Positions 1-64,000 of a stretch of 64,000 bases of DNA are shown here, piece by piece; the first letter of the stretch is position 1; every line of letters starts with the position of its first letter. Origin of the DNA: Isoetes taiwanensis. Lineage: Eukaryota > Streptophyta > Lycopodiopsida > Isoetales > Isoetaceae. A model generated the notes under the pieces. It did not search any database. It saw nothing but the letters and a program-made list of their open reading frames with translations, and was not told where the DNA came from. The stretch is taken from assembly GCA_021234155.1 (NCBI GenBank), contig JAJEKV010000002.1, positions 4,847,795 to 4,911,794 on the forward strand, given 5' to 3'. The position numbers and the translations under genes were made by a program.

Positions 1-269
1 TCATTGATTGAAAATTTTACCAATTATTTAAAACGAGTCCTAAATCACTTAACTTTTTTGTAAGGCCATTGCAACAATTAGGATGCACTGCATAGACTAT
101 CCTTAGATTATGTTTCAACTGACAAAACCCTCTAAACGTTTCTTTGCTAAGAAACTTCATTTTAATCTCAATGTTCGCAACATTCCAGGATGTAATTGTC
201 ATAAATCATACCAATAATTTTAAAAAGTAATTCTAGCATTACTTGAGTGAACATAAACAAAAAGATAAA

Positions 270-510
270 TATTTAGCATAATATCAGGGGTTTTTTTATG
301 TTTTTGTACAATTTCTACTAAGGTTTTTCTATGATTTTGGCGCTGTATTTGATGAGGTGTACTAAATAGTATTTCTAGAGTGTGCCCTTTTTGGATCCTT
401 GATTTTTGTGCCACTTTTCAATGGTCACCTATAAATGTTCAATATTATTCCAAATTTAATCATGCAAGGTTGGACTAATATATTTTAGGGTTCTTTGCAT
501 CTGTACCTCT
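270..510. repeat. dispersed repeat, copy 1
   Basis: This stretch aligns by eye with 57420-57690. Both contain a tract around TTTTTGTAC, then AAGGTTTTYCTA, then a TCTAGAGTGY block, and both end near TTTTAGGGTT. The copies are clearly diverged. No coding potential is visible, and the repeat class is unknown. Nothing else is recognised in bases 1-550. Confidence 0.45.
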
Positions 511-551
511 TTTTAGGGTTCTATGGCAGATTGGCCCAGATATGGCCTCGA

Positions 552-767
552 TTATTTGACAGCACGCTTGGAAAGCTTCCCCACAGATGGTGAAAAAGAA
601 TATGTGAGCTTATTTTGGCTCACATCAAGCTGTTGAAGCTCTGAGAGATCACACAGTTGAATGCTTTTGCCCTGCCTCTTCCGGCCTAGCTTGCCCTGTT
701 TGATCTGGAACCACCTATGGCATTGTGTCTTCAGTTGCCTCAAGATGCAATAGAAACTTTTCGTCAT
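552..767 (-). pseudogene. possible leucine-rich-repeat fragment
   Basis: The - strand frame contains one stretch, LSELQQLDVSQNKL followed by a PSVGKL-like tail, that fits the plant LRR consensus LxxLxxLdlSxNxLtg.iPpsiGkL. Only about one repeat is present. There is no kinase or signal peptide, and the stretch abuts the start of the helicase remnant on the other strand. One LRR-like unit can arise by chance, so this is at best a scrap of an LRR receptor gene. Confidence 0.25.
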
Positions 768-1852
768 TATTGATGAAGCTGCACAAGCTATGGAGGTCGC
801 CTGTTGGACATCAATATTGAAGGTTGGTGTTCCTTCTGGTTTATAGTCACAATATAAAGTTAGCAGGCGACCATTTACAGTTGCCTCCTACCATACTTAG
901 TATTGAGGCAGAAAAACAAGGCCTCGGCAGAACATTGTTCGAGCGCTTAAGTGCTATGTATGGTAGTCAGATAACTTCAATGTTGACAGTACAGTACCGC
1001 ATGCATCGACATATCATGGGTTGGCCCTCGCATGAACTTTATGATGGAAAGGTACACTCCAAAGTCTGGCATCACCGGGACATAGAAATAGCTGACATTA
1101 TGAGTCGTGTCGTTTTCAGCTTGGGGCTTATGAGAATGTGGCTAACCACATACTAGGTGAGCTTGAGGGTGTGGATGACAGTGCACTAACGAGGCAGAGC
1201 CTTATTCTTATTGACACATGTGGGTGAGTGCTTTACCAACTCGTGCTTGATTCCTTATAAATTGGAAGTACTTCTGTTCTATCGTTTATTTTTCCATTAT
1301 AAATACATATTAATTTTTGTAGATGTGACATGGAGGAAATGAAAGATGAAATGCAAAGTTTTCTAAATGAATTTCTTACGCAAAGAAGCTTGTTGATAGA
1401 GGGGTTAAATCTCAGGACATTGGCATTATTGCTCCATATGCAGCCCAGGTACCAGCTGCTTAGTTGTATGGCTTCAATTCCGAATGTTATGTGACACAAG
1501 GCCCCCAAAAATATTTCGATACTAGTTTTCCACAATAATTTTTATATGAAACCACTATAATAGACTAATATTACTTTGTGGGTTAATATGTTGAATAATC
1601 ATGACTAGTTATTTACCATAGTTCATATTCTTATTCTTTATGCTATTTAATTTATGTGGTTTACTACTATGTTTTTATTTCTATGTTTTAATATCTAGTT
1701 TTCTTAGTAGTGTGCGCAATGAACCACTAATGATATTGGCGGGAAAAGTTCTTGTAACTTAGAGTGGTTTCTAATGAAGTTATTTATTCTCTTTTTATAT
1801 GAGCCAATGTCATTCCGTACAATATTTTGTGATTAAAAAACATATGTTAACT

Positions 1853-1976
1853 GCTATGGGTTTTTTCCTAAGATAGTGGTAGCTACTTGAGTCAAGTTGC
1901 TATGGGTTTTTTCCTAAGATAGCGGTAGCTACTTGAATCAAGTTGCTATTGGTTTCTCCGTAAGATAATGATAGGC
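1853..1976. repeat. 46-bp tandem repeat, about 2.7 copies
   Basis: Units begin at 1853, 1899 and 1945 (GCTATGGGTTTTTTCCTAAG in the first two, diverged in the third). The repeat lies within the large helicase intron. Confidence 0.85.
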
Positions 1977-2950
1977 ATGAATAGACAACTTGTACCTTTA
2001 ATATCTCTCGAATGAGTTTGCTTAATGTTTTGAACAATGCAATTGGTATTGGTTTAGTAAATATAATCACACATACTCATCTTGGGGACCATTGTCATTT
2101 TGCAAACATAAGCTTTCAAACCTCCCATTGCTACTTTAGAGTCGACTACAATCTATATTCAATATTGTTATAAAAATAGAAAAACTAATGCAAGCTTTTA
2201 TATTGAACCATCACACTTACATTAGAAAAACATATGTAATGATGATTTCAAATAAGCCATATAAAAAAATATACCCCACAGTTTCAAAGGCTCAGGGATT
2301 TGAACCCTGATATTCCCCTATGTACCTGGACATGCAAACCAGGTGTAACCCAAAAAATTTTCATTACAATGAGCAGGGATCCATGCTGTCAAGGCCTGCA
2401 ACCATGCCAGGTACCCTATATTTCAGCAGAACTTTTGCCTTTCTATGTGATGTGTTTTTTATTTTTCAAAATGCCACAAGGTTCAACCTGCACCGACCTT
2501 TTGGAAACTTGGGCAATCCTCCTGGAGATGAAATTATATGCTCATCCAAGTAGAATTTTGTAGATTCATAATGGAAATAAAATTTATTTCACTCCATATT
2601 ATGCTAAAACATTTCAAAATGGAGGAACGAACTGAAAGTTTCCTGTAAGTCAGAATCAAACATGAGCTTGAGCCTCAGTTACGCATTCATTGTGATGAAT
2701 TAAAGAGGCAAAGATGACAACAGAATTGATGTTTTCTGAAATTAAATCAAGGGTGCAAAGATGTAGACAAAAGATATAAATACTAAAGAATGGGCTTTGT
2801 GACAGTAGAAGCATAAGAAGATTGTTTAACTCATAAATATGCATCTCATAAACAATCTGCTAATAAAAATAAACTCGCCTAACATGACAACAAATATTTC
2901 TGTACCATTCCCATGCAACCAAAAAGGCAATATATGCATTCTAACTAAGC
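1977..2950. other. intronic stretch without recognised gene
   Basis: AT-rich sequence inside the large helicase intron. Short open frames on both strands (for example 2300-2563) show no family resemblance. A T-arm-like string near 2290 is dealt with under rejected items. Confidence 0.5.
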
Positions 2951-2987
2951 AATAGCAAGAAATGAGGACAAGATCTACCTTTTTTGC

Positions 2988-3530
2988 AGATCCTAAAGTG
3001 ATCTTTGTGAAAAAGAGAGACATTGTCAGATGAATCTATCAACACGGGAAAAATGCTCCTTTGTGAAGTGTTCTCTCAACTCGGCAAAGCACCGCTGAAC
3101 AAACGGGCAAGCGTAAAAATGATATCATAATGGAGAAAGGATGTTATGCAAGGGTACTTACAACGGCCATAAACCTTCTCTGACATCTTGGTATAGTAGA
3201 TAACTCCACGACATGCAGAGCGAGGCCATGCAAGCACGGCAGTTGGATTGTTGGCACCAACAGGCATGAGAGAAGTTCGCGAAGTAGCCATTACCAGCCG
3301 GTTCCCTGTTTGCCAGTACCGACAAAATTAGAGCTTTTCTTTAAAGAAGCGTTGAGAGATGGAACTTGCAGAAGAGAGCAGTCTCCCGATTTATGAAGCA
3401 GCACAACTTGGATCTACAGAACTAGCTTTATGGCCATATCACACAGATGCACAAGATTTACAAATGAGGTAATGAACCTCTGATCTGCAACCGCCATGAC
3501 TTGGACAACATCCTTCAGCATCTGCAGCGC
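2988..3530 (-). CDS. unidentified exon-like segments (possible small gene)
   Basis: On the - strand a start at about 3524 opens MLKDVVQVMAVADQR. A possible donor after CAGAG and an acceptor ending CAAACAG at about 3309 would join it in frame to a longer stretch (NRLVMATSRTSLMPVGANN and on to a VYGR end, about 3165-3308) that ends at a GTAAG donor. A further exon-like piece near 2988-3060 reads AELREHFTKEHFSRVDR before a GT. I do not recognise the protein. It sits inside the helicase intron in opposite orientation. The 54 bp just upstream (3537-3590) recur at 6708-6761, so this may be the 5' end of a gene duplicated or captured by a repeat. Confidence 0.3.
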
Positions 3531-3536
3531 AGCGGC

Positions 3537-3625
3537 CTAACCCTAACAACAAAAGGAAAAGAAGAACCCTAGACGAAATAGATATAAAGTACACTTATAT
3601 TTTTTTTATCACTAACGTATCTCTA
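3537..3625. repeat. duplicated 5'-UTR-like block, copy 1
   Basis: A 54-bp block starting CCTAACCCTAACAACAAAAG recurs at 6708-6761 with no mismatch I could see. The downstream TACACTTATATTTTTTT...CACTAACGTAT also recurs. The second copy carries an extra 15 bp. Confidence 0.8.
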
Positions 3626-3704
3626 ACGTATAATTATAATAGGGTAGATTCTAGAATGTTCTATAATTGAACATAAAATATAGATTTTTCAATGGTGACT
3701 ATAA

Positions 3705-4022
3705 ATGGAAGCTACTAGAAGATGGAGTCTGTTTCTAGAAACTGCTCCGCAGGGCACGGAGAACTTTCTGGAAACTATTGCTGGAAGATCTGGCGCCTTC
3801 TTAAATGATACAGAGAGCTCTTTATCTTCGTATAAAAAGGAGGAGAAGGCGGCATTCCAACCGATAGCGGAGATTGAGTGCCGGTTAAAGCGTGAGGTTG
3901 ATTGTGGGAAGAGCATAAGGTTGATTGAGGTTGATCTAGAGCGTCTCCTTACTTCTGGAGAATGTTTCTGGAGTTTGCTCGGAAATGGTTTTGTGGAGGG
4001 TTTCGATTTGGCACCTGATTGA
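3705..4022 (+). CDS. unidentified 105-aa ORF
   Basis: A 105-residue frame opens MEATRRWSLFLETAPQGTE. It is mixed-charge, with no membrane segment, signal peptide or motif I recognise, and is more GC-rich than its surroundings. An overlapping - strand frame of 123 residues (3689-4060) is an equal candidate, so the coding strand is not settled. The ORF lies within the large helicase intron. Confidence 0.2.
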   Translation: MEATRRWSLFLETAPQGTENFLETIAGRSGAFLNDTESSLSSYKKEEKAAFQPIAEIECRLKREVDCGKSIRLIEVDLERLLTSGECFWSLLGNGFVEGFDLAPD

Positions 4023-5180
4023 TCCATCCGAAGGTCCCCATCGGCGAATCTATGGATCAATAACAGCCACGGCTTGCCCTGGTGCTTCTCTTTTTTGCGT
4101 TTAGTCTAAGCTCCATTTTTTAATTGCTGAACCTCCAGGCTCAAGACTAGAGCTCTGTACTTCCGGTGGCTATGGCAGACCAGCATCTTCACCAGGCTCA
4201 ATTCCAAACAGCCTGCCATCTCTTCATCAGTCCAGGTAATGAGTTGTGAGATCCAAATTGAGGTTTTCTCAAAGACAATTTACTGGAGTAGCAGTATTAG
4301 CTCGGTCTTTGTGTTTGACGTTCCTTTATTTGTTTGCCGGCCAGTCTCTATTTCCCACAGAAGCTAAGTTGCTTATTTTAGATTGATTTTTAACATGTGT
4401 GAACTGTCTAGCTCTAGAGGCATTTGAATCTGGAACTACTGGCGGTTGCTTGAACGATGCCGAAACTGGTACAAACGTTTGCACTGGGGCGTGTTAGTAG
4501 TGGAAGGAATCAAAATCAATGAAGGCCGAAACTCAGCCATTTGTGGAAGCAGAAGAGTTGTCGAAGACCAGACAACAAAAGAACGGTATAAGACAAAACA
4601 CAGCAGTGCATCAAGCTCTATCAGCCTCAAATGAAAATGCTGGCCAAGCAATGCATACCACATTTTACCTTTTATTTTCTTAGCAAAAGACTTTTCAATG
4701 TACTCTTGACAAATTAAGGATATTTCCACTTGCAATGGAGCATTTCAGAAATACTACATAGGTTTGCAGGAGGAGTCTCGAGCTTCTTGATTGGGTTCTC
4801 CATTTTGCCACCAAAAGCTCATAATGTCTTGATTTTAGTAACAGTCTACCAATGTTCTTCGGAATAATCCTACTAGATAAAAAATGTCCTCAGCTAGTGC
4901 CATTACTGTTGAATCCCTGCGGCAAAATTTTAAGTCCAAAGCCACCAACTGCACAAAACCACAAACTGCACAACTCATAAAACCACCAACTGCACATGTT
5001 CTACAGAAGCTTGCCGCATTTTATTTTATGTAGATGCACTTTTATGTACTTCCATGTCATGATAATTAATTTAAAGAGGTGTTTCAACACCTCCTTGCAT
5101 CAATTGAGAAATGGATACCTTGATCTTCAATATAAATGTAAAATGGAGATGCTTGATGTTCAAAATAAATATGGGGTTTA
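4023..5180. other. stretch without recognised gene
   Basis: Short open frames on both strands only. Around 4930-4995 there are three near-repeats of a CCAACTGCACA string. Nothing identifiable was seen. Confidence 0.4.
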
Positions 5181-5189
5181 TTTTGCAGG

Positions 5190-5514
5190 CATGGATCATG
5201 GAAAATTATGATGAATCGGTGGACAAGGATTTGGTAAACTTAAACAGTCAGGCAAAAAGAGATGCTGCATTGGCAACCCTTAAAGGTACAGTAGCAGACT
5301 TAGATGACAATAGCCTGCAGACTTTTGTACAGAAGATTTGCAGGAATAGTGAACTAGATGGATATGGTATTGAACTTCTCCAGGAGGTTGTTTGTTCACA
5401 AAAAAACACATAACCAAACATGTTGACATGATTGTTGGAAGCATGATTCGTGCCCTTCAAGCCAGAGACTTGAAAGCTGGTGGAAATGCGTTTGTGGGCT
5501 CTGTTTTCTTCTGA
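5190..5514 (+). pseudogene. unidentified helical-protein exon with one homopolymer frameshift
   Basis: Just after a TTTTGCAG acceptor-like site (5189) a coding-like frame reads AWIMENYDESVDKDLVNLN, continues through SQAKRDAALATLKGTVADL, and reaches GYGIELLQEVV. The frame breaks at an A7 run (about 5400). One extra A would join it to HVDMIVGSMIRALQARDLK and a stop at 5514. The pattern of charged and leucine residues suggests helical repeats (HEAT/ARM-like), but I cannot name the family. It lies inside the helicase intron in the same orientation. It may be a separate broken gene or a captured exon. Confidence 0.4.
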
Positions 5515-6600
5515 AAATTGAGGCCTGAGCTTTGTCTTACAATTTATAGTGAACGTCGGTGATAAAAAAAATGCTGCAAAAAGCGCTGCAAAAAGTAAAT
5601 TGTTGTCTCTTTAGCACTTTCATGGCCCCCAATGACGCCCATCTACAAGCAGCTATTAGATGACATTATCAACCATTCAACTGACTGAACATGGCAAAGA
5701 AAAGCTTTGTTCCCAAATGATAGAAAAGAGAGGAGAGAACGCATATACAGAGATGCACATAAAACCAAAAAGAGAATGATGCAAAATCTTCCATGTTATA
5801 CACAAAGGCTGATATATACTTACGATGGCAATAAATTATATAGCATGAGGATTTTGACCTAAAATATAAGATAGCATAAATGCTGCTCAATTTACATTTT
5901 GTGTGAAGTAATCTAGAATTATCTAGACATATAATTGAGAGTTTAATTCTTTATTTCTGTTCACCCATCAAATTTTTTTGGGCTGCAATCTAAATCTATG
6001 TTTTTTGGGCCGCGATCTAAATTTATGTTTTGATGCCACGTGTTGTTTGGGACAAATCTAAATAGACGTCAAAAATCAAAATATGTGAAAAATCATCCTT
6101 GCGTCCGGTTTTTAATATCATCTCTAGAGCCTATTTGCACCCTACCCAGAGTGCGTATAACTGCACATTCATTTGCAATCATTATGAACTATATTCCAAA
6201 TCTCGGAATTGGCAGAAACATTGACCGGCAATAGTAATTTCATTAACGAACAATAATTCCTGCATCAACAATAATTTCAACTTCTTTTTGAAATCTGGGT
6301 GCTAGCAGTAATGAATGCTTGACCTATAGTGGCACAAAACGTAAGGCAATAGTGTGGGCTCAACTCCTGTATGTTTCAAACCATCTGCTCGAATTGATAC
6401 ATTGAGTAGTCCTAGCAATTTTAACCTTTAAATGAGCAAAGTTAGAAGGATTAGAACATTAATAATGAGCCTAACTACACGTGTTTAAACAAAAAGAAAT
6501 GGTCCAAAAGTTAGCTCCCTAATTGAATTTATCAATGTTGGATATCGTAGTGGATCTAATTAAACAGGTTAGGAATGTTATAGTGGTTATAGTTGAACAA
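5515..6600. other. stretch without recognised gene
   Basis: AT-rich intronic sequence. A short near-repeat TTTTTTGGGCYGCRATCTAAAT occurs at about 5976 and 6001. No coding region is supported. Confidence 0.4.
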
Positions 6601-6621
6601 GCTAGGACCCAAAGAAATGTT

Positions 6622-6641
6622 CGCGGCGGCCTTGGCCGCCG
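6622..6641. repeat. GC-rich perfect hairpin
   Basis: GCGGCGGCCTTGGCCGCCGC is a perfect palindrome in AT-rich sequence. A similar hairpin lies at 19855-19874. No Helitron-type CTRR end at the usual spacing was found next to it. Confidence 0.7.
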
Positions 6642-6653
6642 CAATAAATTTCT

Positions 6654-6848
6654 TGTATAGGACTAAATTGCAAAGTGAGTATTTTATTTTAAAACATGGC
6701 AGCGACCTAACCCTAACAACAAAAGGAAAAGAAGAACCCTAGACGAAATAGATATAAAGATTTGGTGGGAAATCTACACTTATATTTTTTTTTATCACTA
6801 ACGTATAGGACTAAATTGCAAAGTGAAAGTATTTTATTTTAAAACATA
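6654..6848. repeat. direct repeat flanking a copy of the 3537-3625 block
   Basis: About 45 bp (GTATAGGACTAAATTGCAAA and on to a TTTTAAAACAT end) occur at 6654-6698 and again at 6803-6848. Between them lies a copy of the block found at 3537-3625. The layout looks like an insertion or unequal exchange between the two copies. Confidence 0.65.
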
Positions 6849-6907
6849 GGAATGGCGGTGCCCCAAATCGAGGTTGTAATTAAAATGATGGCTATACTCT
6901 ACCTATT

Positions 6908-7130
6908 TTATAAGAATAGAATAGAATAGAATAGATTTTTTAACGTCCACAGAGACCAATAGGTCATGGGACCCATACAGAAAAATCCCAAAATTCCACC
7001 TATTTTAATACTGCAAAAATTTTGTTGTCGTTTAATGAAGCGGCGTTGTTTCCTGTTCATCCCTTGCCCGCACGATTTTGTTGTTTGGTGGAGATCTTTC
7101 ATCGGATACCATCATTCATCCATTTTGTGC
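6908..7130 (-). mobile_element. non-LTR retrotransposon 3' end with (GAATA)n tail
   Basis: Read on the - strand this ends with the family 3' sequence (GGTCCCATGACC...GTCTCTGTGGACGTTAAAA), followed by a short microsatellite seen on + as repeated GAATA (6912-6935). The same 3' end occurs at about 7620, 8225 and 35485 with a GGAA microsatellite. Only about 200 bp remain, so it is severely 5'-truncated. Confidence 0.6.
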
Positions 7131-7590
7131 TCATTGTTGGTTATTAATGCCCTTTTCAAATATTAGCATGCATTTTCTTTTTCGCATTCCTTTTTGTCAT
7201 ACTGATGTCCCTTTTGGGTAGGATTGGAGATTGCACCGTGTCTTTGGAGCAATCGTAACCATTTCATGTCGAGGGCAAACACATATCCAAATGGCATTAC
7301 ATATTTTGGTTGAAGTAATAAATCAAATATGCAATGAAATGTCTACAATCTTACATGACTAGTCAAAGTTGAACTAAACGAAACAAAACAATATTATTTG
7401 GCAAATTTAATAACTCACATATATTCTTTCATTGTGTAAATACTCATCATATGATCTTGTAACAACTATGTTGTTTGTATTATATCTGTATATGACTGCC
7501 AACATCACATTAAGTGGCATTTGGAGAGAAAAAAAAAAAAGTTGAACTAAAATGGAAAAAGAATTGTAAGTGTCAAATAGTAGGTTAACT
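7131..7590. other. stretch without recognised gene
   Basis: AT-rich intronic sequence with an A12 run near 7533. No coding or structural feature seen. Confidence 0.4.
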
Positions 7591-7592
7591 TG

Positions 7593-8200
7593 TAAGGAAG
7601 GAAGGAAGGAAGAAAATTTTAACGTCCACGGAACCCAATCGGGTTATGGGACCAGAACAAACAAAGGGGGCATAAGCCCTAACAGATCAGAGTGCCGAAG
7701 CCCAAAAAAGTAGAACATGGGGTCCAAGCCCCGTTTCAACACAGAAATAACCAAACCAGAACGAAACAAAAAAATACAGAGCTATACAGTAAGTGCCCAT
7801 GGATCAGATGGCCACTGATCTCGAATGATAGCTTGACCTCCCCTATAAAACCCCACTTCGGCCAAGGCGAGAGCCTCTCGCTACGCGACATAACTCTTCT
7901 TTCCGTCTACGAGCTTGCCGGAGTCAAGTCTTCTGGGCGGAGAAGGTGGTTCCTTTCAAATGGTTGCCATGTCGCGGGATGTGCAATCGGAAAGAGCATC
8001 TTGAAAGCGCACCAAGAGGTGGCGAGGACGGTCCGATCAAGATCTTTTCTCCAACCGGGCGAGAGACAATACCATGTGCTTGGATATGCATCACACGGGT
8101 AAAAAAGCGTGCGGCTTCATCTCAGTAGCAAGAGAATCACCCGTCTCACGAATACCCACAATCACGAGGTTCAAGTATGCATCCTCGGGCAAAAGTGCGT
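7593..8200 (-). mobile_element. non-LTR retrotransposon, 5'-truncated 3' fragment with (GGAA)n tail
   Basis: The left end is a (GGAA)4-5 run at about 7596-7614, then TTTTAACGTCCACGGAACCC and a GGGACC block: the shared 3' end of this LINE family in - orientation. The remaining 550 bp are GC-rich compared with their surroundings. Open + strand frames here (7692-8102) are shadows without family resemblance. It abuts the next copy in the same orientation. Confidence 0.65.
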
Positions 8201-8202
8201 GA

Positions 8203-11050
8203 GGAAGGAAGGAAGGAAGGAAGGTATTTTTATCGTCCACGGAGACCAATCGGTCCTATGGGACCTTAATACAAAAGCGCAATGCCGGATTACTACACGG
8301 ATTAAAAACCCCCCCCGAATGGTTCTCGAGGGAAAAACCGTGGCAAAGAATCGACTGTCACACAAACCGTTTCAATATACAAAATGCAAAACACACAAAT
8401 ATATACACTCATGCACCCTTTTCCGTAGTGCGATCGGCAAGTACGACAGGCGGGGGCAAAGGTGAGCTTCGAGATCCGATTACCTCCGAATGTACGACCC
8501 CAGAGCACGTCTTGGCCGGTGTGTTCATCGGCAAATATAGGGGCAAATCCGGCCGTACTAAGGGGCGTGTCGGCCGGATTCGGCCCGAATCTTTGGGCAA
8601 CTCACGGAAAGTGTGAGACTCATCCTCAATGGCACCGTCGGATAAAGATCGACAGAGCTGGTCTGGCGGGGCTCCCCAATCCACCTGCCCGTCTCGATGC
8701 GAAGATGGTGGGCACCTGTGCGAATGGAGGCAATGAGTCTGCGCTTTTCGGGGGAGAACGAGGTAGAGCTGCGGGCCCCGGGCTAACACGGGGTTGATGT
8801 GCTCCTTGTAATGGGCCGTTTTGACCTGCTCTAGAGCGCCGGGGTCCCAGAGCTTGCCAAGGAAGCAAGCGTCCAGGTACTCCCGCAGGCTGTCACGATC
8901 GGCCTCTGTGTCCACCTGCACGCACCTGTGCTCCTGCACGTTCCATCTGGCGAACCACTGATCTCTCTTACCCCTCCAACAGGCCCTGAGCCGCTGCGGG
9001 CCCATTGCCACAGCGTAAGCCAGGTGCGGGAGCCGAGCATCACCCATATTAACCACTTTCTGAAAATAGACGATGTGTCTATCAAACGTGCCTACTGCCG
9101 GCAAGAATCCGGTTTCTGCGCAGTAGACCGATAGAAGGATCAGAGGTTTCACCCCAAGTGCCCGTGCCAAAATGCCGCACTTTTGCTCCAAGTCATTCCA
9201 GTCGCCAAAGAGAGTAGGGCCCCAAACCCTCGACCCCCATACGAAGGACATGCTCACCGGTTCAAAGCAGGATGTGACCGATGGCCCCAATCATAGAGCT
9301 ACACGGATTTGTTGTTCTGCATGGCATAAAAGCTTTCTTCGGGCTGTCACACCGCAGGCGGATGGACCTCCCACCGAGCGAGGAGGGGAACTCCACCCCT
9401 AGGTACTTGTAGGTGGGCGTGACCTCCACAGGCTATCCCCGATATGTGAGTGCAGGGAGGCGTGGGGTGGCGTGAAGAGGATATGAGAACCACCCCGGTC
9501 TTGGCGGATTCACGACATGTCAGAGTAGCGGCCGAGAATGTGTCTAGGGCATCCGGATGAGACCGCATAGCTTCGGGTGTGGGTCGGAAGGTCAACATCG
9601 TCGCATAGATGGTGGGCGGATGACCTGGTGCAAAAGCCGCATGCCATCCCCCCATGCTCAAGTAAGCCAGCGATCAACCGATCAATTAATGTAGAGGCCA
9701 AAAAGTGTTGGTGAGAGGGGCAGCCCCGCCGGACCGATACTCATTGTGAATGCTTGGCCGTCGGGTCGCATCTGCCAAAACAACTCTCATACCAGATATG
9801 GTATATGGCATTACGAGTAGCGGCAACCCCGATTCTTGCTTGATCTAGCCCATAGCTTTTCCGGGGGCCAGGTATCAAAAGCCTTCCACGAAGTCCACAA
9901 AGCGGCAATACAAGTCCTGGCAGGATGGTTCCAAATTTTGTCTTCAATCGCCCGCGGTGTAAAGATATGGTCAATCGTTGAGTGGCGGGATCTAAAGCTG
10001 CTTGTCGAGGGCTTCGACTTTCTAGCGCCTCGCCCATCGGGGTCAAGCTGGCGCTTTCGAGAATGCCCAACAATTTGGCAAATACCGAATCGACCATGAT
10101 CGCCCTGTAATTGACCGGACGGTGTGGGTCGCGTGCCTTGTGAATGGGGACAACCCCGCTTGTGGTCCATTGTCGGGAGAAACCTTCCCCGCAATGCTCG
10201 CTGGACAGCGGGGTAGTGAGGATCGGCACCACCGCTGCACGCCCATTTAAGTAACTCGCACGCATACCATCGAGGGTCACCCTTCCCATTAGCCAACCGC
10301 AAAGGTCAGGCCCTCCACAACATCCTCCTCCTCCGAGAACCAATGGGGGTATACGCAGCGCCCCTCGTGGGTCATAGAGCCGCCGCATATCGTTCCTTAA
10401 CGCCTCGGGTGTGATGTCCCCTATAGGCTGGGCTGGCCTTCAAGCACTCTGCAAGGCCAAAAGGTTCGAGGATGAGTGTCCAGCCGGTCAACATCTCCCG
10501 ATGCCCGCAAGGTACCGCTTTGTCTCCTTTTTGGATAGGTGCGGATGCGTGGTGGTGGCCCCGCAAGCCGGTACACCGGATCCGAATCGTTGCTTGAGCT
10601 TGCGCTTGCGTTCTTTACACCGCATCAAAATCACGTTATGCGGAAAATTCTTTGTCCCCGAGCGGCGACGCGGGATCTGCCAAAGCACCTTCTTTGCATC
10701 GTAATAGCGAAGTCAGCCGGTGCTGCTGGCTGCTCTAGTGTGGGGTCCGCAAATTGCTTTGTATGCGTTCATGAGCATCTCGGCGTAGACCTCTGCCTGC
10801 TCATAATCTAGTCGCGGCCCGAGGATGGCGAGGGCTGGCATAGTGGGGTTCCGGCTTGCCAAACCATGTCCAAATAAAGTGGGAGGTGATCCGAGTCGAC
10901 CTCCTCATCCCGATTTGTCCCGTGCCCACTGAAGCGGATCGATGAGATGCATATCTTGCGCAACTACGAGCACATAGTCCACCACACTAGATCCTCCGGA
11001 CGATTGTCACATGCACATGTGCACTTGCGTGGCGAGCTGCCATTGTGGAC
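8203..11050 (-). mobile_element. non-LTR retrotransposon (endonuclease C-terminus plus reverse transcriptase), degenerate
   Basis: On the - strand, reading from 11040 downward, the endonuclease end is visible (SVVDYVLVVAQDMHLIDPLQ, then after a frameshift SDHLPLYLDM). A linker rich in K and R follows (KERKRKLKQRF). Reverse transcriptase comes next, with GVVPIHKARDPHRPVNYRAI, and the catalytic region survives only as LCDDVDL (9510-9701 frame) where FADD/YADD is expected. The 3' part (8409-9290) has a long open frame with MSFVWGSRVWGP and LPHLAYAVAMGPQ. The element ends with the family 3' UTR and a (GGAA)5 run at 8203-8222. Many stops and frameshifts make it inactive. The 5' part of the endonuclease is missing. 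The microsatellite tail argues against the poly(A) L1 clade. Confidence 0.85.
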
Positions 11051-11785
11051 AGAGGGCCAATGTTAAAATGTTTTGAGTTGACAATGACTTTGATTGACAC
11101 CCAAATGCAGTTCAATATTGCCCTAGGGAGTAGATATGTTTTTTTGTTCCAAATTTGTTGATTGAGCCTGCAACTTTTTTCTTACAGTTCAAACTTCTAA
11201 AACAGATTGAAATTTGAAGAAAATTTATTAAGTGGGCTACAAATCAGCCACGATAGATGGGTTTCAAGGCGAGAGAAAGAAGAAATTATTATTTCTATGG
11301 TTCGTTCAAATGCTCTTACGAGAGGTGAGCGACAAATATTTTCGTATGTGAAGTTTTTCTTTCAAGTTAGCACTGCGACGAGGAACATGTCTTAACCGTT
11401 GGTAATGAATGTTGCCATAGGTGGGGTTTCTTTGTGATCAACGATAATGAATGTTGCAATTACAGGGCAAGAAGACAATCTTTGCATCATTTGTGATACC
11501 GCAATGTTGTCTCGTCGGGGCTTCCGTTTGGCTTATTGACTATTTTGAGAAGAATGGGGAATATCTGAATGCCATGTATATAGAGAGTGCTAGGAAATTC
11601 TTAAGCGGCTTATTGACTGTTTTGAGAAAAATGGGTAATACTTGAATGCCATGTATATAAGAATGCATATATGCAATCATCAATTGAATCCATTTGCCAT
11701 GGAAATAATTTGTTTGTCTTCATGTTATTGTGCTTTTTAGTAATTAATATTTAGGCCCATAAAGTTTACCTATGTTTGCTTTAGT

Positions 11786-12215
11786 TAGGGCCCGAAGGGC
11801 CTAAATTTTTTTTTAATATAACAATCAACACACAACTACCATTAACATTATTAACATAAACCATTGTATTTAACACATTCAAATTAAAATCCTCCTTAAA
11901 ACCCCTTTGGTTTGGGTGCATATTCACACGGGGGGTTACGTAGGGCAGCGAGAGCCCTTAAAATATATTCACAATACATGTACAAAATTAACACCATTAA
12001 GTACATTCTCTCAAACCTTATAGTATTTTGCAAACCGTAATATACAGTATACAAAAACTTGTACATGCATACCCCACAAACGAGGATCACTATGTACGGT
12101 CCAGATCTTGGAATAAAGGGCAAATATACCCATCCGACAGCTCTCGTTGCCCGGAGTAACCCCCCGTGTGAATATGCACCCAAACCAAAGAGGGTTTAAG
12201 GGGGATTTTAATTTG
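11786..12215. repeat. fold-back (MITE-like) repeat, copy 1
   Basis: A block of about 75 bp at 11885-11960 (containing TTTGGTTTGGGTGCATATTC) recurs inverted at about 12135-12212, giving a large fold-back with a 175-bp spacer. The upstream sequence from GGGCCCGAAGGGC (11788), the left arm and the spacer all recur at 59815-60165. There the right arm is missing. There is no coding capacity. It lies just downstream of the helicase remnant. Confidence 0.8.
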
Positions 12216-12565
12216 ACATCTACTGGTATAAGTTGAAAGATGTTGTAAACCATCGACCACAAACTGCAAAACACTTGCGACATTCTATAAAGAGCCCACT
12301 TTTATTAATATATATAGTGGATTTGCTTTAGATTTGTCTCCATATTTGTGCAGAAGATACAACTCAAATATGTGGTGTGGCTTGGAAAACTGACTTTCAG
12401 GCTTTCTTCAACCTATTCTTATATGAGAAGAGTGCAAAGGCAGCCTGTGGCTAGATTTCTTGGTTTAGTACACCAAGTTTCTCTAGCAAACTTGCAAAAC
12501 GTAGACTCTGTCACACAAAACATGTGTTTGCAAACATCTTCAAAGAGCTTCGAAATTAAACAACT
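12216..12565. other. stretch without recognised gene
   Basis: Contains an open + strand frame from 12348 that runs into the next repeat. No motif or family resemblance was found. Confidence 0.4.
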
Positions 12566-15500
12566 AATGCCACGGTTCTATTGCGACAGCAATAGAACCG
12601 ACATTCCTTGGATGGGGACGTCCCTTTGTCACTCCTTCTATTTATTCAGCCTCTCTTCATTGTTCTATCATCGGCATTCTCTTGAGCTAGATTTCTCCTT
12701 CTTCTCTATCCTATCAGTTTTCCTCACCATTCTGCTAATTTGTTCTATCGTATCTTATCCTACTTCTTCTTCCCTTACCCTTCTTCTAGTTTCTTTGGGT
12801 GATGCCCTACCAAATCTTAACCTTGTTCTTCATCCCTTACCCTTTGGGGTTTTTGTCTCTGGGTGTTTCCTTCCGGCTCCTTGTGTCTTAGCGCCATCAG
12901 AACTCTAGCCAGACCGATTGAGTCGAATCACTGGAAAGGAAATTATTTGGGATGTCTTGGTTGGGCGCCACCGTTCACGGTGTTATTGATGCTCGCCCGA
13001 TTACCCGAAGTTGTTTGCAAGAGTGTCGGCATGGCTTTCAACTGGAGCGATTTTTCGGATAAATCTTGTGAACGTTTTTTTTCTTACGTATTTTTCTTTC
13101 CTTAGCCTTGTTTCATGTTTGGTCCGAAGTTTTTCGTGAAAACGGGAATCGCGTGCTTTTTCCCATGATTTGTGTTCAGGTTATATGCTCACGAGGCCAA
13201 AACCCTGATTGCTTGGTTGTTTGCAGTTCAAGTGCATTCTTGGCGATTTAGGTAGCTCGGATAATTTGGATCGGTGCCGCATTGAGTTCTTATTTGGTCG
13301 GATTGCGTTACATTGGGAAAGCATTCCCGCTTTAGGCTTCTTGTTTATTTCTTGCTCAAGTTTCACTATTTACCTTGTGCCCAATCAGTCTAATAAAATT
13401 GCACCTCACATAATCCGACATGATCCACAATCTTCCTCCCGGGTATGCCTTCTATCGTTCTTTGTATTTTGATTCCGAGCTCTTCTCCACTAGATACAAT
13501 CTGCTCTAGTTGGAAGGGTTTATTGGATTGGATTCGGTGCTCCCCCTTTTTTTTTCGATGTACTTCTTTGTTTATTTTAGAATTTCATTTTGGGTTGTGG
13601 TGGTAAATGCTGTTTTTTGTCTCGAATGCTTTCCTTTTTGTTGCTCTTTCTCACCTCTCGCCGTTGAGTTTCTCCGTGGAGCTAAAGCCCGGGCTGCCGT
13701 GACCTCACCTGCCGGATCTTTGGCGTGGCCGCTCCTCTTCGCGTTCAGATTCTGCCGTGATGGACACTTCTTGCTTTGCCTCGGGGTACCGGGTTTTGCG
13801 ATCACTGGTTCAAATCATATTATTTCTTCTCGTGTCTTGCATCTTCTCGGGTCTTGCATGGATGTTCTTTATGTTTAAGAAGCTCTTGTTCACATGTGTT
13901 GATCTTGTGGATATAGAACATTTGCTTCCTCCGCGCGGTTTTTTGAACCCATCTTTGATTTTCTCTAGATCTTTTTTGGCATGATGTATCCACCTTACGT
14001 TTGTTGCCACATATGGTTATCCTCGGATCGGGGCTGTTGCACTTGGTATGTATGCACACTCACCGGGTTTGTTTTTGGGTTTTAGATCTACAAAGCTTAG
14101 AGATGGTTTCAAGATGGCGCTTCCTTGTATAAACTACCGATCTTGGGGCTCTCTCTCTCTCTCTCTAATCGCTTTGCGGTGGTCGATATCCTCTTCCTCG
14201 CTATATTCAGCAGACTTTATCTTTTATTCTCGAGGAGGCTAATTGTTGTCTGTGGTCATAGGTTCTCGAGGTTCGTGGCCCTCATGCATTCATTTTTAAC
14301 GTGGCTTCCCAAATATAGGATGATTGTTAGAAAAATTTTCTTGTCCAAGGTATTTTGGCTTATTGGTGGAGATGTCGAAGTTTGGGTCTATGTCGCTTAT
14401 GGTTTGGGTTCAAGGCCCTCCACTTCATTGTTGCGCTTTAGCTATATTTTATCCTCACATTTTATTATTCTATTGCATGCATGTTGTTGCTCTAGTCATT
14501 TAGGGTTTCCCAAGGCACTTCCTCATCAAATGACCTCTAATAAAGCTTTCGTAGTGCCCTTCATATCATTTTTGTGCATATATCTCTTTTGTGCTTTATA
14601 CATCTTTTTACTCCATCTATTAAATGCATGGTGGCTCTAGTCAGTTTTCCAAAAGCACTCACTCACGTTATGTAATTTTTTGTGCATATCATGTTCGTGT
14701 GCATTATTTAGTCTCTCGATTAAATGCAGGTTTGCTATAGTCAATGCTCAAATTGGGTTCTTCACGGCACTCCCTCTTCATGACTTTTTAAAAGTTTTAA
14801 ATCTATTATACTCCCCTTGGTATTCTCCTACTCTTACCGACCTTGTTTGTTTTTGATAGTTGATGTGATTAGATTGGTCTTGGAGGTTCTATGCCCCTAT
14901 GGTTGCACATTCTATCCTCTCCCCCGTTTGACCCTTAAGATACATTTGTTGGTTCTGGTGTATCTTGGAATTCGATTTTCGAGTTATGACCCTTGTTCTT
15001 GTCTTGTGCCATTGCATCTTTGCGGCTCCAGTTTTTTTTTGTTTGTCGTAATCCATATGGTGCACATGCTTAAATCATTCTTGGTCCCTTGATTTACTTG
15101 ATTCGAGTGCTCTATCTAGCTTGATGGCCAGGCTTGATATATCGTCTTTCTATTTCTCCAACATGTAAATTCATATTTTGTCAGTCTCATATGTGTGCTT
15201 CCATTTTCATTTGGCCATTTCTTTCAAGAGTTTGTGCAGTTAGTTGAGGGCAGGTCAACAACGTGCATGGAAATGTTTATACGTCATTTTAGGTTGCATT
15301 GCACATGTTTATTTGGGGTTTGCTTCTCTATGCCATCATTGTTTGCTCTATTTTTCTGTATATCAGGCTCTACGTGTATTTGAGGATGATTTTCATGTTA
15401 AATATTATCATCTCGTCTATTCTTGATATTCTACGGAGTTTCACGGTATTTTTTGGTCTTCGATATTCTACGCAGTGTGTTTCATGTATATTTTGGTCTT

Positions 15501-18197
15501 ATGCATTTGGTAGATAACGCGTGTATTGCATGATTGTTCGTTGTTCCTTAGGTTTTTCTTTCATGTGCCTGTTGTTCCTTAGGTTTTTTCTTACGTGCCT
15601 ATATGGTTTTATCCGATGCATTCTTTTCTTTTCTTTGATATGTGCGTTAGCTCCATTTATACCCTTTGTTCTTGTTGTTTCACATGGCGTCTTTTGCATC
15701 CCATTACTATGCTTAGTCCTTTAGGCCACTTATCTTCTCTTCTCTCGATTACCCCAATTTTGCTACTTGATGTCCTTATTCTCATTTGTTTCTCTTTCTG
15801 TAAACTTGTTGTTAGATTGGTCCATCTGCTTGCCATTCGCTTCATTGTCTCGGTTTTTTTTGTTAGCCCCATTTCCTCCGCCTATTTTTCTTAGTTTCCC
15901 CGGTGCTTTGTGCCTTTAAGTCTGTTGTTTCATTTTTTTGTGAGAGTTTTCGCTTGTGGGTGATTGTCACTTAGGTACTCTTTCTTGTTTGTGTTACTCC
16001 TTCTTCTATATCTCCTCGCATTTCTTTGTTTTCCACATTCATGCATTAGCTTCCCATTCCCCATTTTCATCTTGACGAAAGCTACCTCACGGGTATTTTT
16101 ATGCTCTTTTTGCACTTCTTGTTATTTTTGTGTTTCTTGGCTTTATTCGGATTCATTAGAGTTATTCTCATTGTTGCCTCTATCTAACATTTCTCCTTGT
16201 ACCATTGGTCTTTTCATCCCGCCACCAGTTCCTTTTTTACCCACTATGATTTGGCTACATGTGCATTGTTTTTTCCAATTTTTCCTTTTGTTTTTTGACT
16301 TTACGTTGCAAGTTCTCTCAGTTTTGGCCACCGGGTTGCTCCATTTATTGTGTAGTTTATTCCATTCGTCTTTATCTGTCATTTCATCCTCCTTTGTCGG
16401 GGTTCATCCTTTTCAGTTCCTTCAAGCTTCGTTGTCTCCTTATTTGTATTCATTTTCCTTGTCCATGATTTCTTTTAACTCTTTGGCTGTGTATTTTGTT
16501 TCGTGGTTTTGTTTGTTTTCAACCCTACAATTCATTTTCCATCTCCCACTGCATTGTTCCATTTTGTTCGTTTTATGCATTTCGGTGTTTTGATACTCTA
16601 GCGCAGTTCCCTTCCTGTCTTTCACTCCATTGTTCCATTTGTTCATTTTTATGCGTTGCATTGTTTCGATGCTCTAGCACTTGTTACTGGCCCCATCTGT
16701 CTCACTAGTTATCTTATTCTATTTACCTTTGTTATCTCATTACTCCTTTGCACTTCGTTATTCTGGGATTTTTGGTACTTTTTTCTTGCTTCTCTTTCTT
16801 CATTCTCCCTTTTGCTCTATGTTCCCTATCTACCCCTTATCTGTGCATCAGCTCCTTACTCCTTTAGTTGCATCAGTTTCTCATTCTGGTTTCGTTGTCT
16901 TCTTACTCCTTTTTTACTTTTGCTAGGTAGGTTAGTTCGGTTTTATAGTATCTTCTAGTATTTACCGGTATATTAGTCATTTGAAATGTTTACCCCGTAA
17001 GTTCCTTTCTCCCTCATCTTTGCATTGTTCCATTGTGTCCTTCATTTTATGTTCCGTTTCCATCTTTCTCTGTATTGTTCCACGATGTCTTTTATTTTTT
17101 CCATTGTTCGGATTCCATCTTTACTTGCTCATTTGCTTTCTTCATTGCACCATTGTCTCTTTTTCTCGTTACCCCCTTTTTTGCTCCATTCTTCTTAGTC
17201 TCCTCTTCCTCCCATTGACTCGTTTGCCTTGCTTGCTCTTTTTGCCTTGATGAGCCATCTCCTACATTTGTGAACTCCTTGATTGCCCCTTCTACCTCGT
17301 TTGTCCCAATGTTCTATTATCTTGTTGTCTCATTACCCTTTTTTATCTCTATTACTCCTTTGTCCAAATTTTGCCTTGTTTTGCTTCCAAGAGTGTTCTA
17401 CCATAATCTGTCAACCTTGCTACATGTGGCTTCTCTTGTCCATGACTTTTTTGTATGCTTTTAGACTCCTTGCCTTATTCACGTTTTTTTGCTATACACT
17501 CCTCATTATCTCGGTAGCTCCATTTGATATTTTTTCTCTATTTGGTTGTGTTTGCATTGTTTTCTTAATTTATTTTCTTTAGCTTATTGTTTCGTTATTA
17601 CTATATTAGTCACATTGGTTCCTTCTTTGGTTTCTTTGTCTTCTTGCTCCTTTTCTATTGCTTGTTAGGATAGTTTGCTTTTATAGTATCTTTGTTAGTG
17701 TAGTATTTATTGGTACATTAGTCATTTGGGATCGTTACTTTGATGATGACATCTTGTTCGTGACTCTGTCTGTTGTTGTCTCAAAAGTTCCTTCCCTCAT
17801 CTCTTATTGCACTATTCCATTATCTTCTTCATTCTTATGTTCCCGTTTCCGTCTCTCATAGCCTTCCTCCATCGTATTCTCCTTCATTTTTTATTCATCC
17901 CATTGTTTGCATTCCGCATTATTTTGCTCTTTACGCTTCTTCATTGTTCTTTTGTCTGCGTCTTCTCTTTATCCCCCTTTTCCTCCATTTTTCTTAGTTT
18001 CCTCTTCCTTCGTTTTACTCTGATTGCCGTCAGCCTTATCTATGCATTCGTTTCCAGTGACCTTGTAGACTCGTTTCTCCCTTTCTTTATACTATATTTT
18101 TCTCTTTAGCTTCTCTTCTTTTCAGTTTCCATGCTGAGTAGTTTTTGAGTTTGTTCCTCTTCCAGTATGTGCCTATCATAGGACCCATCCTAGGAAT
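12566..18197. mobile_element. large element A of a head-to-tail pair, pyrimidine-rich
   Basis: It starts with TGCCACGGTTCTATTGC, whose inner part forms a hairpin (GGTTCTATTGC / GCAATAGAACC, 12573-12597). It ends with a roughly 36-bp block (CCAGTATGTGCCTATCATAG and on to CATCCTAG) at 18161-18197. Element B (18198-19145) has the same start and the same end. TAATG at the left and right outer junctions and GAATG at the internal junction could be a 5-bp target duplication. The interior is strongly T+C-rich on + and holds diverged internal repeats (blocks near 16940 and 17672; units near 14474, 14621 and 14724; units near 16550 and 16628). Long hydrophobic + frames (for example 15964-16593) are products of this composition. 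I saw no reverse transcriptase or transposase. Confidence 0.6.
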
Positions 18198-19145
18198 GCC
18201 ACGGTTCTATTGCGACGGCAATAGAACCGGCATTCCTGGATAGGGGACGTCCTTTGTCCTCCTTCTATTTATTGACCTCTCTTCATTGTTCTATCATCGG
18301 CGTTCTCTTGAGCTAGATTTCTCCTTCTTCTCTATCCTATCGGTTCCCTCACCCTCCCTCCCTTGATGGTTTTTTCATTTAATCGTGTTCGTTATTTCCT
18401 TTTCTATATCCTTTGAATTTGCTTTCTTTTTTTCCTCAGCGTGGCTTTGTAGCCTCTGAGGCATACTTATTGGTTTACTCTTTCTCGGCATGGCATGAGT
18501 ATTTTATTTATTCATTCATGTTTTCTCTCAGTGTGGCATTGTCGCCTCTTAGTCAATATTTATTATTCATATTTTCTCTCGGCGTGGCGCTGTTGCCTCC
18601 AAGATCGTATTTATTGTTTTTCTCGTGGCCATTGTAGCCTCGGCGGGCAGCACTAATCGGTTGTTTTTTCCCGTGATGGTCATTCCGCTGGGCCGGTTTC
18701 CCAATTGGTCGGCTGTTGTTTCTTTCTCGGCGTGGCCCTGGAGCCTCCGAGTCTTCTTGCCTATGGCATCTAACTCATTGACGGGTTATTTTTCTTTCAG
18801 CCTTGATTCTGCAGGTTTGTTTACAGTTTTGTGGTTGCCATCGTGCGTGGGGTCGTGCTTCAACTATTCGCTTGGGTTTTCTCAAAAACCTAAGAAGGCG
18901 TGGTTCTTCTTCTCGATGAGGAGCAGTCACCGGGTCTTCTCACCTTTGCATCGACCAAGTGGCGGATAAAACCATCTTTTATGACATATTCTTCAGTATC
19001 ATCATGCTCTCGATGATTGTCTAGTTTCGGAGCCATTAGAGTTCATGTTTTCAAATTTATCGGGATCCATTTGTACTCAATGTTTTACAAAGCTCAATGA
19101 GAACACCACTTCCAGTATGTGCCTATCATAGGACCCATCCTAGTA
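18198..19145. mobile_element. short element B sharing both ends with element A
   Basis: The first 150 bp or so match the start of element A, including the GGTTCTATTGC/GCAATAGAACC hairpin at 18204-18229. The last 36 bp (19110-19145) match its end. The middle differs and contains five or six diverged copies of a TCGGCGTGGCNNTGTNGCCTC unit (near 18437, 18528, 18581, 18622 and 18730). This looks like a non-autonomous relative or an internally replaced derivative placed head-to-tail with A. Confidence 0.6.
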
Positions 19146-20248
19146 ATGATCCTTTCGTCCTGAAGCTTTTTTTCTTTTTCATCTGCAGGAGCCGTTTCTG
19201 AATGACTGAGCCAGGGCGACCTATTCCAGACATAAAAAATTAGCCCATGCCTTAATCCTCAGGATCACATAAGCGTTGGCCTCGGCTTTAAAAAACAGAG
19301 CCTTTTCTCCATAAACTGTATTAACGGCCTGCTCTTCAAAAGATCAACTGGTTTTTGCTTCGAAAGATTAATCAAATTGGGTTCGCCCTCCACTCCGGTC
19401 TTAAGAGCCCTAGATCAGGCATTTGCACACCTTAATCGGCTTCCAGATTGGACAAATAGCACATGCCTCTAGCACGGCCTCAAAGAGAATGCAAAAATGC
19501 AAAGCCTCAGCAAATCGGTTTGTGCCAGAAATCAATTCCCGATTCCAAATCTGGACATTTTGGAATTTTTTTTGTTTATTTTTGGAACCAGAAAGTTGGG
19601 CTAATAATTTTATATGTAAGAAAGATAACTTGTGTTGGCCAATAGGATGCTAAGGCCGAGATCAAAATCTCGACCGTTCATTTCCTGCCAAGATCAAATC
19701 TTGGCCATAATTTGAATGGTTGGATGGGATGCAAGATTTACAAAATTATATTTGAAAAAGAATCTAAAGATTTTAGGAATTCACCCATTCAAATTAGGGG
19801 CAGGCAGAAAAATAACCTTAGGCTATGCATACGATATAATTTACAAGACGATTTTGCGGCGGCGTTGTCGCCGCCATACTTCGAAGGGTTTTTTGAAGTA
19901 GCGGTGTGGGTGAGATGGAGACCAAGTGAACGTGTGCTGTATCTACTTGAGGCTATCCACCGGCCATACTCCCATAACTGTTGTAAACATGGATGAGGTG
20001 CAACCTTACTTATGGTGTTCTCCCTTAGCTGCTATATTATCCTTTCCCTTGGAACAAAATGTACAAATTGGAGAAAATTATAGACGTCTAACATATGCAA
20101 TATGCAATAAGAGTCAACGTAATTTTTGTAACCGTATCATTATACATGACCGCAAGCCAGAGAACAGCCACAATTCCAAATGTCAGACCTAATGCAACTC
20201 TGCAAAGACATTTGACCATGTTTCATTTTTCAAACAAAAAATCGAAGG
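19146..20248. other. stretch without recognised gene; left flank of the TIR element
   Basis: No gene recognised. A GC hairpin, GCGGCGGCGTTGTCGCCGCC, occurs at 19855-19874. Open + frames of 76-94 residues show no motif. Confidence 0.45.
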
Positions 20249-20279
20249 TAACAAGGTTTAAAATGAAACGCACTTATTT
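20249..20279 (+). repeat. left terminal inverted repeat
   Basis: A 31-bp sequence beginning TAACAAGGTTTAAAATGAAA, matched in reverse complement at 32842-32872 with a single G/A difference. Just inside is a further AAGTGCGTTT (20283-20292), which pairs with AAACGCACTT within the TIR to form a small hairpin. TTTGAAAGATT follows and also recurs inverted near the right end. Confidence 0.85.
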
Positions 20280-20616
20280 AAGAAGTGCGTTTGAAAGATT
20301 GCTATATAAAAATTGAAAACTTGAAAAAAACAGACAAAATAGGGAGCAAAATAGATTGTTGAGCAATTAGCATTCGGAATACCTTCAAAAAAGTAACATT
20401 TTTGAAGCCTCCTTATTTTTAAAAGAGGGCAAAAAACTCAGTAAGTACTTATTGTTGAAAATATAAGGAAATATAGTTTGTCTTTTTGTAAGCTTAATAT
20501 AAGTACTAATAAAATCAAACATAGGAAAGACGGAGTGTGTGAAATCATGGAGCAAGAAAGAGTTGTTCTAATTAAGCATTGTTGAAGAGACAAAGCTTTC
20601 AGTTTAAAAATTTTCA

Positions 20617-21653
20617 TCAAAATATATTATAATTCTTAGCACATAGTTTACAATGAAAGTAGTTTATAATTCTGACTGTATAAAATATGGGAGGTGGGGG
20701 AGGTGGCTCTTCCCAGTCCACAGGACTCTCGTACCCCTTAGGATCTGGCTCTCGCAAGGACATAACAGCGGAGACGCCTACCGATTTCAATCCCATCTCT
20801 TGGCAGGGCGGTTTCTCTGGCACAGGCTCCACAGGCTCCAGGTCGACAAACTCTACCTCCTCGTCTTTTCTCCCCGTAATAGGAGGCTGGATTTCTGTGT
20901 AAGTGCCTTTAACATCGCCCGACCGCGTTCTTTGCTCCCGGTTCCTCGTTTTCATCGGGGAAAGGATTCACAAGAGCTTATCCCCGGTCCCGATGAAACT
21001 TATTTTATCTGGGTCTATGTCGGCGGAGACAACATTGCGCCGCTAAGGGCTTAAAATAGTATGGTGCCTGTTCGGAAAAAGCATCCAAAATCCGGTCGCT
21101 GGCTAGAAAACCTGTATTAAGTTACTAATAAGCCCTCGTGGTTTCTGATAATGGGACACCACGATTGCCTTTGTCTCTAATGGGTCCCTTAACTTTTGAA
21201 GACAACGGCCCGTGCGAAAAGCATTGCAGGGAGGGATCTTCTCATTCTGCGTATTGAAATGTGCCATGGTCTTTTTGGCGTCCGCGCTATAAAAACCTAT
21301 ATGGAAATGCTCAAAACAGCTCACTAACCGCGGACCACCACCATGTCCCTTGGCGTTAAGTTTTTAGCACGCCAAACAATCTGGCAATTAAAAATTAGTA
21401 GGAAGAAAACAATAAAAATAAGTCAGCCGATTGGTGTGGCCGGTATAAATTTATACACATTTGCCGCCTTGTCGTATAAATTTATACCACGGTGCCATCT
21501 TTGTATGAATTTATCACGAAGGTTGCCTTGTCAGATAGATTTATACCGCGGTTGCTTTCTGGCCAGTATAAATTTATACCTTAAGGCAACTGTGGTATAA
21601 ATTTATACCGTGGAGTTACAGTAAAAAGAAAAGCAGTGAACGTAAAGCTTACC
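20617..21653 (-). CDS. unidentified element gene, at least three exons
   Basis: Three coding-like blocks lie downstream of the ParB-like gene on the same strand. The first (about 21803-21653) holds LKMLQYLQTGGLSFFIQ and KTVF and ends at a GTAAGC donor. The second (21348-21112) reads GHGGGPRLVSCFEHFHIGFY with SNLIQ at its end, between a CCAAG acceptor and a GTTTTC donor. The third (about 20930-20617) is acidic and proline-rich, with EEVEFVDLEPVEPVPEKPP and a PPPPPP run before the stop at 20617. The phase between blocks 1 and 2 does not fit without a one-base change. The intron between them holds a palindrome array. I do not recognise the family. It could also be a 3' portion of a larger gene; the start codon is not fixed. 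Confidence 0.4.
21442..21609. promoter_or_regulatory. palindrome array 1 (six sites)
   Basis: Sites at about 21442, 21474, 21502 (degenerate), 21532 (degenerate), 21565 and 21594, each a version of the 16-bp palindrome GGTATAAATTTATACC. Starts are 28-33 bp apart, about three helical turns. The array lies in the apparent intron 21349-21652 of the second - strand gene. The regular spacing and degenerate spacers suggest protein-binding sites rather than a simple satellite. Confidence 0.8.
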
Positions 21654-22465
21654 AAACACAGTTTTCGAAGCCGGCGTTACAAACCGCTCCCATAGGTTTA
21701 AGCACCGACATCGTTTGAAGGTCTGAATGAAAAATGATAACCCTCCAGTTTGCAGATATTGTAACATCTTTAGCCCGTCCAAAAAGCACGGACTTGCGTG
21801 CATGAAGGCTTCATCGCCGGCTTATCTTTAATTTTGAAGCCATATGGAATATCTGCTATGCACAAAGTAAAATTTTGCTTGTCTAAAAGTGTCCCCAGCT
21901 TAGTGCAATCACCCTTATGACCCTGTACAAGCAGTCCTAATCAAACATTGCGAATCTTTCATAGCTAGTGTCAAAACTGCTGGGGCCGACTTCTTTTCCC
22001 TGTTCAATGGCCTTAAGTCTCCGCCTTTCCTCTTTGGCCCTACGAACCAGGTTCAAAAAGCTTTGTTGGTAGCCCTTTCCTCTTGTTTCAGAAAGAACGG
22101 TGAGACAAAGGTACAAAGACAAAACATGTTTTGTGCAAAACTTACCGGTAGTTGAAGTTAATTAAGCAGATGCTCCTCGATTGTACTTGTCGTCGTACAA
22201 GTTGGGTAAAAAGCTTGCACTCCTCCCGATCTTCTAAGTTTAGTTGCTTCATTAGTTCGGGATTTGGCAGTGACAATGTCTTTTCTCGATTAAAAAGGAA
22301 AGAGGTTGTAAGGCTAAGTGAGGAATAAAGAACATAGTACAAAAAGGCTTATGTCTTAGCTTCCTTGGCCATTTCATCGAGTAAATTCCTTGGCCACAAC
22401 CTTCTCCGTGAGGCGCATTTAAAATGTCTTTGCTTTTTAGTCCACAGAGCTGAGTCCGTGGTACA

Positions 22466-22480
22466 ATGCTCATGTTTTTT
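22466..22480. repeat. target-site duplication of the LINE, left copy
   Basis: ATGCTCATGTTTTTT is present here and again at 26626-26640, directly flanking the inserted LINE. Confidence 0.9.
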
Positions 22481-22481
22481 T

Positions 22482-25400
22482 TTTTTTTTTTTTTTTTTTT
22501 TTGAAGAACTGTGTCATCAATATATTAAAAGAATGGTAATGTTACAAAGCAAGTGAGGAGGAAGGAGAACGCCTAAAAGAGGCAATGATACCTCGACACT
22601 CCACAACAAACTCACGAAAAAAATCGCAACTCTATTGCTGTACAAAACCGACCATCACCATCTACAACACCCAAGAAGTCCCGCCAAATGGCAAACTTTC
22701 ATCTACTACTCCCGGGAACACCAGAAAGCTTTGAAATAGCTTGTACCGAGTCGAGGAATCGAGAGGTCGCGGCAGTGAATCCCCGAAAGATCCACAACCG
22801 CCCGCTTCCAAATCAGCCACACCAACAAACCAAGCCATGCACGGATGCAAGGTTTGCCGCAAGAGCGCCAAGCACCAGATACACATGAAGCAGCAAGAAT
22901 CGCTAGCTAGTCAATCTCACCAAATGTAGCCCTAACCCAATCCCAGCAAAGCCACGCAAGTGAGGGCATAAACCGCATAATGCTCCACAGCCTCAATGAT
23001 GAAGGCCACGACAAGGGCGAGAGGGCTCACACCCGCCTAAACCGACTCACAAGGGCATTCACCACGACATGGCCCGGTGCACCACCGCCACATAAGCACC
23101 CTAACCTTCGTGGGGAAGTGAGCTCCATGTCCACGCCCAAACCGAAGGCCATCGAGAACCCTGAAGCCGCAAAGACCACTTGCCGAAGGGGGCAAGTGTC
23201 ATGAATAGCCGCACCCAAGAAGAAGACCGCACAGCAAGAAGACACAACATCCTGATGAACCTTCCAAACCCGCACCACCACATCATCCCCGAGGGATATA
23301 GGTATGTGTAGCGGAATACTCCCACCACGTGTTCTCAGATAGCTCCTACATCGCCTCAGCGTAAAGCGAGCTCGAAAAGAACTCCCACGGGCTAGTTGAC
23401 CACCCCAATACCAATCCTCCAAGGTGAGCACAAAGCAGCTTGCTCTCCAACGGGCTCAAGGGTCCGAGCATGCACAAAGGGCAGCCAAGGGCAAGTGCGC
23501 AGGGGGGTAGAGGAACACACAAGAAAGGAGAAGAGTGGTGATAAATCGAGGCATAATCTATTTGGAAGAGCACACGACATGATCCCAAGCCCGCAACACA
23601 CACGTGGAGAAAAGGGGATGCATGTGGGAAAGGCCGAGACTATACAACAAAGGCTCCGTGGCAACTCCACATGCACATGACGGGCTTCCCAAACACCACA
23701 CAATGGCTTAAGAGATCGCAACAACAGGCCAAGACTGTGAGAAGATGCTCCATCCCGCGCAGAATGCTCCAAATAAACTTGGAGACCAACACCTTACTAT
23801 GCTTAAATCCGTAATGGCTAAGCCCCCATCCTCCCGGGCGTGAGACACTTCCACCAAGCCACTTTAACAACCGCCCCTTCATCATCCCCTCCCTTCCACA
23901 CAAAATTTCGAACAATCTTATCCAAAGCCCCGTATCTTACCCGTGAGCTAGCATCGCAGATGTCAGATACACATGAGTGCTACAGTAATCGGGACTTGGC
24001 AATAGTGATCCTACCGCCGGGACAACTTGCTACCCTTCCACCAATTGAGGTGTTTCGCAACCCCCGCAAAATCTCATCCCACACCCTCCATGGAAACATC
24101 CCTCCAAAGGGAATACCCAACAGCTTAGTAACTTATTACCCGGAAGCACCTTCCAAGGGAATAGAGCCAAACAAGGGGAGGCGGAGTCACCGGGCCCATA
24201 ATGCGGAGCACTTACCCCAATTCGTAAGAATGCCCGAGGCCAAGGAGAAAGTATCCAACAAACCCTTCACATTCCGCAAATTCCTCTTCTCGCCACCAAG
24301 AAGAGGAAAGTGTCATCGCTTAAACCGGGTTAATAAATATCGCCATCCCGCATCCGGGGCCCATCCACCATTCCTCCTCCATCGCAGCCTAAAAACACCG
24401 GAGACAAAGGCTTCCGCCACAATCGTGAACAAAAACGGGCCAAAGGGTACCCCCCGACGCACCCCCGCCTTAAGGAGAAAAGGTGGAGGGTTCACCCCGG
24501 CACACCATCGTGAGCCCGTGGCTGACCTATGCCGCTTCATGATCGTTCTCGAAAGCGTGGACCACAGCCCAACGCTAACATCATGGCGCATAAGAACTCC
24601 TAACGGACACTATCGTAAGCTTTGGCAAAGTCAAGCTTAAGATAGGCAATGCCTTGCTCTGTTTTCTCCCGCCCAATAAAGGCCCTCATAAGCTGCGGCA
24701 ACATTAGTCAAAATGTTCCTCCTGTGGACAAACCCAGATCAGACCTTACTAATGGAAGAAGTCAACACCGGCTTCAACTTCACGCCAGGCTTTCGTTGAA
24801 TAATCTTATACATGAGGATAACAAGGAGATAGGCCTCCAATCATTAATAGTAGAAGGTTGTTTAACCTTAGGAATCAAGGAAATGCATGCGGTATTCAAG
24901 ATCCTATCCATTTGAGAAGACCGCAAAGAACTCAAGGTACACCGGTACAATCGACTCACCAGCCCACTCCCAATAAGTCTAAAAAGAACTCCACAGGATG
25001 CCATCCAGCCTGTGACATTTATCCTTGGCCATGCACATACATGCCGCCGCTTAAATCCGCCTCCGAGAGTTCCCCGCCCTCCAAGCTCTCAACCGATGAG
25101 GCGTAATAGATGGTTTAATAGCCCCCAAAACAAGCCCCCCGATCTCCCGCCATAGGGAAGAATGCATTGTGCTAAAAACCCCGAGAAATGGGCATGCACA
25201 TACCTCTTCAAATCAGCGGATCCTCCAAAGTCCAGCCATCAGGCAAAGCAAGGGACGCCATAGATGCCGCGATATCGCCACGCCTAGTTGCTCTGAAGAA
25301 CACCTATTTTAACTTGTGTCCCCCTCCTTCAACAGGTAAGGGTTGTTTTCACACGCGCTCTCCCGTGACTTTAACCTGCTCCAGAGCAACAATACGCCGG

Positions 25401-26625
25401 CAACACTACATTCTCCCTAATGCCATCAAAAGGTCGCGGCCTTTAATCCTCTCCAACTCCCCGATAGAGACCATGCAACTCCCGCCGCCTTTCGCCGCGA
25501 CATGCCGCTTACCAAAGACCTTTGGCAAAACGCTTCACCCCGCCAAGGCCACCATACCGTATATACCCTTCAGAGATGAAAAGGTATCAAGCCACAACCC
25601 CGCACCGGGCCGAGAACCGCAGACGCCAAAAGTCGGGTGTTCAAACGAACACCGCCCTAGAGGGCCGAGAGGCAATCGCGACTCGACCGAACAAAACCCG
25701 AGGGTAATGATCAGAAATGGAGGTAGATGAATGTTACGGGGCAAAGAGGGCACACCATCCAAAGGCACATGGGGAAGCATAACACCGGCCATGCCGAGCA
25801 TACGCCCCTACCGCCAAGCACTAACCGCCTATTACAATAGGTGAAAGACAAGTCCCCTGTGGACCTCAACCAAGGCCAAATCCCCAGAACAAACGAGACC
25901 ATCGATCCTCTCAAACCCATGCACAACCCGGGTTCCAACCAGAGCAATCCTCTACTGGCTTCTACCATATTGAAGTCCCCTAACAACAACCAAGTTTAAC
26001 CAACCCCACCAAGGGCTCAAGAACTTATTCCGAATCGTGGGCCCATAAAGCACCCGGCTGAGAAGGCCGATTAGGGCATAAACATTAACAATCCCCACTC
26101 TTGCCCTCCCTCCAACCACTTAATTATTGCCCACCGACCAAACTCCGTCACGCAGAAAGTAATGCGGACTCGACATCCATCCTCCAAGCAATAAGAGTAC
26201 CCCACACTAGTCCTTAAGAAAGAAGCAATAGAGGCAAACCGCCTATCAACCATATTCATGAGCCTAGACATATCACCCCAGGACACTTATGCTCCTGAAT
26301 GCAAACAATATCAGGACGCAACTGCCGAAGTGCCAAAGAAACACGGGCCCTCTTACTACTAGAGGACCGCACCCCCCGCACATTCCAACTAAGGATCGAC
26401 CTATTCATCCCGGAGGAGAAATGTCCAGCCCCACATGCCTACCCACCAGGCCATCAACCCACTCCACAGAGTCATCATCTAGAGCCAGAGGATTAATCAC
26501 AGCAATATGACCCACGCTCTACGTGAGATTCCACTTCCAACACGTGTTGGAAGTCCCCCAGGCAGCTCCATAGAGTCATGGGCTGCACTAGTCTCTACCT
26601 CCACCCGGGCTGCTCCAGCCACCTC
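22482..26625 (-). mobile_element. L1-clade LINE inserted in an exon of the ParB-like gene
   Basis: A long T run on + (22475-22502) is the poly(A) tail of a - strand element, and 15-bp target-site duplications flank it. ORF2 starts at about 26411 with NRSILSWNVRGVRSSSSKR and PDIVCIQEHK (endonuclease N-terminus). It continues with LLGDFNMVEAS and SGDLSFTYCNRR-like endonuclease motifs (25711-25989 frame, slightly broken). Reverse transcriptase shows ISLIPKVKQPSTINDWRPIS (24780-25004) and GVRRGVPFGPFLFTIVAEA (24313-24591; functional RTs have G-x-R-Q-G-x-PLSP). C-terminal sequence extends to about 22660. ORF1 is missing, so the copy is 5'-truncated just before ORF2. Numerous stops and frameshifts make it inactive. 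Confidence 0.93.
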
Positions 26626-26640
26626 ATGCTCATGTTTTTT
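26626..26640. repeat. target-site duplication of the LINE, right copy
   Basis: ATGCTCATGTTTTTT, identical to 22466-22480. Counting the duplication once keeps the - strand exon open across the insertion point. Confidence 0.9.
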
Positions 26641-26821
26641 TGTTTTCCTTCAATATTTTTTTTTGGTTTCTTTCCGGTGGAGCTAGCTTGTTCTTTAAGC
26701 TCACCATCCTTGAACATGCAAAATATTTTTTCTTGAAGATCCCAAACCTGTTAATGGTCGAAGTCAAATAATTTAGTGTTGAGTAGCATAACTTGAAAGC
26801 CTAACCTTGAAACCAGTGCTC

Positions 26822-26919
26822 GGTATAAATTTATACCGAGCCAAGGCACGGAAAAATTTAAACCGAGCCCAGGCACGGTATAAATTTATACCGAGCCAAG
26901 GCACGGTATAAATTTATAC
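26822..26919. promoter_or_regulatory. palindrome array 2 (four sites)
   Basis: Sites at 26822, 26850 (degenerate), 26878 and 26905, 27-28 bp apart, with the spacer GAGCCAAGGCAC repeated. The array sits inside the ParB-like gene intron 26748-26990. Confidence 0.8.
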
Positions 26920-27966
26920 AGTTTGAGGGCACTGCACAGTTCACTCTACATTAAACATACTACTAAAAGATGATTAAAAGTTTTACTTACTTGACCATCT
27001 CTGAAGGCAAGCTGGAAGTAATTGTTGTACTGCTTTACAGCCATTATAGGCTTCTTATCGAATCGAATCGAGGCAAAGACTCTGCGGACACAAGCTTCTC
27101 GAAGCTCTTGGAGCTTGTTCTTTTGCTTCTTGAAGTCCTCTCCATGCACTTGTTTAAATTCCACGTACTCTCGGTGCATAAAGCAGATCTTGTCTATCAG
27201 GCTCATTTTTAATCTGAAGTCATTGTCGAGATTGTGACTCACAGCAATGACCTTTGCTTCTTCGTCTGTCACCCCACGTAGATATGTGCTTCCACGCTCT
27301 TCCAGACTTCATTACGACTTTCTTCTTTTGAAAGTTCTTTTCTTGCTTTATAACTATGTGTGCCTCCAAGAACATAATAGGTGTAATCTTCGAAATCTGC
27401 CTTTTTGTAGTCTTTTAATTGGTTGCACTGACTTCGGTCTACCATCACAACTAGTGGCGACACATGGGCATGAGGATTCCTTCTCATTCTTTGCTTGAGG
27501 ATAGCCACATATGCCGTCAGACGACTTTCGGACTGAAGCACTCTCACCCCATCTTCATTTTTTGGTGGCCTCTTAATCGTGCTCAGTGTCAATGAAATGG
27601 TTTGCTTGAGGAGTTTGGTCTCATTAACCCTCTTAAAAATAGCACTTGACTTATCTGACGGCCGCACAACAATGTCCCCCCCAGGAGCCCTTTGGAGAGC
27701 TTCTGCTGACTCCTCTATGGTCAAGGCCTTTGTGGTTCTTGACCTTTTTTTGGTGGGAGGCTGTGTACCAATGTTGATCTCTTGCTCTTCCCTCTTGTCA
27801 CCACCGGTTCCTCCTCTTCCTCTTCTTGTTCCGAAACCTCGTCCTTCTCGACATCTTCTTGAGGAAGTGGGTACCAAAGACCATTGACCATTTCCTTTTG
27901 TTCACAAAGTACTGAGGACAAAATGTCCACTATGTCCTGTAATGCAGGGTAAATTAGAAAGATGAC

Positions 27967-27981
27967 GGTATAAATTTATAC
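27967..27981. promoter_or_regulatory. single palindrome site
   Basis: GGTATAAATTTATAC, a single copy in the short intron 27937-28005 of the ParB-like gene. Confidence 0.7.
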
Positions 27982-28606
27982 GTGAAGCCACTAAGAACAA
28001 CTTACATAGCCCTTCTTGTAATTTTCTGCCATGTAATCATGGACGTCTTTAGGTCTGCACATGCTTATACGAAGCATTCTACTGTTCAGAATATAAAAGA
28101 CTTCACCGTTGTCATTTAGGCACTTCATAAAAATCTCATCTTCATTTTCTGTTGCAGTGAGGCTTATCATTTCGCCGGCGGGGTAAATAATCATCTTTGG
28201 TAAACTTTCCCCTCCCTGACTGATTACACAAATAAAGGTACTTCCTCGATGGGTTTGGCGCCTCGTTCCCTCAGTAATGCGTCCATGTCTGGTCTGTGAG
28301 TTCATATGTTTGTGGCTCTGTTGGGTTTGCCTTTGATGATTGGCCTCTCTGTGTGAACTTGATCTTGGGGCTGAAAAGGCGCAAAAAAACCCATTTTTAC
28401 ACCAAAAATACAGTTTTTCTCCACTATTTTGGACACTTTTAACTGTAAGAAAAATGGCTTAAAGGACCTAAAATGCACGCTATTTTAACCCTTTATTTGT
28501 GTCACTTGACCTTAAAACACAACATTATTACTCAACTACTAAGGTTGAGGACATTTTTTTAGACTCTCGACACTTTACGAGAATAGAAACCATAAATGTT
28601 GTCTTC

Positions 28607-28905
28607 TGTATAAATTTATACCGAAATTGTTCTGGAACGGTATAAACTTAGACGCCTCGAGCACGAGCGGTATAAATTTATACCGTTGCAGAACACTCGC
28701 GGTATAAATTTATACGCCTCGAGCACGAGCGGTATAAATTTATACCGATCCAGAACATTAAGAAAGTGTTCTAGAACGGTATAAATTTATACCACTTCGT
28801 GCTCGAGGACCAAGGAATGTTACAGAATAAAGATAAATTTATACCGGCCGTAGCTGGAGGCGATAAATTTATACCGCTCCAAAACAATTCGGTATAAATT
28901 TATAC
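28607..28905. promoter_or_regulatory. palindrome array 3 (nine sites)
   Basis: Sites near 28607, 28639, 28669, 28701, 28731, 28778, 28831, 28861 and 28891; most starts are 30-32 bp apart. Spacers CCTCGAGCACGAG (28654 and 28716) and CGTGCTCGAGG (28798) are inverted relative to each other, so part of the array is a larger inverted structure centred near 28762. It occupies the proposed first intron of the ParB-like gene (28371-28970). Confidence 0.85.
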
Positions 28906-28978
28906 GTATGAGCTTAGACTCAAGCGATTAAAAGAGAAGAGAAACTAGAATAATGCAGTTAGACACTTACGTGGCCAT

Positions 28979-29069
28979 GATCGTATGGATTCGCTTTATA
29001 CATTGAGGAGAAACAAATTGAGGGTATATAAAGCTAGCCATGACCGACTCAGTAGCGATATAGAAAAAA
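28979..29069. promoter_or_regulatory. shared divergent promoter region
   Basis: Only 91 bp separate the two proposed start codons. A TATATAAA element at 29026 (GGTATATAAAGC on +) reads as a TATA-like box in both directions. The window between the starts contains no full copy of the 16-bp palindrome; these lie in the first introns on either side. Start codons are assigned from matching donor sites, not from transcript data. Confidence 0.5.
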
Positions 29070-32000
29070 ATGGAATCGGCCGTGCCGCTTTTAAGTACCT
29101 ACGGTAAGTGCCGTTCAATATATAGCGTTTCCCGCGCGTCTCTCCCATACCTGAAATTCGTGGGTTTCGTTATAAATTTATCGCATTTCTGTTCTATGTT
29201 GCCCTCCCTCTGTATAAATTTATACCATCTTCGTATAAATTTATATCTACCATTTCAAAGTTTCCCTTCTGCAGTATAAATTTATATACCATCTCGGTAT
29301 AAATTTATACCGTCTATCTACGTCATAAATTTCTATGATTAAGGACCTAACTTTCTGAGTATGGCTCGAGAGAAAAGAAGCTCAGAGCCTCCCTCTTACG
29401 TTAGGGCTTCCTCCTCAATGACTTTCACACCTCCTCAATCGACACGAGAAGTAGCCCGCGAAATGCGCCTCCGATATTCAAACCCCCGGCTACGTTGGGT
29501 TTACTCCACCCGACCACCTCGGCTTCCACCACCAGTTCAATTTACTCCACCACACCCCTGCTCCTGACGTCATTTGCCCCCACCAATGCATTTTGCTCCA
29601 CCCGCGGGGCTACAGAGCTCAGATTACCTCCTCCGGTTCATTTTTAACGCGTCTCCCATAGTCCCATCGTAGGCTGCCTCCGGAGGCAAATCGCGCCAAC
29701 TCCATCCATTTCGTTAATTGGTACTACAACAAAGTGGGAGCATTCGGCGCCCGCAACTCACTCGTGTTCTCACGACGCCGGGGAGCTGGTCAATTACGTC
29801 ACCAACCTCGATTATTTTTCCCGGAGAGGGAAAGCACCTCCCCCCAGGACTTGCCCACACCAAACCTCTCAGCATCTACTAGTACACCATTTGTTGCTCC
29901 CGTGTCAGACGAAGAAACACTTCATGTTGATCTCTCAGATGAGGACCTACCAAAGCCACAAGACTCTATGTTCGAATTCAAAGCTCCTGCAAGTAAAAAT
30001 CTTAAGCGAAACTTACACAAGAAAGCATGTACATCCCAAAGAAGAAAGAAACTTATGGACAAGGCTCACTTGAGGGTAACACATACAAAGCACTGTTGTT
30101 CTCAACGTTCTTTGCTTAAGATTGGACTAAAGGAATTGAGGTTGATTCGTGATAGTTACAGTTCAATGACTCTGTTAGACCAAAGGGGCTACTTAGCCTT
30201 CAATATTAGGCCAGATTATGATGAAAGGTTTACTTACATAGCTGGTGGCCACACGATCGTCAAACGACCTTTTGATTCATGCTTTTCAGGCGACTTGACC
30301 GCTGTAAAAAGGCTTGACAAGAATCCGGGCATTAATGACTCCGCCATTAGGGAGGTATATCGAGAATTCATGCCCTTCAATGTGTTTCTTGGATGGAAGG
30401 TTTCTTTAAGGAGTCATGCAGAAACTCCCTAACAACCCTATGTACCACTTGGTGACAACTTCCAACAAACGTGAAGTCTGATAATTATAAGGATATGTGT
30501 GTTGAGGTTGGAGAACGCCATATGCTGCTACTCTTACTTCAGCGTGCTCGGAAAAAGAGTTTTCTCAGCGTATCCATTCCTAGAAAAGCAGGATGTCTTT
30601 TGTGCTACATAGCTCTGAATTAAAGCTGGAGACAAAATGCAAGGACACTTCACACTAAAAAAAGTAAGCTTCCAAAAGCGTGTTCTTGCCTAATTCTACT
30701 TAAAAGTAGGTTCTTTCCTAAACATATTTTTCATTTAGGATGCATTGAAAAGAAACCTGAACAAGCGGAGAGAACAACAATCTTTGGAAAGGGAGAAAAT
30801 TGACAAAACATAGGAAGAAAGCCTTTGGAACAACCACTTTCGGCTACATATCGGTTGTTATTGATGGAATGGACGAGGAAGAAGACCACCCTACCACATT
30901 TTGTCAATGTGCCTAAGGATGCTCTGAAGAAGATTTCATACACGCATGTTGTTGGTGCTATGGTATTTAATGGAAAACTATCTTGCAAGGCATTTTTGAA
31001 CTATCAAACATTCATGCTGATCCAAATCTCACTATCACAATATTGAATAAGCTTCTTTCCAATCTAGAACATATACCTCGGGTTCTATATCTTGACTAGA
31101 CAACACGACAAGACAAAATAAGAATCGGGCATTGTTTGCTTATCGTGCTATGCTAGTTGAGAAACAAATCTTTAAGAAGGTGAAGATTGGTTTTACGCTG
31201 TTGGTCATACACACGATCAAATTGATCGGATGTTGATGAGGTTCTCTAAGCGTCTTGCTCGAAAAAGCTCTCAACCTACCAAAGAATGATTGAGGTTATC
31301 AAGATTCCTACAATCCTCGTCCGGACATCGAAGTTATTAGAAGAAACTTATGATTTCAAGGAATGGATTTACCGGAGAGATCAACTGGGTCGCTATTGAG
31401 CCCTTGAGAAACATTACATTTCAACATCAGATCAAAATTCCACTTGTAGATGGCAAGGCCATCTTACAAGGAAAGAAATATGCCGCGCATCCTTGCGATT
31501 AGCGCGGCGGTGTATTCAATTCATTCGCACCATCCCCAATACTAGTTCTATGCTCTCTGCGAGAATCAAATGCCTCTAAAAAAGCTTGAAAGAAATCACA
31601 AAGAGTAAAAAGGAGGGAAGAGCATTTGACTCAAACAAATCATTGGATTATATTGAGACAAGTATTTGATCATGCTCTAACCACTTTGGGGAGGCGAGAT
31701 GCTTTATGGTGGCCTCAGTTTTTTTCGGCGGCGTGACATGTTGCAAGCTTCATTACAAGGTCGAAGACCGGTTACATTCAAGCGGCCATCTAGGCAAACT
31801 CCTCCCTACAAGTTGAGAATCAAGAGGAACATGTAGAGATAATGGCTAGCTCGGATGAAGATGACAGAGTCATGTACATAATCGCCCCAGATACGGCACA
31901 ACAAGTTGCTCGAAAGTATCAGGTTAGGTCCGAGATTGAGAAAAGGAATGCTCATAAATTTGTCCCGGTGATAATGATGAATCTGGAAAACTATTCTGGC

Positions 32001-32461
32001 TAGCTAAAGTACTGGAGATAACAAGAGAGGATGGAATTCCCACTCAATTAAAAGTGCACTGGATGAGAACAAATGCTGCCAATGCTTTCAGTGGGAGTTA
32101 TACTTTGGAGATGGTAAAAATAGGAGTGGGAAAGAGAGCAAAGTCCAAAGCAAACACTGTTGTCATAGATCTAGCTGAAGTAAAGGTTCTTGCATATGAC
32201 TTTGTTCTGACTGCTGCTAATAAGTTACGTATGGTCACTCAAACTTTAATAAGGTCGGCATGTGGATTAGTCAAACAACCTAGAAAGGTGGCCAAAAAAG
32301 ATGATGAGGATTCACTTGTAGACAGTGAGGAAGAAGATCGTTCGAGTACATCCAGTTTTGAGAGTGAAGCTGAGGATGAAGGCTCAAGTGATCAGGGATT
32401 AAATGAGTCTGAGGATGAGATGCATCCTGATATTGCTGCAAAATGTAAGTTTGTCCGATGA
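29070..32461 (+). pseudogene. DUF7869-like transposase-type gene with chromo/BAH-like C-terminus
   Basis: Exon 1 is 29070-29103 (MESAVPLLSTY, donor GTAAGTG). Exon 2 starts at 29344 and is in frame (MAREKRSSEPPSYV). After a proline-rich, stop-interrupted stretch, 29734-30432 has a cysteine-containing N-terminal region (HTKHCCSQRSLLKIGLKEL, then DQRGYLAFNI). A core follows in shifting frames: IDGMD (30859), PHFVNVPKDALKKISYTHVV, then LDNTTRQNKNRA (31096) and VGHTHDQIDRMLMRFSKRLA (31200), and DFKEWI (31353). This series of conserved acidic residues matches proteins I associate with DUF7869 and suggests an RNase H-like catalytic core. From 31960, GDNDESGKLFWLAKVLEIT and a KVHW segment resemble a chromo/BAH-type module, followed by an acidic tail ending at 32461. 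Multiple frameshifts and stops indicate decay. Confidence 0.65.
29169..29338. promoter_or_regulatory. palindrome array 4 (six sites)
   Basis: Sites near 29169, 29211, 29231, 29273, 29296 and 29323 (some half-sites degenerate), with CATCT in several spacers. The array lies in the proposed first intron (29104-29343) of the DUF7869-like gene, mirroring array 3 on the other side of the promoter. Confidence 0.8.
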
Positions 32462-32841
32462 CTCGAACATGTAAAGAACAGAAAGTGCAGATGATCAGTG
32501 TTTCTCAAAATGTCCTATATTTTTGACAATTTTGTTCATAATTTTGTACAATTTTCACAACCTTGAATATATCACTTCTTTGTCACTCTACTACCCTTGC
32601 TATTTTTTTATTGCCCCTTTTTTGCTACACTTTATATAAGTAACTATTTTTTGTTCTAAATTAGGATGATGAAAATTGCTATTTAAAATTTTTGCATGGA
32701 AGTTATGTTCAATCAACCCCTCAAAAAGGGTACCTAAATTACCTAAATTGTCACACCTGTCACACAAAAACCTTAAAAATGGACTTTTTAAGGGAATTTT
32801 AGGGAATCTTTCAAAGATTCCTTTTGAAGTGCGTTTGGAGC

Positions 32842-32872
32842 AAATAAGTGCGTTTCATTTTAAACTTTGTTA
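32842..32872 (-). repeat. right terminal inverted repeat
   Basis: Reverse complement of 20249-20279 with one mismatch. A second AAGTGCGTTT lies just inside (32827-32836) in the same orientation as the one in this TIR. Sequence following the element is GGTGGCAAAT. Confidence 0.85.
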
Positions 32873-33072
32873 GGTGGCAAATAGAAGCTTATGCTGCTAA
32901 TACAACTTAAACAAGAAACTCGACAATTTTCCCAGGAGAAGAATCCTTGCCAAGTGCCATTTCTAGGAAAAGCTCAAAGGCAATCATGGCCATTCTGCAT
33001 AACATGCATGTACAACCAACTGATCTGATTTTTACAACCAACTGACCTGACAAGTTTCAAATCTATCAAGTT

Positions 33073-33260
33073 CTAGCAATTAACATCCACAAACCCATCA
33101 TTCGTTAGTGATTCACCTTCTATTATTGTACTCAATTTCTTGCTTGCTTGAAGCTTTTGCAAAAGGTCAATCATAACAATAGAATTCGTTGCATTAAGCA
33201 TCCCCCCAGCAACAATGATGTCTTTCAGTTCCGACTGTAAGGAAAAATATATTGTAACCA
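33073..33260 (-). CDS. possible terminal exon of an unidentified gene
   Basis: On the - strand an acceptor TTCCTTACAG precedes an open stretch SELKDIIVAGGMLNATNSIV continuing to LLQKLQASKKLSTII and a stop at 33073. It looks like a 3' coding exon, but upstream exons were not found and the family is unknown. Chance remains possible. Confidence 0.3.
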
Positions 33261-35455
33261 TAGTCAGCGACACTAGCAGATCAAACTTGAGGGAATAGAG
33301 CAGTAACTCTTCATACATGATGGAATACATGGGACTAGGCAATGCATCTCTGTGAATAGATTAAGGCGACTGTTAATTCATAAACTCATATATAGAAATT
33401 ATACCAAGATATAACTGAAAGCCCAACAAATGCTTGAAAATCAAGTAATTAAGAGCTGAATGAATGTTTGCTTCAGTACTGCTAAAAAAGTTGTCAGGTT
33501 AAGGATTGTATCCTCAATTTTATGTGATGCATGCACTGTTGGGGTATGTACGATATGCAGGGATAGGTTCTGTACGTATGAAATTCAAATTCCTGACGTA
33601 TAAAGTAAAAAAATACGTATTTTTTGATGGAATACGTATTTAAAGTATTTAAAGGTCGGCGCGGAAAAAAAAAAAAAATGACGTCTGAAACCTTCAGATT
33701 GGCGTCTGCTTGCGAAAATATTTTCAGCGTCTGGCGAAATCGTGTTTTTGCTCCATAAAATTCGAATCTGAGTTTAGATCTCCAGCGAAAACTTCCGTTT
33801 CAGCGTCGCATAAAAATGTTTTCGTCAGAAAGAAAGACCTTTACCGGCATGCGAAAGAGGTGTGGTGTTCAAGACGCTATTTACCACGTCGCATAAAAGC
33901 GGACCTTTACCGCATCTGGCGCTACTTTTTATATATATATGGTAGCGGTTTTTAGTTTTTGTGCCGCAAAGAAGGTATCTTCTGCGCCATACCTCCCAAC
34001 TTGTCCCTTAAAAACCATTTTTTTTCTTAGGCTTTTTAGCTTGTTTTTTTTATAGTTAGGCCAGGTAAGGTCCACAGTTAGGCCCTCGCCTGTTGCCCCC
34101 CTGTGTAAGCATCTCCGCTTCAAATTTAGGACATTTTGTAATTTTTATGGCATAGATCTCTTAAATTTGAGATCTAAAGGCACAAATACAAATCAAATCA
34201 TGCTAGAATGCTCATGGCATGGACACACGTGTATGCTCTCAAATGTCAAATGGGCATGTTCTCAAATACATTAAGTGCACATGGGCATGTTCTCAAACAT
34301 TATGCGGGTTTCATTTGAACTTCCACATTTCAGGTCTATAGGCATCTTTGCAAAAAAGATGTTGGCATTCAGTGCATGAGCTTTCTTTCCTCTATGCAAA
34401 GCAATCTTCCTTATGCCAAGCAGTCTTCTTGGTGCTTCTACAAAAGGTGGCATAAGATGCAAAACCTGTCTGCGCATTACCTAGTTTGGTAGGCTACAAA
34501 TTGTAGAATGCTATGCCATGGCAAGAACTTTTCAAAAAACTCATCTATACCTATTATAGAAATTCATGCTCCAAGGAGGGGATCAGGCCAGCATTTGACT
34601 CTTGATTGAAGCCTTGTACTTCATGTATAAGTACGACATTTATGAAATTTTTAACCACTAACAAATCAATTTATTGTAAAAGCTAAGGGCTTTTGAGCAG
34701 CAATCAAGTAGTAAGTCCAGCAATGTTGTGCGTGCCTCAATATATGCCCATTTGTGAAACATGAAATTTAGAATCTGCAATCAAAGACCTAAAGAAATGA
34801 AAGGCCAACTGCAACTACAATGATGACATGCCATGTCCAGGTTAAAGCGTCAAGGGCATAATGGAACCCTTCCACAAAAATGTTCAATTGCGACCAAACT
34901 ATAGAAGTTTTCATCAGAAGCAGCTGCAAAGAAGATGCCCTATAGGTTAAAGCTATTTCGCAGTACAGAAGGTTGGCCCAGCAGAAAAAGTTGACTTGAA
35001 CACCTAATTATATGCAACTGCTGAATCTATGGTTAGATTTATGTTATCACTCCATTTCATTGAGTGAATGCAATATTTTTAACAAGGCCTATATGGAAAC
35101 ATATGATGTTAGACATAGTTGATGATATATAATGGTTCTGTATCAGGAATGCAAATATATTAGTAACGAATTACAAGGGTTTCATGCTTTTGAAATGGAT
35201 CACAAAGTTCTGAATTCGCCAAAATGCCTTATGGCAATCTTCAAATTAAAATTGGTAACATTAAAACAGAGGATCGTAAGATGGACTACAACATATGAAT
35301 CATGTGGATGGCATGGATGTACATGAATGCTTGACATTCTTTTGCAGATGTCTGTCGTGGCACTAGTATTATATATATGGAGGTTCTTGACCAACGGGTC
35401 CATTTATGCTCACCTCCAACACATACTTTATATATTCCTCAATAAGCTTATTAGT
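33261..35455. other. stretch without recognised gene
   Basis: AT-rich. There is an A13 run at 33666, and GCATGTTCTCAAA recurs near 34253 and 34283. The 68-residue - frame at 34271-34477 has no recognisable family. No gene is supported. Confidence 0.4.
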
Positions 35456-35457
35456 GT

Positions 35458-35640
35458 CAAGGAAGGAAGGAAGGAAGGAAGGTTCTTTTATCGTCCGCAA
35501 AGGCCAATCCACCTATGGGACCCAAATTACACGGGTGCAGCAAGCCCGGTGCTACCCGGATTAAAAAACCCCTCCTTAGGAGGGAAAAACCCCTTAGAAA
35601 CCCTTCGGGGCCAAGTTTTTTTAATCCAGGTTAATGAAAT
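35458..35640 (-). mobile_element. non-LTR retrotransposon 3' end with (GGAA)n tail
   Basis: A (GGAA)6 run at 35460-35482 is followed by TTTTATCGTCCGCAAAGGCC and TATGGGACC, the same 3' end as at 8203 and 7596 in the same - orientation. Only about 180 bp remain. Confidence 0.7.
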
Positions 35641-38090
35641 ATTAGAAGGCTATTGAAATAAATGATCCTTTGTGACTTAATTTGCCTAATTTGATATGAC
35701 CTCACTTTTGAAGTCTTCTTCATGGAGTCCATCTGTTGAAAATATTACATATACTACAGGGAAGACACTAAAGACATGTCTATTTTGGCCTTTGTTCCCT
35801 ATATATAATGATATCTAATAATTTTTGTTAACTGGGCAACGGTTATGGAGGGCTAGCAAAAACAAGCATGTCCTTTTCTATTTTTTTTTTCTGATTTACG
35901 TAATGGCTAAATCACCGATCTAGCTCTGTGAATTCATATGACAAATTTATATATGAATGCTATGCACTTGAATTTGGTTTAGATGGTTATCCTATTAGCT
36001 TTCTCTCAATTGGAGGTACAAAGAGAAGAAAGTGTTACACATAATGAGCTCTTGTCCATTACAAAAGAAGGCCGAGGCACACAACAACACGAGAAATATC
36101 ACAAGTTACATCAACGTTACAGATCAGTAATGGCCAACATGTTGAATGGTGCAGATTCTCAGCAGTAATATGGAGGCAAAGATGTATTCATGAATTCAAG
36201 TTCATGATCTTGGTTAGACAATAATAGGTGTTGTCATAAAATACCCATTAACTTAGCAAGGGCCACATAGCAAGGGCCAATTCGCTTCAAATAGCATTAG
36301 AATTAGCAACGCATGTTGGGCTATCAATTTCTCTTAGGAAATACTATTTTGTTCACGGCGGTAACTCATGTTATAGTGGTTCTTTTCATTGCTTTGATAT
36401 GCCATTTCGACAGTCACTTTAGACAATTTGGTGATTGATCATGCTTAGGTATTACTGTCCAAGGTAATCAATAGGAACAAGAAGTGGAATGTTTGGTAAT
36501 CATTTTGAAATTAAAAAAATGTAAATTTCTTATGTTATTATTTCCAAAGCTTATCTCAATTTTAACTGCAACATCAACCCGTACAAACTACTTGATGTAC
36601 ACAAGCCATTAGATCATTTACCATGAAATGCACCATTGTGATGAAAATCTATTGTTATCACAGATACCACAAAACGTTCATAACTTTTAAACAAACACTT
36701 CGTTTAATCCTTCATGTTGCTATTAAATTACATGCCCCTTCTTAACTACATGAAAAGAACATATATGTGTAACTGTCAATTTCTAATTGAATAAGCAAAA
36801 TTTTAATTTTGATTAAGGACAAGGCACCTATTCAATTTACAAATTAAACTTTAGTGTAAAAAATTGTGTACAAAAGCTCTTTTTATTTATCTCCCACTTA
36901 CACTATTGTTGACATAAAGGAAGTCATTTTCATGCTACGTTGTCAATTCTGGTAGACAACGTATATGGTGTGATTGGAGGAAGCCTACAATATGAGTTCA
37001 CAAATTTTCAACAAAAGAGTGCAACAAGGATAATACAATACATGAAGAGATATCAAATCTGGATTAGTAATGCCCATCATTCCAAATTAATAAACAAAAC
37101 ATGCTTTCTCGATAAAAGGACTTTGATGATGCATTGTGGAAATCCAAGCTTCTTATATCATAACGCCTTTGTTCTAGACCATGCATGTACTAACCTAACA
37201 ACAAAGATAAGACACACAAAAGCAAAAGATAAAAATTCAAATTCCCTAACCCACTCCACCTCGCCCTTTGCCCACAAATTAGGGGCAATCTATAGTGCTT
37301 GAGCATCTTGTTGTTAATATATTGCAATGATGAAAGCAAAAATATGGATATGTGTTTGATGGAGACATAATTTGTGCCTTTATGTATTTTGTTCTATGTA
37401 AAACCACTGATATTTATGCATTGTGAAATGTGTTAGGTAAACATTCCAATCTTTCTTTTGATTAGAGGGCATGTTTGAATATAAGCCCGCCAGTCTTATA
37501 TGGCACTTTTGTAGTCGTTTTTAAAAAAGCTTATCGCATCTCAGATCTCTTACATAAGAGCTCGCTTTTGCTGCACTTTGGGTTTATGTCTCTCAGCAGC
37601 AGACCACAATGTTATCCAGTTTTTTAAGGGCTTAATGTTTTCATAAAAGAATTGCATAGAGGAATAGGAATAGACTGTAGGCAAAGATTGAAAGAAAGCC
37701 TTAATTCATTGCTGAAATCGACTGAGTTAAGCAAACTAGCACTGAATTTAACAGAGATGTTTCCACTTCTTTGATTAACTATCCCATTGGAAGTTACTAG
37801 AAATTGGGGTGATGATCTGAAATGGGAGCCTTTCATCCCTGCAATGCACACGCTATCAAATTGGCTGTTGGAAGGGTTAGCTAAATAGGATCTGTCCAGG
37901 GGCACAATATACTCTGTTATTCTCTATACTCATTACCTGGTAAAGAACCACTATAAATTACCTGGTAGCCCTGATTGTACCAATATACAATAAGAACCTA
38001 TAGAACCTGAAAACCTTAAAACAGGTACATATGGTCATCTTGGTGTTTTCTTTACTTGCTCCCTTACTTTCTTGTAGGCCTCTGAGTTCT
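35641..38090. other. stretch without recognised gene; includes fucosidase 3' flank
   Basis: AT-rich. A 120-residue + frame (36940-37302) and a 93-residue - frame (37624-37905) show no motif. Nothing is supported beyond a likely 3' UTR of the fucosidase next to 38091. Confidence 0.4.
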
Positions 38091-40366
38091 TCACTTTGCT
38101 GGTGTCGAAATATGGTCTGCTAATTGAATGTCACAAATGGCTCCATAATAAGGATCAAAATACAATCCAAAGAATGATATAAGAGGATCGGCACGGGCTT
38201 CTTCAATGACAAGCCGCACGTATTCTCCTTGTGTAGTATTAAATCGATCCAGCTTCTTATACCCAATTGTGGTTCCATTGGTTAGTTGAGACCATGAACC
38301 TTCATTCCATACATCCAAATGATATGATATCACCCTTTGACCTAGCTGAATAGCTTCTTGTATTTCCACCACATTAAAGGTAGTTGCAATACTCAAGTTG
38401 AACCATATTATGCCTGCTTGCATACCTGGTGAAGGCGCCCAGTACGTAGATAGTCCTCTCTCAAGGACCTTACTTGCATCATAAAGGTATGCATCCCGTG
38501 TGCTGCTGCCTTTCGCCACAGAGTTTGCAGCAAGGTTTACTGAAAATATTGAATCCAATGCAAACTTGAATTCCTGAAGAACTTTAACGTCATTTCCATC
38601 AAACAAGCCTGTAGAATTTGGTGGCACATTCACTAGCAGCACACAATTTCGTCCAACAGACTTGTAATAAACTTCTAATAATTCTGTGACATTCTTGGCA
38701 GTCTCATTGCTATGCCAAAACCAGCCTGGTCGAATAGAAATGTCACATTCCGGGGGCGCCCAATCAACACCATAAGGATCACCAGAATTTAAATACCTGC
38801 ATACGAGGTGAAACATGCTTTAGCTATGGCATATGTAATAATATAAAAAACACTGCATTTTCTCCTTATAACTTGAAAACTCTAGAAATGGTTTTCTGGT
38901 CCAATGTACTAGATGTCATACATTGAACATTTGTTATCGTATTGTTGCTTAAAGTCCACCCAACCACAATATATTAAGGGCTGTTGTTCTGCTTAGTTGC
39001 ACAGATCTAGACCTTTTCATCAACCTGTGGACAGTTTGGTATCTACATATTAGCATCTGTGCATTACAAAATGCCTTGCCCTATTTTTCTCCCAGTAAAG
39101 GAAAACAGCTAACAAAACATTTCTACAGGTTTGCCTGGGATAATTTCCTAAGTTTTTGCCAACATAGATGTGATCAAATCTCATATTTCCCTTGATTGGC
39201 AGTGTGCTTCTTACCAAGATAAAAGAGACCTGCTGTTGGTGCTTAATCTTTTCAATTCAGCATCTAAAACAAAACGTTGCTACAGTGAGTAAAGACATTA
39301 CCCTAAGACTTCAGTACTTTTGCCAATTGTAATGTTACTTCTGTTAACCATGGACCAGCATGTCGAACCCGCAAACCCTTCCTCATCCCCAACCCATCTG
39401 ACATCAGGACCTGCATCTGAGAATATATTTGCAGTAGGCTGAAGCTGATGGATGACTGCAAACCATCGGTTGAACATATAATCCATATTAGTAGTATTTT
39501 CACCCTTGGCACCATCAAGCCACACCTCAGAAATTTGGCCATATCTGGAAAATGTGCATATTACGTCGCAAAAGAGGCAATGGTGTTATTGAAAATTTTG
39601 GTCTAATTAACAGAAAATGTATGGTGACTTAGGCCAGAACTAATAAGAAAAATACGAACTCCAAAATTGAAATATACATGGCCAGAAATTCTAAAGAACC
39701 ATAAAAGAACTTGCAAAGTAATACATTCTGCATCATTCTTAGAAAACATTTCCACTAATGGATTTTGAAAGAAACAAACCTGGAAAGAAGCTCTTCCATC
39801 TGTGCCAAATAAAACATGTTATACTTCAGAGTATCTCCATAACAAGGCTCGTGCCTATCCCAAGGAGACAAATAGAGACCCACTTCTAAACCAAACTCCC
39901 TTGCAGCAGTCACAAATTCATAAACGACATCGCCATTTCCATTAATCCAGGGGCTGCTCTTGACAGAGTAATTGGTGTAGGCAGAAGGCCAAAGACAAAA
40001 TCCGTCATGATGCTTCGCAGTTAGAATCATTAGCTTGAATCCGGTGTCTTTGGCCACCTGAGCCCATTGACGAGCATTTAATCCGGATGGGTCAAATGTG
40101 GAGGGATCTTGGCTGCCAGTTCCCCATTCTGAATCAGTGAATGTATTCATACCAAAATGTAAAAAAAGCGCCATCTCCCGTTTATGGAAAGCTAGCTGTC
40201 TGGCCGACGGAATTGGCATGATTGGCAAAGGGGGGAATTTAGAAAAATTAGAACCACCATCATCTGCTAGTACTGCATAATTCATTGCAATAAAAACCCA
40301 CACAAATGTCCCTATTGCTAAGGTTTTGAGTGTGGTTTTAGCTGAGCAATAGAATAGGGTCTGCAT
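38091..40366 (-). CDS. FUC1: alpha-L-fucosidase 1 (GH29), complete
   Basis: Exons 39780..40366, 39302..39544 and 38091..38796 join in frame to 511 residues, close to the roughly 506 of the Arabidopsis enzyme. The two introns (235 and 505 bp) are GT-AG. The N-terminus has a hydrophobic signal-like segment (LAIGTFVWVFIAMNYAVLA), fitting secretion. GH29 hallmarks are the substrate-pocket sequence LTAKHHDGFCLWPS, LYLSPWDRHEPCYG, and YGQISEVWLDGA, in which the Asp is the expected nucleophile and which spans the first splice junction. ISIRPGWFWHSNE and CVLLVNVPPNSTGLFD come later, with a C-terminal beta-sandwich-like region ending ICDIQLADHISTPAK. It should remove terminal alpha-L-fucose from plant glycans such as xyloglucan or N-glycans in the wall or apoplast. 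No disabling change was seen. Confidence 0.95.
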
Positions 40367-42808
40367 TGTTCTGGTCTAAGAAGAAAATGCCGAGGAATTG
40401 AGAAATGTACTGCTCATATGATATGAATCAAGGATTGATTGCGTAATGATACATACTTGTACGTTATGATCCGCCATAGCCACGAGCTCTTGCATGTATG
40501 GTAGTATTTGACTGACACGGTCAAATACTTTATGTTCCCAAAAAATTATGAAAAACCGAACTCTTTTGTTCACGCTTTATTTCTGGCCATTGATTGAGAG
40601 AATCTTCCCTCATTTATGCTAAATCATGGCCGCGGATTTTTTCAGTTTAAATTGATCCGCAACCTTTAATGGTGCAACACAAACTATCCCTCACTTGCCG
40701 GGAAGCCTTGTATGTAAGCTACAGTATGGAAATGAAAATTGACAGTATAGTTTAGAAACAACGGGAAAATTTCTTGCTAAAAGTAGGCATTTTTCTTGGT
40801 ACTTCCGATAAAAATAGAGAGGGAGTTCATAGCTAGTAGGCTGGTGTAAATCCGATAGGAAATCTGCCGATTATAGGCAATATTTCCCGAACCAAGCTGC
40901 ACATCCTCAATCCCTCACCTAGGCCTACACATCCTTGCACAACAGAAAGGAAAGGACACCAACAATCCCGCATAAGCAAGACAAAGGACCTGCCAAAAGC
41001 CTCACCGGCCCTTCACCTCAAGACCTGCATCTTCTCCATTGCCACAATCTATGACCCCCAACCTTTTCCGCATGAAAGCACAGCAAAACCATCCTGTCCG
41101 CCTTCATCCACTTTTTCAATTTTGCAAGATATCTTCCTTTTTCTGAACCATTGCAAAAAAACCATCCAAACTACTCTAAAACAATATGTTCACACTGCCT
41201 AAAATATACTTATACAATATAATACACAAATCTTAGTTCTAACCATTGCGAGAATACCCTCCCGCAATACAAAACAAATTGTGGCAAGTTTATGAGCATC
41301 ATTACGCTAATGAGCACTTACCTACCCAAAGGTCCTGAGTTTTTTGTAATGACAACAAAACCTTTAACTTTATATATTCAATTGCTTAATTCTGTTTTGG
41401 ATAGAAATGGTTTTTAATACTTTCATCTAAAAAAGTTCCCCCATCTATATATAATACTAATGCCAATAAGAGGATAGTCTGTGCAGCATCTTGACCGTAG
41501 ATTTTAACAGTTTTATTGTAGGTCGTTAAAAAGTCTGTTAAGAAGGGTCGCGCCTCGGTTCATGCTAGCTGTTGAATCGACAGCTATTTGCTCTTGCACA
41601 ATACTGTTGCTAGCCAATTCTGAATGGCAAGAATGCCCAACTACTATAGTAAGGTTTGTTTTGCCGGTTATTGAGGAATTGTGGTAGATTCGTGGGACAA
41701 AGCTTCGATTCCGTTGTCGACATTGCACCTATAATGCTGGTTATGGCGTCGGATAGTGCTTTTATTTTGGTATCAACATTGCATCAGTAATGCCGGTTAT
41801 GGCTCGCTTCTGCAAGATTGTTTGCATTTCAAAGATACCCCCTTCTCTTTTTCGTTTAAGGCATCGGTTAGGGCATGGGTTTTGGGAAGGGCATTTGATG
41901 TTCAGCGAGCCACTTAGAGAAAATTTGCATCAGTTCTTCCGGATTTGGTTTTTAACTGGTGGTGGCAATGCAAAGGACTTTCCAGCAGGGGAAAAAAATG
42001 ACGTTTCTTGGTGCTGCGACCTCTGCTTGCTGCTAGTGTGGGACCGCCCCTCTCTCTCAAATCCGAGTTTGTTGCTTCATATCCAGTGCCTTCTGCATGA
42101 TTTCGGTGCGAGCAAATGATTTCACCATCGTGGAGAGGATTTTTGGTGCAAAAAAACCGGTTCTTGAAGCTGCATCAGGGCAATTCCATTTAGTTTCTGT
42201 TGATAATGCTATTAACGTGGCTTTTTTTTTGTAGAAATAAAGTCAGATCCAAAGCCCAAATAAATCATGTACTTGCTATTATTGTTGCTCGACCTACTTC
42301 TATTTTGACTGCTTGTTTGATGTTGCTTTTCTCATCTTATATTTGGTATTTGCAGATTGCTTTTTTCCTTCAAAACTTTCTCAAAAGCATTCAATTACAT
42401 ATTCAGAGGTAATTTACATGAACTGTCTTTTGCTTTTTTCATTTTGGTGAGTGTAAATGTCCCTGCTGCTATTGCTGATAGTACATATTTGATTATGCTA
42501 TCTCTAAACCATAAGATCCATGCAACTTGTACATCATGCTAGACTCTCATTTTCTTGGAAGGAACTGTCTCTGGTCGAACAATGATGGCAATTTGAGAAC
42601 TCTAATACTTCTGGATTTTATGCTTCAGTGGAAACAGACCAGAACTCCATTAAACGGACATCACAAATATTCAACGTCTAAGGCTTTTATTGCTTTTTGT
42701 CCTAGAAATGGTCGCCAGATTCTCTGTATTTTGAACATCCGTTATAATTGTATTTTTTTTGTTATGCCAAATCATGGGTTTGTTGTTTCATGCCTTTTGC
42801 ACCTTCAG
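40367..42808. other. intergenic stretch between fucosidase and lipoate-ligase relic
   Basis: Contains the presumed fucosidase promoter (- strand, above 40366) without an obvious TATA box. Near 41500-41820 an ATAATGCTGGTTATGGC / GTAATGCCGGTTATGGC pair (about 41730 and 41787) forms a short repeat. No gene recognised. Confidence 0.4.
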
Positions 42809-43243
42809 CGTTTTAATATTACGACAGCTACAACTTGAGGAGAAGCTTCTTTTTGCACTACCAACCAGAATTGGTGTATCATAAATGACGGTATCCATCC
42901 CACTTCAATTGTCATGAGCATCTTGGGTAAGAAGAACGTTATTGTTCACCTTCTTTTCCTTTTATAACACTCCTCTCTTTAGATCTAATTCCTCATATTT
43001 GCAGGAAGCTTGAACTATTGCTTGACCTCCATTAAGTTACACAGGATAGAATCCCTGTTATTAGAAGGTTTAGTGGAGGAGGGACTGTTGTTGTTGATGA
43101 TGATACAATTTTTGTCACGTTAATTTGCTCTCAAGATGCTTTTCCTAGCTTGCCACTATTTCCAAGACCCATCATGACTTGGACAGAGAAGTTGTACAAA
43201 TTGGTATTTCGAAATAATCAAGGATTCAGCTTGCAGGAGCATG
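42809..43243 (+). pseudogene. lipoate-protein ligase A-like relic (two exons)
   Basis: Exon 42809-42926 reads VLILRQLQLEEKLL then, after a one-base loss near 42858, TTNQNWCIINDGIHPTSIVM. It ends at a GTAAGA donor. Exon 43015-43243 has a stop in its first codons, then DRIPVIRRFSGGGTVVVDDD, TIFVTLICSQDAFPSL and MTWTEKLYKLVF, ending at GTATGAG. The RRF-S/T-GGGTV signature and order match the plant biotin/lipoate A/B protein ligase family, which attaches lipoyl groups to enzyme subunits. The following conserved block (YVFG..KFGGNAQ) and the first exon were not found. It is therefore a truncated, frame-broken copy. Confidence 0.8.
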
Positions 43244-46200
43244 GTATGAGATTTTCTTTTTGCTTTGAACTTGTTTAACATTGATGTTAAAAATGTTATA
43301 GATAAGAAAAGTCATATCTTCGGGATTAAAATGATACTTAAGCTCTTAGTTGTATATCAAGTACGATTGTGTTCACTGGGCTAATAAACATGAGCGGTCT
43401 CCTGTAGACATCAACAATTTTTTTCTCTCTTTCTTACTTTCTTTTTGACGTTCTGTATAAGGAAGACCCAAATTAAGTGACCTAATCCAAGGAATAACAT
43501 TAGCAGTTTATGCTGTTTTCATTACGACACAGGTGGCTACAATTTGGATGATGGAGAGACAAGGACAAGTGGACAGAAATGATGAGTTTGCTTGCTTTAA
43601 CATGCTTAGTATAACAAAAGCAGAAGCAGTAAATGAAGCAGCCTAGCAGAAAGTGATGAAATGCTGATTTTAGAACGAATTTCAGAGTTTAGAGCTGATT
43701 ACTATTTTTTTCTATTATAGAAGGATGATATTGTGACGTTCCAGGGAAATATACACTATAAATACGTATATTTCAAGTCTACTTCGTAGCCTTGTATACC
43801 CTAGGAAGTGGCATGGGTGCATATCTAAGTTAAGTATATAACTTAGATAATCTTAGGATAAGACCCATGTTCCACACGGCCTTATCCTATTGGGCAACCG
43901 CCACATGGCCATATCCCATTGGAGCCAGCCCCGCCATTGTAGCCAGCCCCGCCATTGTTATGACTCGGTCTGCTCTATCTTGAGGCCTAGTCGTCAGTCT
44001 ACCTCCCCATGAGTCCGAGCCTTGGGTAGGAGCTCTCATGTTTTATGGCATATGTTTATCTCTGTTGTAGCTATGGATATGTGGATGTGCTACCCTTCTG
44101 AGTAGTATCTTCCTTTTTATTTTGAGATGGTGTTGGTATTTGTGCCAGGAACGCCGCATGTAACGCCGCATGCGGCGTTCCTTCCCCCCTGCAGGACTTT
44201 TTCCAGTCTGCCTCTGGTCTTCCTTTCCGCATTTCAAATTCCAGAGGGAAGGGAGGGGCATAGGGCGGGCAGTGATGGTCGTGGCTCGTGCTTCTCTGCC
44301 GGAACCAATCTCTTTACGTTGGTGAGCCATTATTTTTCCCTTCGTCCCCATTAGAGGAACGTTTTCTTCCTTTTCGTCTCCATCTGCATTCAACTAGGAT
44401 CTTTATTCAAGTAGAAAAATGTTGCATGAAAACAATAGCTTTACCACCCAAGTGCCGTCTTTGAAAGAAGCTTTGGCGTTATTGGAGCTCCATAGCAGAA
44501 GAGGAGGTTGCCATGACTCATTGCATCAACGGAAAGCCATCTGAAATTCCTGCATAAAATGTAAGGTCAGTCTTCAATCTTCATATATTTGAGTGATTTG
44601 GACGTTGGCGAGCTTCTGCACAATCATGAAATCAATCGGGCAATAGTTCTGTAGGTCATCTCCTCTAGCATTCTTCTTATTTTTGTCATGTTGAGAGATG
44701 GTAACATGGTAAGCTTCGGCCTCCATAGTTGGGTATATGTATGCTAGATGTCTTTGTTTGCTTAGGCACATGTATGAGCATTAAACTATGATCAGGCTCT
44801 AGATCATTGCACATCTGTCTTATATGGCTATTTCAGAGAAAGGAACAGTTTAAAACTACATTTCCAACCATATGGTTGCAAGCTCTGAAAGAGCTATGAA
44901 GCATAGAAACAAACTAATGTAGAACTAGAACCTCCTCTCTAAAGTGAGTCTCCTTACATCTTCTTTATTAAAATGGGACACTGGGTTGCGTCTAGGCTTC
45001 TGTAGTTCAACTTCGAGTGGGAAGGGAGCAGCATAAGGCGGCGATGGCCCTAGCCCATTACAAGTATTTGATGCTCCTCCCAATCTCATACAATCTGTTG
45101 CAGAAGTATGGTGGTTTGACGTCAATAGAACAGCTCAGATAATATGGATTCGCAAAACTGTGAAGCTATTAAAAAATGGGGAAGAGATCAGCAGTCATTC
45201 GGTGCTTTCGTTTCCATCCGTAATATGTTCTTTTGTGTTATAAACACTTTAATGGAGCTAGCGAGCATCTTTATGGAAGTTTGCAGCAGAGGCAAAACCC
45301 ATGACAAGTAAGACGCGTGGGCTCAGGCATGATAATCTTTCTATATCACAGTCTGTTTACGCTTGGTTGGAAGAATGTCTCATGTAGCATTCACATGGAC
45401 ATGCGAATTTGCCGCTGCTGCAACCACCCCGTTGCAACCAGGCTGGCTTATTTGCTGGTTATGCTCATATGGGTTTCGGTGATGCTTGGTTCCAACTGCA
45501 ATGCCGCTTCAAAAAACCCTGAATGCAGCAGCCATTTGAAGAACAACCATGCTCTAAACGCAACAGCCAAATTCACGCAATGGGTTCAGCGTGGCAGTGG
45601 ACGAGCTTGAAGCCGCTTTGAAGCCTGCTGTGATGAGCTCCTGCTGCTTCAAAAAAAGTCATTCATGTGAATGCTCCATTAGACTAGTTTTCATGAACCT
45701 CTTTGCTTGCAGCAGGTTTGGGCCACGCCCGAGCGAAATATATGTAGAACTTGGTTTCAAGGGAAATGGTGCTGCCTATTCTGGCATGAGGTCCAAATCC
45801 TCTTAGGATGCAATCTGTGAAGTTAGTTCTATTATTAGTGAATGGTAACATGACCATGTCTGTGTTGACTTGCATGCTGACTTCGTGCAATGGTTTAGGA
45901 ATCATATGGTGACGTGAAAAAGGGTGTTTGACCCATCACAAATTGTGTAGATGGTGGAGAATGTAGCATAGGGAATATTAATTAGCATATTATGCAAATC
46001 AATGGCCATGATTTCACGATAATAAGAAACAAGCGATATAATCTTTAGGATCGCTTTGTTAAGGGAAGCATCAATCTCACATTTCCACACTATTCCCTCT
46101 TACTCTTGCTTGCGTCATACCCGCCGTAGCCGTTCCGTTTGCCTCTGTTCAATCACCCATTATCAAAATAGTGCTCAAAGTGGTTTGTTTTTCCATTCTG

Positions 46201-46582
46201 TTGGGTTCAGACTCCGAGCGACCACAAGTTCCAAGCCAATGATGAGATCCTCGCCAAGATGAAGCTCCCAAGATTCTTTGCCTTAATCCTATAGGAGATG
46301 GATCAACCTACCAAGGATAGCATTGTCCGAAAACAACTTCACAGTACATTAGAATGCATTAGTTTCTAGTGCCCCTGAAATTGAGGATACAAAATCCAAG
46401 CTGTCATGGCACAAGTGAGTTCTAATATCCACCTTGGACTTGGTTATCAAGTACCTTCTCTTTTACTCTGCACAGATACTGGCATCAGTCAACAATATTG
46501 TCTATGGCTCCATCAAAGAGGCGCAACCATAATTGGGCAGAATTTGTCTTCTGAAGAATGGAAGGAGGGTTGAGCAGGCCAT
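43244..46582. other. stretch without recognised intact gene
   Basis: 43735-44060 has an LTR- or MITE-like look (CACTATAAATACGTATAT near its start) and contains an 18-bp tandem duplication AGCCAGCCCCGCCATTGT at 43923-43958. A GC hairpin with 12-bp arms GGAACGCCGCAT/ATGCGGCGTTCC lies at 44148-44181. The 97-residue + frame at 45317-45610 contains one hydrophobic segment but no family signature. No gene is supported. Confidence 0.4.
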
Positions 46583-46758
46583 AAGGACATACTAAAAAAC
46601 AAAACAAAACAGACTTACTCTGGCCAGCTACTTCAAAATCATCAATTGGATTCTGGCTCAAAGATGGATTAAGGACATACTAAAAAGCAAAACAAAACAG
46701 ACTTACTCTGGCCAGCTACTTCAAAATCATCAATTGGATTCTGGCTCAAAGATGGATT
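46583..46758. repeat. 88-bp tandem duplication
   Basis: Two units, 46583-46670 and 46671-46758, differ at one base (an A/G near position 17). Each starts AAGGACATACTAAAAA and ends CAAAGATGGATT. The near-identity suggests a recent event. Confidence 0.95.
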
Positions 46759-46977
46759 TGAACTTGGTCATATGGATCCTATCCAACAACTCTTGAATAT
46801 ATTTGTTGTGTAAATAAGATGAATGCCTTCAGGTTCCTGCCAAGCTTCCACACTCAAAAACAGAAATGTAGCACTCTCAAATCTGTGATTTTAAAGCTTT
46901 CACTAAACATTCCTTATTTGTTCCAAAATCAAGTGCATTTCAGTCACCATGTCATTTACATATAAGGTCTATAGATC

Positions 46978-47378
46978 TTATTCCTCTTTGTTTTGTAAGA
47001 AGGGTTTGGAACTTGCAGTATCCTTGTGAAATCGTCTATTTGCTAATATTGTGGCATGCCACATCTCACGCTTGTTCCAGACCATGCAAGCTCTTCTCAA
47101 GCTTCCTCCTGCTTTGACAAGGTCTTTTGGCTGTTCCATGTAAATCCGCTCATTAACATCACAAAAATCTAGTCTGCCAAAGTGGCCAGTGTTTGTTAGC
47201 AGCCAATGCATACCAAACTAGCTTTGTGTATAATCTGCTTGGTATGATACATCCATCCTGTGTCTTGCTTTAGAAGCATAGAACACTCAGTTCTCCATAG
47301 CTTTGACCCAATTTGGGTCTGCAGCCACCTTCTGCATGAAGTAAAATCAGCACGATCGATTACCTTGGCTATGACCAA
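46978..47378 (-). pseudogene. Copia-type reverse transcriptase fragment
   Basis: The - strand frame contains DVNERIYMEQPKDLVKAGG followed by SLRRACMVWNKREMWH, matching the Copia RT segment DVxxAFLxGxLxExIYMxQPxGF...LxKALYGLKQxPRxWY with losses. The adjacent frame (47196-47378) may be its upstream part. There are no catalytic residues or intact domain. Confidence 0.5.
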
Positions 47379-47972
47379 CTGTGATAACTTGATGAAAGGC
47401 TACTATTTGATTGAGTCTTCATCAAGGAGAAGATTCATCATGTGATGCGGAAAATGACAGTGGTATATTAATTCTGATAACTGCTCTAAAAGGATAATAC
47501 ACACTTTGACATAAATTCTTAGCTGCATTTGAGCGCGATATTCTCCATCTTCTACAAATTGTATGCTCTTGGATTTGAAAGCCAGAATTAGAGGGCTCCC
47601 AACCCTTTTTATTATAGCCCCATTTAAAGTGCGTTTAATGGCCATGTGGACTGACTTACCGAATTGGTTCCATAGTATAGCCAAGCTCTTAAACACTCTT
47701 AAGTCTTGGGTTCTCCATATTCTACAAACTGTATGCTCTTGGATGTCTCTTTTTCCTTTTTTTCGTTTTTTTTTTTACATGACATTGGAGAAGGGCATGG
47801 TACAACAGGGATTATTTAGAAATTAAATAATAAATGGAAGAAGGCATTTGGCACGTGTGGTATAAAATGGAAAAGAATCAAATAATGAATAAACGTTTAT
47901 AAGGAGACGACTGGTGAAAGTCGTTAGGCTAGATAATACTGAACCTGGCTGCCTGCAAATTCACAACTAATG

Positions 47973-50900
47973 CTATATTCTGAGAAAATTTAGATTAGAG
48001 CAAATTCCCCTGGGGTCATCAGCTTCTTCCCTCACCCCTTGTGGGTCTTCTCTTACAGGAAGAGCCAACACACCTCTCAGACTCCACTCTTTCTCCACAG
48101 AAGCCAGAGCCATGGACCCAATAGTAATGGCAAAGACAGCATCAAAACCTCCAGCTCCAGGAACGCCAGCAAATATCACTCCATTCAGGCCCATAGTCGC
48201 ATCCAGTAATCCGGTCTGAAAAGGTGGCTCTATCTGCAGGAAGCATATCCCAAAAATGTTATATCAAATAACAAAGACATTGAGTTTAATACTTCATGGG
48301 TGCACATACCGGTACACCTGCATCTTCACCCACTTGCCTTAACATGCACCTAACCTTTTCAAAGGCATGCCTGAGTTCAATCAATCTTTTGACAACATCC
48401 TTCTCAGAGCTCGAGTTCCACTTTTGACCTTCCCACTGCACAGATACATTTTAAGGGGTCATTACTTGATAAAGAAAACGAACCAGTAAGAGCATGTCCC
48501 ATTTCCTGAAGTTCTGAGACTTAGAATATCATCCCGTAAAAGTGATGGCCCATACCTGCTTGGCTGGGCATGTACTGCACTTCTCCAGAACAGCAACATA
48601 AGCACTATTTGCCACCGATGATAACTGTTTTAAATGAGAAAAAGCTTCTTCAACAGCCTTGTTAGCTTCTGCCAGATCTCTCCAGGCTCGTTCAGACCTT
48701 TCAACCTCTCTCTTGCGCCAAGAAAGTACAGCACCTACCATTGAGGGTGTATGGCAACCACCAAATCCTGGCTCACCTAAGATCTGTGTACCATCATTAC
48801 TCTTGGTGGAAACACATAAACTTGAACCTTTCTTTCTTTGGCAACTTCTATCAGAATGAATATATTTCTTGTATAAACAATGCAATAAACAAAGTACTAA
48901 AGAAAAGGGTATGCATGTTATCGAGAGTACTCAATAAACTGCATCAAAGCAACTGAACATCAATGGCATCGTAGAAGCACAACAATAGAACCGAATGCGG
49001 AAAAAGAACCAATCAGTTTTAGACAATGAGAATTCTCACCAAGTGAAGAGATGGTGGAAGTGCATATTCTTTCTTCTCATGGTCCCAGTTCCCATTTAGT
49101 ATCAAGGGCACACCTTCAACCGGAGACAACAAATCTCCTAAAGCCTACATCACAGCAGAAGAGAAAAGCATAACAATAGCTCTAGACAACCTAGGAAAAT
49201 AACAGCTGTGGAAATAGAGCATTAACCTTTCATGGATTCACTTTATAACTAGCATATGCGAGCAACTATATTATATTTTAAATTCAAGGGAGTTTCAGAA
49301 TATATGTCCTGAGGCAAGTAGTGTTCTACAGTTCTTTTTGTCAGCTTCATCATTATTCATTTTTTAATTCATGTTGTTTTAAGGCGGAAAATGTGATAAT
49401 ATACTTGAACTGAAGATAACACCGATGGCGAAAAACGAACATAACGTTGACTACCAAACACTGCCGAACTAACATCAAATCCACTTCCTACTTTCCCTTG
49501 CGCAGAACAATGCGCAGCTTGTGCCACTGAATGCACAATATATAGGCTCCCTTCATCACACCTAACATTTTGAGATTCCAGTGAAGGAAGGTTGATAACT
49601 CCCAAGTATGCCATAATGCATGCAACTGTGGCTGTTGTCATGGCAGCCGATGAACCTAGGCCTGTCTTTGCCACTTCAGGTGCCAATGCTTTATCATGAC
49701 CATTGTTCTCTGCACTGTTCCGTGTGATTGCAGCAAATGGTGGAAGGGACGCAAGGCTATGTGAGGTCAAAGGAAGTCCTTCTGCTTCCACCTGGAATAT
49801 TAAGATATTAGCAATATAAAGAGAATAACGAAAACAAACTCATTCTTATCAAATTACACAAATCTTTATCCTCTTCAGGTGTATTGTGACTATACTTTTG
49901 TACATCTCAGTTAAGATAGCCTACACATATTGATAAGTAATGACCATACTTCATGAGCTCCATCCTTCTTGGAAGAATTGGTTCAGAACCTATGCATAAC
50001 TTCTAACACAAACAATATCCCATCTATATAACTACTCTATCCAACAATGTAGAAACATGAAAATTCAAAAATTATGAAGACCTGTTTTCTGAAAGAATAG
50101 AACTCGTTGTCACCCAATATAGTAATTTCAAGGCCTGCAAAATTTGATAAAAATGCATAAAACGTTTCTTCAATCATCAGTATTAAATAAACAACAATGA
50201 AGTTGTGAAACGAGAATAGGTCTGTAGCAGACAAACAAAACTGACTCTTCAGCCAAAACTTAGCCTAAGCTTCCATGTCATACTTGTTACAGATAGTATT
50301 TGGAATATATTCAAACTATTATATGTTGTTAAACAAGAAGGCATACCATGGAGCAACAGCTTCTGAAGATTGCCCCTCTTAGAGACATCATTAGCAACGA
50401 TGGTTTTTGCAGCTGCAACTCCTAATTGAATAGCTTGTTCCACAAATACATTGCCTGAATCGCTGCGTTCATTAAATTATTTAGTTTGTTTCAGTCTTAG
50501 ATGATAAAAATAAGGCAATTGTAGACAACACTGTAAAAATGTGGTTAAAAATCTTAAGTGTGAAGACAAAAGTAAAACCAGTCTATACATCAGGGCAATG
50601 CCGAACAAGCATAGGAACAAGCTTTCGTTGTCAACAAGTTAGCAGAGCACATATAGTACAGCAAAATGATCCTCATGAACTGCACCATGCTTGTGGTATT
50701 GATCTGCCATGTCTATGGGAGTTATATGCTGTGCATGGGTCCTTATCTATTACCGAAGGCTCTGTAAAGGTTGGCTGAAATGGATTCTACTTGCCAAACG
50801 CCAGTTCTCTAATGCCTTTAGTGACTACCTATCTAAATTGGAATAGTGACTATACCTGATGTTAAAAGTTTATCCATTTTCATAAATTAAACATTGTACC

Positions 50901-51301
50901 TGGAAGTATTCTGCAGACTGCACTTTGAAAGAGAGAGCTTGTATGTAGTTTCTTTATTGAGCTGAGGAGATATAACTTTTACATCCGTCCAAGACTGCGT
51001 CAACCAATTTGTCCTTTGGTCAGATCCGATTATATACAAACAGATTCACTACAATGTCTAAATATTTACCCAAGACCAGCTTTCTGGAGGAATTTCCTCT
51101 ACGAGCGGCTTCAAGATTGTATAAAACCTAGCGGATGTTGATAACACTAGACCTGCATGGGGCCGATCAAGGATTAAGTAGGCCCCAGTGATCAGGACCT
51201 TACCAGGAGCCGATACTACTCTGTGTATAAAACTTCACTTTGATCAGCAAGCAAGCATAGTAGTCATAAGCATTAAAACTGTACCTTGAAGGGGGAGGCA
51301 T
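47973..51301 (-). CDS. PMK: phosphomevalonate kinase, complete, ten exons
   Basis: Exons 51285..51301, 51070..51220, 50900..50994, 50347..50462, 50082..50134, 49405..49791, 49040..49144, 48556..48783, 48310..48435 and 47973..48233 all join in phase with GT-AG introns and give 512 residues (Arabidopsis about 505). The N-terminus MPPPSRVVSAPGKVLITGAY carries the GHMP-kinase start motif. LGDNEFYSFRKQ follows. The ATP-binding glycine motif is EVAKTGLGSSAAMTTATVA. KVGSGFDVSSAVFGSQRYVR, ILGEPGFGG with HTPSMVGAV, and the C-terminal motif FAGVPGAGGFDAVFAI complete the family pattern. The enzyme phosphorylates mevalonate-5-phosphate to mevalonate-5-diphosphate in the cytosolic/peroxisomal mevalonate pathway. 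The first exon is only 17 nt. No disabling change seen. Confidence 0.97.
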
Positions 51302-54300
51302 TGGAAATGCAATTGGTGTCTTCAATCAATGGTTAGCCAAATTGTAGAAAAGTTTTTCGCCAGGAAAATAGGACAAGAAATATTCATGACAACAAACAAC
51401 CACCCTTATACAATGAAACCTTTCCAAGTTTCATTATTAAAAAAACACAATGAAACCTTTCCAAGTTTCATTATGGAAACATTTCCAAATTTCCTTGAAA
51501 TCCGGAAAGGTTTCCTGACTGAAGCACGAAAGGGTTTCCATAAAAATATAATTTTTTGGGTGGAAAATATCCACCGTTAATTAATTCTTAGAATCAAATT
51601 CTTACGGCTATTCTTATCAAATTCTTATGGCTATTCTTGAAAGGGGAAATTTTTTTTGTTCTTAGCTCTTACAGAGAAGGGTTTCCTTGGAGTTCCGCTT
51701 CAATTTTTGGGTTGCCCCTAAGGGGGCAAACCCTTGTTTATGTGGGTTTATGGCATATTTCAAGTATATGCCAGTATATACATGGGATATGCTAATGACT
51801 GTTAAAAACCCACTGTTGGCGGTAAATGCTCGGTCATTTATGTTGCAGGGAAGCCCCTCTGGAAACCGGTTAACTTGTAGCTCCAGAACACTCCAAAATG
51901 CCGGAACATCTGCAACAGATTGCTTGTCGTACCTATTATAGGTCCTAAGATCCACCTTCCTCCACGACTCTTTCATTTTTTGTCTCTACGAGGAATAGAA
52001 GGGCATGTATGGTGCATATGGCATGGCATGGGAAGAACCAATGGCTAAAAAAGCGGGGGCGGCAAAACGGTTTTTGTCGCTCCAAATGGATTTGCAAAAA
52101 CAGTGTAGTGGTTTTGGATTGTCGGGTTCTATTTGAAGCCGTTTTGTTCCGAGGAATGCGATTTATGTCCATTCTCTTGTCGTTTCTTTGTCCAAGCCTA
52201 TTGCTGCAATTTTTCTTGAAGAATCTTAAGCTTTGCCTATTCCTTGGTTTCCTCGTACTTTAAGTCTTTGCAAGCATGTGTAGATATTGGTCCTCTGTTA
52301 GCTTAATTTTATGGTGTTACAGGGCTAATAACCTCGCATGGCAAAAACTTTAGACATCCGGAAGTGACTTGAATGTGTTATATCAGATATTGAATGCAAG
52401 TGGCTATGCACCTATTACACATGTTCCATTGAAATCGATTGAGATACTATTATTGCCACCTTTGTCACTAATTTTTGAGATCTTTTTCCAAAACTCAGTA
52501 TGTCACCCATTGATTCCTTTCTATATAATTAGAGTTTTTTTCTGAGAATAGCGACCTCTAATCCAATATTACGAACTAATTTAACCCATTCATTTATAAA
52601 TCTCATATTATTTCCATGTCTTGACATTACGCTCATAATATTTTGCACTACTTTAGTTGCATATCTACTTTGCTTGCATAATCTTTAGGATGCTTTATGG
52701 CATTTTCCATCCACACGTTAGATGTCTAAAGTGATATAAAGCTGAGCTTATATGCAAGTTCCTATTTGCAATTCTTGAGCTTAAATGCAAGTTTCGTTTT
52801 GCAATTTCCTCTGCGCAAATAATTTCAATCTTTCAAGGCTAAAGATACCTCGGCCAACTTTAGCCTATTCCATGACATGGTTAAAATATAATCAACATTG
52901 TATTCACTTATGAAGATGCATAGGACATATGCCTTGAATTGAACAAATAACACCATTGCTAACAAAGTTGATGTTGATTTTGGGTTTAAAAGTAGAGAAA
53001 GGCGACTCTTTAAGAAGTGTGAAGAAACGTCGTCCCCGAAAATCGGGCAATTGGTGAGAAGGATATGGATGGTAGGTGTCAGTTTTTGGCTAACACACTT
53101 ATTGTCATGGCTGCACTTTATTAAATGAAAGTTTTGTGATATCCACGATTCCAAAAACTTGCACTTTATGAAGCGAAACCGGTTCTTTGAAAAGATATTT
53201 GAAGCTCGTATAAATAATGTATTCCATTTTGGCTACACATTAGAGGCATCAATAGAAGGAAAGCAATTCCGGTGGGATTACGTTTTCATACAAACCGGGA
53301 TTTACACATGCGGTTCATTCTTACTTATCTCGGTGGGTCAAAAGTATTTCCAATAAAATATGTTAATAAATTAACAATTTGTTCCTAAGGTTGTTTCCAT
53401 TAGGTGAAACTATTTTCGGGGAAGCAAAGGAGGAAGAAATATCACCGAGAAAATGAGGGAGGTCGAAAAGAAGATGTGAGTTGCACGCTCAAAACTGTTC
53501 CCGAAATGATCAAACAGTTCTATATCACAGTGCGAGCATGGAAATATGATGTTTGGTTACCCAGATCTACTGAGTATGATCAAAGCATCCGTGAGTGTCT
53601 TAATTTGGTTGCGTAGCGATTGCTACCTCCCTAAGTTAAAAGTTTACGGTTTTTCTCGATTCATGATTTTCGGATGTTTGCAAACACACATGTTCCTTTG
53701 CAAGACCCAATGCAAACATCCAATAATCAATTTTGCTCCTCCTCCGGCACCCTGTTAAATTATGAAAGCCGGATGTATGCGATGCGCGCTCCATCATCGC
53801 ATTACCGGGTAATTAGATAGTTCTTTTGGTAATATGTTTTTGGTTGCTTTCTATGTCAACCTCATGGTGAGGCCAATTACCATCGACGCATCATTCTTTT
53901 CGCATTTGCATCATTTTTTCGTGGAACCGATGAATTCTTTGAGGAGGAGGCCGATGAGAACATGACCCGACAAGTTGAGTCTTAATAATTTTGACCAAAT
54001 GAGGTGGGATCGCATGCATGTGCTTTCTACTTTAGCGATGACCCTACTACATACAACATTTTACAACCTTCCTCACGGTTTGTCTTTCTGCACTAGGCTT
54101 GTATTTTAGCCTTGGGGTTTATCATCATGGCTAGTTTGTACATAAGGACAAATCTAACCAAGTGTCAGAAAAAGCTAGAGGGGATGAGATAGTTTGTATA
54201 TGCAACAAATGTATGTTTTCAATTCATCCAATTTGTTTTTATTCTTGGTTTGACATGAACGTGTGGGCTCTACAATCCAATCAAGGTGGTCCATGTTATA

Positions 54301-55740
54301 CAACATTGTGATATAAATCATTGTAAATGTGAGCCTCTGCAATCTAACTAAAAGTGGTCTATATGTTCTTTGTAAATGAATGATCACAACACAATCTCTT
54401 TTTTCTAATCATTAGACACACCAACACCCAATCCCATTATGAACATTTTACCATTATAAACATTTTTTCTCACGAAGTGCATGACTTGTTTAGGATATGT
54501 CTAGACAACATTTTCCGCAATTTTGGAATCCAACCCAGATAAGTCAACTGAACTAAATAGAGAATAGAGAGCCTAATATATCTGACTAATTCATGTTGTC
54601 TTGTAATATCATATACCCGATCACAAAAATGGGCCAATAACTTCGCGTGCACGAGCTCATAATTAGCTTAGTTTCTTGGTGACATACTCATGTGGTAATT
54701 CAGCCCGCCGGCTGCTTCCATTCGACCATAGCCTTTGCCAATGCATAGAGGCTGTTGAGCTGCACATATTACGGTTTTTAGCATTTGGAATTTGTAGTAT
54801 AACTTCTTAACAAAACTTTGTCAAGAATTGTACCAGAATTATAGTTGCAACAACAACATTGAAGATGCACGTGTTACAATGTTCTTATCATTGACCTAGT
54901 AGAAGCAAAAAAGATGGGGACGTGACGGGGTGGGTTCAAACATTAAGTACTAGTAGAGGCGCATTTTCATGGTTCGTACATATTATCAAAGCATTGCCGC
55001 GATGGGACAAAGCCATAATCATTCACGCATTGTTAAATTCATTGTGCAAGATCCGCTGGTTAGGAATGCAATTATCAATCAAGATTAATTTGTCTATGTT
55101 GATTTTGACTCCTTTACTGCAAGAATCCACATGTCATGAGTTAGCACGAGTTTGAGATATTCGATAGGATGACAGAGATGCTAACTTTATAGCTCAACAA
55201 AACTTCTTACGATATTGCTCCTTGTACTCATGCTATCACTTCTTACGCTCATCGTCAAACGTTATTACTACCTTCATCATTCACGGGCCTAGCAACGTTA
55301 ATATGATTGCTCTAAATGGGAATACTACCACCCTCAGAGCCAATATTGCTTCTTCATCTAGAAATCCGGGTCCAAGTTACATTAAGAAACGATAAAATGA
55401 CTAGCTTGAATTGTCCAACAATTCTAAATTCATAATCTTGCTATCAATCGAAAAATTCATTTGTTTGTATTCTAGCATGACGGATACTTAAAACACGGTC
55501 AAAGAGGCTACTTACAACTTTTTATATCGGTTGAGACAACAAAGATGCTTGTAGAAGCTCGTTCAACTAAAGTCATATGCTTCATATGCATTATAAATAC
55601 ATGTCCCGCAGACAAGCTTTTATATAGTTTTAAGCAAAACAATAGCACTTTTGGGCAAATATTTAAAAGCATAGTTAAAAACATCTTACCGTTTGCCCGC
55701 GGGCCTACTTTACCACGTCGGTTTTTTGAGTAATCCGCTA
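51302..55740. other. upstream of PMK and following stretch without recognised gene
   Basis: CAATGAAACCTTTCCAAGTTTC (split in two 20-base parts or fewer when matched) occurs at 51412 and 51451 as a 39-bp-spaced direct repeat upstream of PMK. Frames at 51687-51976, 53159-53356 and 53404-53616 have no recognised family. 52000-55740 shows only AT-rich sequence and short open frames. Confidence 0.4.
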
Positions 55741-57419
55741 TAACACCGCGAACGCAGGGCGTTTTGAAACCGATGAACCACCGGCGTGGTTCAGCTTTTG
55801 AAACACCGTGAGCCCGGGAGAACAGCGGCCGTTGTTTTTCTAGTTTTCAGAGATAAGGGTTAACGGTTGTGTTCTAGCTTGAAACGGCGAGTTGTGGCAG
55901 AGCAACGGCCGTGGTTCTCAAATCCGATGCCTCTGTGATAGATTTTTTCCGCTTACGTTTCCCCGTTCTTCCATTTTTTCGGCACGTACTACTCTCTTAC
56001 GGAAGCTCAGGAGACCTTGCTTTCGCCTGGACTACTCTGCCTTTTGCTTTTCGCCTGGACTGCTTTCGCCTAGACTGCTCTGGTTTGTGTGGCTGGAGTT
56101 TTGGTGGTGTTAGGTGTTGTGTCTGGCCGGATTGAGATGCCAGGATGAGATATCTGGCCGGAAATCTGATGCGGGATTGAAGCATCCGTCAATATCTTTA
56201 TCAATATTCAGCATCTGTTTCAAGCATCTGTCAATATCTGTTAATAATATACATTTCATTGAAGTATACGGCCGGACATCATTTTGCATTGAAAATTTAT
56301 CCGTTGAAGGTTTTGAGAAGGGCATTGAAGCCTGTGTCTTCTGCTCTGGACATCAACAATCCTACAATACAAACAGATAAGGAAATATATAATGCCATAG
56401 TCGATTCTACAGGGCAGATAAAGAAACATTGTATAATATATCTTACTGTCACACCATCAGGTCAGTTCTTCTACAGTGGAAATTTCCTTTTTGAATTTTG
56501 CTAAAATTTCTTTTTTTTTATATATATTTTAGAAACTTTAAGTATTTTAAAGAATATTTCCGTGTTATTCGTTTCCGTGTTCTGTTGCCGTTTCCGTTTT
56601 CTAAAATTTGGGGAGCCGTTGCGTTTCCCGTGGCCGTGTTTCGTAACTATGATTTAAAGTCACATGACGCAATAAATGTAACTAGGCCTCACTTTCATGC
56701 ATTCATCGTCTGCAAAAAGGCTATCGTTCTCGGGAAGAGGGAGGGAGGGAGCGAGGGAGAGGGCCAATTCCCATAAAGTTATGGTATCAAGTATTCTATT
56801 GTATAGAAGTAGCAATTTAAATTGATTGTCAAAACATGACTTTGAACTATGATTTAAGCCTCTTCACCCTCCGGTCATGGAGGGCAACCCTCCGTGCGCA
56901 GCACCTTGTTTTTTCTGCTTTGGGATCAAGGCATACATGCTCTACATGTTCCTCTGTAAACTGCGAAAATATTTGTCTTCCTCTGTAAACTACATTTAGA
57001 ATGCTTTGATTTATAATGTTTTTTTTAAGTTTGATATTGACAAAGGCAGATTTGATTTTAAAATGTTTTTTTTTTTAAGTTTGATATTGGCAGAGGCAGA
57101 GGCAGGTTTTTAACCTTATGAGGGCCTGTTTTTGAGCTACAGCTTGGAGCAGAAAACGAGGTTAGACAAATTTCTCCATCTTGTCCATTATAGTTGTTTT
57201 TGGATGCAATTAGGAGATAAATAATTGCATCTAATTCCTTGAAGATTAGCTTAATTCCAGTGAATAAATTTTGAATCCTTTTCATCTTGAATGCTTGAAG
57301 GTGGAACGCACTTATCAATTGGGCAGATCATCAATCTTCTTCGAAGTTTTTATTTCCATTGAAAAATATTAGAAATGCTTGGGTTTTGAAGCAATCAAAC
57401 CCAGAACTTTACATGTAAC
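55741..57419. other. GC-shifted block and AT-rich flank without recognised gene
   Basis: 55741-56120 is more GC-rich, with repeats of a TTCGCCTGGACT unit (near 56021, 56049 and 56066). 56180-56240 repeats a GCATCTGTCAATATCT-like string. Around 57017 and 57068 a TTTTTTAAGTTTGATATTG string is duplicated with a 51-bp offset. No gene recognised. Confidence 0.4.
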
Positions 57420-57690
57420 ATGTTTAAATATGTAGCATAATAACAGGGGGTTTCCTTTGTGTTTTTGTACGCTTTTCACAAAGGTTTTCCTAAGATTTTA
57501 TGACGTATTCAAATGGATGTACTAATGCGTACATCTAGAGTGCACTATTTCTTAGTCGTTGATTTAGGTTTTTTTTTCCAATGGTCCAACATCCAAGGGC
57601 TCACAACAAAAGCCCTCTTTTTATTTTAGTTGCCATTTTCAGAGTTTTGCATGCAAGCATCGTGCCATCATGTTTTAGGGTTATTTTAGG
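57420..57690. repeat. dispersed repeat, copy 2
   Basis: Diverged partner of 270-510, in the same orientation: shared ...TTTTTGTAC..., AAGGTTTTCCTA, CATCTAGAGTGCAC and a terminal TTTTAGGGTTA. Confidence 0.45.
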
Positions 57691-57829
57691 GTTAGGAAGA
57701 AAGAAGGCAAGAATTGAAAACAATACATGCTGCAGGGTTCGAACATCCTGAGCCCCGTTTACTATTTTTGAGAAGCTGAAGCGGAACAGAGGCAGGCAGA
57801 AAAGATTTGGAATTCCTCGTTCCGGCGAA

Positions 57830-58917
57830 ATGTCAGAGAATCAGCAGCTTGTATTGTATAGGTAAGAAAATTTGCACGCCGCCCCTTCCTTCAAAGGGAC
57901 AGGCCAAACGCTTGTTCAAAATTGCAGGTTCTGGAATTTCTCATAATCATTGTGCCAAGTAGTTGTGACATACTCCTGAATGAAATTTCGTTGTAAGAGA
58001 AATGGGTTGTACAGTCTGCAAAGTGGCTGGCCAGTGGCCATGAGATTGTGATCCTCCTGCGTGGTGGATTAAAGCAGGGAAACATTATCAGCGGCAATTC
58101 AACGCTTGAATGCCCAAATCCTTGGTCAATTGTTGGGAATGGGTACTACAGGTCCTCCTTCACAATTATGCATCCTTCTATCTCGTGATGATCATGTCCT
58201 TGCACGGCATGCTTAGTATGGCGTGATATTGCTCCACAGTTCTGTTCCTCAGTTCCATGAGGAGGTGGATGAGCCCCCGACCCATTAATCATATAGCACC
58301 CAAGATGATGAGTGTCCATACCTTTCGCTTTGTATGTAACAGAGCTTGCTTTTCGAATGCCCTGTTCACAGCTGCAAGAAATTGGTATGTTATGTTTCCT
58401 TTGCTTTCTGCTTATAACAATCAGCCTTTTTCATTGTTTTTTTCATACTTTGTTGGAGCCTGCGGATGGAAATAACCGGGAGGTTGGCTAGTGTAATCCA
58501 CTATAGGTGTGGATAATGATGGCGCTGGATATGCATAAGGCTGTGAGGGCTGTGAATACTGCGGAACACCCCATGCAGATGCTGAACGTGAAATCTCCAC
58601 TTGTTGATATGCATTCACATAGCCTTGTTCATGTCTAGCAGAATACGAACATCCTTCATGCCCTTGCACAGCATGCAATGGGTAAGAATGAGAAGAATGT
58701 GAGTAAGGTGAGGCACATTCAAGATGCCACCACCTCTATTATTAGATGGTGTCTGATGTCGCCAATGCGAAACAGTCATAGAACAGAATCAATTGATCAG
58801 AAGCCTCAAAGGCTATCGGGATCACATGACAAATGAGAACAAAAAGCTCTCACGTGTGAGGGACAAGGTGACACGTCTGGAGCTTTCTAACCAACACTTG
58901 ATAGGTTGCATACTGGT
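57830..58917 (+). CDS. unidentified gene, partial exon set
   Basis: Exon 1 (57830-57861) gives MSENQQLVLY with donor GTAAGA. Exon 2 from 58078 joins in frame as RETLSAAIQRLNAQILGQLL GMGTTG and may end near 58151. A further exon ending at 58917 (donor GTGAGT) reads RQCETVIEQNQLIRSLKGY then NENKKLSRVRDKVTRLELSN, a likely coiled coil. In-frame stops between 58198 and 58330 argue that exon 2 ends earlier or the gene is broken. I do not recognise the protein. The overlapping - strand frame 58421-58740 (rich in Tyr, Pro, Ser and Gln) conflicts with a simple + model and could be a separate low-complexity exon. Confidence 0.4.
58421..58740 (-). CDS. possible low-complexity Y/P/S/Q-rich exon
   Basis: The - frame runs WWHLECASPYSHSSHSYPLH, then VPQYSQPSQPYAYPAPSLS, to a stop near 58421. 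Composition resembles disordered tails of plant RNA-binding or transcription proteins, but no domain is present. It lies between exons of the + strand candidate, so at most one of the two interpretations may be correct. Confidence 0.25.
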
Positions 58918-59814
58918 GAGTAGTCTCTAGTGGAACTTTGTTTATTTGAATACAGCAGAAAATTGAAAGCTTGGTTGGCTTTTTTCTGTTCGCTAGGTGG
59001 CTTACTTTCATGGCCTTTTTTAGCTCATAGCTCAAAATGGCATTGTATTTATCAGCTGAAAGACATGATTCCATGTAGGATTTGGCTGAAACCCTGTTGT
59101 GCATGATTGATAGTGTCAAAAGGATGATTATCGTGACGATTTTGCAGCTTCTGCGCAGCATTGCTCTTGCTAGCCGCCAATTTAATGGAACCAGAAGCTA
59201 ATGGCTCCAGATGCTATATATCTAGTAAGTGTGGCTTTCATTATTGCTTTGCAGTGGAATAGACGATACTAATTGTATATTTATTTGTTCTCCTGAGACA
59301 TTTCTTATGCAGGAATGGATCTTCAAACACTCTATTTCCAAATACTCTATTTTGGTGCAATTGTCCAGCCTATTATCTTATGTAGCACGATATTCAACTC
59401 ATATCATGATGGATTTTTAAACTGCATCCAGACCAAATTTACTATGGCTATAAGCCATCGCTCCATCCAGGAATTTCATGCACCATAATTACGTGCTGAA
59501 CTATTTTAAAGATTGCAGTTGCTCTTCATAGCATTGTGATGAAGAGACAAATTATGCTTTTATGCATTGATATACAATATACAGGATACAATGTTGTGGT
59601 GAAGAATCATAATATATATCTATATCGTTTAGCAATTAAATGCTGTGGTGAAGCGTATGTAATTAAATTACATTATATTATAACATTATTATAGTTACTC
59701 AGGTTTCATATTAGTTTTTTTTTTTTATTTGTTATAATGCTAAATATTAGATATTACATATTGCTACATGTTTTGCATGTTTCACATGTTTTTACGTATG
59801 TTTGATTTTTTTTA
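58918..59814. other. stretch without recognised gene
   Basis: AT-rich. A GTGGTGAAG motif recurs near 59595 and 59646. No gene recognised. Confidence 0.4.
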
Positions 59815-60165
59815 GGGCCCGAAGGGCACAAAATTTTTTTTAGTATAACAACCAACACATAACTACCATTAACATTAATTAACACAACCATTGGGTCTAA
59901 CACATTTAAAATCCCCCTTAAACCCCCTTTGGTTTGGGTGCATATTCACACGGGGGGTGACATAGGGCAGCGAGAGCCCTTATAATTATATTTTGCACGT
60001 ACAAAATCAACACCATATAGTATTTTGCTTAAAATCTTATAGTATTTTGCAAATCTTGTTATACAGTATAGCAAATTTTGTACTTGCATACCCCACAAAC
60101 GAGGAACTTTACGTACGGTGTAGATTAAAGAATAAGAGGTGAATATGCCCATCCAACAGCTCTCA
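59815..60165. repeat. fold-back repeat, copy 2 (right arm missing)
   Basis: Matches 11788-12145: GGGCCCGAAGGGC, the ACTACCATTAACATTA tract, TTTGGTTTGGGTGCATATTC, ATAGGGCAGCGAGAGCCCTT and TGCATACCCCACAAACGAGG. The inverted right arm of copy 1 is absent. Confidence 0.8.
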
Positions 60166-60760
60166 TATGTAAATGGTCATGGCAATAAGAAAAGCCTGAG
60201 GGTGTTCTCTAGCAAAATAAAAAGCGGCTAAACATGTTAAGCTTAAGTGTGACCAAAAAAGGCATGGAAACGACCCTTCTATATCCACTCAAATAGATGC
60301 TACCTTGAACAATTTTAGAGCACAAATCAAATGTGAACTAGCCAATTCATTTAGAATTATGATTTGTTTGATTGGAAGTTCTTCTTTGTTGTCATTGTGC
60401 TCTAAATTTGCTAGGTATTTCTTTGTTAACAGTTTTTTCTCATATGTTTCAAACAAATTACATGCTTATTTCTTTTGTAATATTTTCATCTCTATATGGC
60501 GGGAATAGAGGCGGGCCAGGATGCAGTGGGCGCGGCGCCACCAGTTCCAAAACCGATTAGAACGTTCGCGCCTGACCGGTTAGTCCCTAATATGAACTTA
60601 GATCCGTAGTATAAGTAGTATTGTTCCCGTACGTTATTGCTTTACAGTTGTGTGAACTTAGAATTTAAAATTCTTTATGGGCATTGAAGAATACGTCAAT
60701 TATTGATCACCATCCCTGGGACTCCTATAAGGTCGCAGGATCGATGGTTTTGTGGGCATG
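60166..60760. other. stretch without recognised gene
   Basis: AT-rich up to about 60500, then more GC-rich as the next ORF cluster begins. Nothing recognised. Confidence 0.4.
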
Positions 60761-60764
60761 AGGG

Positions 60765-62230
60765 TTGCACACACACGCTTCCAGGAGACCAGGGTGGCTG
60801 GGGTCTAGGTACGGATGCTGCGAAGAAGCACCACATGAGCCAGCATGGGGAGGTACCATAGGTGCCTCAACCACGTGGTGCACGCAGAGTGCGTCCAAGG
60901 GACGAGGAGGACGAGGCGGCACGCCAGAGAGAGAAGGAGAGGATCCACCTTCGTGGTCATGACAGATGTGCCAGGGCAGAGTTTCTAGTGTTTCAGCAGG
61001 AGATACACTTTAGGGCCAGACTCTACAGATGGATAATGGCAGAGTGGAAGGCTATTGACAGGACATTCTCAGGAGAAGTTAGTTATGAGATACCCACAGG
61101 GATGGCAGACAGAGTGCAGGCGCTCACTAGGGCGTGCGATGGGGGCCTAGAGGTCCGACTCCAACAGACACAGATTAGGTTGGGTGGAGGCAGAGGTGTT
61201 GTTGAGGAGGAGAGAGACCTCCCTACTGAGGATGAGGCAGCTGATCTAGGGCCAGTAGGAGAGGAGGATGTCGCGGAGGTAGCCGAGGTGCATGGATTAG
61301 GAGTTACTGCAGACTTGACAGCACAGTTAGGAGTACCTGGTTCATCCAGTAGCTGGTTCATCCACATCTTGCGATGTGGACTTCAGCCTTGGGAGGGTAC
61401 CCATCCATGACGCAGGATATGCACTAGCATCGACCACTCAGCCCGCTACGCCTCTTTCTCCCACCACCCGTTCTCTTTCCCATACTCCTAGTTCTCTCCC
61501 CATGCGGCCACCCCTTGTCACATCACTTCCATATGTACCACCATCATTCCCATCCCCGAAATCTCGTCCATTCTTTCCTTGTTTGTCTTCCAGCCCCTAC
61601 TCTTCTAGTGTAGCACCCATGCCACCACCCCCCTTCACGTTGCCATGCGAACCACCCCCCTTCCCACCATGTGGACCATCTGTTAGCACCTTGCCTGTCA
61701 CGTGTACCGGCCCACCTCCTTTTCGCACACTTCCTCCTCTTTCCCCCCCACGTACTCCACTTCCTTTTCGCACACATGTCACTGCCCAATGCATTGCCTA
61801 GTTTTGTACCTTGGACATCACTTTCCTTGGGCAACATTGTTCGATTGTTGATGGAAGTGATACGGACCTAGTGAGTGCGTGGGCATTGGCCCATGAGCCA
61901 TCACCTTCCACGAGCTCCCTCCAGTAGACCATACAGCAGGTCCCTCTACTATGCAGACTATTGTCCATGACGTGGATGTACCATTGCCCTCCAGCTTGGC
62001 ACCCTTGAGCCATTTATAGGTCTATGGACGAGATTCCACAAGGCACAGCGCCTAGCTGCAGAGACCCTGACTGAGCTCACGCCTCCCTTTCGCAGGGACG
62101 TACCGGATAGAGATGAGGGCGACGGTGATGACAGAGGCAGAGGTATAGGCAGGCCACCAGGTAGAGGCAGGGGTAGAGGTAGAGGTAGGCCACCGGCAGA
62201 GGCAGAGATGGTCAGGATGTAGAGGAAGTG
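60765..62230 (+). pseudogene. transposon-like acidic/proline/RG-rich ORF cluster, degenerate
   Basis: A + frame (60862-61410) is charged and acidic: RRVRPRDEEDEAARQREKE, AEFLVFQQEIHFRARLYRWI, then an E/D-rich tract. It is followed in another frame by a proline-rich stretch (61376-61801) and, at about 62030-62215, WTRFHKAQRLAAETLTEL with a GRGRGRGR tract. The region is clearly GC-richer than its flanks and reads as one decayed protein with several frameshifts. The architecture suggests a retroelement or plant-mobile-domain-like transposon protein, but I cannot assign a family. No catalytic motif was seen. Confidence 0.35.
62118..62210. repeat. GGCAGAGGTA-type low-complexity tract
   Basis: Imperfect repeats of AGAGGTAGAGG/AGGCAGAGG; they encode the RG-rich stretch of the ORF cluster. 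Confidence 0.7.
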
Positions 62231-62681
62231 GATAGAGGTGACTAGGAGACAGTGACAGTAGACCCTCTTAGTGTGGAGGGACACATGGGAAGACATGGGC
62301 TTGTCATGTCTTATGCCCCATCGGCAAGGGATTGGGCAGAGATTAGTCACGAGGCATGGACATTTGATAGGACTGCAGGTGGACATGGGATTATGTACTA
62401 GAATGTGCGGGGGACTTTCTATCTAGCACAGGTCTTTGTCCCCTTGCGAGGATGGGCTTCAGAGAGGGGGTGAGAAGCTCGGGCACCCATTTGGTTGAGG
62501 CTTGACACTAGCTTTAGGCCCCGGCCTTGGTTCTGGCGGATTGCGAGGGAGATTGCCACAATATACGAGTAGCAACCGCATGGTCTTTTGTACCATGCTA
62601 TGCAGAGAGGCATACAGGAAGAGACAGTAGTCCAGATCATGTCGAGCCTTTGTCCCATAGTTACGGAAAACGAAAACGAAA

Positions 62682-62742
62682 GTAAAACGACAAGTCGTTT
62701 TACAAAAATGGAAAATGAAAGTAAAACGGCAAGTCGTTTTAC
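62682..62742. repeat. two tandem 22-bp palindromes
   Basis: GTAAAACGAC-AA-GTCGTTTTAC at 62682-62703 is a perfect palindrome. A near-identical copy (one G for A) lies at 62721-62742, in a 39-bp unit whose spacer is AAAAATGGAAAATGAAA. Confidence 0.85.
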
Positions 62743-62759
62743 GAAAACGAAAAATGGCA

Positions 62760-64000
62760 ATAAAGCGGCAAAGTACTCAAAAGATACAGAATAAGATCAT
62801 TGTAATAGAAAATGCTTTAGTGAAAAACAGCATTCAAATATATTGAAGAACTCCCGTAGTCATAATAAGAACAACATAATAGAAAATGTTTACACATAAT
62901 AGCCGATGTTTCCTGCGCAGGAACAAATCCAAATCATGGGAGAACAAAGAAAAAACAAAGCCAATCCAAATTATGGGAGAATAAAGAAAAAACAAAGCGA
63001 GAACAACACTAAATTATGAATTATATGAGAACAAGAACAAAAAATTATGAATGGTTTGGAATATGAAAACAAGAACGAAAGATTGTAATATATTTACTTG
63101 TAAATACTAAATATTGATGTAAGTGGACCTTCAAATATGTCAAGATAAGTGTACCTTCAAGCATTGGTACCTATAATAGGCCTTAAAATTTAAAGGGCTG
63201 CACTCATTTACAGGCCAAACTTGGAAGATCAGTTCAACAAATTGGAACAAAAAAGGTGTTCCAAAAAGTGCTCATTTGCAGAACAAACTTGGAATATCAG
63301 TTCAACAAGGAGCAGAGATGTGGACAAAGCGGAGAGGGAAGCACACTACAGAGGGAATTCAAAATCAGCTGGAAAAAATTGCTCAGTCAGGTAAGTAGAG
63401 TAGACAATGCAAATTAGGGAATGAACACCTTAACAAGGTCAAGAATTTCTTAAAAAATTTGGTACCTTTTGCACAGAATTTCAAAGGATTATGTTTCTTA
63501 CAAAGAGTTGTGCCTATCGATTTCAGTCAGGGGGAGCTAAGCCCAAAACAGGGGAAGCAAATCGATTCTAGGGGGTCGATTTCAGTGTGGAATAGATCAT
63601 AGATGGTTTAATACTCAGAAATCAGCAAAACAAGAGCTCTATTCCTTATGCACAGATTTTCTTGGAATACTTCTACAGATTAACTCTCAGCTCAGGTCGT
63701 TGAGGATGGTAAGTGTCGGAGTTTGGAAAGGACGAGCGGGTCATGCCGGACTTGGCGAGATAGGTTGGACAGATTTAACCATTCATCTAAAAAAGCAGTA
63801 CAGATTCATTCATCATCTAAAAAAGAGCTTCAAAAAATAAACATGCCTTTTGGTTTCGATTCGAAGCTATTCTTGGATATCCAGATCAGGGTCCCCGCTC
63901 TGCCATGCCATTTTATTTAAGCCGCCGAAGTTTTGCTGAACAGGAATTTTTTTGTTGACTAGGTTTTGATTTTTCACAAATGGAGGGAAAAATCCAGGTG
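62760..64000. other. stretch without recognised gene
   Basis: A-rich + strand. Near-repeats AATCCAAATYATGGGAGAA occur at 62926 and 62964, and CAAACTTGGAAKATCAGTTC at 63217 and 63283. No gene recognised. Confidence 0.4.

Follow-up and report, generated by a model that had tools for sequence, protein, structure and literature searches.

The 64,000-nucleotide stretch of Isoetes taiwanensis DNA analyzed here, hereafter the window (GCA_021234155.1, contig JAJEKV010000002.1, positions 4,847,795-4,911,794 of the forward strand), contains a sequence in which inverted ends enclose genes and arrays of a short palindrome, raising the question of what kind of element this is and what the palindromes do for it. 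The reading we prefer, with a probability of roughly two-thirds, is a DNA transposon of cut-and-paste type, from a superfamily for which no described match was found, that has a DUF7869 transposase, protein-bound palindromes and a methyltransferase providing a self mark.

Ends, target duplications and empty sites

Inverted repeats of 31 nt with 97% identity (30/31) lie at 20249-20279 and 32842-32872. Exact inverted 18-mer pairs spaced 1-25 kb apart number 28 in the window versus none in 20 first-order simulations of it, and all 28 derive from the element ends or the palindromes. The preliminary description took the ends to be 31-bp repeats with one mismatch. The repeats are real, but their outermost base varies among other copies, which shortens the actual repeat to 30 nt, starting with AACAAGG, and assigns the outer T/A to a 4-bp target duplication, AGGT. 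A target duplication consisting of the outer TA was ruled out by the 4-bp duplications seen on comparing copies. The boundaries are as follows:

20246..20249, no strand: left target-site duplication AGGT (copy comparison; single AGGT-type target at empty sites)
20250..20279, + strand: left terminal inverted repeat AACAAGGTTTAAAATGAAACGCACTTATTT (repeat search and other copies)
32842..32871, - strand: right terminal inverted repeat (repeat search; all 40 of the best right-end places scored end there)
32872..32875, no strand: right target-site duplication AGGT (copy comparison)

Two of the checks proposed in the preliminary description, for target-site duplications in the flanks and for empty sites, gave positive results. 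Exact 4-bp duplications of varied sequence flank 10 of 14 scorable two-ended copies; two others agree in three of four bases, and two (L015, L022) have no duplication. A 15th two-ended copy (C1025), with a truncated left end, was left out of this scoring. Searching with joined flanks returned 16 non-self matches, nine of which extend across the junction with 40 nt or more on each side, and all six of these paralogous places that were fetched are continuous, with a single target, AGGT (five) or AGGC (one). One empty site (L073) has a 1-nt gap near the junction. With inverted repeats, duplications of constant length and empty sites, the general attributes of DNA transposons with terminal inverted repeats (TIRs), the window copy qualifies as such a transposon, its repeats being 30 nt long and its target duplication 4 bp.

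Copies across the genome

The preliminary description also proposed a TIR-bounded transposon-like family, and this is borne out by a large family with many copies in the 1.66-billion-base genome. Genome searches scored the best candidates only, making all counts lower bounds. Of 1233 first-look candidates for the left end, the 40 best scored include 33 that begin no more than 3 nt from the edge of the repeat; for the right end (1391 candidates), all 40 of the best scored places stop at that edge. The preliminary description had named a lack of these ends in any further copy as refuting the family, and this outcome did not arise. Copies were fetched for the 20 top left-end matches apart from the window itself, and in 13 of them no right end lies within the 10 kb retrieved. 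Element length is ~8.6 kb in copies L009, L019 and L021, and some copies have paired ends up to 34 kb apart (24-34 kb copies). The window copy is interrupted by an insertion:

22482..26626, - strand: nested LINE-like insertion with a poly-T end and 15-nt direct repeats TGCTCATGTTTTTTT starting at 22467 and 26627 (sequence inspection)

This insert of ~4.1 kb, in which the single piece scanned gave no Pfam match, splits the left gene; without it the element would measure ~8.5 kb, close in size to the three copies above.

Occurrence of the two genes apart from each other and from the TIR was named in the preliminary description as evidence against a single element. Where scored matches overlap, both genes stand in the predicted divergent order, but a sister DUF7869 subfamily exists for which such ends were not found. 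Pairing with another scored part was seen for 27 of 105 scored left-gene matches; because only the best candidates receive scores, co-occurrence is shown for that part, and among the rest the genes may occur independently. A DUF7869 match lies near the inner side of 12 of the 40 best scored right ends. At one right end (C1028:11797461) the nearby match is on the outer side, and it was not counted.

The DUF7869 gene

29361..32461, + strand: right gene, DUF7869 protein, core ~30830-31499, probable transposase; frameshifts and stops (PF25273, E=3.3e-28 on read-through)

The right gene, described earlier as DUF7869-like, is a clear member of DUF7869 (Pfam PF25273): the read-through match in the window reaches 99 bits against a curated cut-off of 26, and an intact exon of copy L019 reaches 178 bits (E=1.9e-52). 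An open relative of 951 aa is present at L061. Of 9903 candidates in the genome search, 150 were scored and all 150 exceed the cut-off, against none of 14 control genomes. In seven aligned open pieces, VVIDGMD, LQLDN and GHTHDQID keep their acidic residues without exception, and the order of these residues fits DDE/D; judged by these motifs alone, the protein is probably a DDE/D-type transposase. Since the AlphaFold model of the core is poor (pLDDT 38) and a Foldseek search returned no match at E<=0.001, the proposed RNase H fold relies on motif order and low-confidence secondary structure. Sub-threshold matches point away from this fold, to a metallo-phosphoesterase over the GHTHDQID stretch (PHROG 1649, E=0.035) and to TerL_ATPase in DUF7869 pieces (E=0.16-0.27). 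No Pfam transposase besides DUF7869 was matched in the pieces scanned, and DUF7869 is not named in the literature searched. In Pfam it is a domain of unknown function; here it is linked to TIRs, target duplications and empty sites.

The left gene

20620..22160, - strand: left-gene C-terminal part, beta-class N6/N4 DNA methyltransferase; motif order IV (DIPY), QKP, motif I region (Pfam, motif survey)
26981..27944, - strand: left-gene exon called ParB-like, YYVLGGTHSYKARKEL region; frameshifted in the window (sequence; open 395-aa version in L014)
27991..28305, - strand: left-gene N-terminal exon (sequence; distant homolog at the corresponding position of the sister subfamily)

Two divergent multi-exon genes and a third gene had been described. 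Both divergent genes exist, though frameshifts and stops disrupt them, in agreement with the view of the window copy as a decayed member; what was taken for a "third gene" we read as the left gene's C-terminus, the methyltransferase part. Placement of motif IV before motif I, together with an N6_N4_Mtase match in the intact exon of copy L013 (E=3.3e-15), identifies this part as beta-class N6/N4; motif I is broken in the window copy. Solved structures of the CcrM/RsrI/MboIIA class are matched at E ~1e-7 to 1e-6, and the NCBIfam CcrM model at E=2.6e-11 and 43 bits, the model's cut-off being 830. Searched against phages, the read-through methyltransferase of the window gave no match at E<=1. The intact exon matched 820 phage and 2931 plasmid records at E<=0.01, all below 60% identity and with generic methyltransferases among those listed. 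No ParB fusion is annotated in the three phage or plasmid regions inspected, and bacterial genomes yielded one distant CcrM-like relative with, by eye, no N-terminal extension in frame.

The earlier claim of a ParB-like gene is unproven. Its best evidence is a pair of sub-threshold matches of the L014 exon to partition proteins of ParB-like type in PHROG, at E=0.029 and 0.17, and neither was reproduced on copies L058 or L055; Pfam ParBc is absent from the pieces scanned, and the AlphaFold model of the ParB-like exon has a pLDDT of 31.

Assignment to a class of element

An endogenous virus or Polinton-like element, instead of a simple transposon, would account for the presence of several genes, a bacterial-type methyltransferase, the ends up to 34 kb apart and the sub-threshold TerL_ATPase matches. 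We regard this as very improbable, given that no capsid or polymerase Pfam match was obtained in the pieces scanned, that viral contigs contain neither confirmed relatives of either gene nor palindrome pairs, and that the duplications are 4 bp. Polintons/Mavericks carry a family-B polymerase and a retroviral-type integrase and make 6-bp duplications; they were rejected on the duplication length and the lack of a polymerase or integrase Pfam match in the pieces scanned.

Target duplications are TA in Tc1/mariner, 9 bp in Mutator, TTAA in piggyBac/Kolobok and 8 bp in KDZ. PMC12730594 gives 8 bp for hAT, 3 bp for Harbinger and 8 bp for Zisupton (KDZ). The window family, with 4-bp duplications of varied sequence, was therefore assigned to none of PIF/Harbinger, Tc1/mariner, hAT, Mutator, piggyBac/Kolobok and KDZ. 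PMC12730594 also characterizes CMC/CMCT, including Lanisha, by ends that are CA..TG "in most cases" and by C(2)C and H(3-4)H motifs between the second D and the last E. This group was likewise rejected, as the ends are AACAAGG and these motifs are absent by eye.

A branch that diverged within a known plant superfamily (CACTA/CMC including Lanisha, PIF/Harbinger, Mutator or hAT) and carries captured genes would share the TIRs and short duplications, the CMCT group making duplications of 2-5 bp (PMC12730594). Such a branch is nonetheless quite unlikely, given AACAAGG ends in place of CA..TG and DUF7869 as the sole Pfam transposase candidate matched in the pieces scanned. As the preliminary description anticipated, a search of open papers turned up no described superfamily having these genes together.

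Palindrome arrays

21443..21608, no strand: palindrome array 1, GTATAAATTTATAC, 4 exact and 2 degenerate; predicted methyltransferase intron (sequence)
26823..26919, no strand: palindrome array 2, 3 exact and 1 degenerate; predicted left-gene intron (sequence)
27968..27981, no strand: single palindrome; predicted left-gene intron (sequence)
28608..28905, no strand: palindrome array 3, between the divergent genes (sequence)
29170..29310, no strand: palindrome array 4, directly upstream of the DUF7869 gene (sequence)

The palindrome arrays noted previously are confirmed: GTATAAATTTATAC occurs in the window 16 times exactly and twice with one mismatch, all 18 within the element, against an expectation of 0.02. 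At least five exact occurrences are present in 14 of the 20 fetched copies, and the genome holds 5171 GTATAAATTTATAC pairs versus none for the reversed control. Spacings among 50 listed pairs range from 27 to 53, with 36 at 28-33, palindrome spacing counts here including related copies. Helical-phase statistics on the window array, in which spacings are not independent, resolved no period, and the reading of spacing below draws on plain GTATTCCGGAATAC counts alone.

In the sister DUF7869 subfamily a different palindrome, GTATTCCGGAATAC, forms arrays upstream of DUF7869 at two loci, placed as the GTATAAATTTATAC arrays are. Genome-wide there are 1098 GTATTCCGGAATAC pairs versus none for the control, and the spacing is 40-42 bp in 46 of 50 listed pairs and 31-32 in three (hand count), with varied spacers. 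The divergent first exon of this subfamily bears a distant likeness (19-31%) to the left-gene N-terminal exon; a query from copy L055 matched L064 at E=3e-6 and L068 at E=1.8e-4 (E-values for six loci only), and the window's own exon gave a best E of 0.58 (six loci). AACAAGG-type ends were not found in the sister subfamily. In the one sister locus inspected, no methyltransferase and no ParB-like exon turned up within 6.5 kb, and the methyltransferase may thus not be a general feature. At a further locus (L067), tied to a DUF7869 match by position only, the palindrome is CTATGCGCGCATAG, with three exact occurrences.

Spaced palindromes that differ between branches suggest a family that labels or recognizes its own DNA, and from sequence we read them as lineage-specific recognition sites belonging to the transposon. 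Binding by a host transcription factor, or mere DNA or RNA hairpins carried along with the element, would also suit palindromes that flank divergent promoters and sit in predicted introns, the more so as an element protein that binds them is only putative. We consider this unlikely, however, as two DUF7869 subfamilies have different palindromes in the same placement, a change of site by subfamily not expected of a host factor, and as GTATTCCGGAATAC spacing is held near 42 bp despite varied spacers.

For recognition by the transposon itself, the following scheme can be proposed. The DUF7869 protein, as a DDE/D-type transposase, would make cuts at the ends staggered by 4 bp. The phased palindromes would be bound by a protein of the element's own, DUF7869 or the left-gene product, through which the family could recognize itself and the two divergent promoters be controlled. 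The methyltransferase might modify element DNA, perhaps at or near the palindromes, as a self mark. The fullest form of this scheme, an undescribed superfamily with epigenetic self-recognition, in which a helix-phased palindrome of the lineage's own, a co-evolving element reader and an adenine (or N4-cytosine) methyltransferase mark of bacterial type would together tell own DNA from that of host and sister families, is possible, and we put it forward tentatively.

Comparison with known systems

DUF7869 thus gains a genetic setting of ends, target duplication and empty sites in which a transposase role is testable, and a bacterial-type DNA methyltransferase is placed within an abundant eukaryotic transposon. 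The subfamilies also offer a natural lineage series along which a palindromic site and the protein binding it seem to have changed in concert, such that a specificity code might be read from the genome.

With the beta-class methyltransferases CcrM, RsrI and MboIIA, the window family's enzyme has in common the order of motif IV then I and the QKP motif. Unlike them, it is apparently split by introns, resides in a eukaryotic transposon and has DIPY rather than the usual DPPY as motif IV. TNPA of En/Spm is an element protein that binds many 12-bp motifs in its own element and is linked to promoter and methylation control. Those motifs are subterminal and not perfect palindromes, whereas the palindromes here are internal, perfect and change between subfamilies. 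Bce_0392 of Bacillus cereus, presented in PMC5512222 as a prokaryotic ParB-methylase fusion whose ParB domain is reported to nick DNA, would have the same pairing of ParB and adenine methylase if the ParB-like reading of the left gene is right. The fungal DNA transposons carrying TET/JBP, as treated in PMC12730594, are alike in carrying an enzyme that changes DNA methylation, but theirs removes methylation while the one here would add it, and the transposases differ.

Ends, copies and insertion sites

The inverted repeats bounding the element in the window pair at 30 of 31 bases across a separation of 12.6 kb, and 20 simulated sequences contained no exact inverted 18-mer pairs at comparable distances. 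The repeats reported in the preliminary description are real, with the edge moved one base further in by comparison of copies: the outermost repeat letter varies among them (T, G, C or A), indicating that the element itself runs AACAAGG...CTTTGTT and that AGGT on either side represents a target duplication of 4 bp. The following further features were located in the window:

22467-26641, antisense within the element: LINE-like insertion of ~4.1 kb, with a poly-T end and 15-nt direct repeats, read from the sequence
38094-40375, minus strand: alpha-L-fucosidase gene pieces (PF01120, F5/8 type C)
49372-49839: GHMP kinase-like piece
821-1153: AAA_12 helicase piece

Two ~160-nt direct repeats (93% identical) surround a ~5.5-kb T-rich stretch with marked skew at 12566-18353, possibly another element, and an 88-nt tandem duplication (two copies, 98% matches) occupies 46582-46758. 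As the LINE-like insertion sits inside the element, the element predates it, and its removal leaves an element proper of ~8.5 kb, close to the 8.6 kb of copies L009, L019 and L021.

Searches of the 1.658-Gb genome recovered other copies with the same ends, as the preliminary description had anticipated. At the left end, 33 of 40 scored places (window included; the best 40 of 1233 first-look candidates, 80 to 100% identity) begin no more than 3 nt from the repeat edge, and at the right end all 40 scored places (best 40 of 1391 candidates, 95-100% identity) stop at it. Fifteen two-ended cases were examined in sets of eight and seven, and ten carry exact 4-bp duplications (AGGT twice, CTTG, ACCC, ATTT, TACT, CTCT, TATT, CATC, TATC). 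Contigs C442 and C1106 have duplications matching at three of four bases, loci L015 and L022 have flanking 4-mers without a match, and the case on contig C1025, also among the 15, has lost its left end. In three cases with exact duplications the two ends lie far apart (C943:1521293-1545910, 24.6 kb; C963:7866696-7900655, 34.0 kb; C1049:11450934-11483439, 32.5 kb), which makes these copies very long, probably owing to nested insertions. In L020 (contig C1060) one further end belonging to this family occurs within another copy, at oriented position 4215, apparently the family nested into itself.

The window insertion site is repeated sequence, and its joined flanks have 16 matches elsewhere, nine of which cross the junction by at least 40 nt on both sides (three of the nine on one contig). 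All six of these nine that were fetched are continuous across the junction and hold only one AGGT (five) or AGGC (one) there; one, L073, has a 1-nt gap near the junction. These are empty sites, and they bear out the earlier proposal, settling the family as a transposon with a 4-bp duplication.

Gene content

Read through its breaks, the right gene of the window matches DUF7869 (PF25273) at E=3.3e-28 and an intact exon of L019 does so at E=1.9e-52, as the DUF7869-like assignment had foreseen; a sister subfamily has an open frame of 951 aa (E=4.1e-51). Among 9903 genome-wide candidates, the best 150 were scored and all 150 lie above the cut-off, and 0 of 14 control genomes gave a DUF7869 match. 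The acidic residues in VVIDGMD, LQLDN and GHTHDQID are invariant in seven open pieces, and their order agrees with an RNase H-like DDE/D enzyme. The order of strands and helices in a model of the core is also compatible with such an enzyme, but at low confidence (pLDDT 38); Foldseek with this model gave no match at E<=0.001, and weak profile matches point elsewhere, to metallo-phosphoesterase (E=0.035) and terminase ATPase (E=0.16-0.27). For these reasons we infer, rather than assign, a transposase role for the DUF7869 protein.

The divergent gene content of the preliminary description stands. The part beyond the LINE-like insertion, which we equate with its third gene, would in our reading form the C-terminal half of the left-hand gene and code for a DNA methyltransferase of the beta-class N6/N4 type, its exons presumably joined with the rest of the left gene in one transcript. 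The broken window part matches N6/N4 DNA methyltransferase weakly (E=0.0014); the intact exon of L013 reaches E=3.3e-15, above the curated cut-off, and the closest solved structures are MboIIA, CcrM and RsrI. Of 16 aligned copies, 15 retain motif IV (D[I/M]PY), which lies ahead of motif I in a layout colinear to that of a bacterial CcrM-like enzyme. The left-gene exon described as ParB-like is open in several copies (best 105 scored of 3606 candidates). It gave no ParBc match in Pfam, and against PHROG one frame gave two sub-threshold ParB matches and two other frames none; it is at most a putative ParB.

A scored DUF7869 match lies within 4 kb inward on the same strand at 12 of the 40 scored right ends, and 27 of the 105 scored left-gene matches are accompanied by a scored end or DUF7869 match, counting only partners that lie in the divergent order predicted. 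The other ends and matches are unjudged and do not count as negatives, because only the top candidates of every search received a score.

Palindromes change with subfamily

The palindrome arrays of the preliminary description are, within the window, confined to the element: all 18 window copies of GTATAAATTTATAC (16 exact, two with one mismatch) fall inside it, against 0.02 expected, between genes and in inferred introns. A perfect 14-nt palindrome occurring three times was found in 0 of 65 overlapping 1.5-kb control windows of the 64-kb stretch. At least five exact GTATAAATTTATAC occur in 14 of 20 fetched copies, varying in number with largely matching distances from the left end. Genome-wide, GTATAAATTTATAC pairs 10-40 nt apart number 5171 versus 0 for the reversed pattern. 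Further GTATAAATTTATAC arrays with different, GAGAGCTC-like spacers (C2:481793, C16:164948, C17:129383) suggest further families using the same palindrome.

Upstream DNA was read at four further DUF7869 genes. At C1018:2446500-2459900, the sister locus, GTATAAATTTATAC is absent and eight copies within two mismatches of GTATTCCGGAATAC are present, four of them exact; L068 has three exact GTATTCCGGAATAC. L067 (C1045:28689700-28691200) carries a third palindrome, CTATGCGCGCATAG, in three exact and four near copies 1.4-2.9 kb upstream of another DUF7869 match, a link by position only. At L066, in the vicinity of a closer relative, there is a single exact GTATAAATTTATAC, along with one GTATGAATTCATAC and degenerate palindromes. 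When copy L055 supplied the query for a search of six loci, both sister loci showed a distantly similar left-gene first exon across the gap (E=3e-6, 19% identity; E=1.8e-4, 31%); the window's own first exon matched none of the six.

Pairs of GTATTCCGGAATAC number 1098 genome-wide (control 0) at allowed spacings of 29-59. Among 50 pairs listed, some in near-identical arrays and with varying spacers, spacing is 42 bp in 33, 41 in 12, 40 in one, 31-32 in three and 49 in one, which fits sites at four, sometimes three, helical turns. Spacing of GTATAAATTTATAC is looser, from 27 to 53 bp among 50 pairs listed, 36 of them at 28-33.

Proposed mechanism and comparison with known elements

The DUF7869 protein would likely cut and join the element ends. 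The change of palindrome with subfamily supports a scheme in which an element protein would read the palindromes of its own subfamily and assemble on their phased arrays at the shared promoter region; so bound, it could gauge how many copies exist and identify its own DNA. The methyltransferase may mark element DNA, a role only suggested by the presence of the gene, and the single sister locus that was read yielded none.

DUF7869 is not mentioned in the literature searched, and transposons with ParB, methyltransferase or similar had no match in its accessible part, Repbase and most subscription journals lying outside its scope. Were the element's exon a ParB, a precedent for pairing ParB with a methylase would be the fusion of the two in Bacillus, in which the ParB part reportedly nicks DNA (PMC5512222). 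The recently proposed EnSpm-like lineage Lanisha has motifs that differ from those of this family (PMC12730594). The family consists of TIR transposons, probably of an undescribed superfamily.
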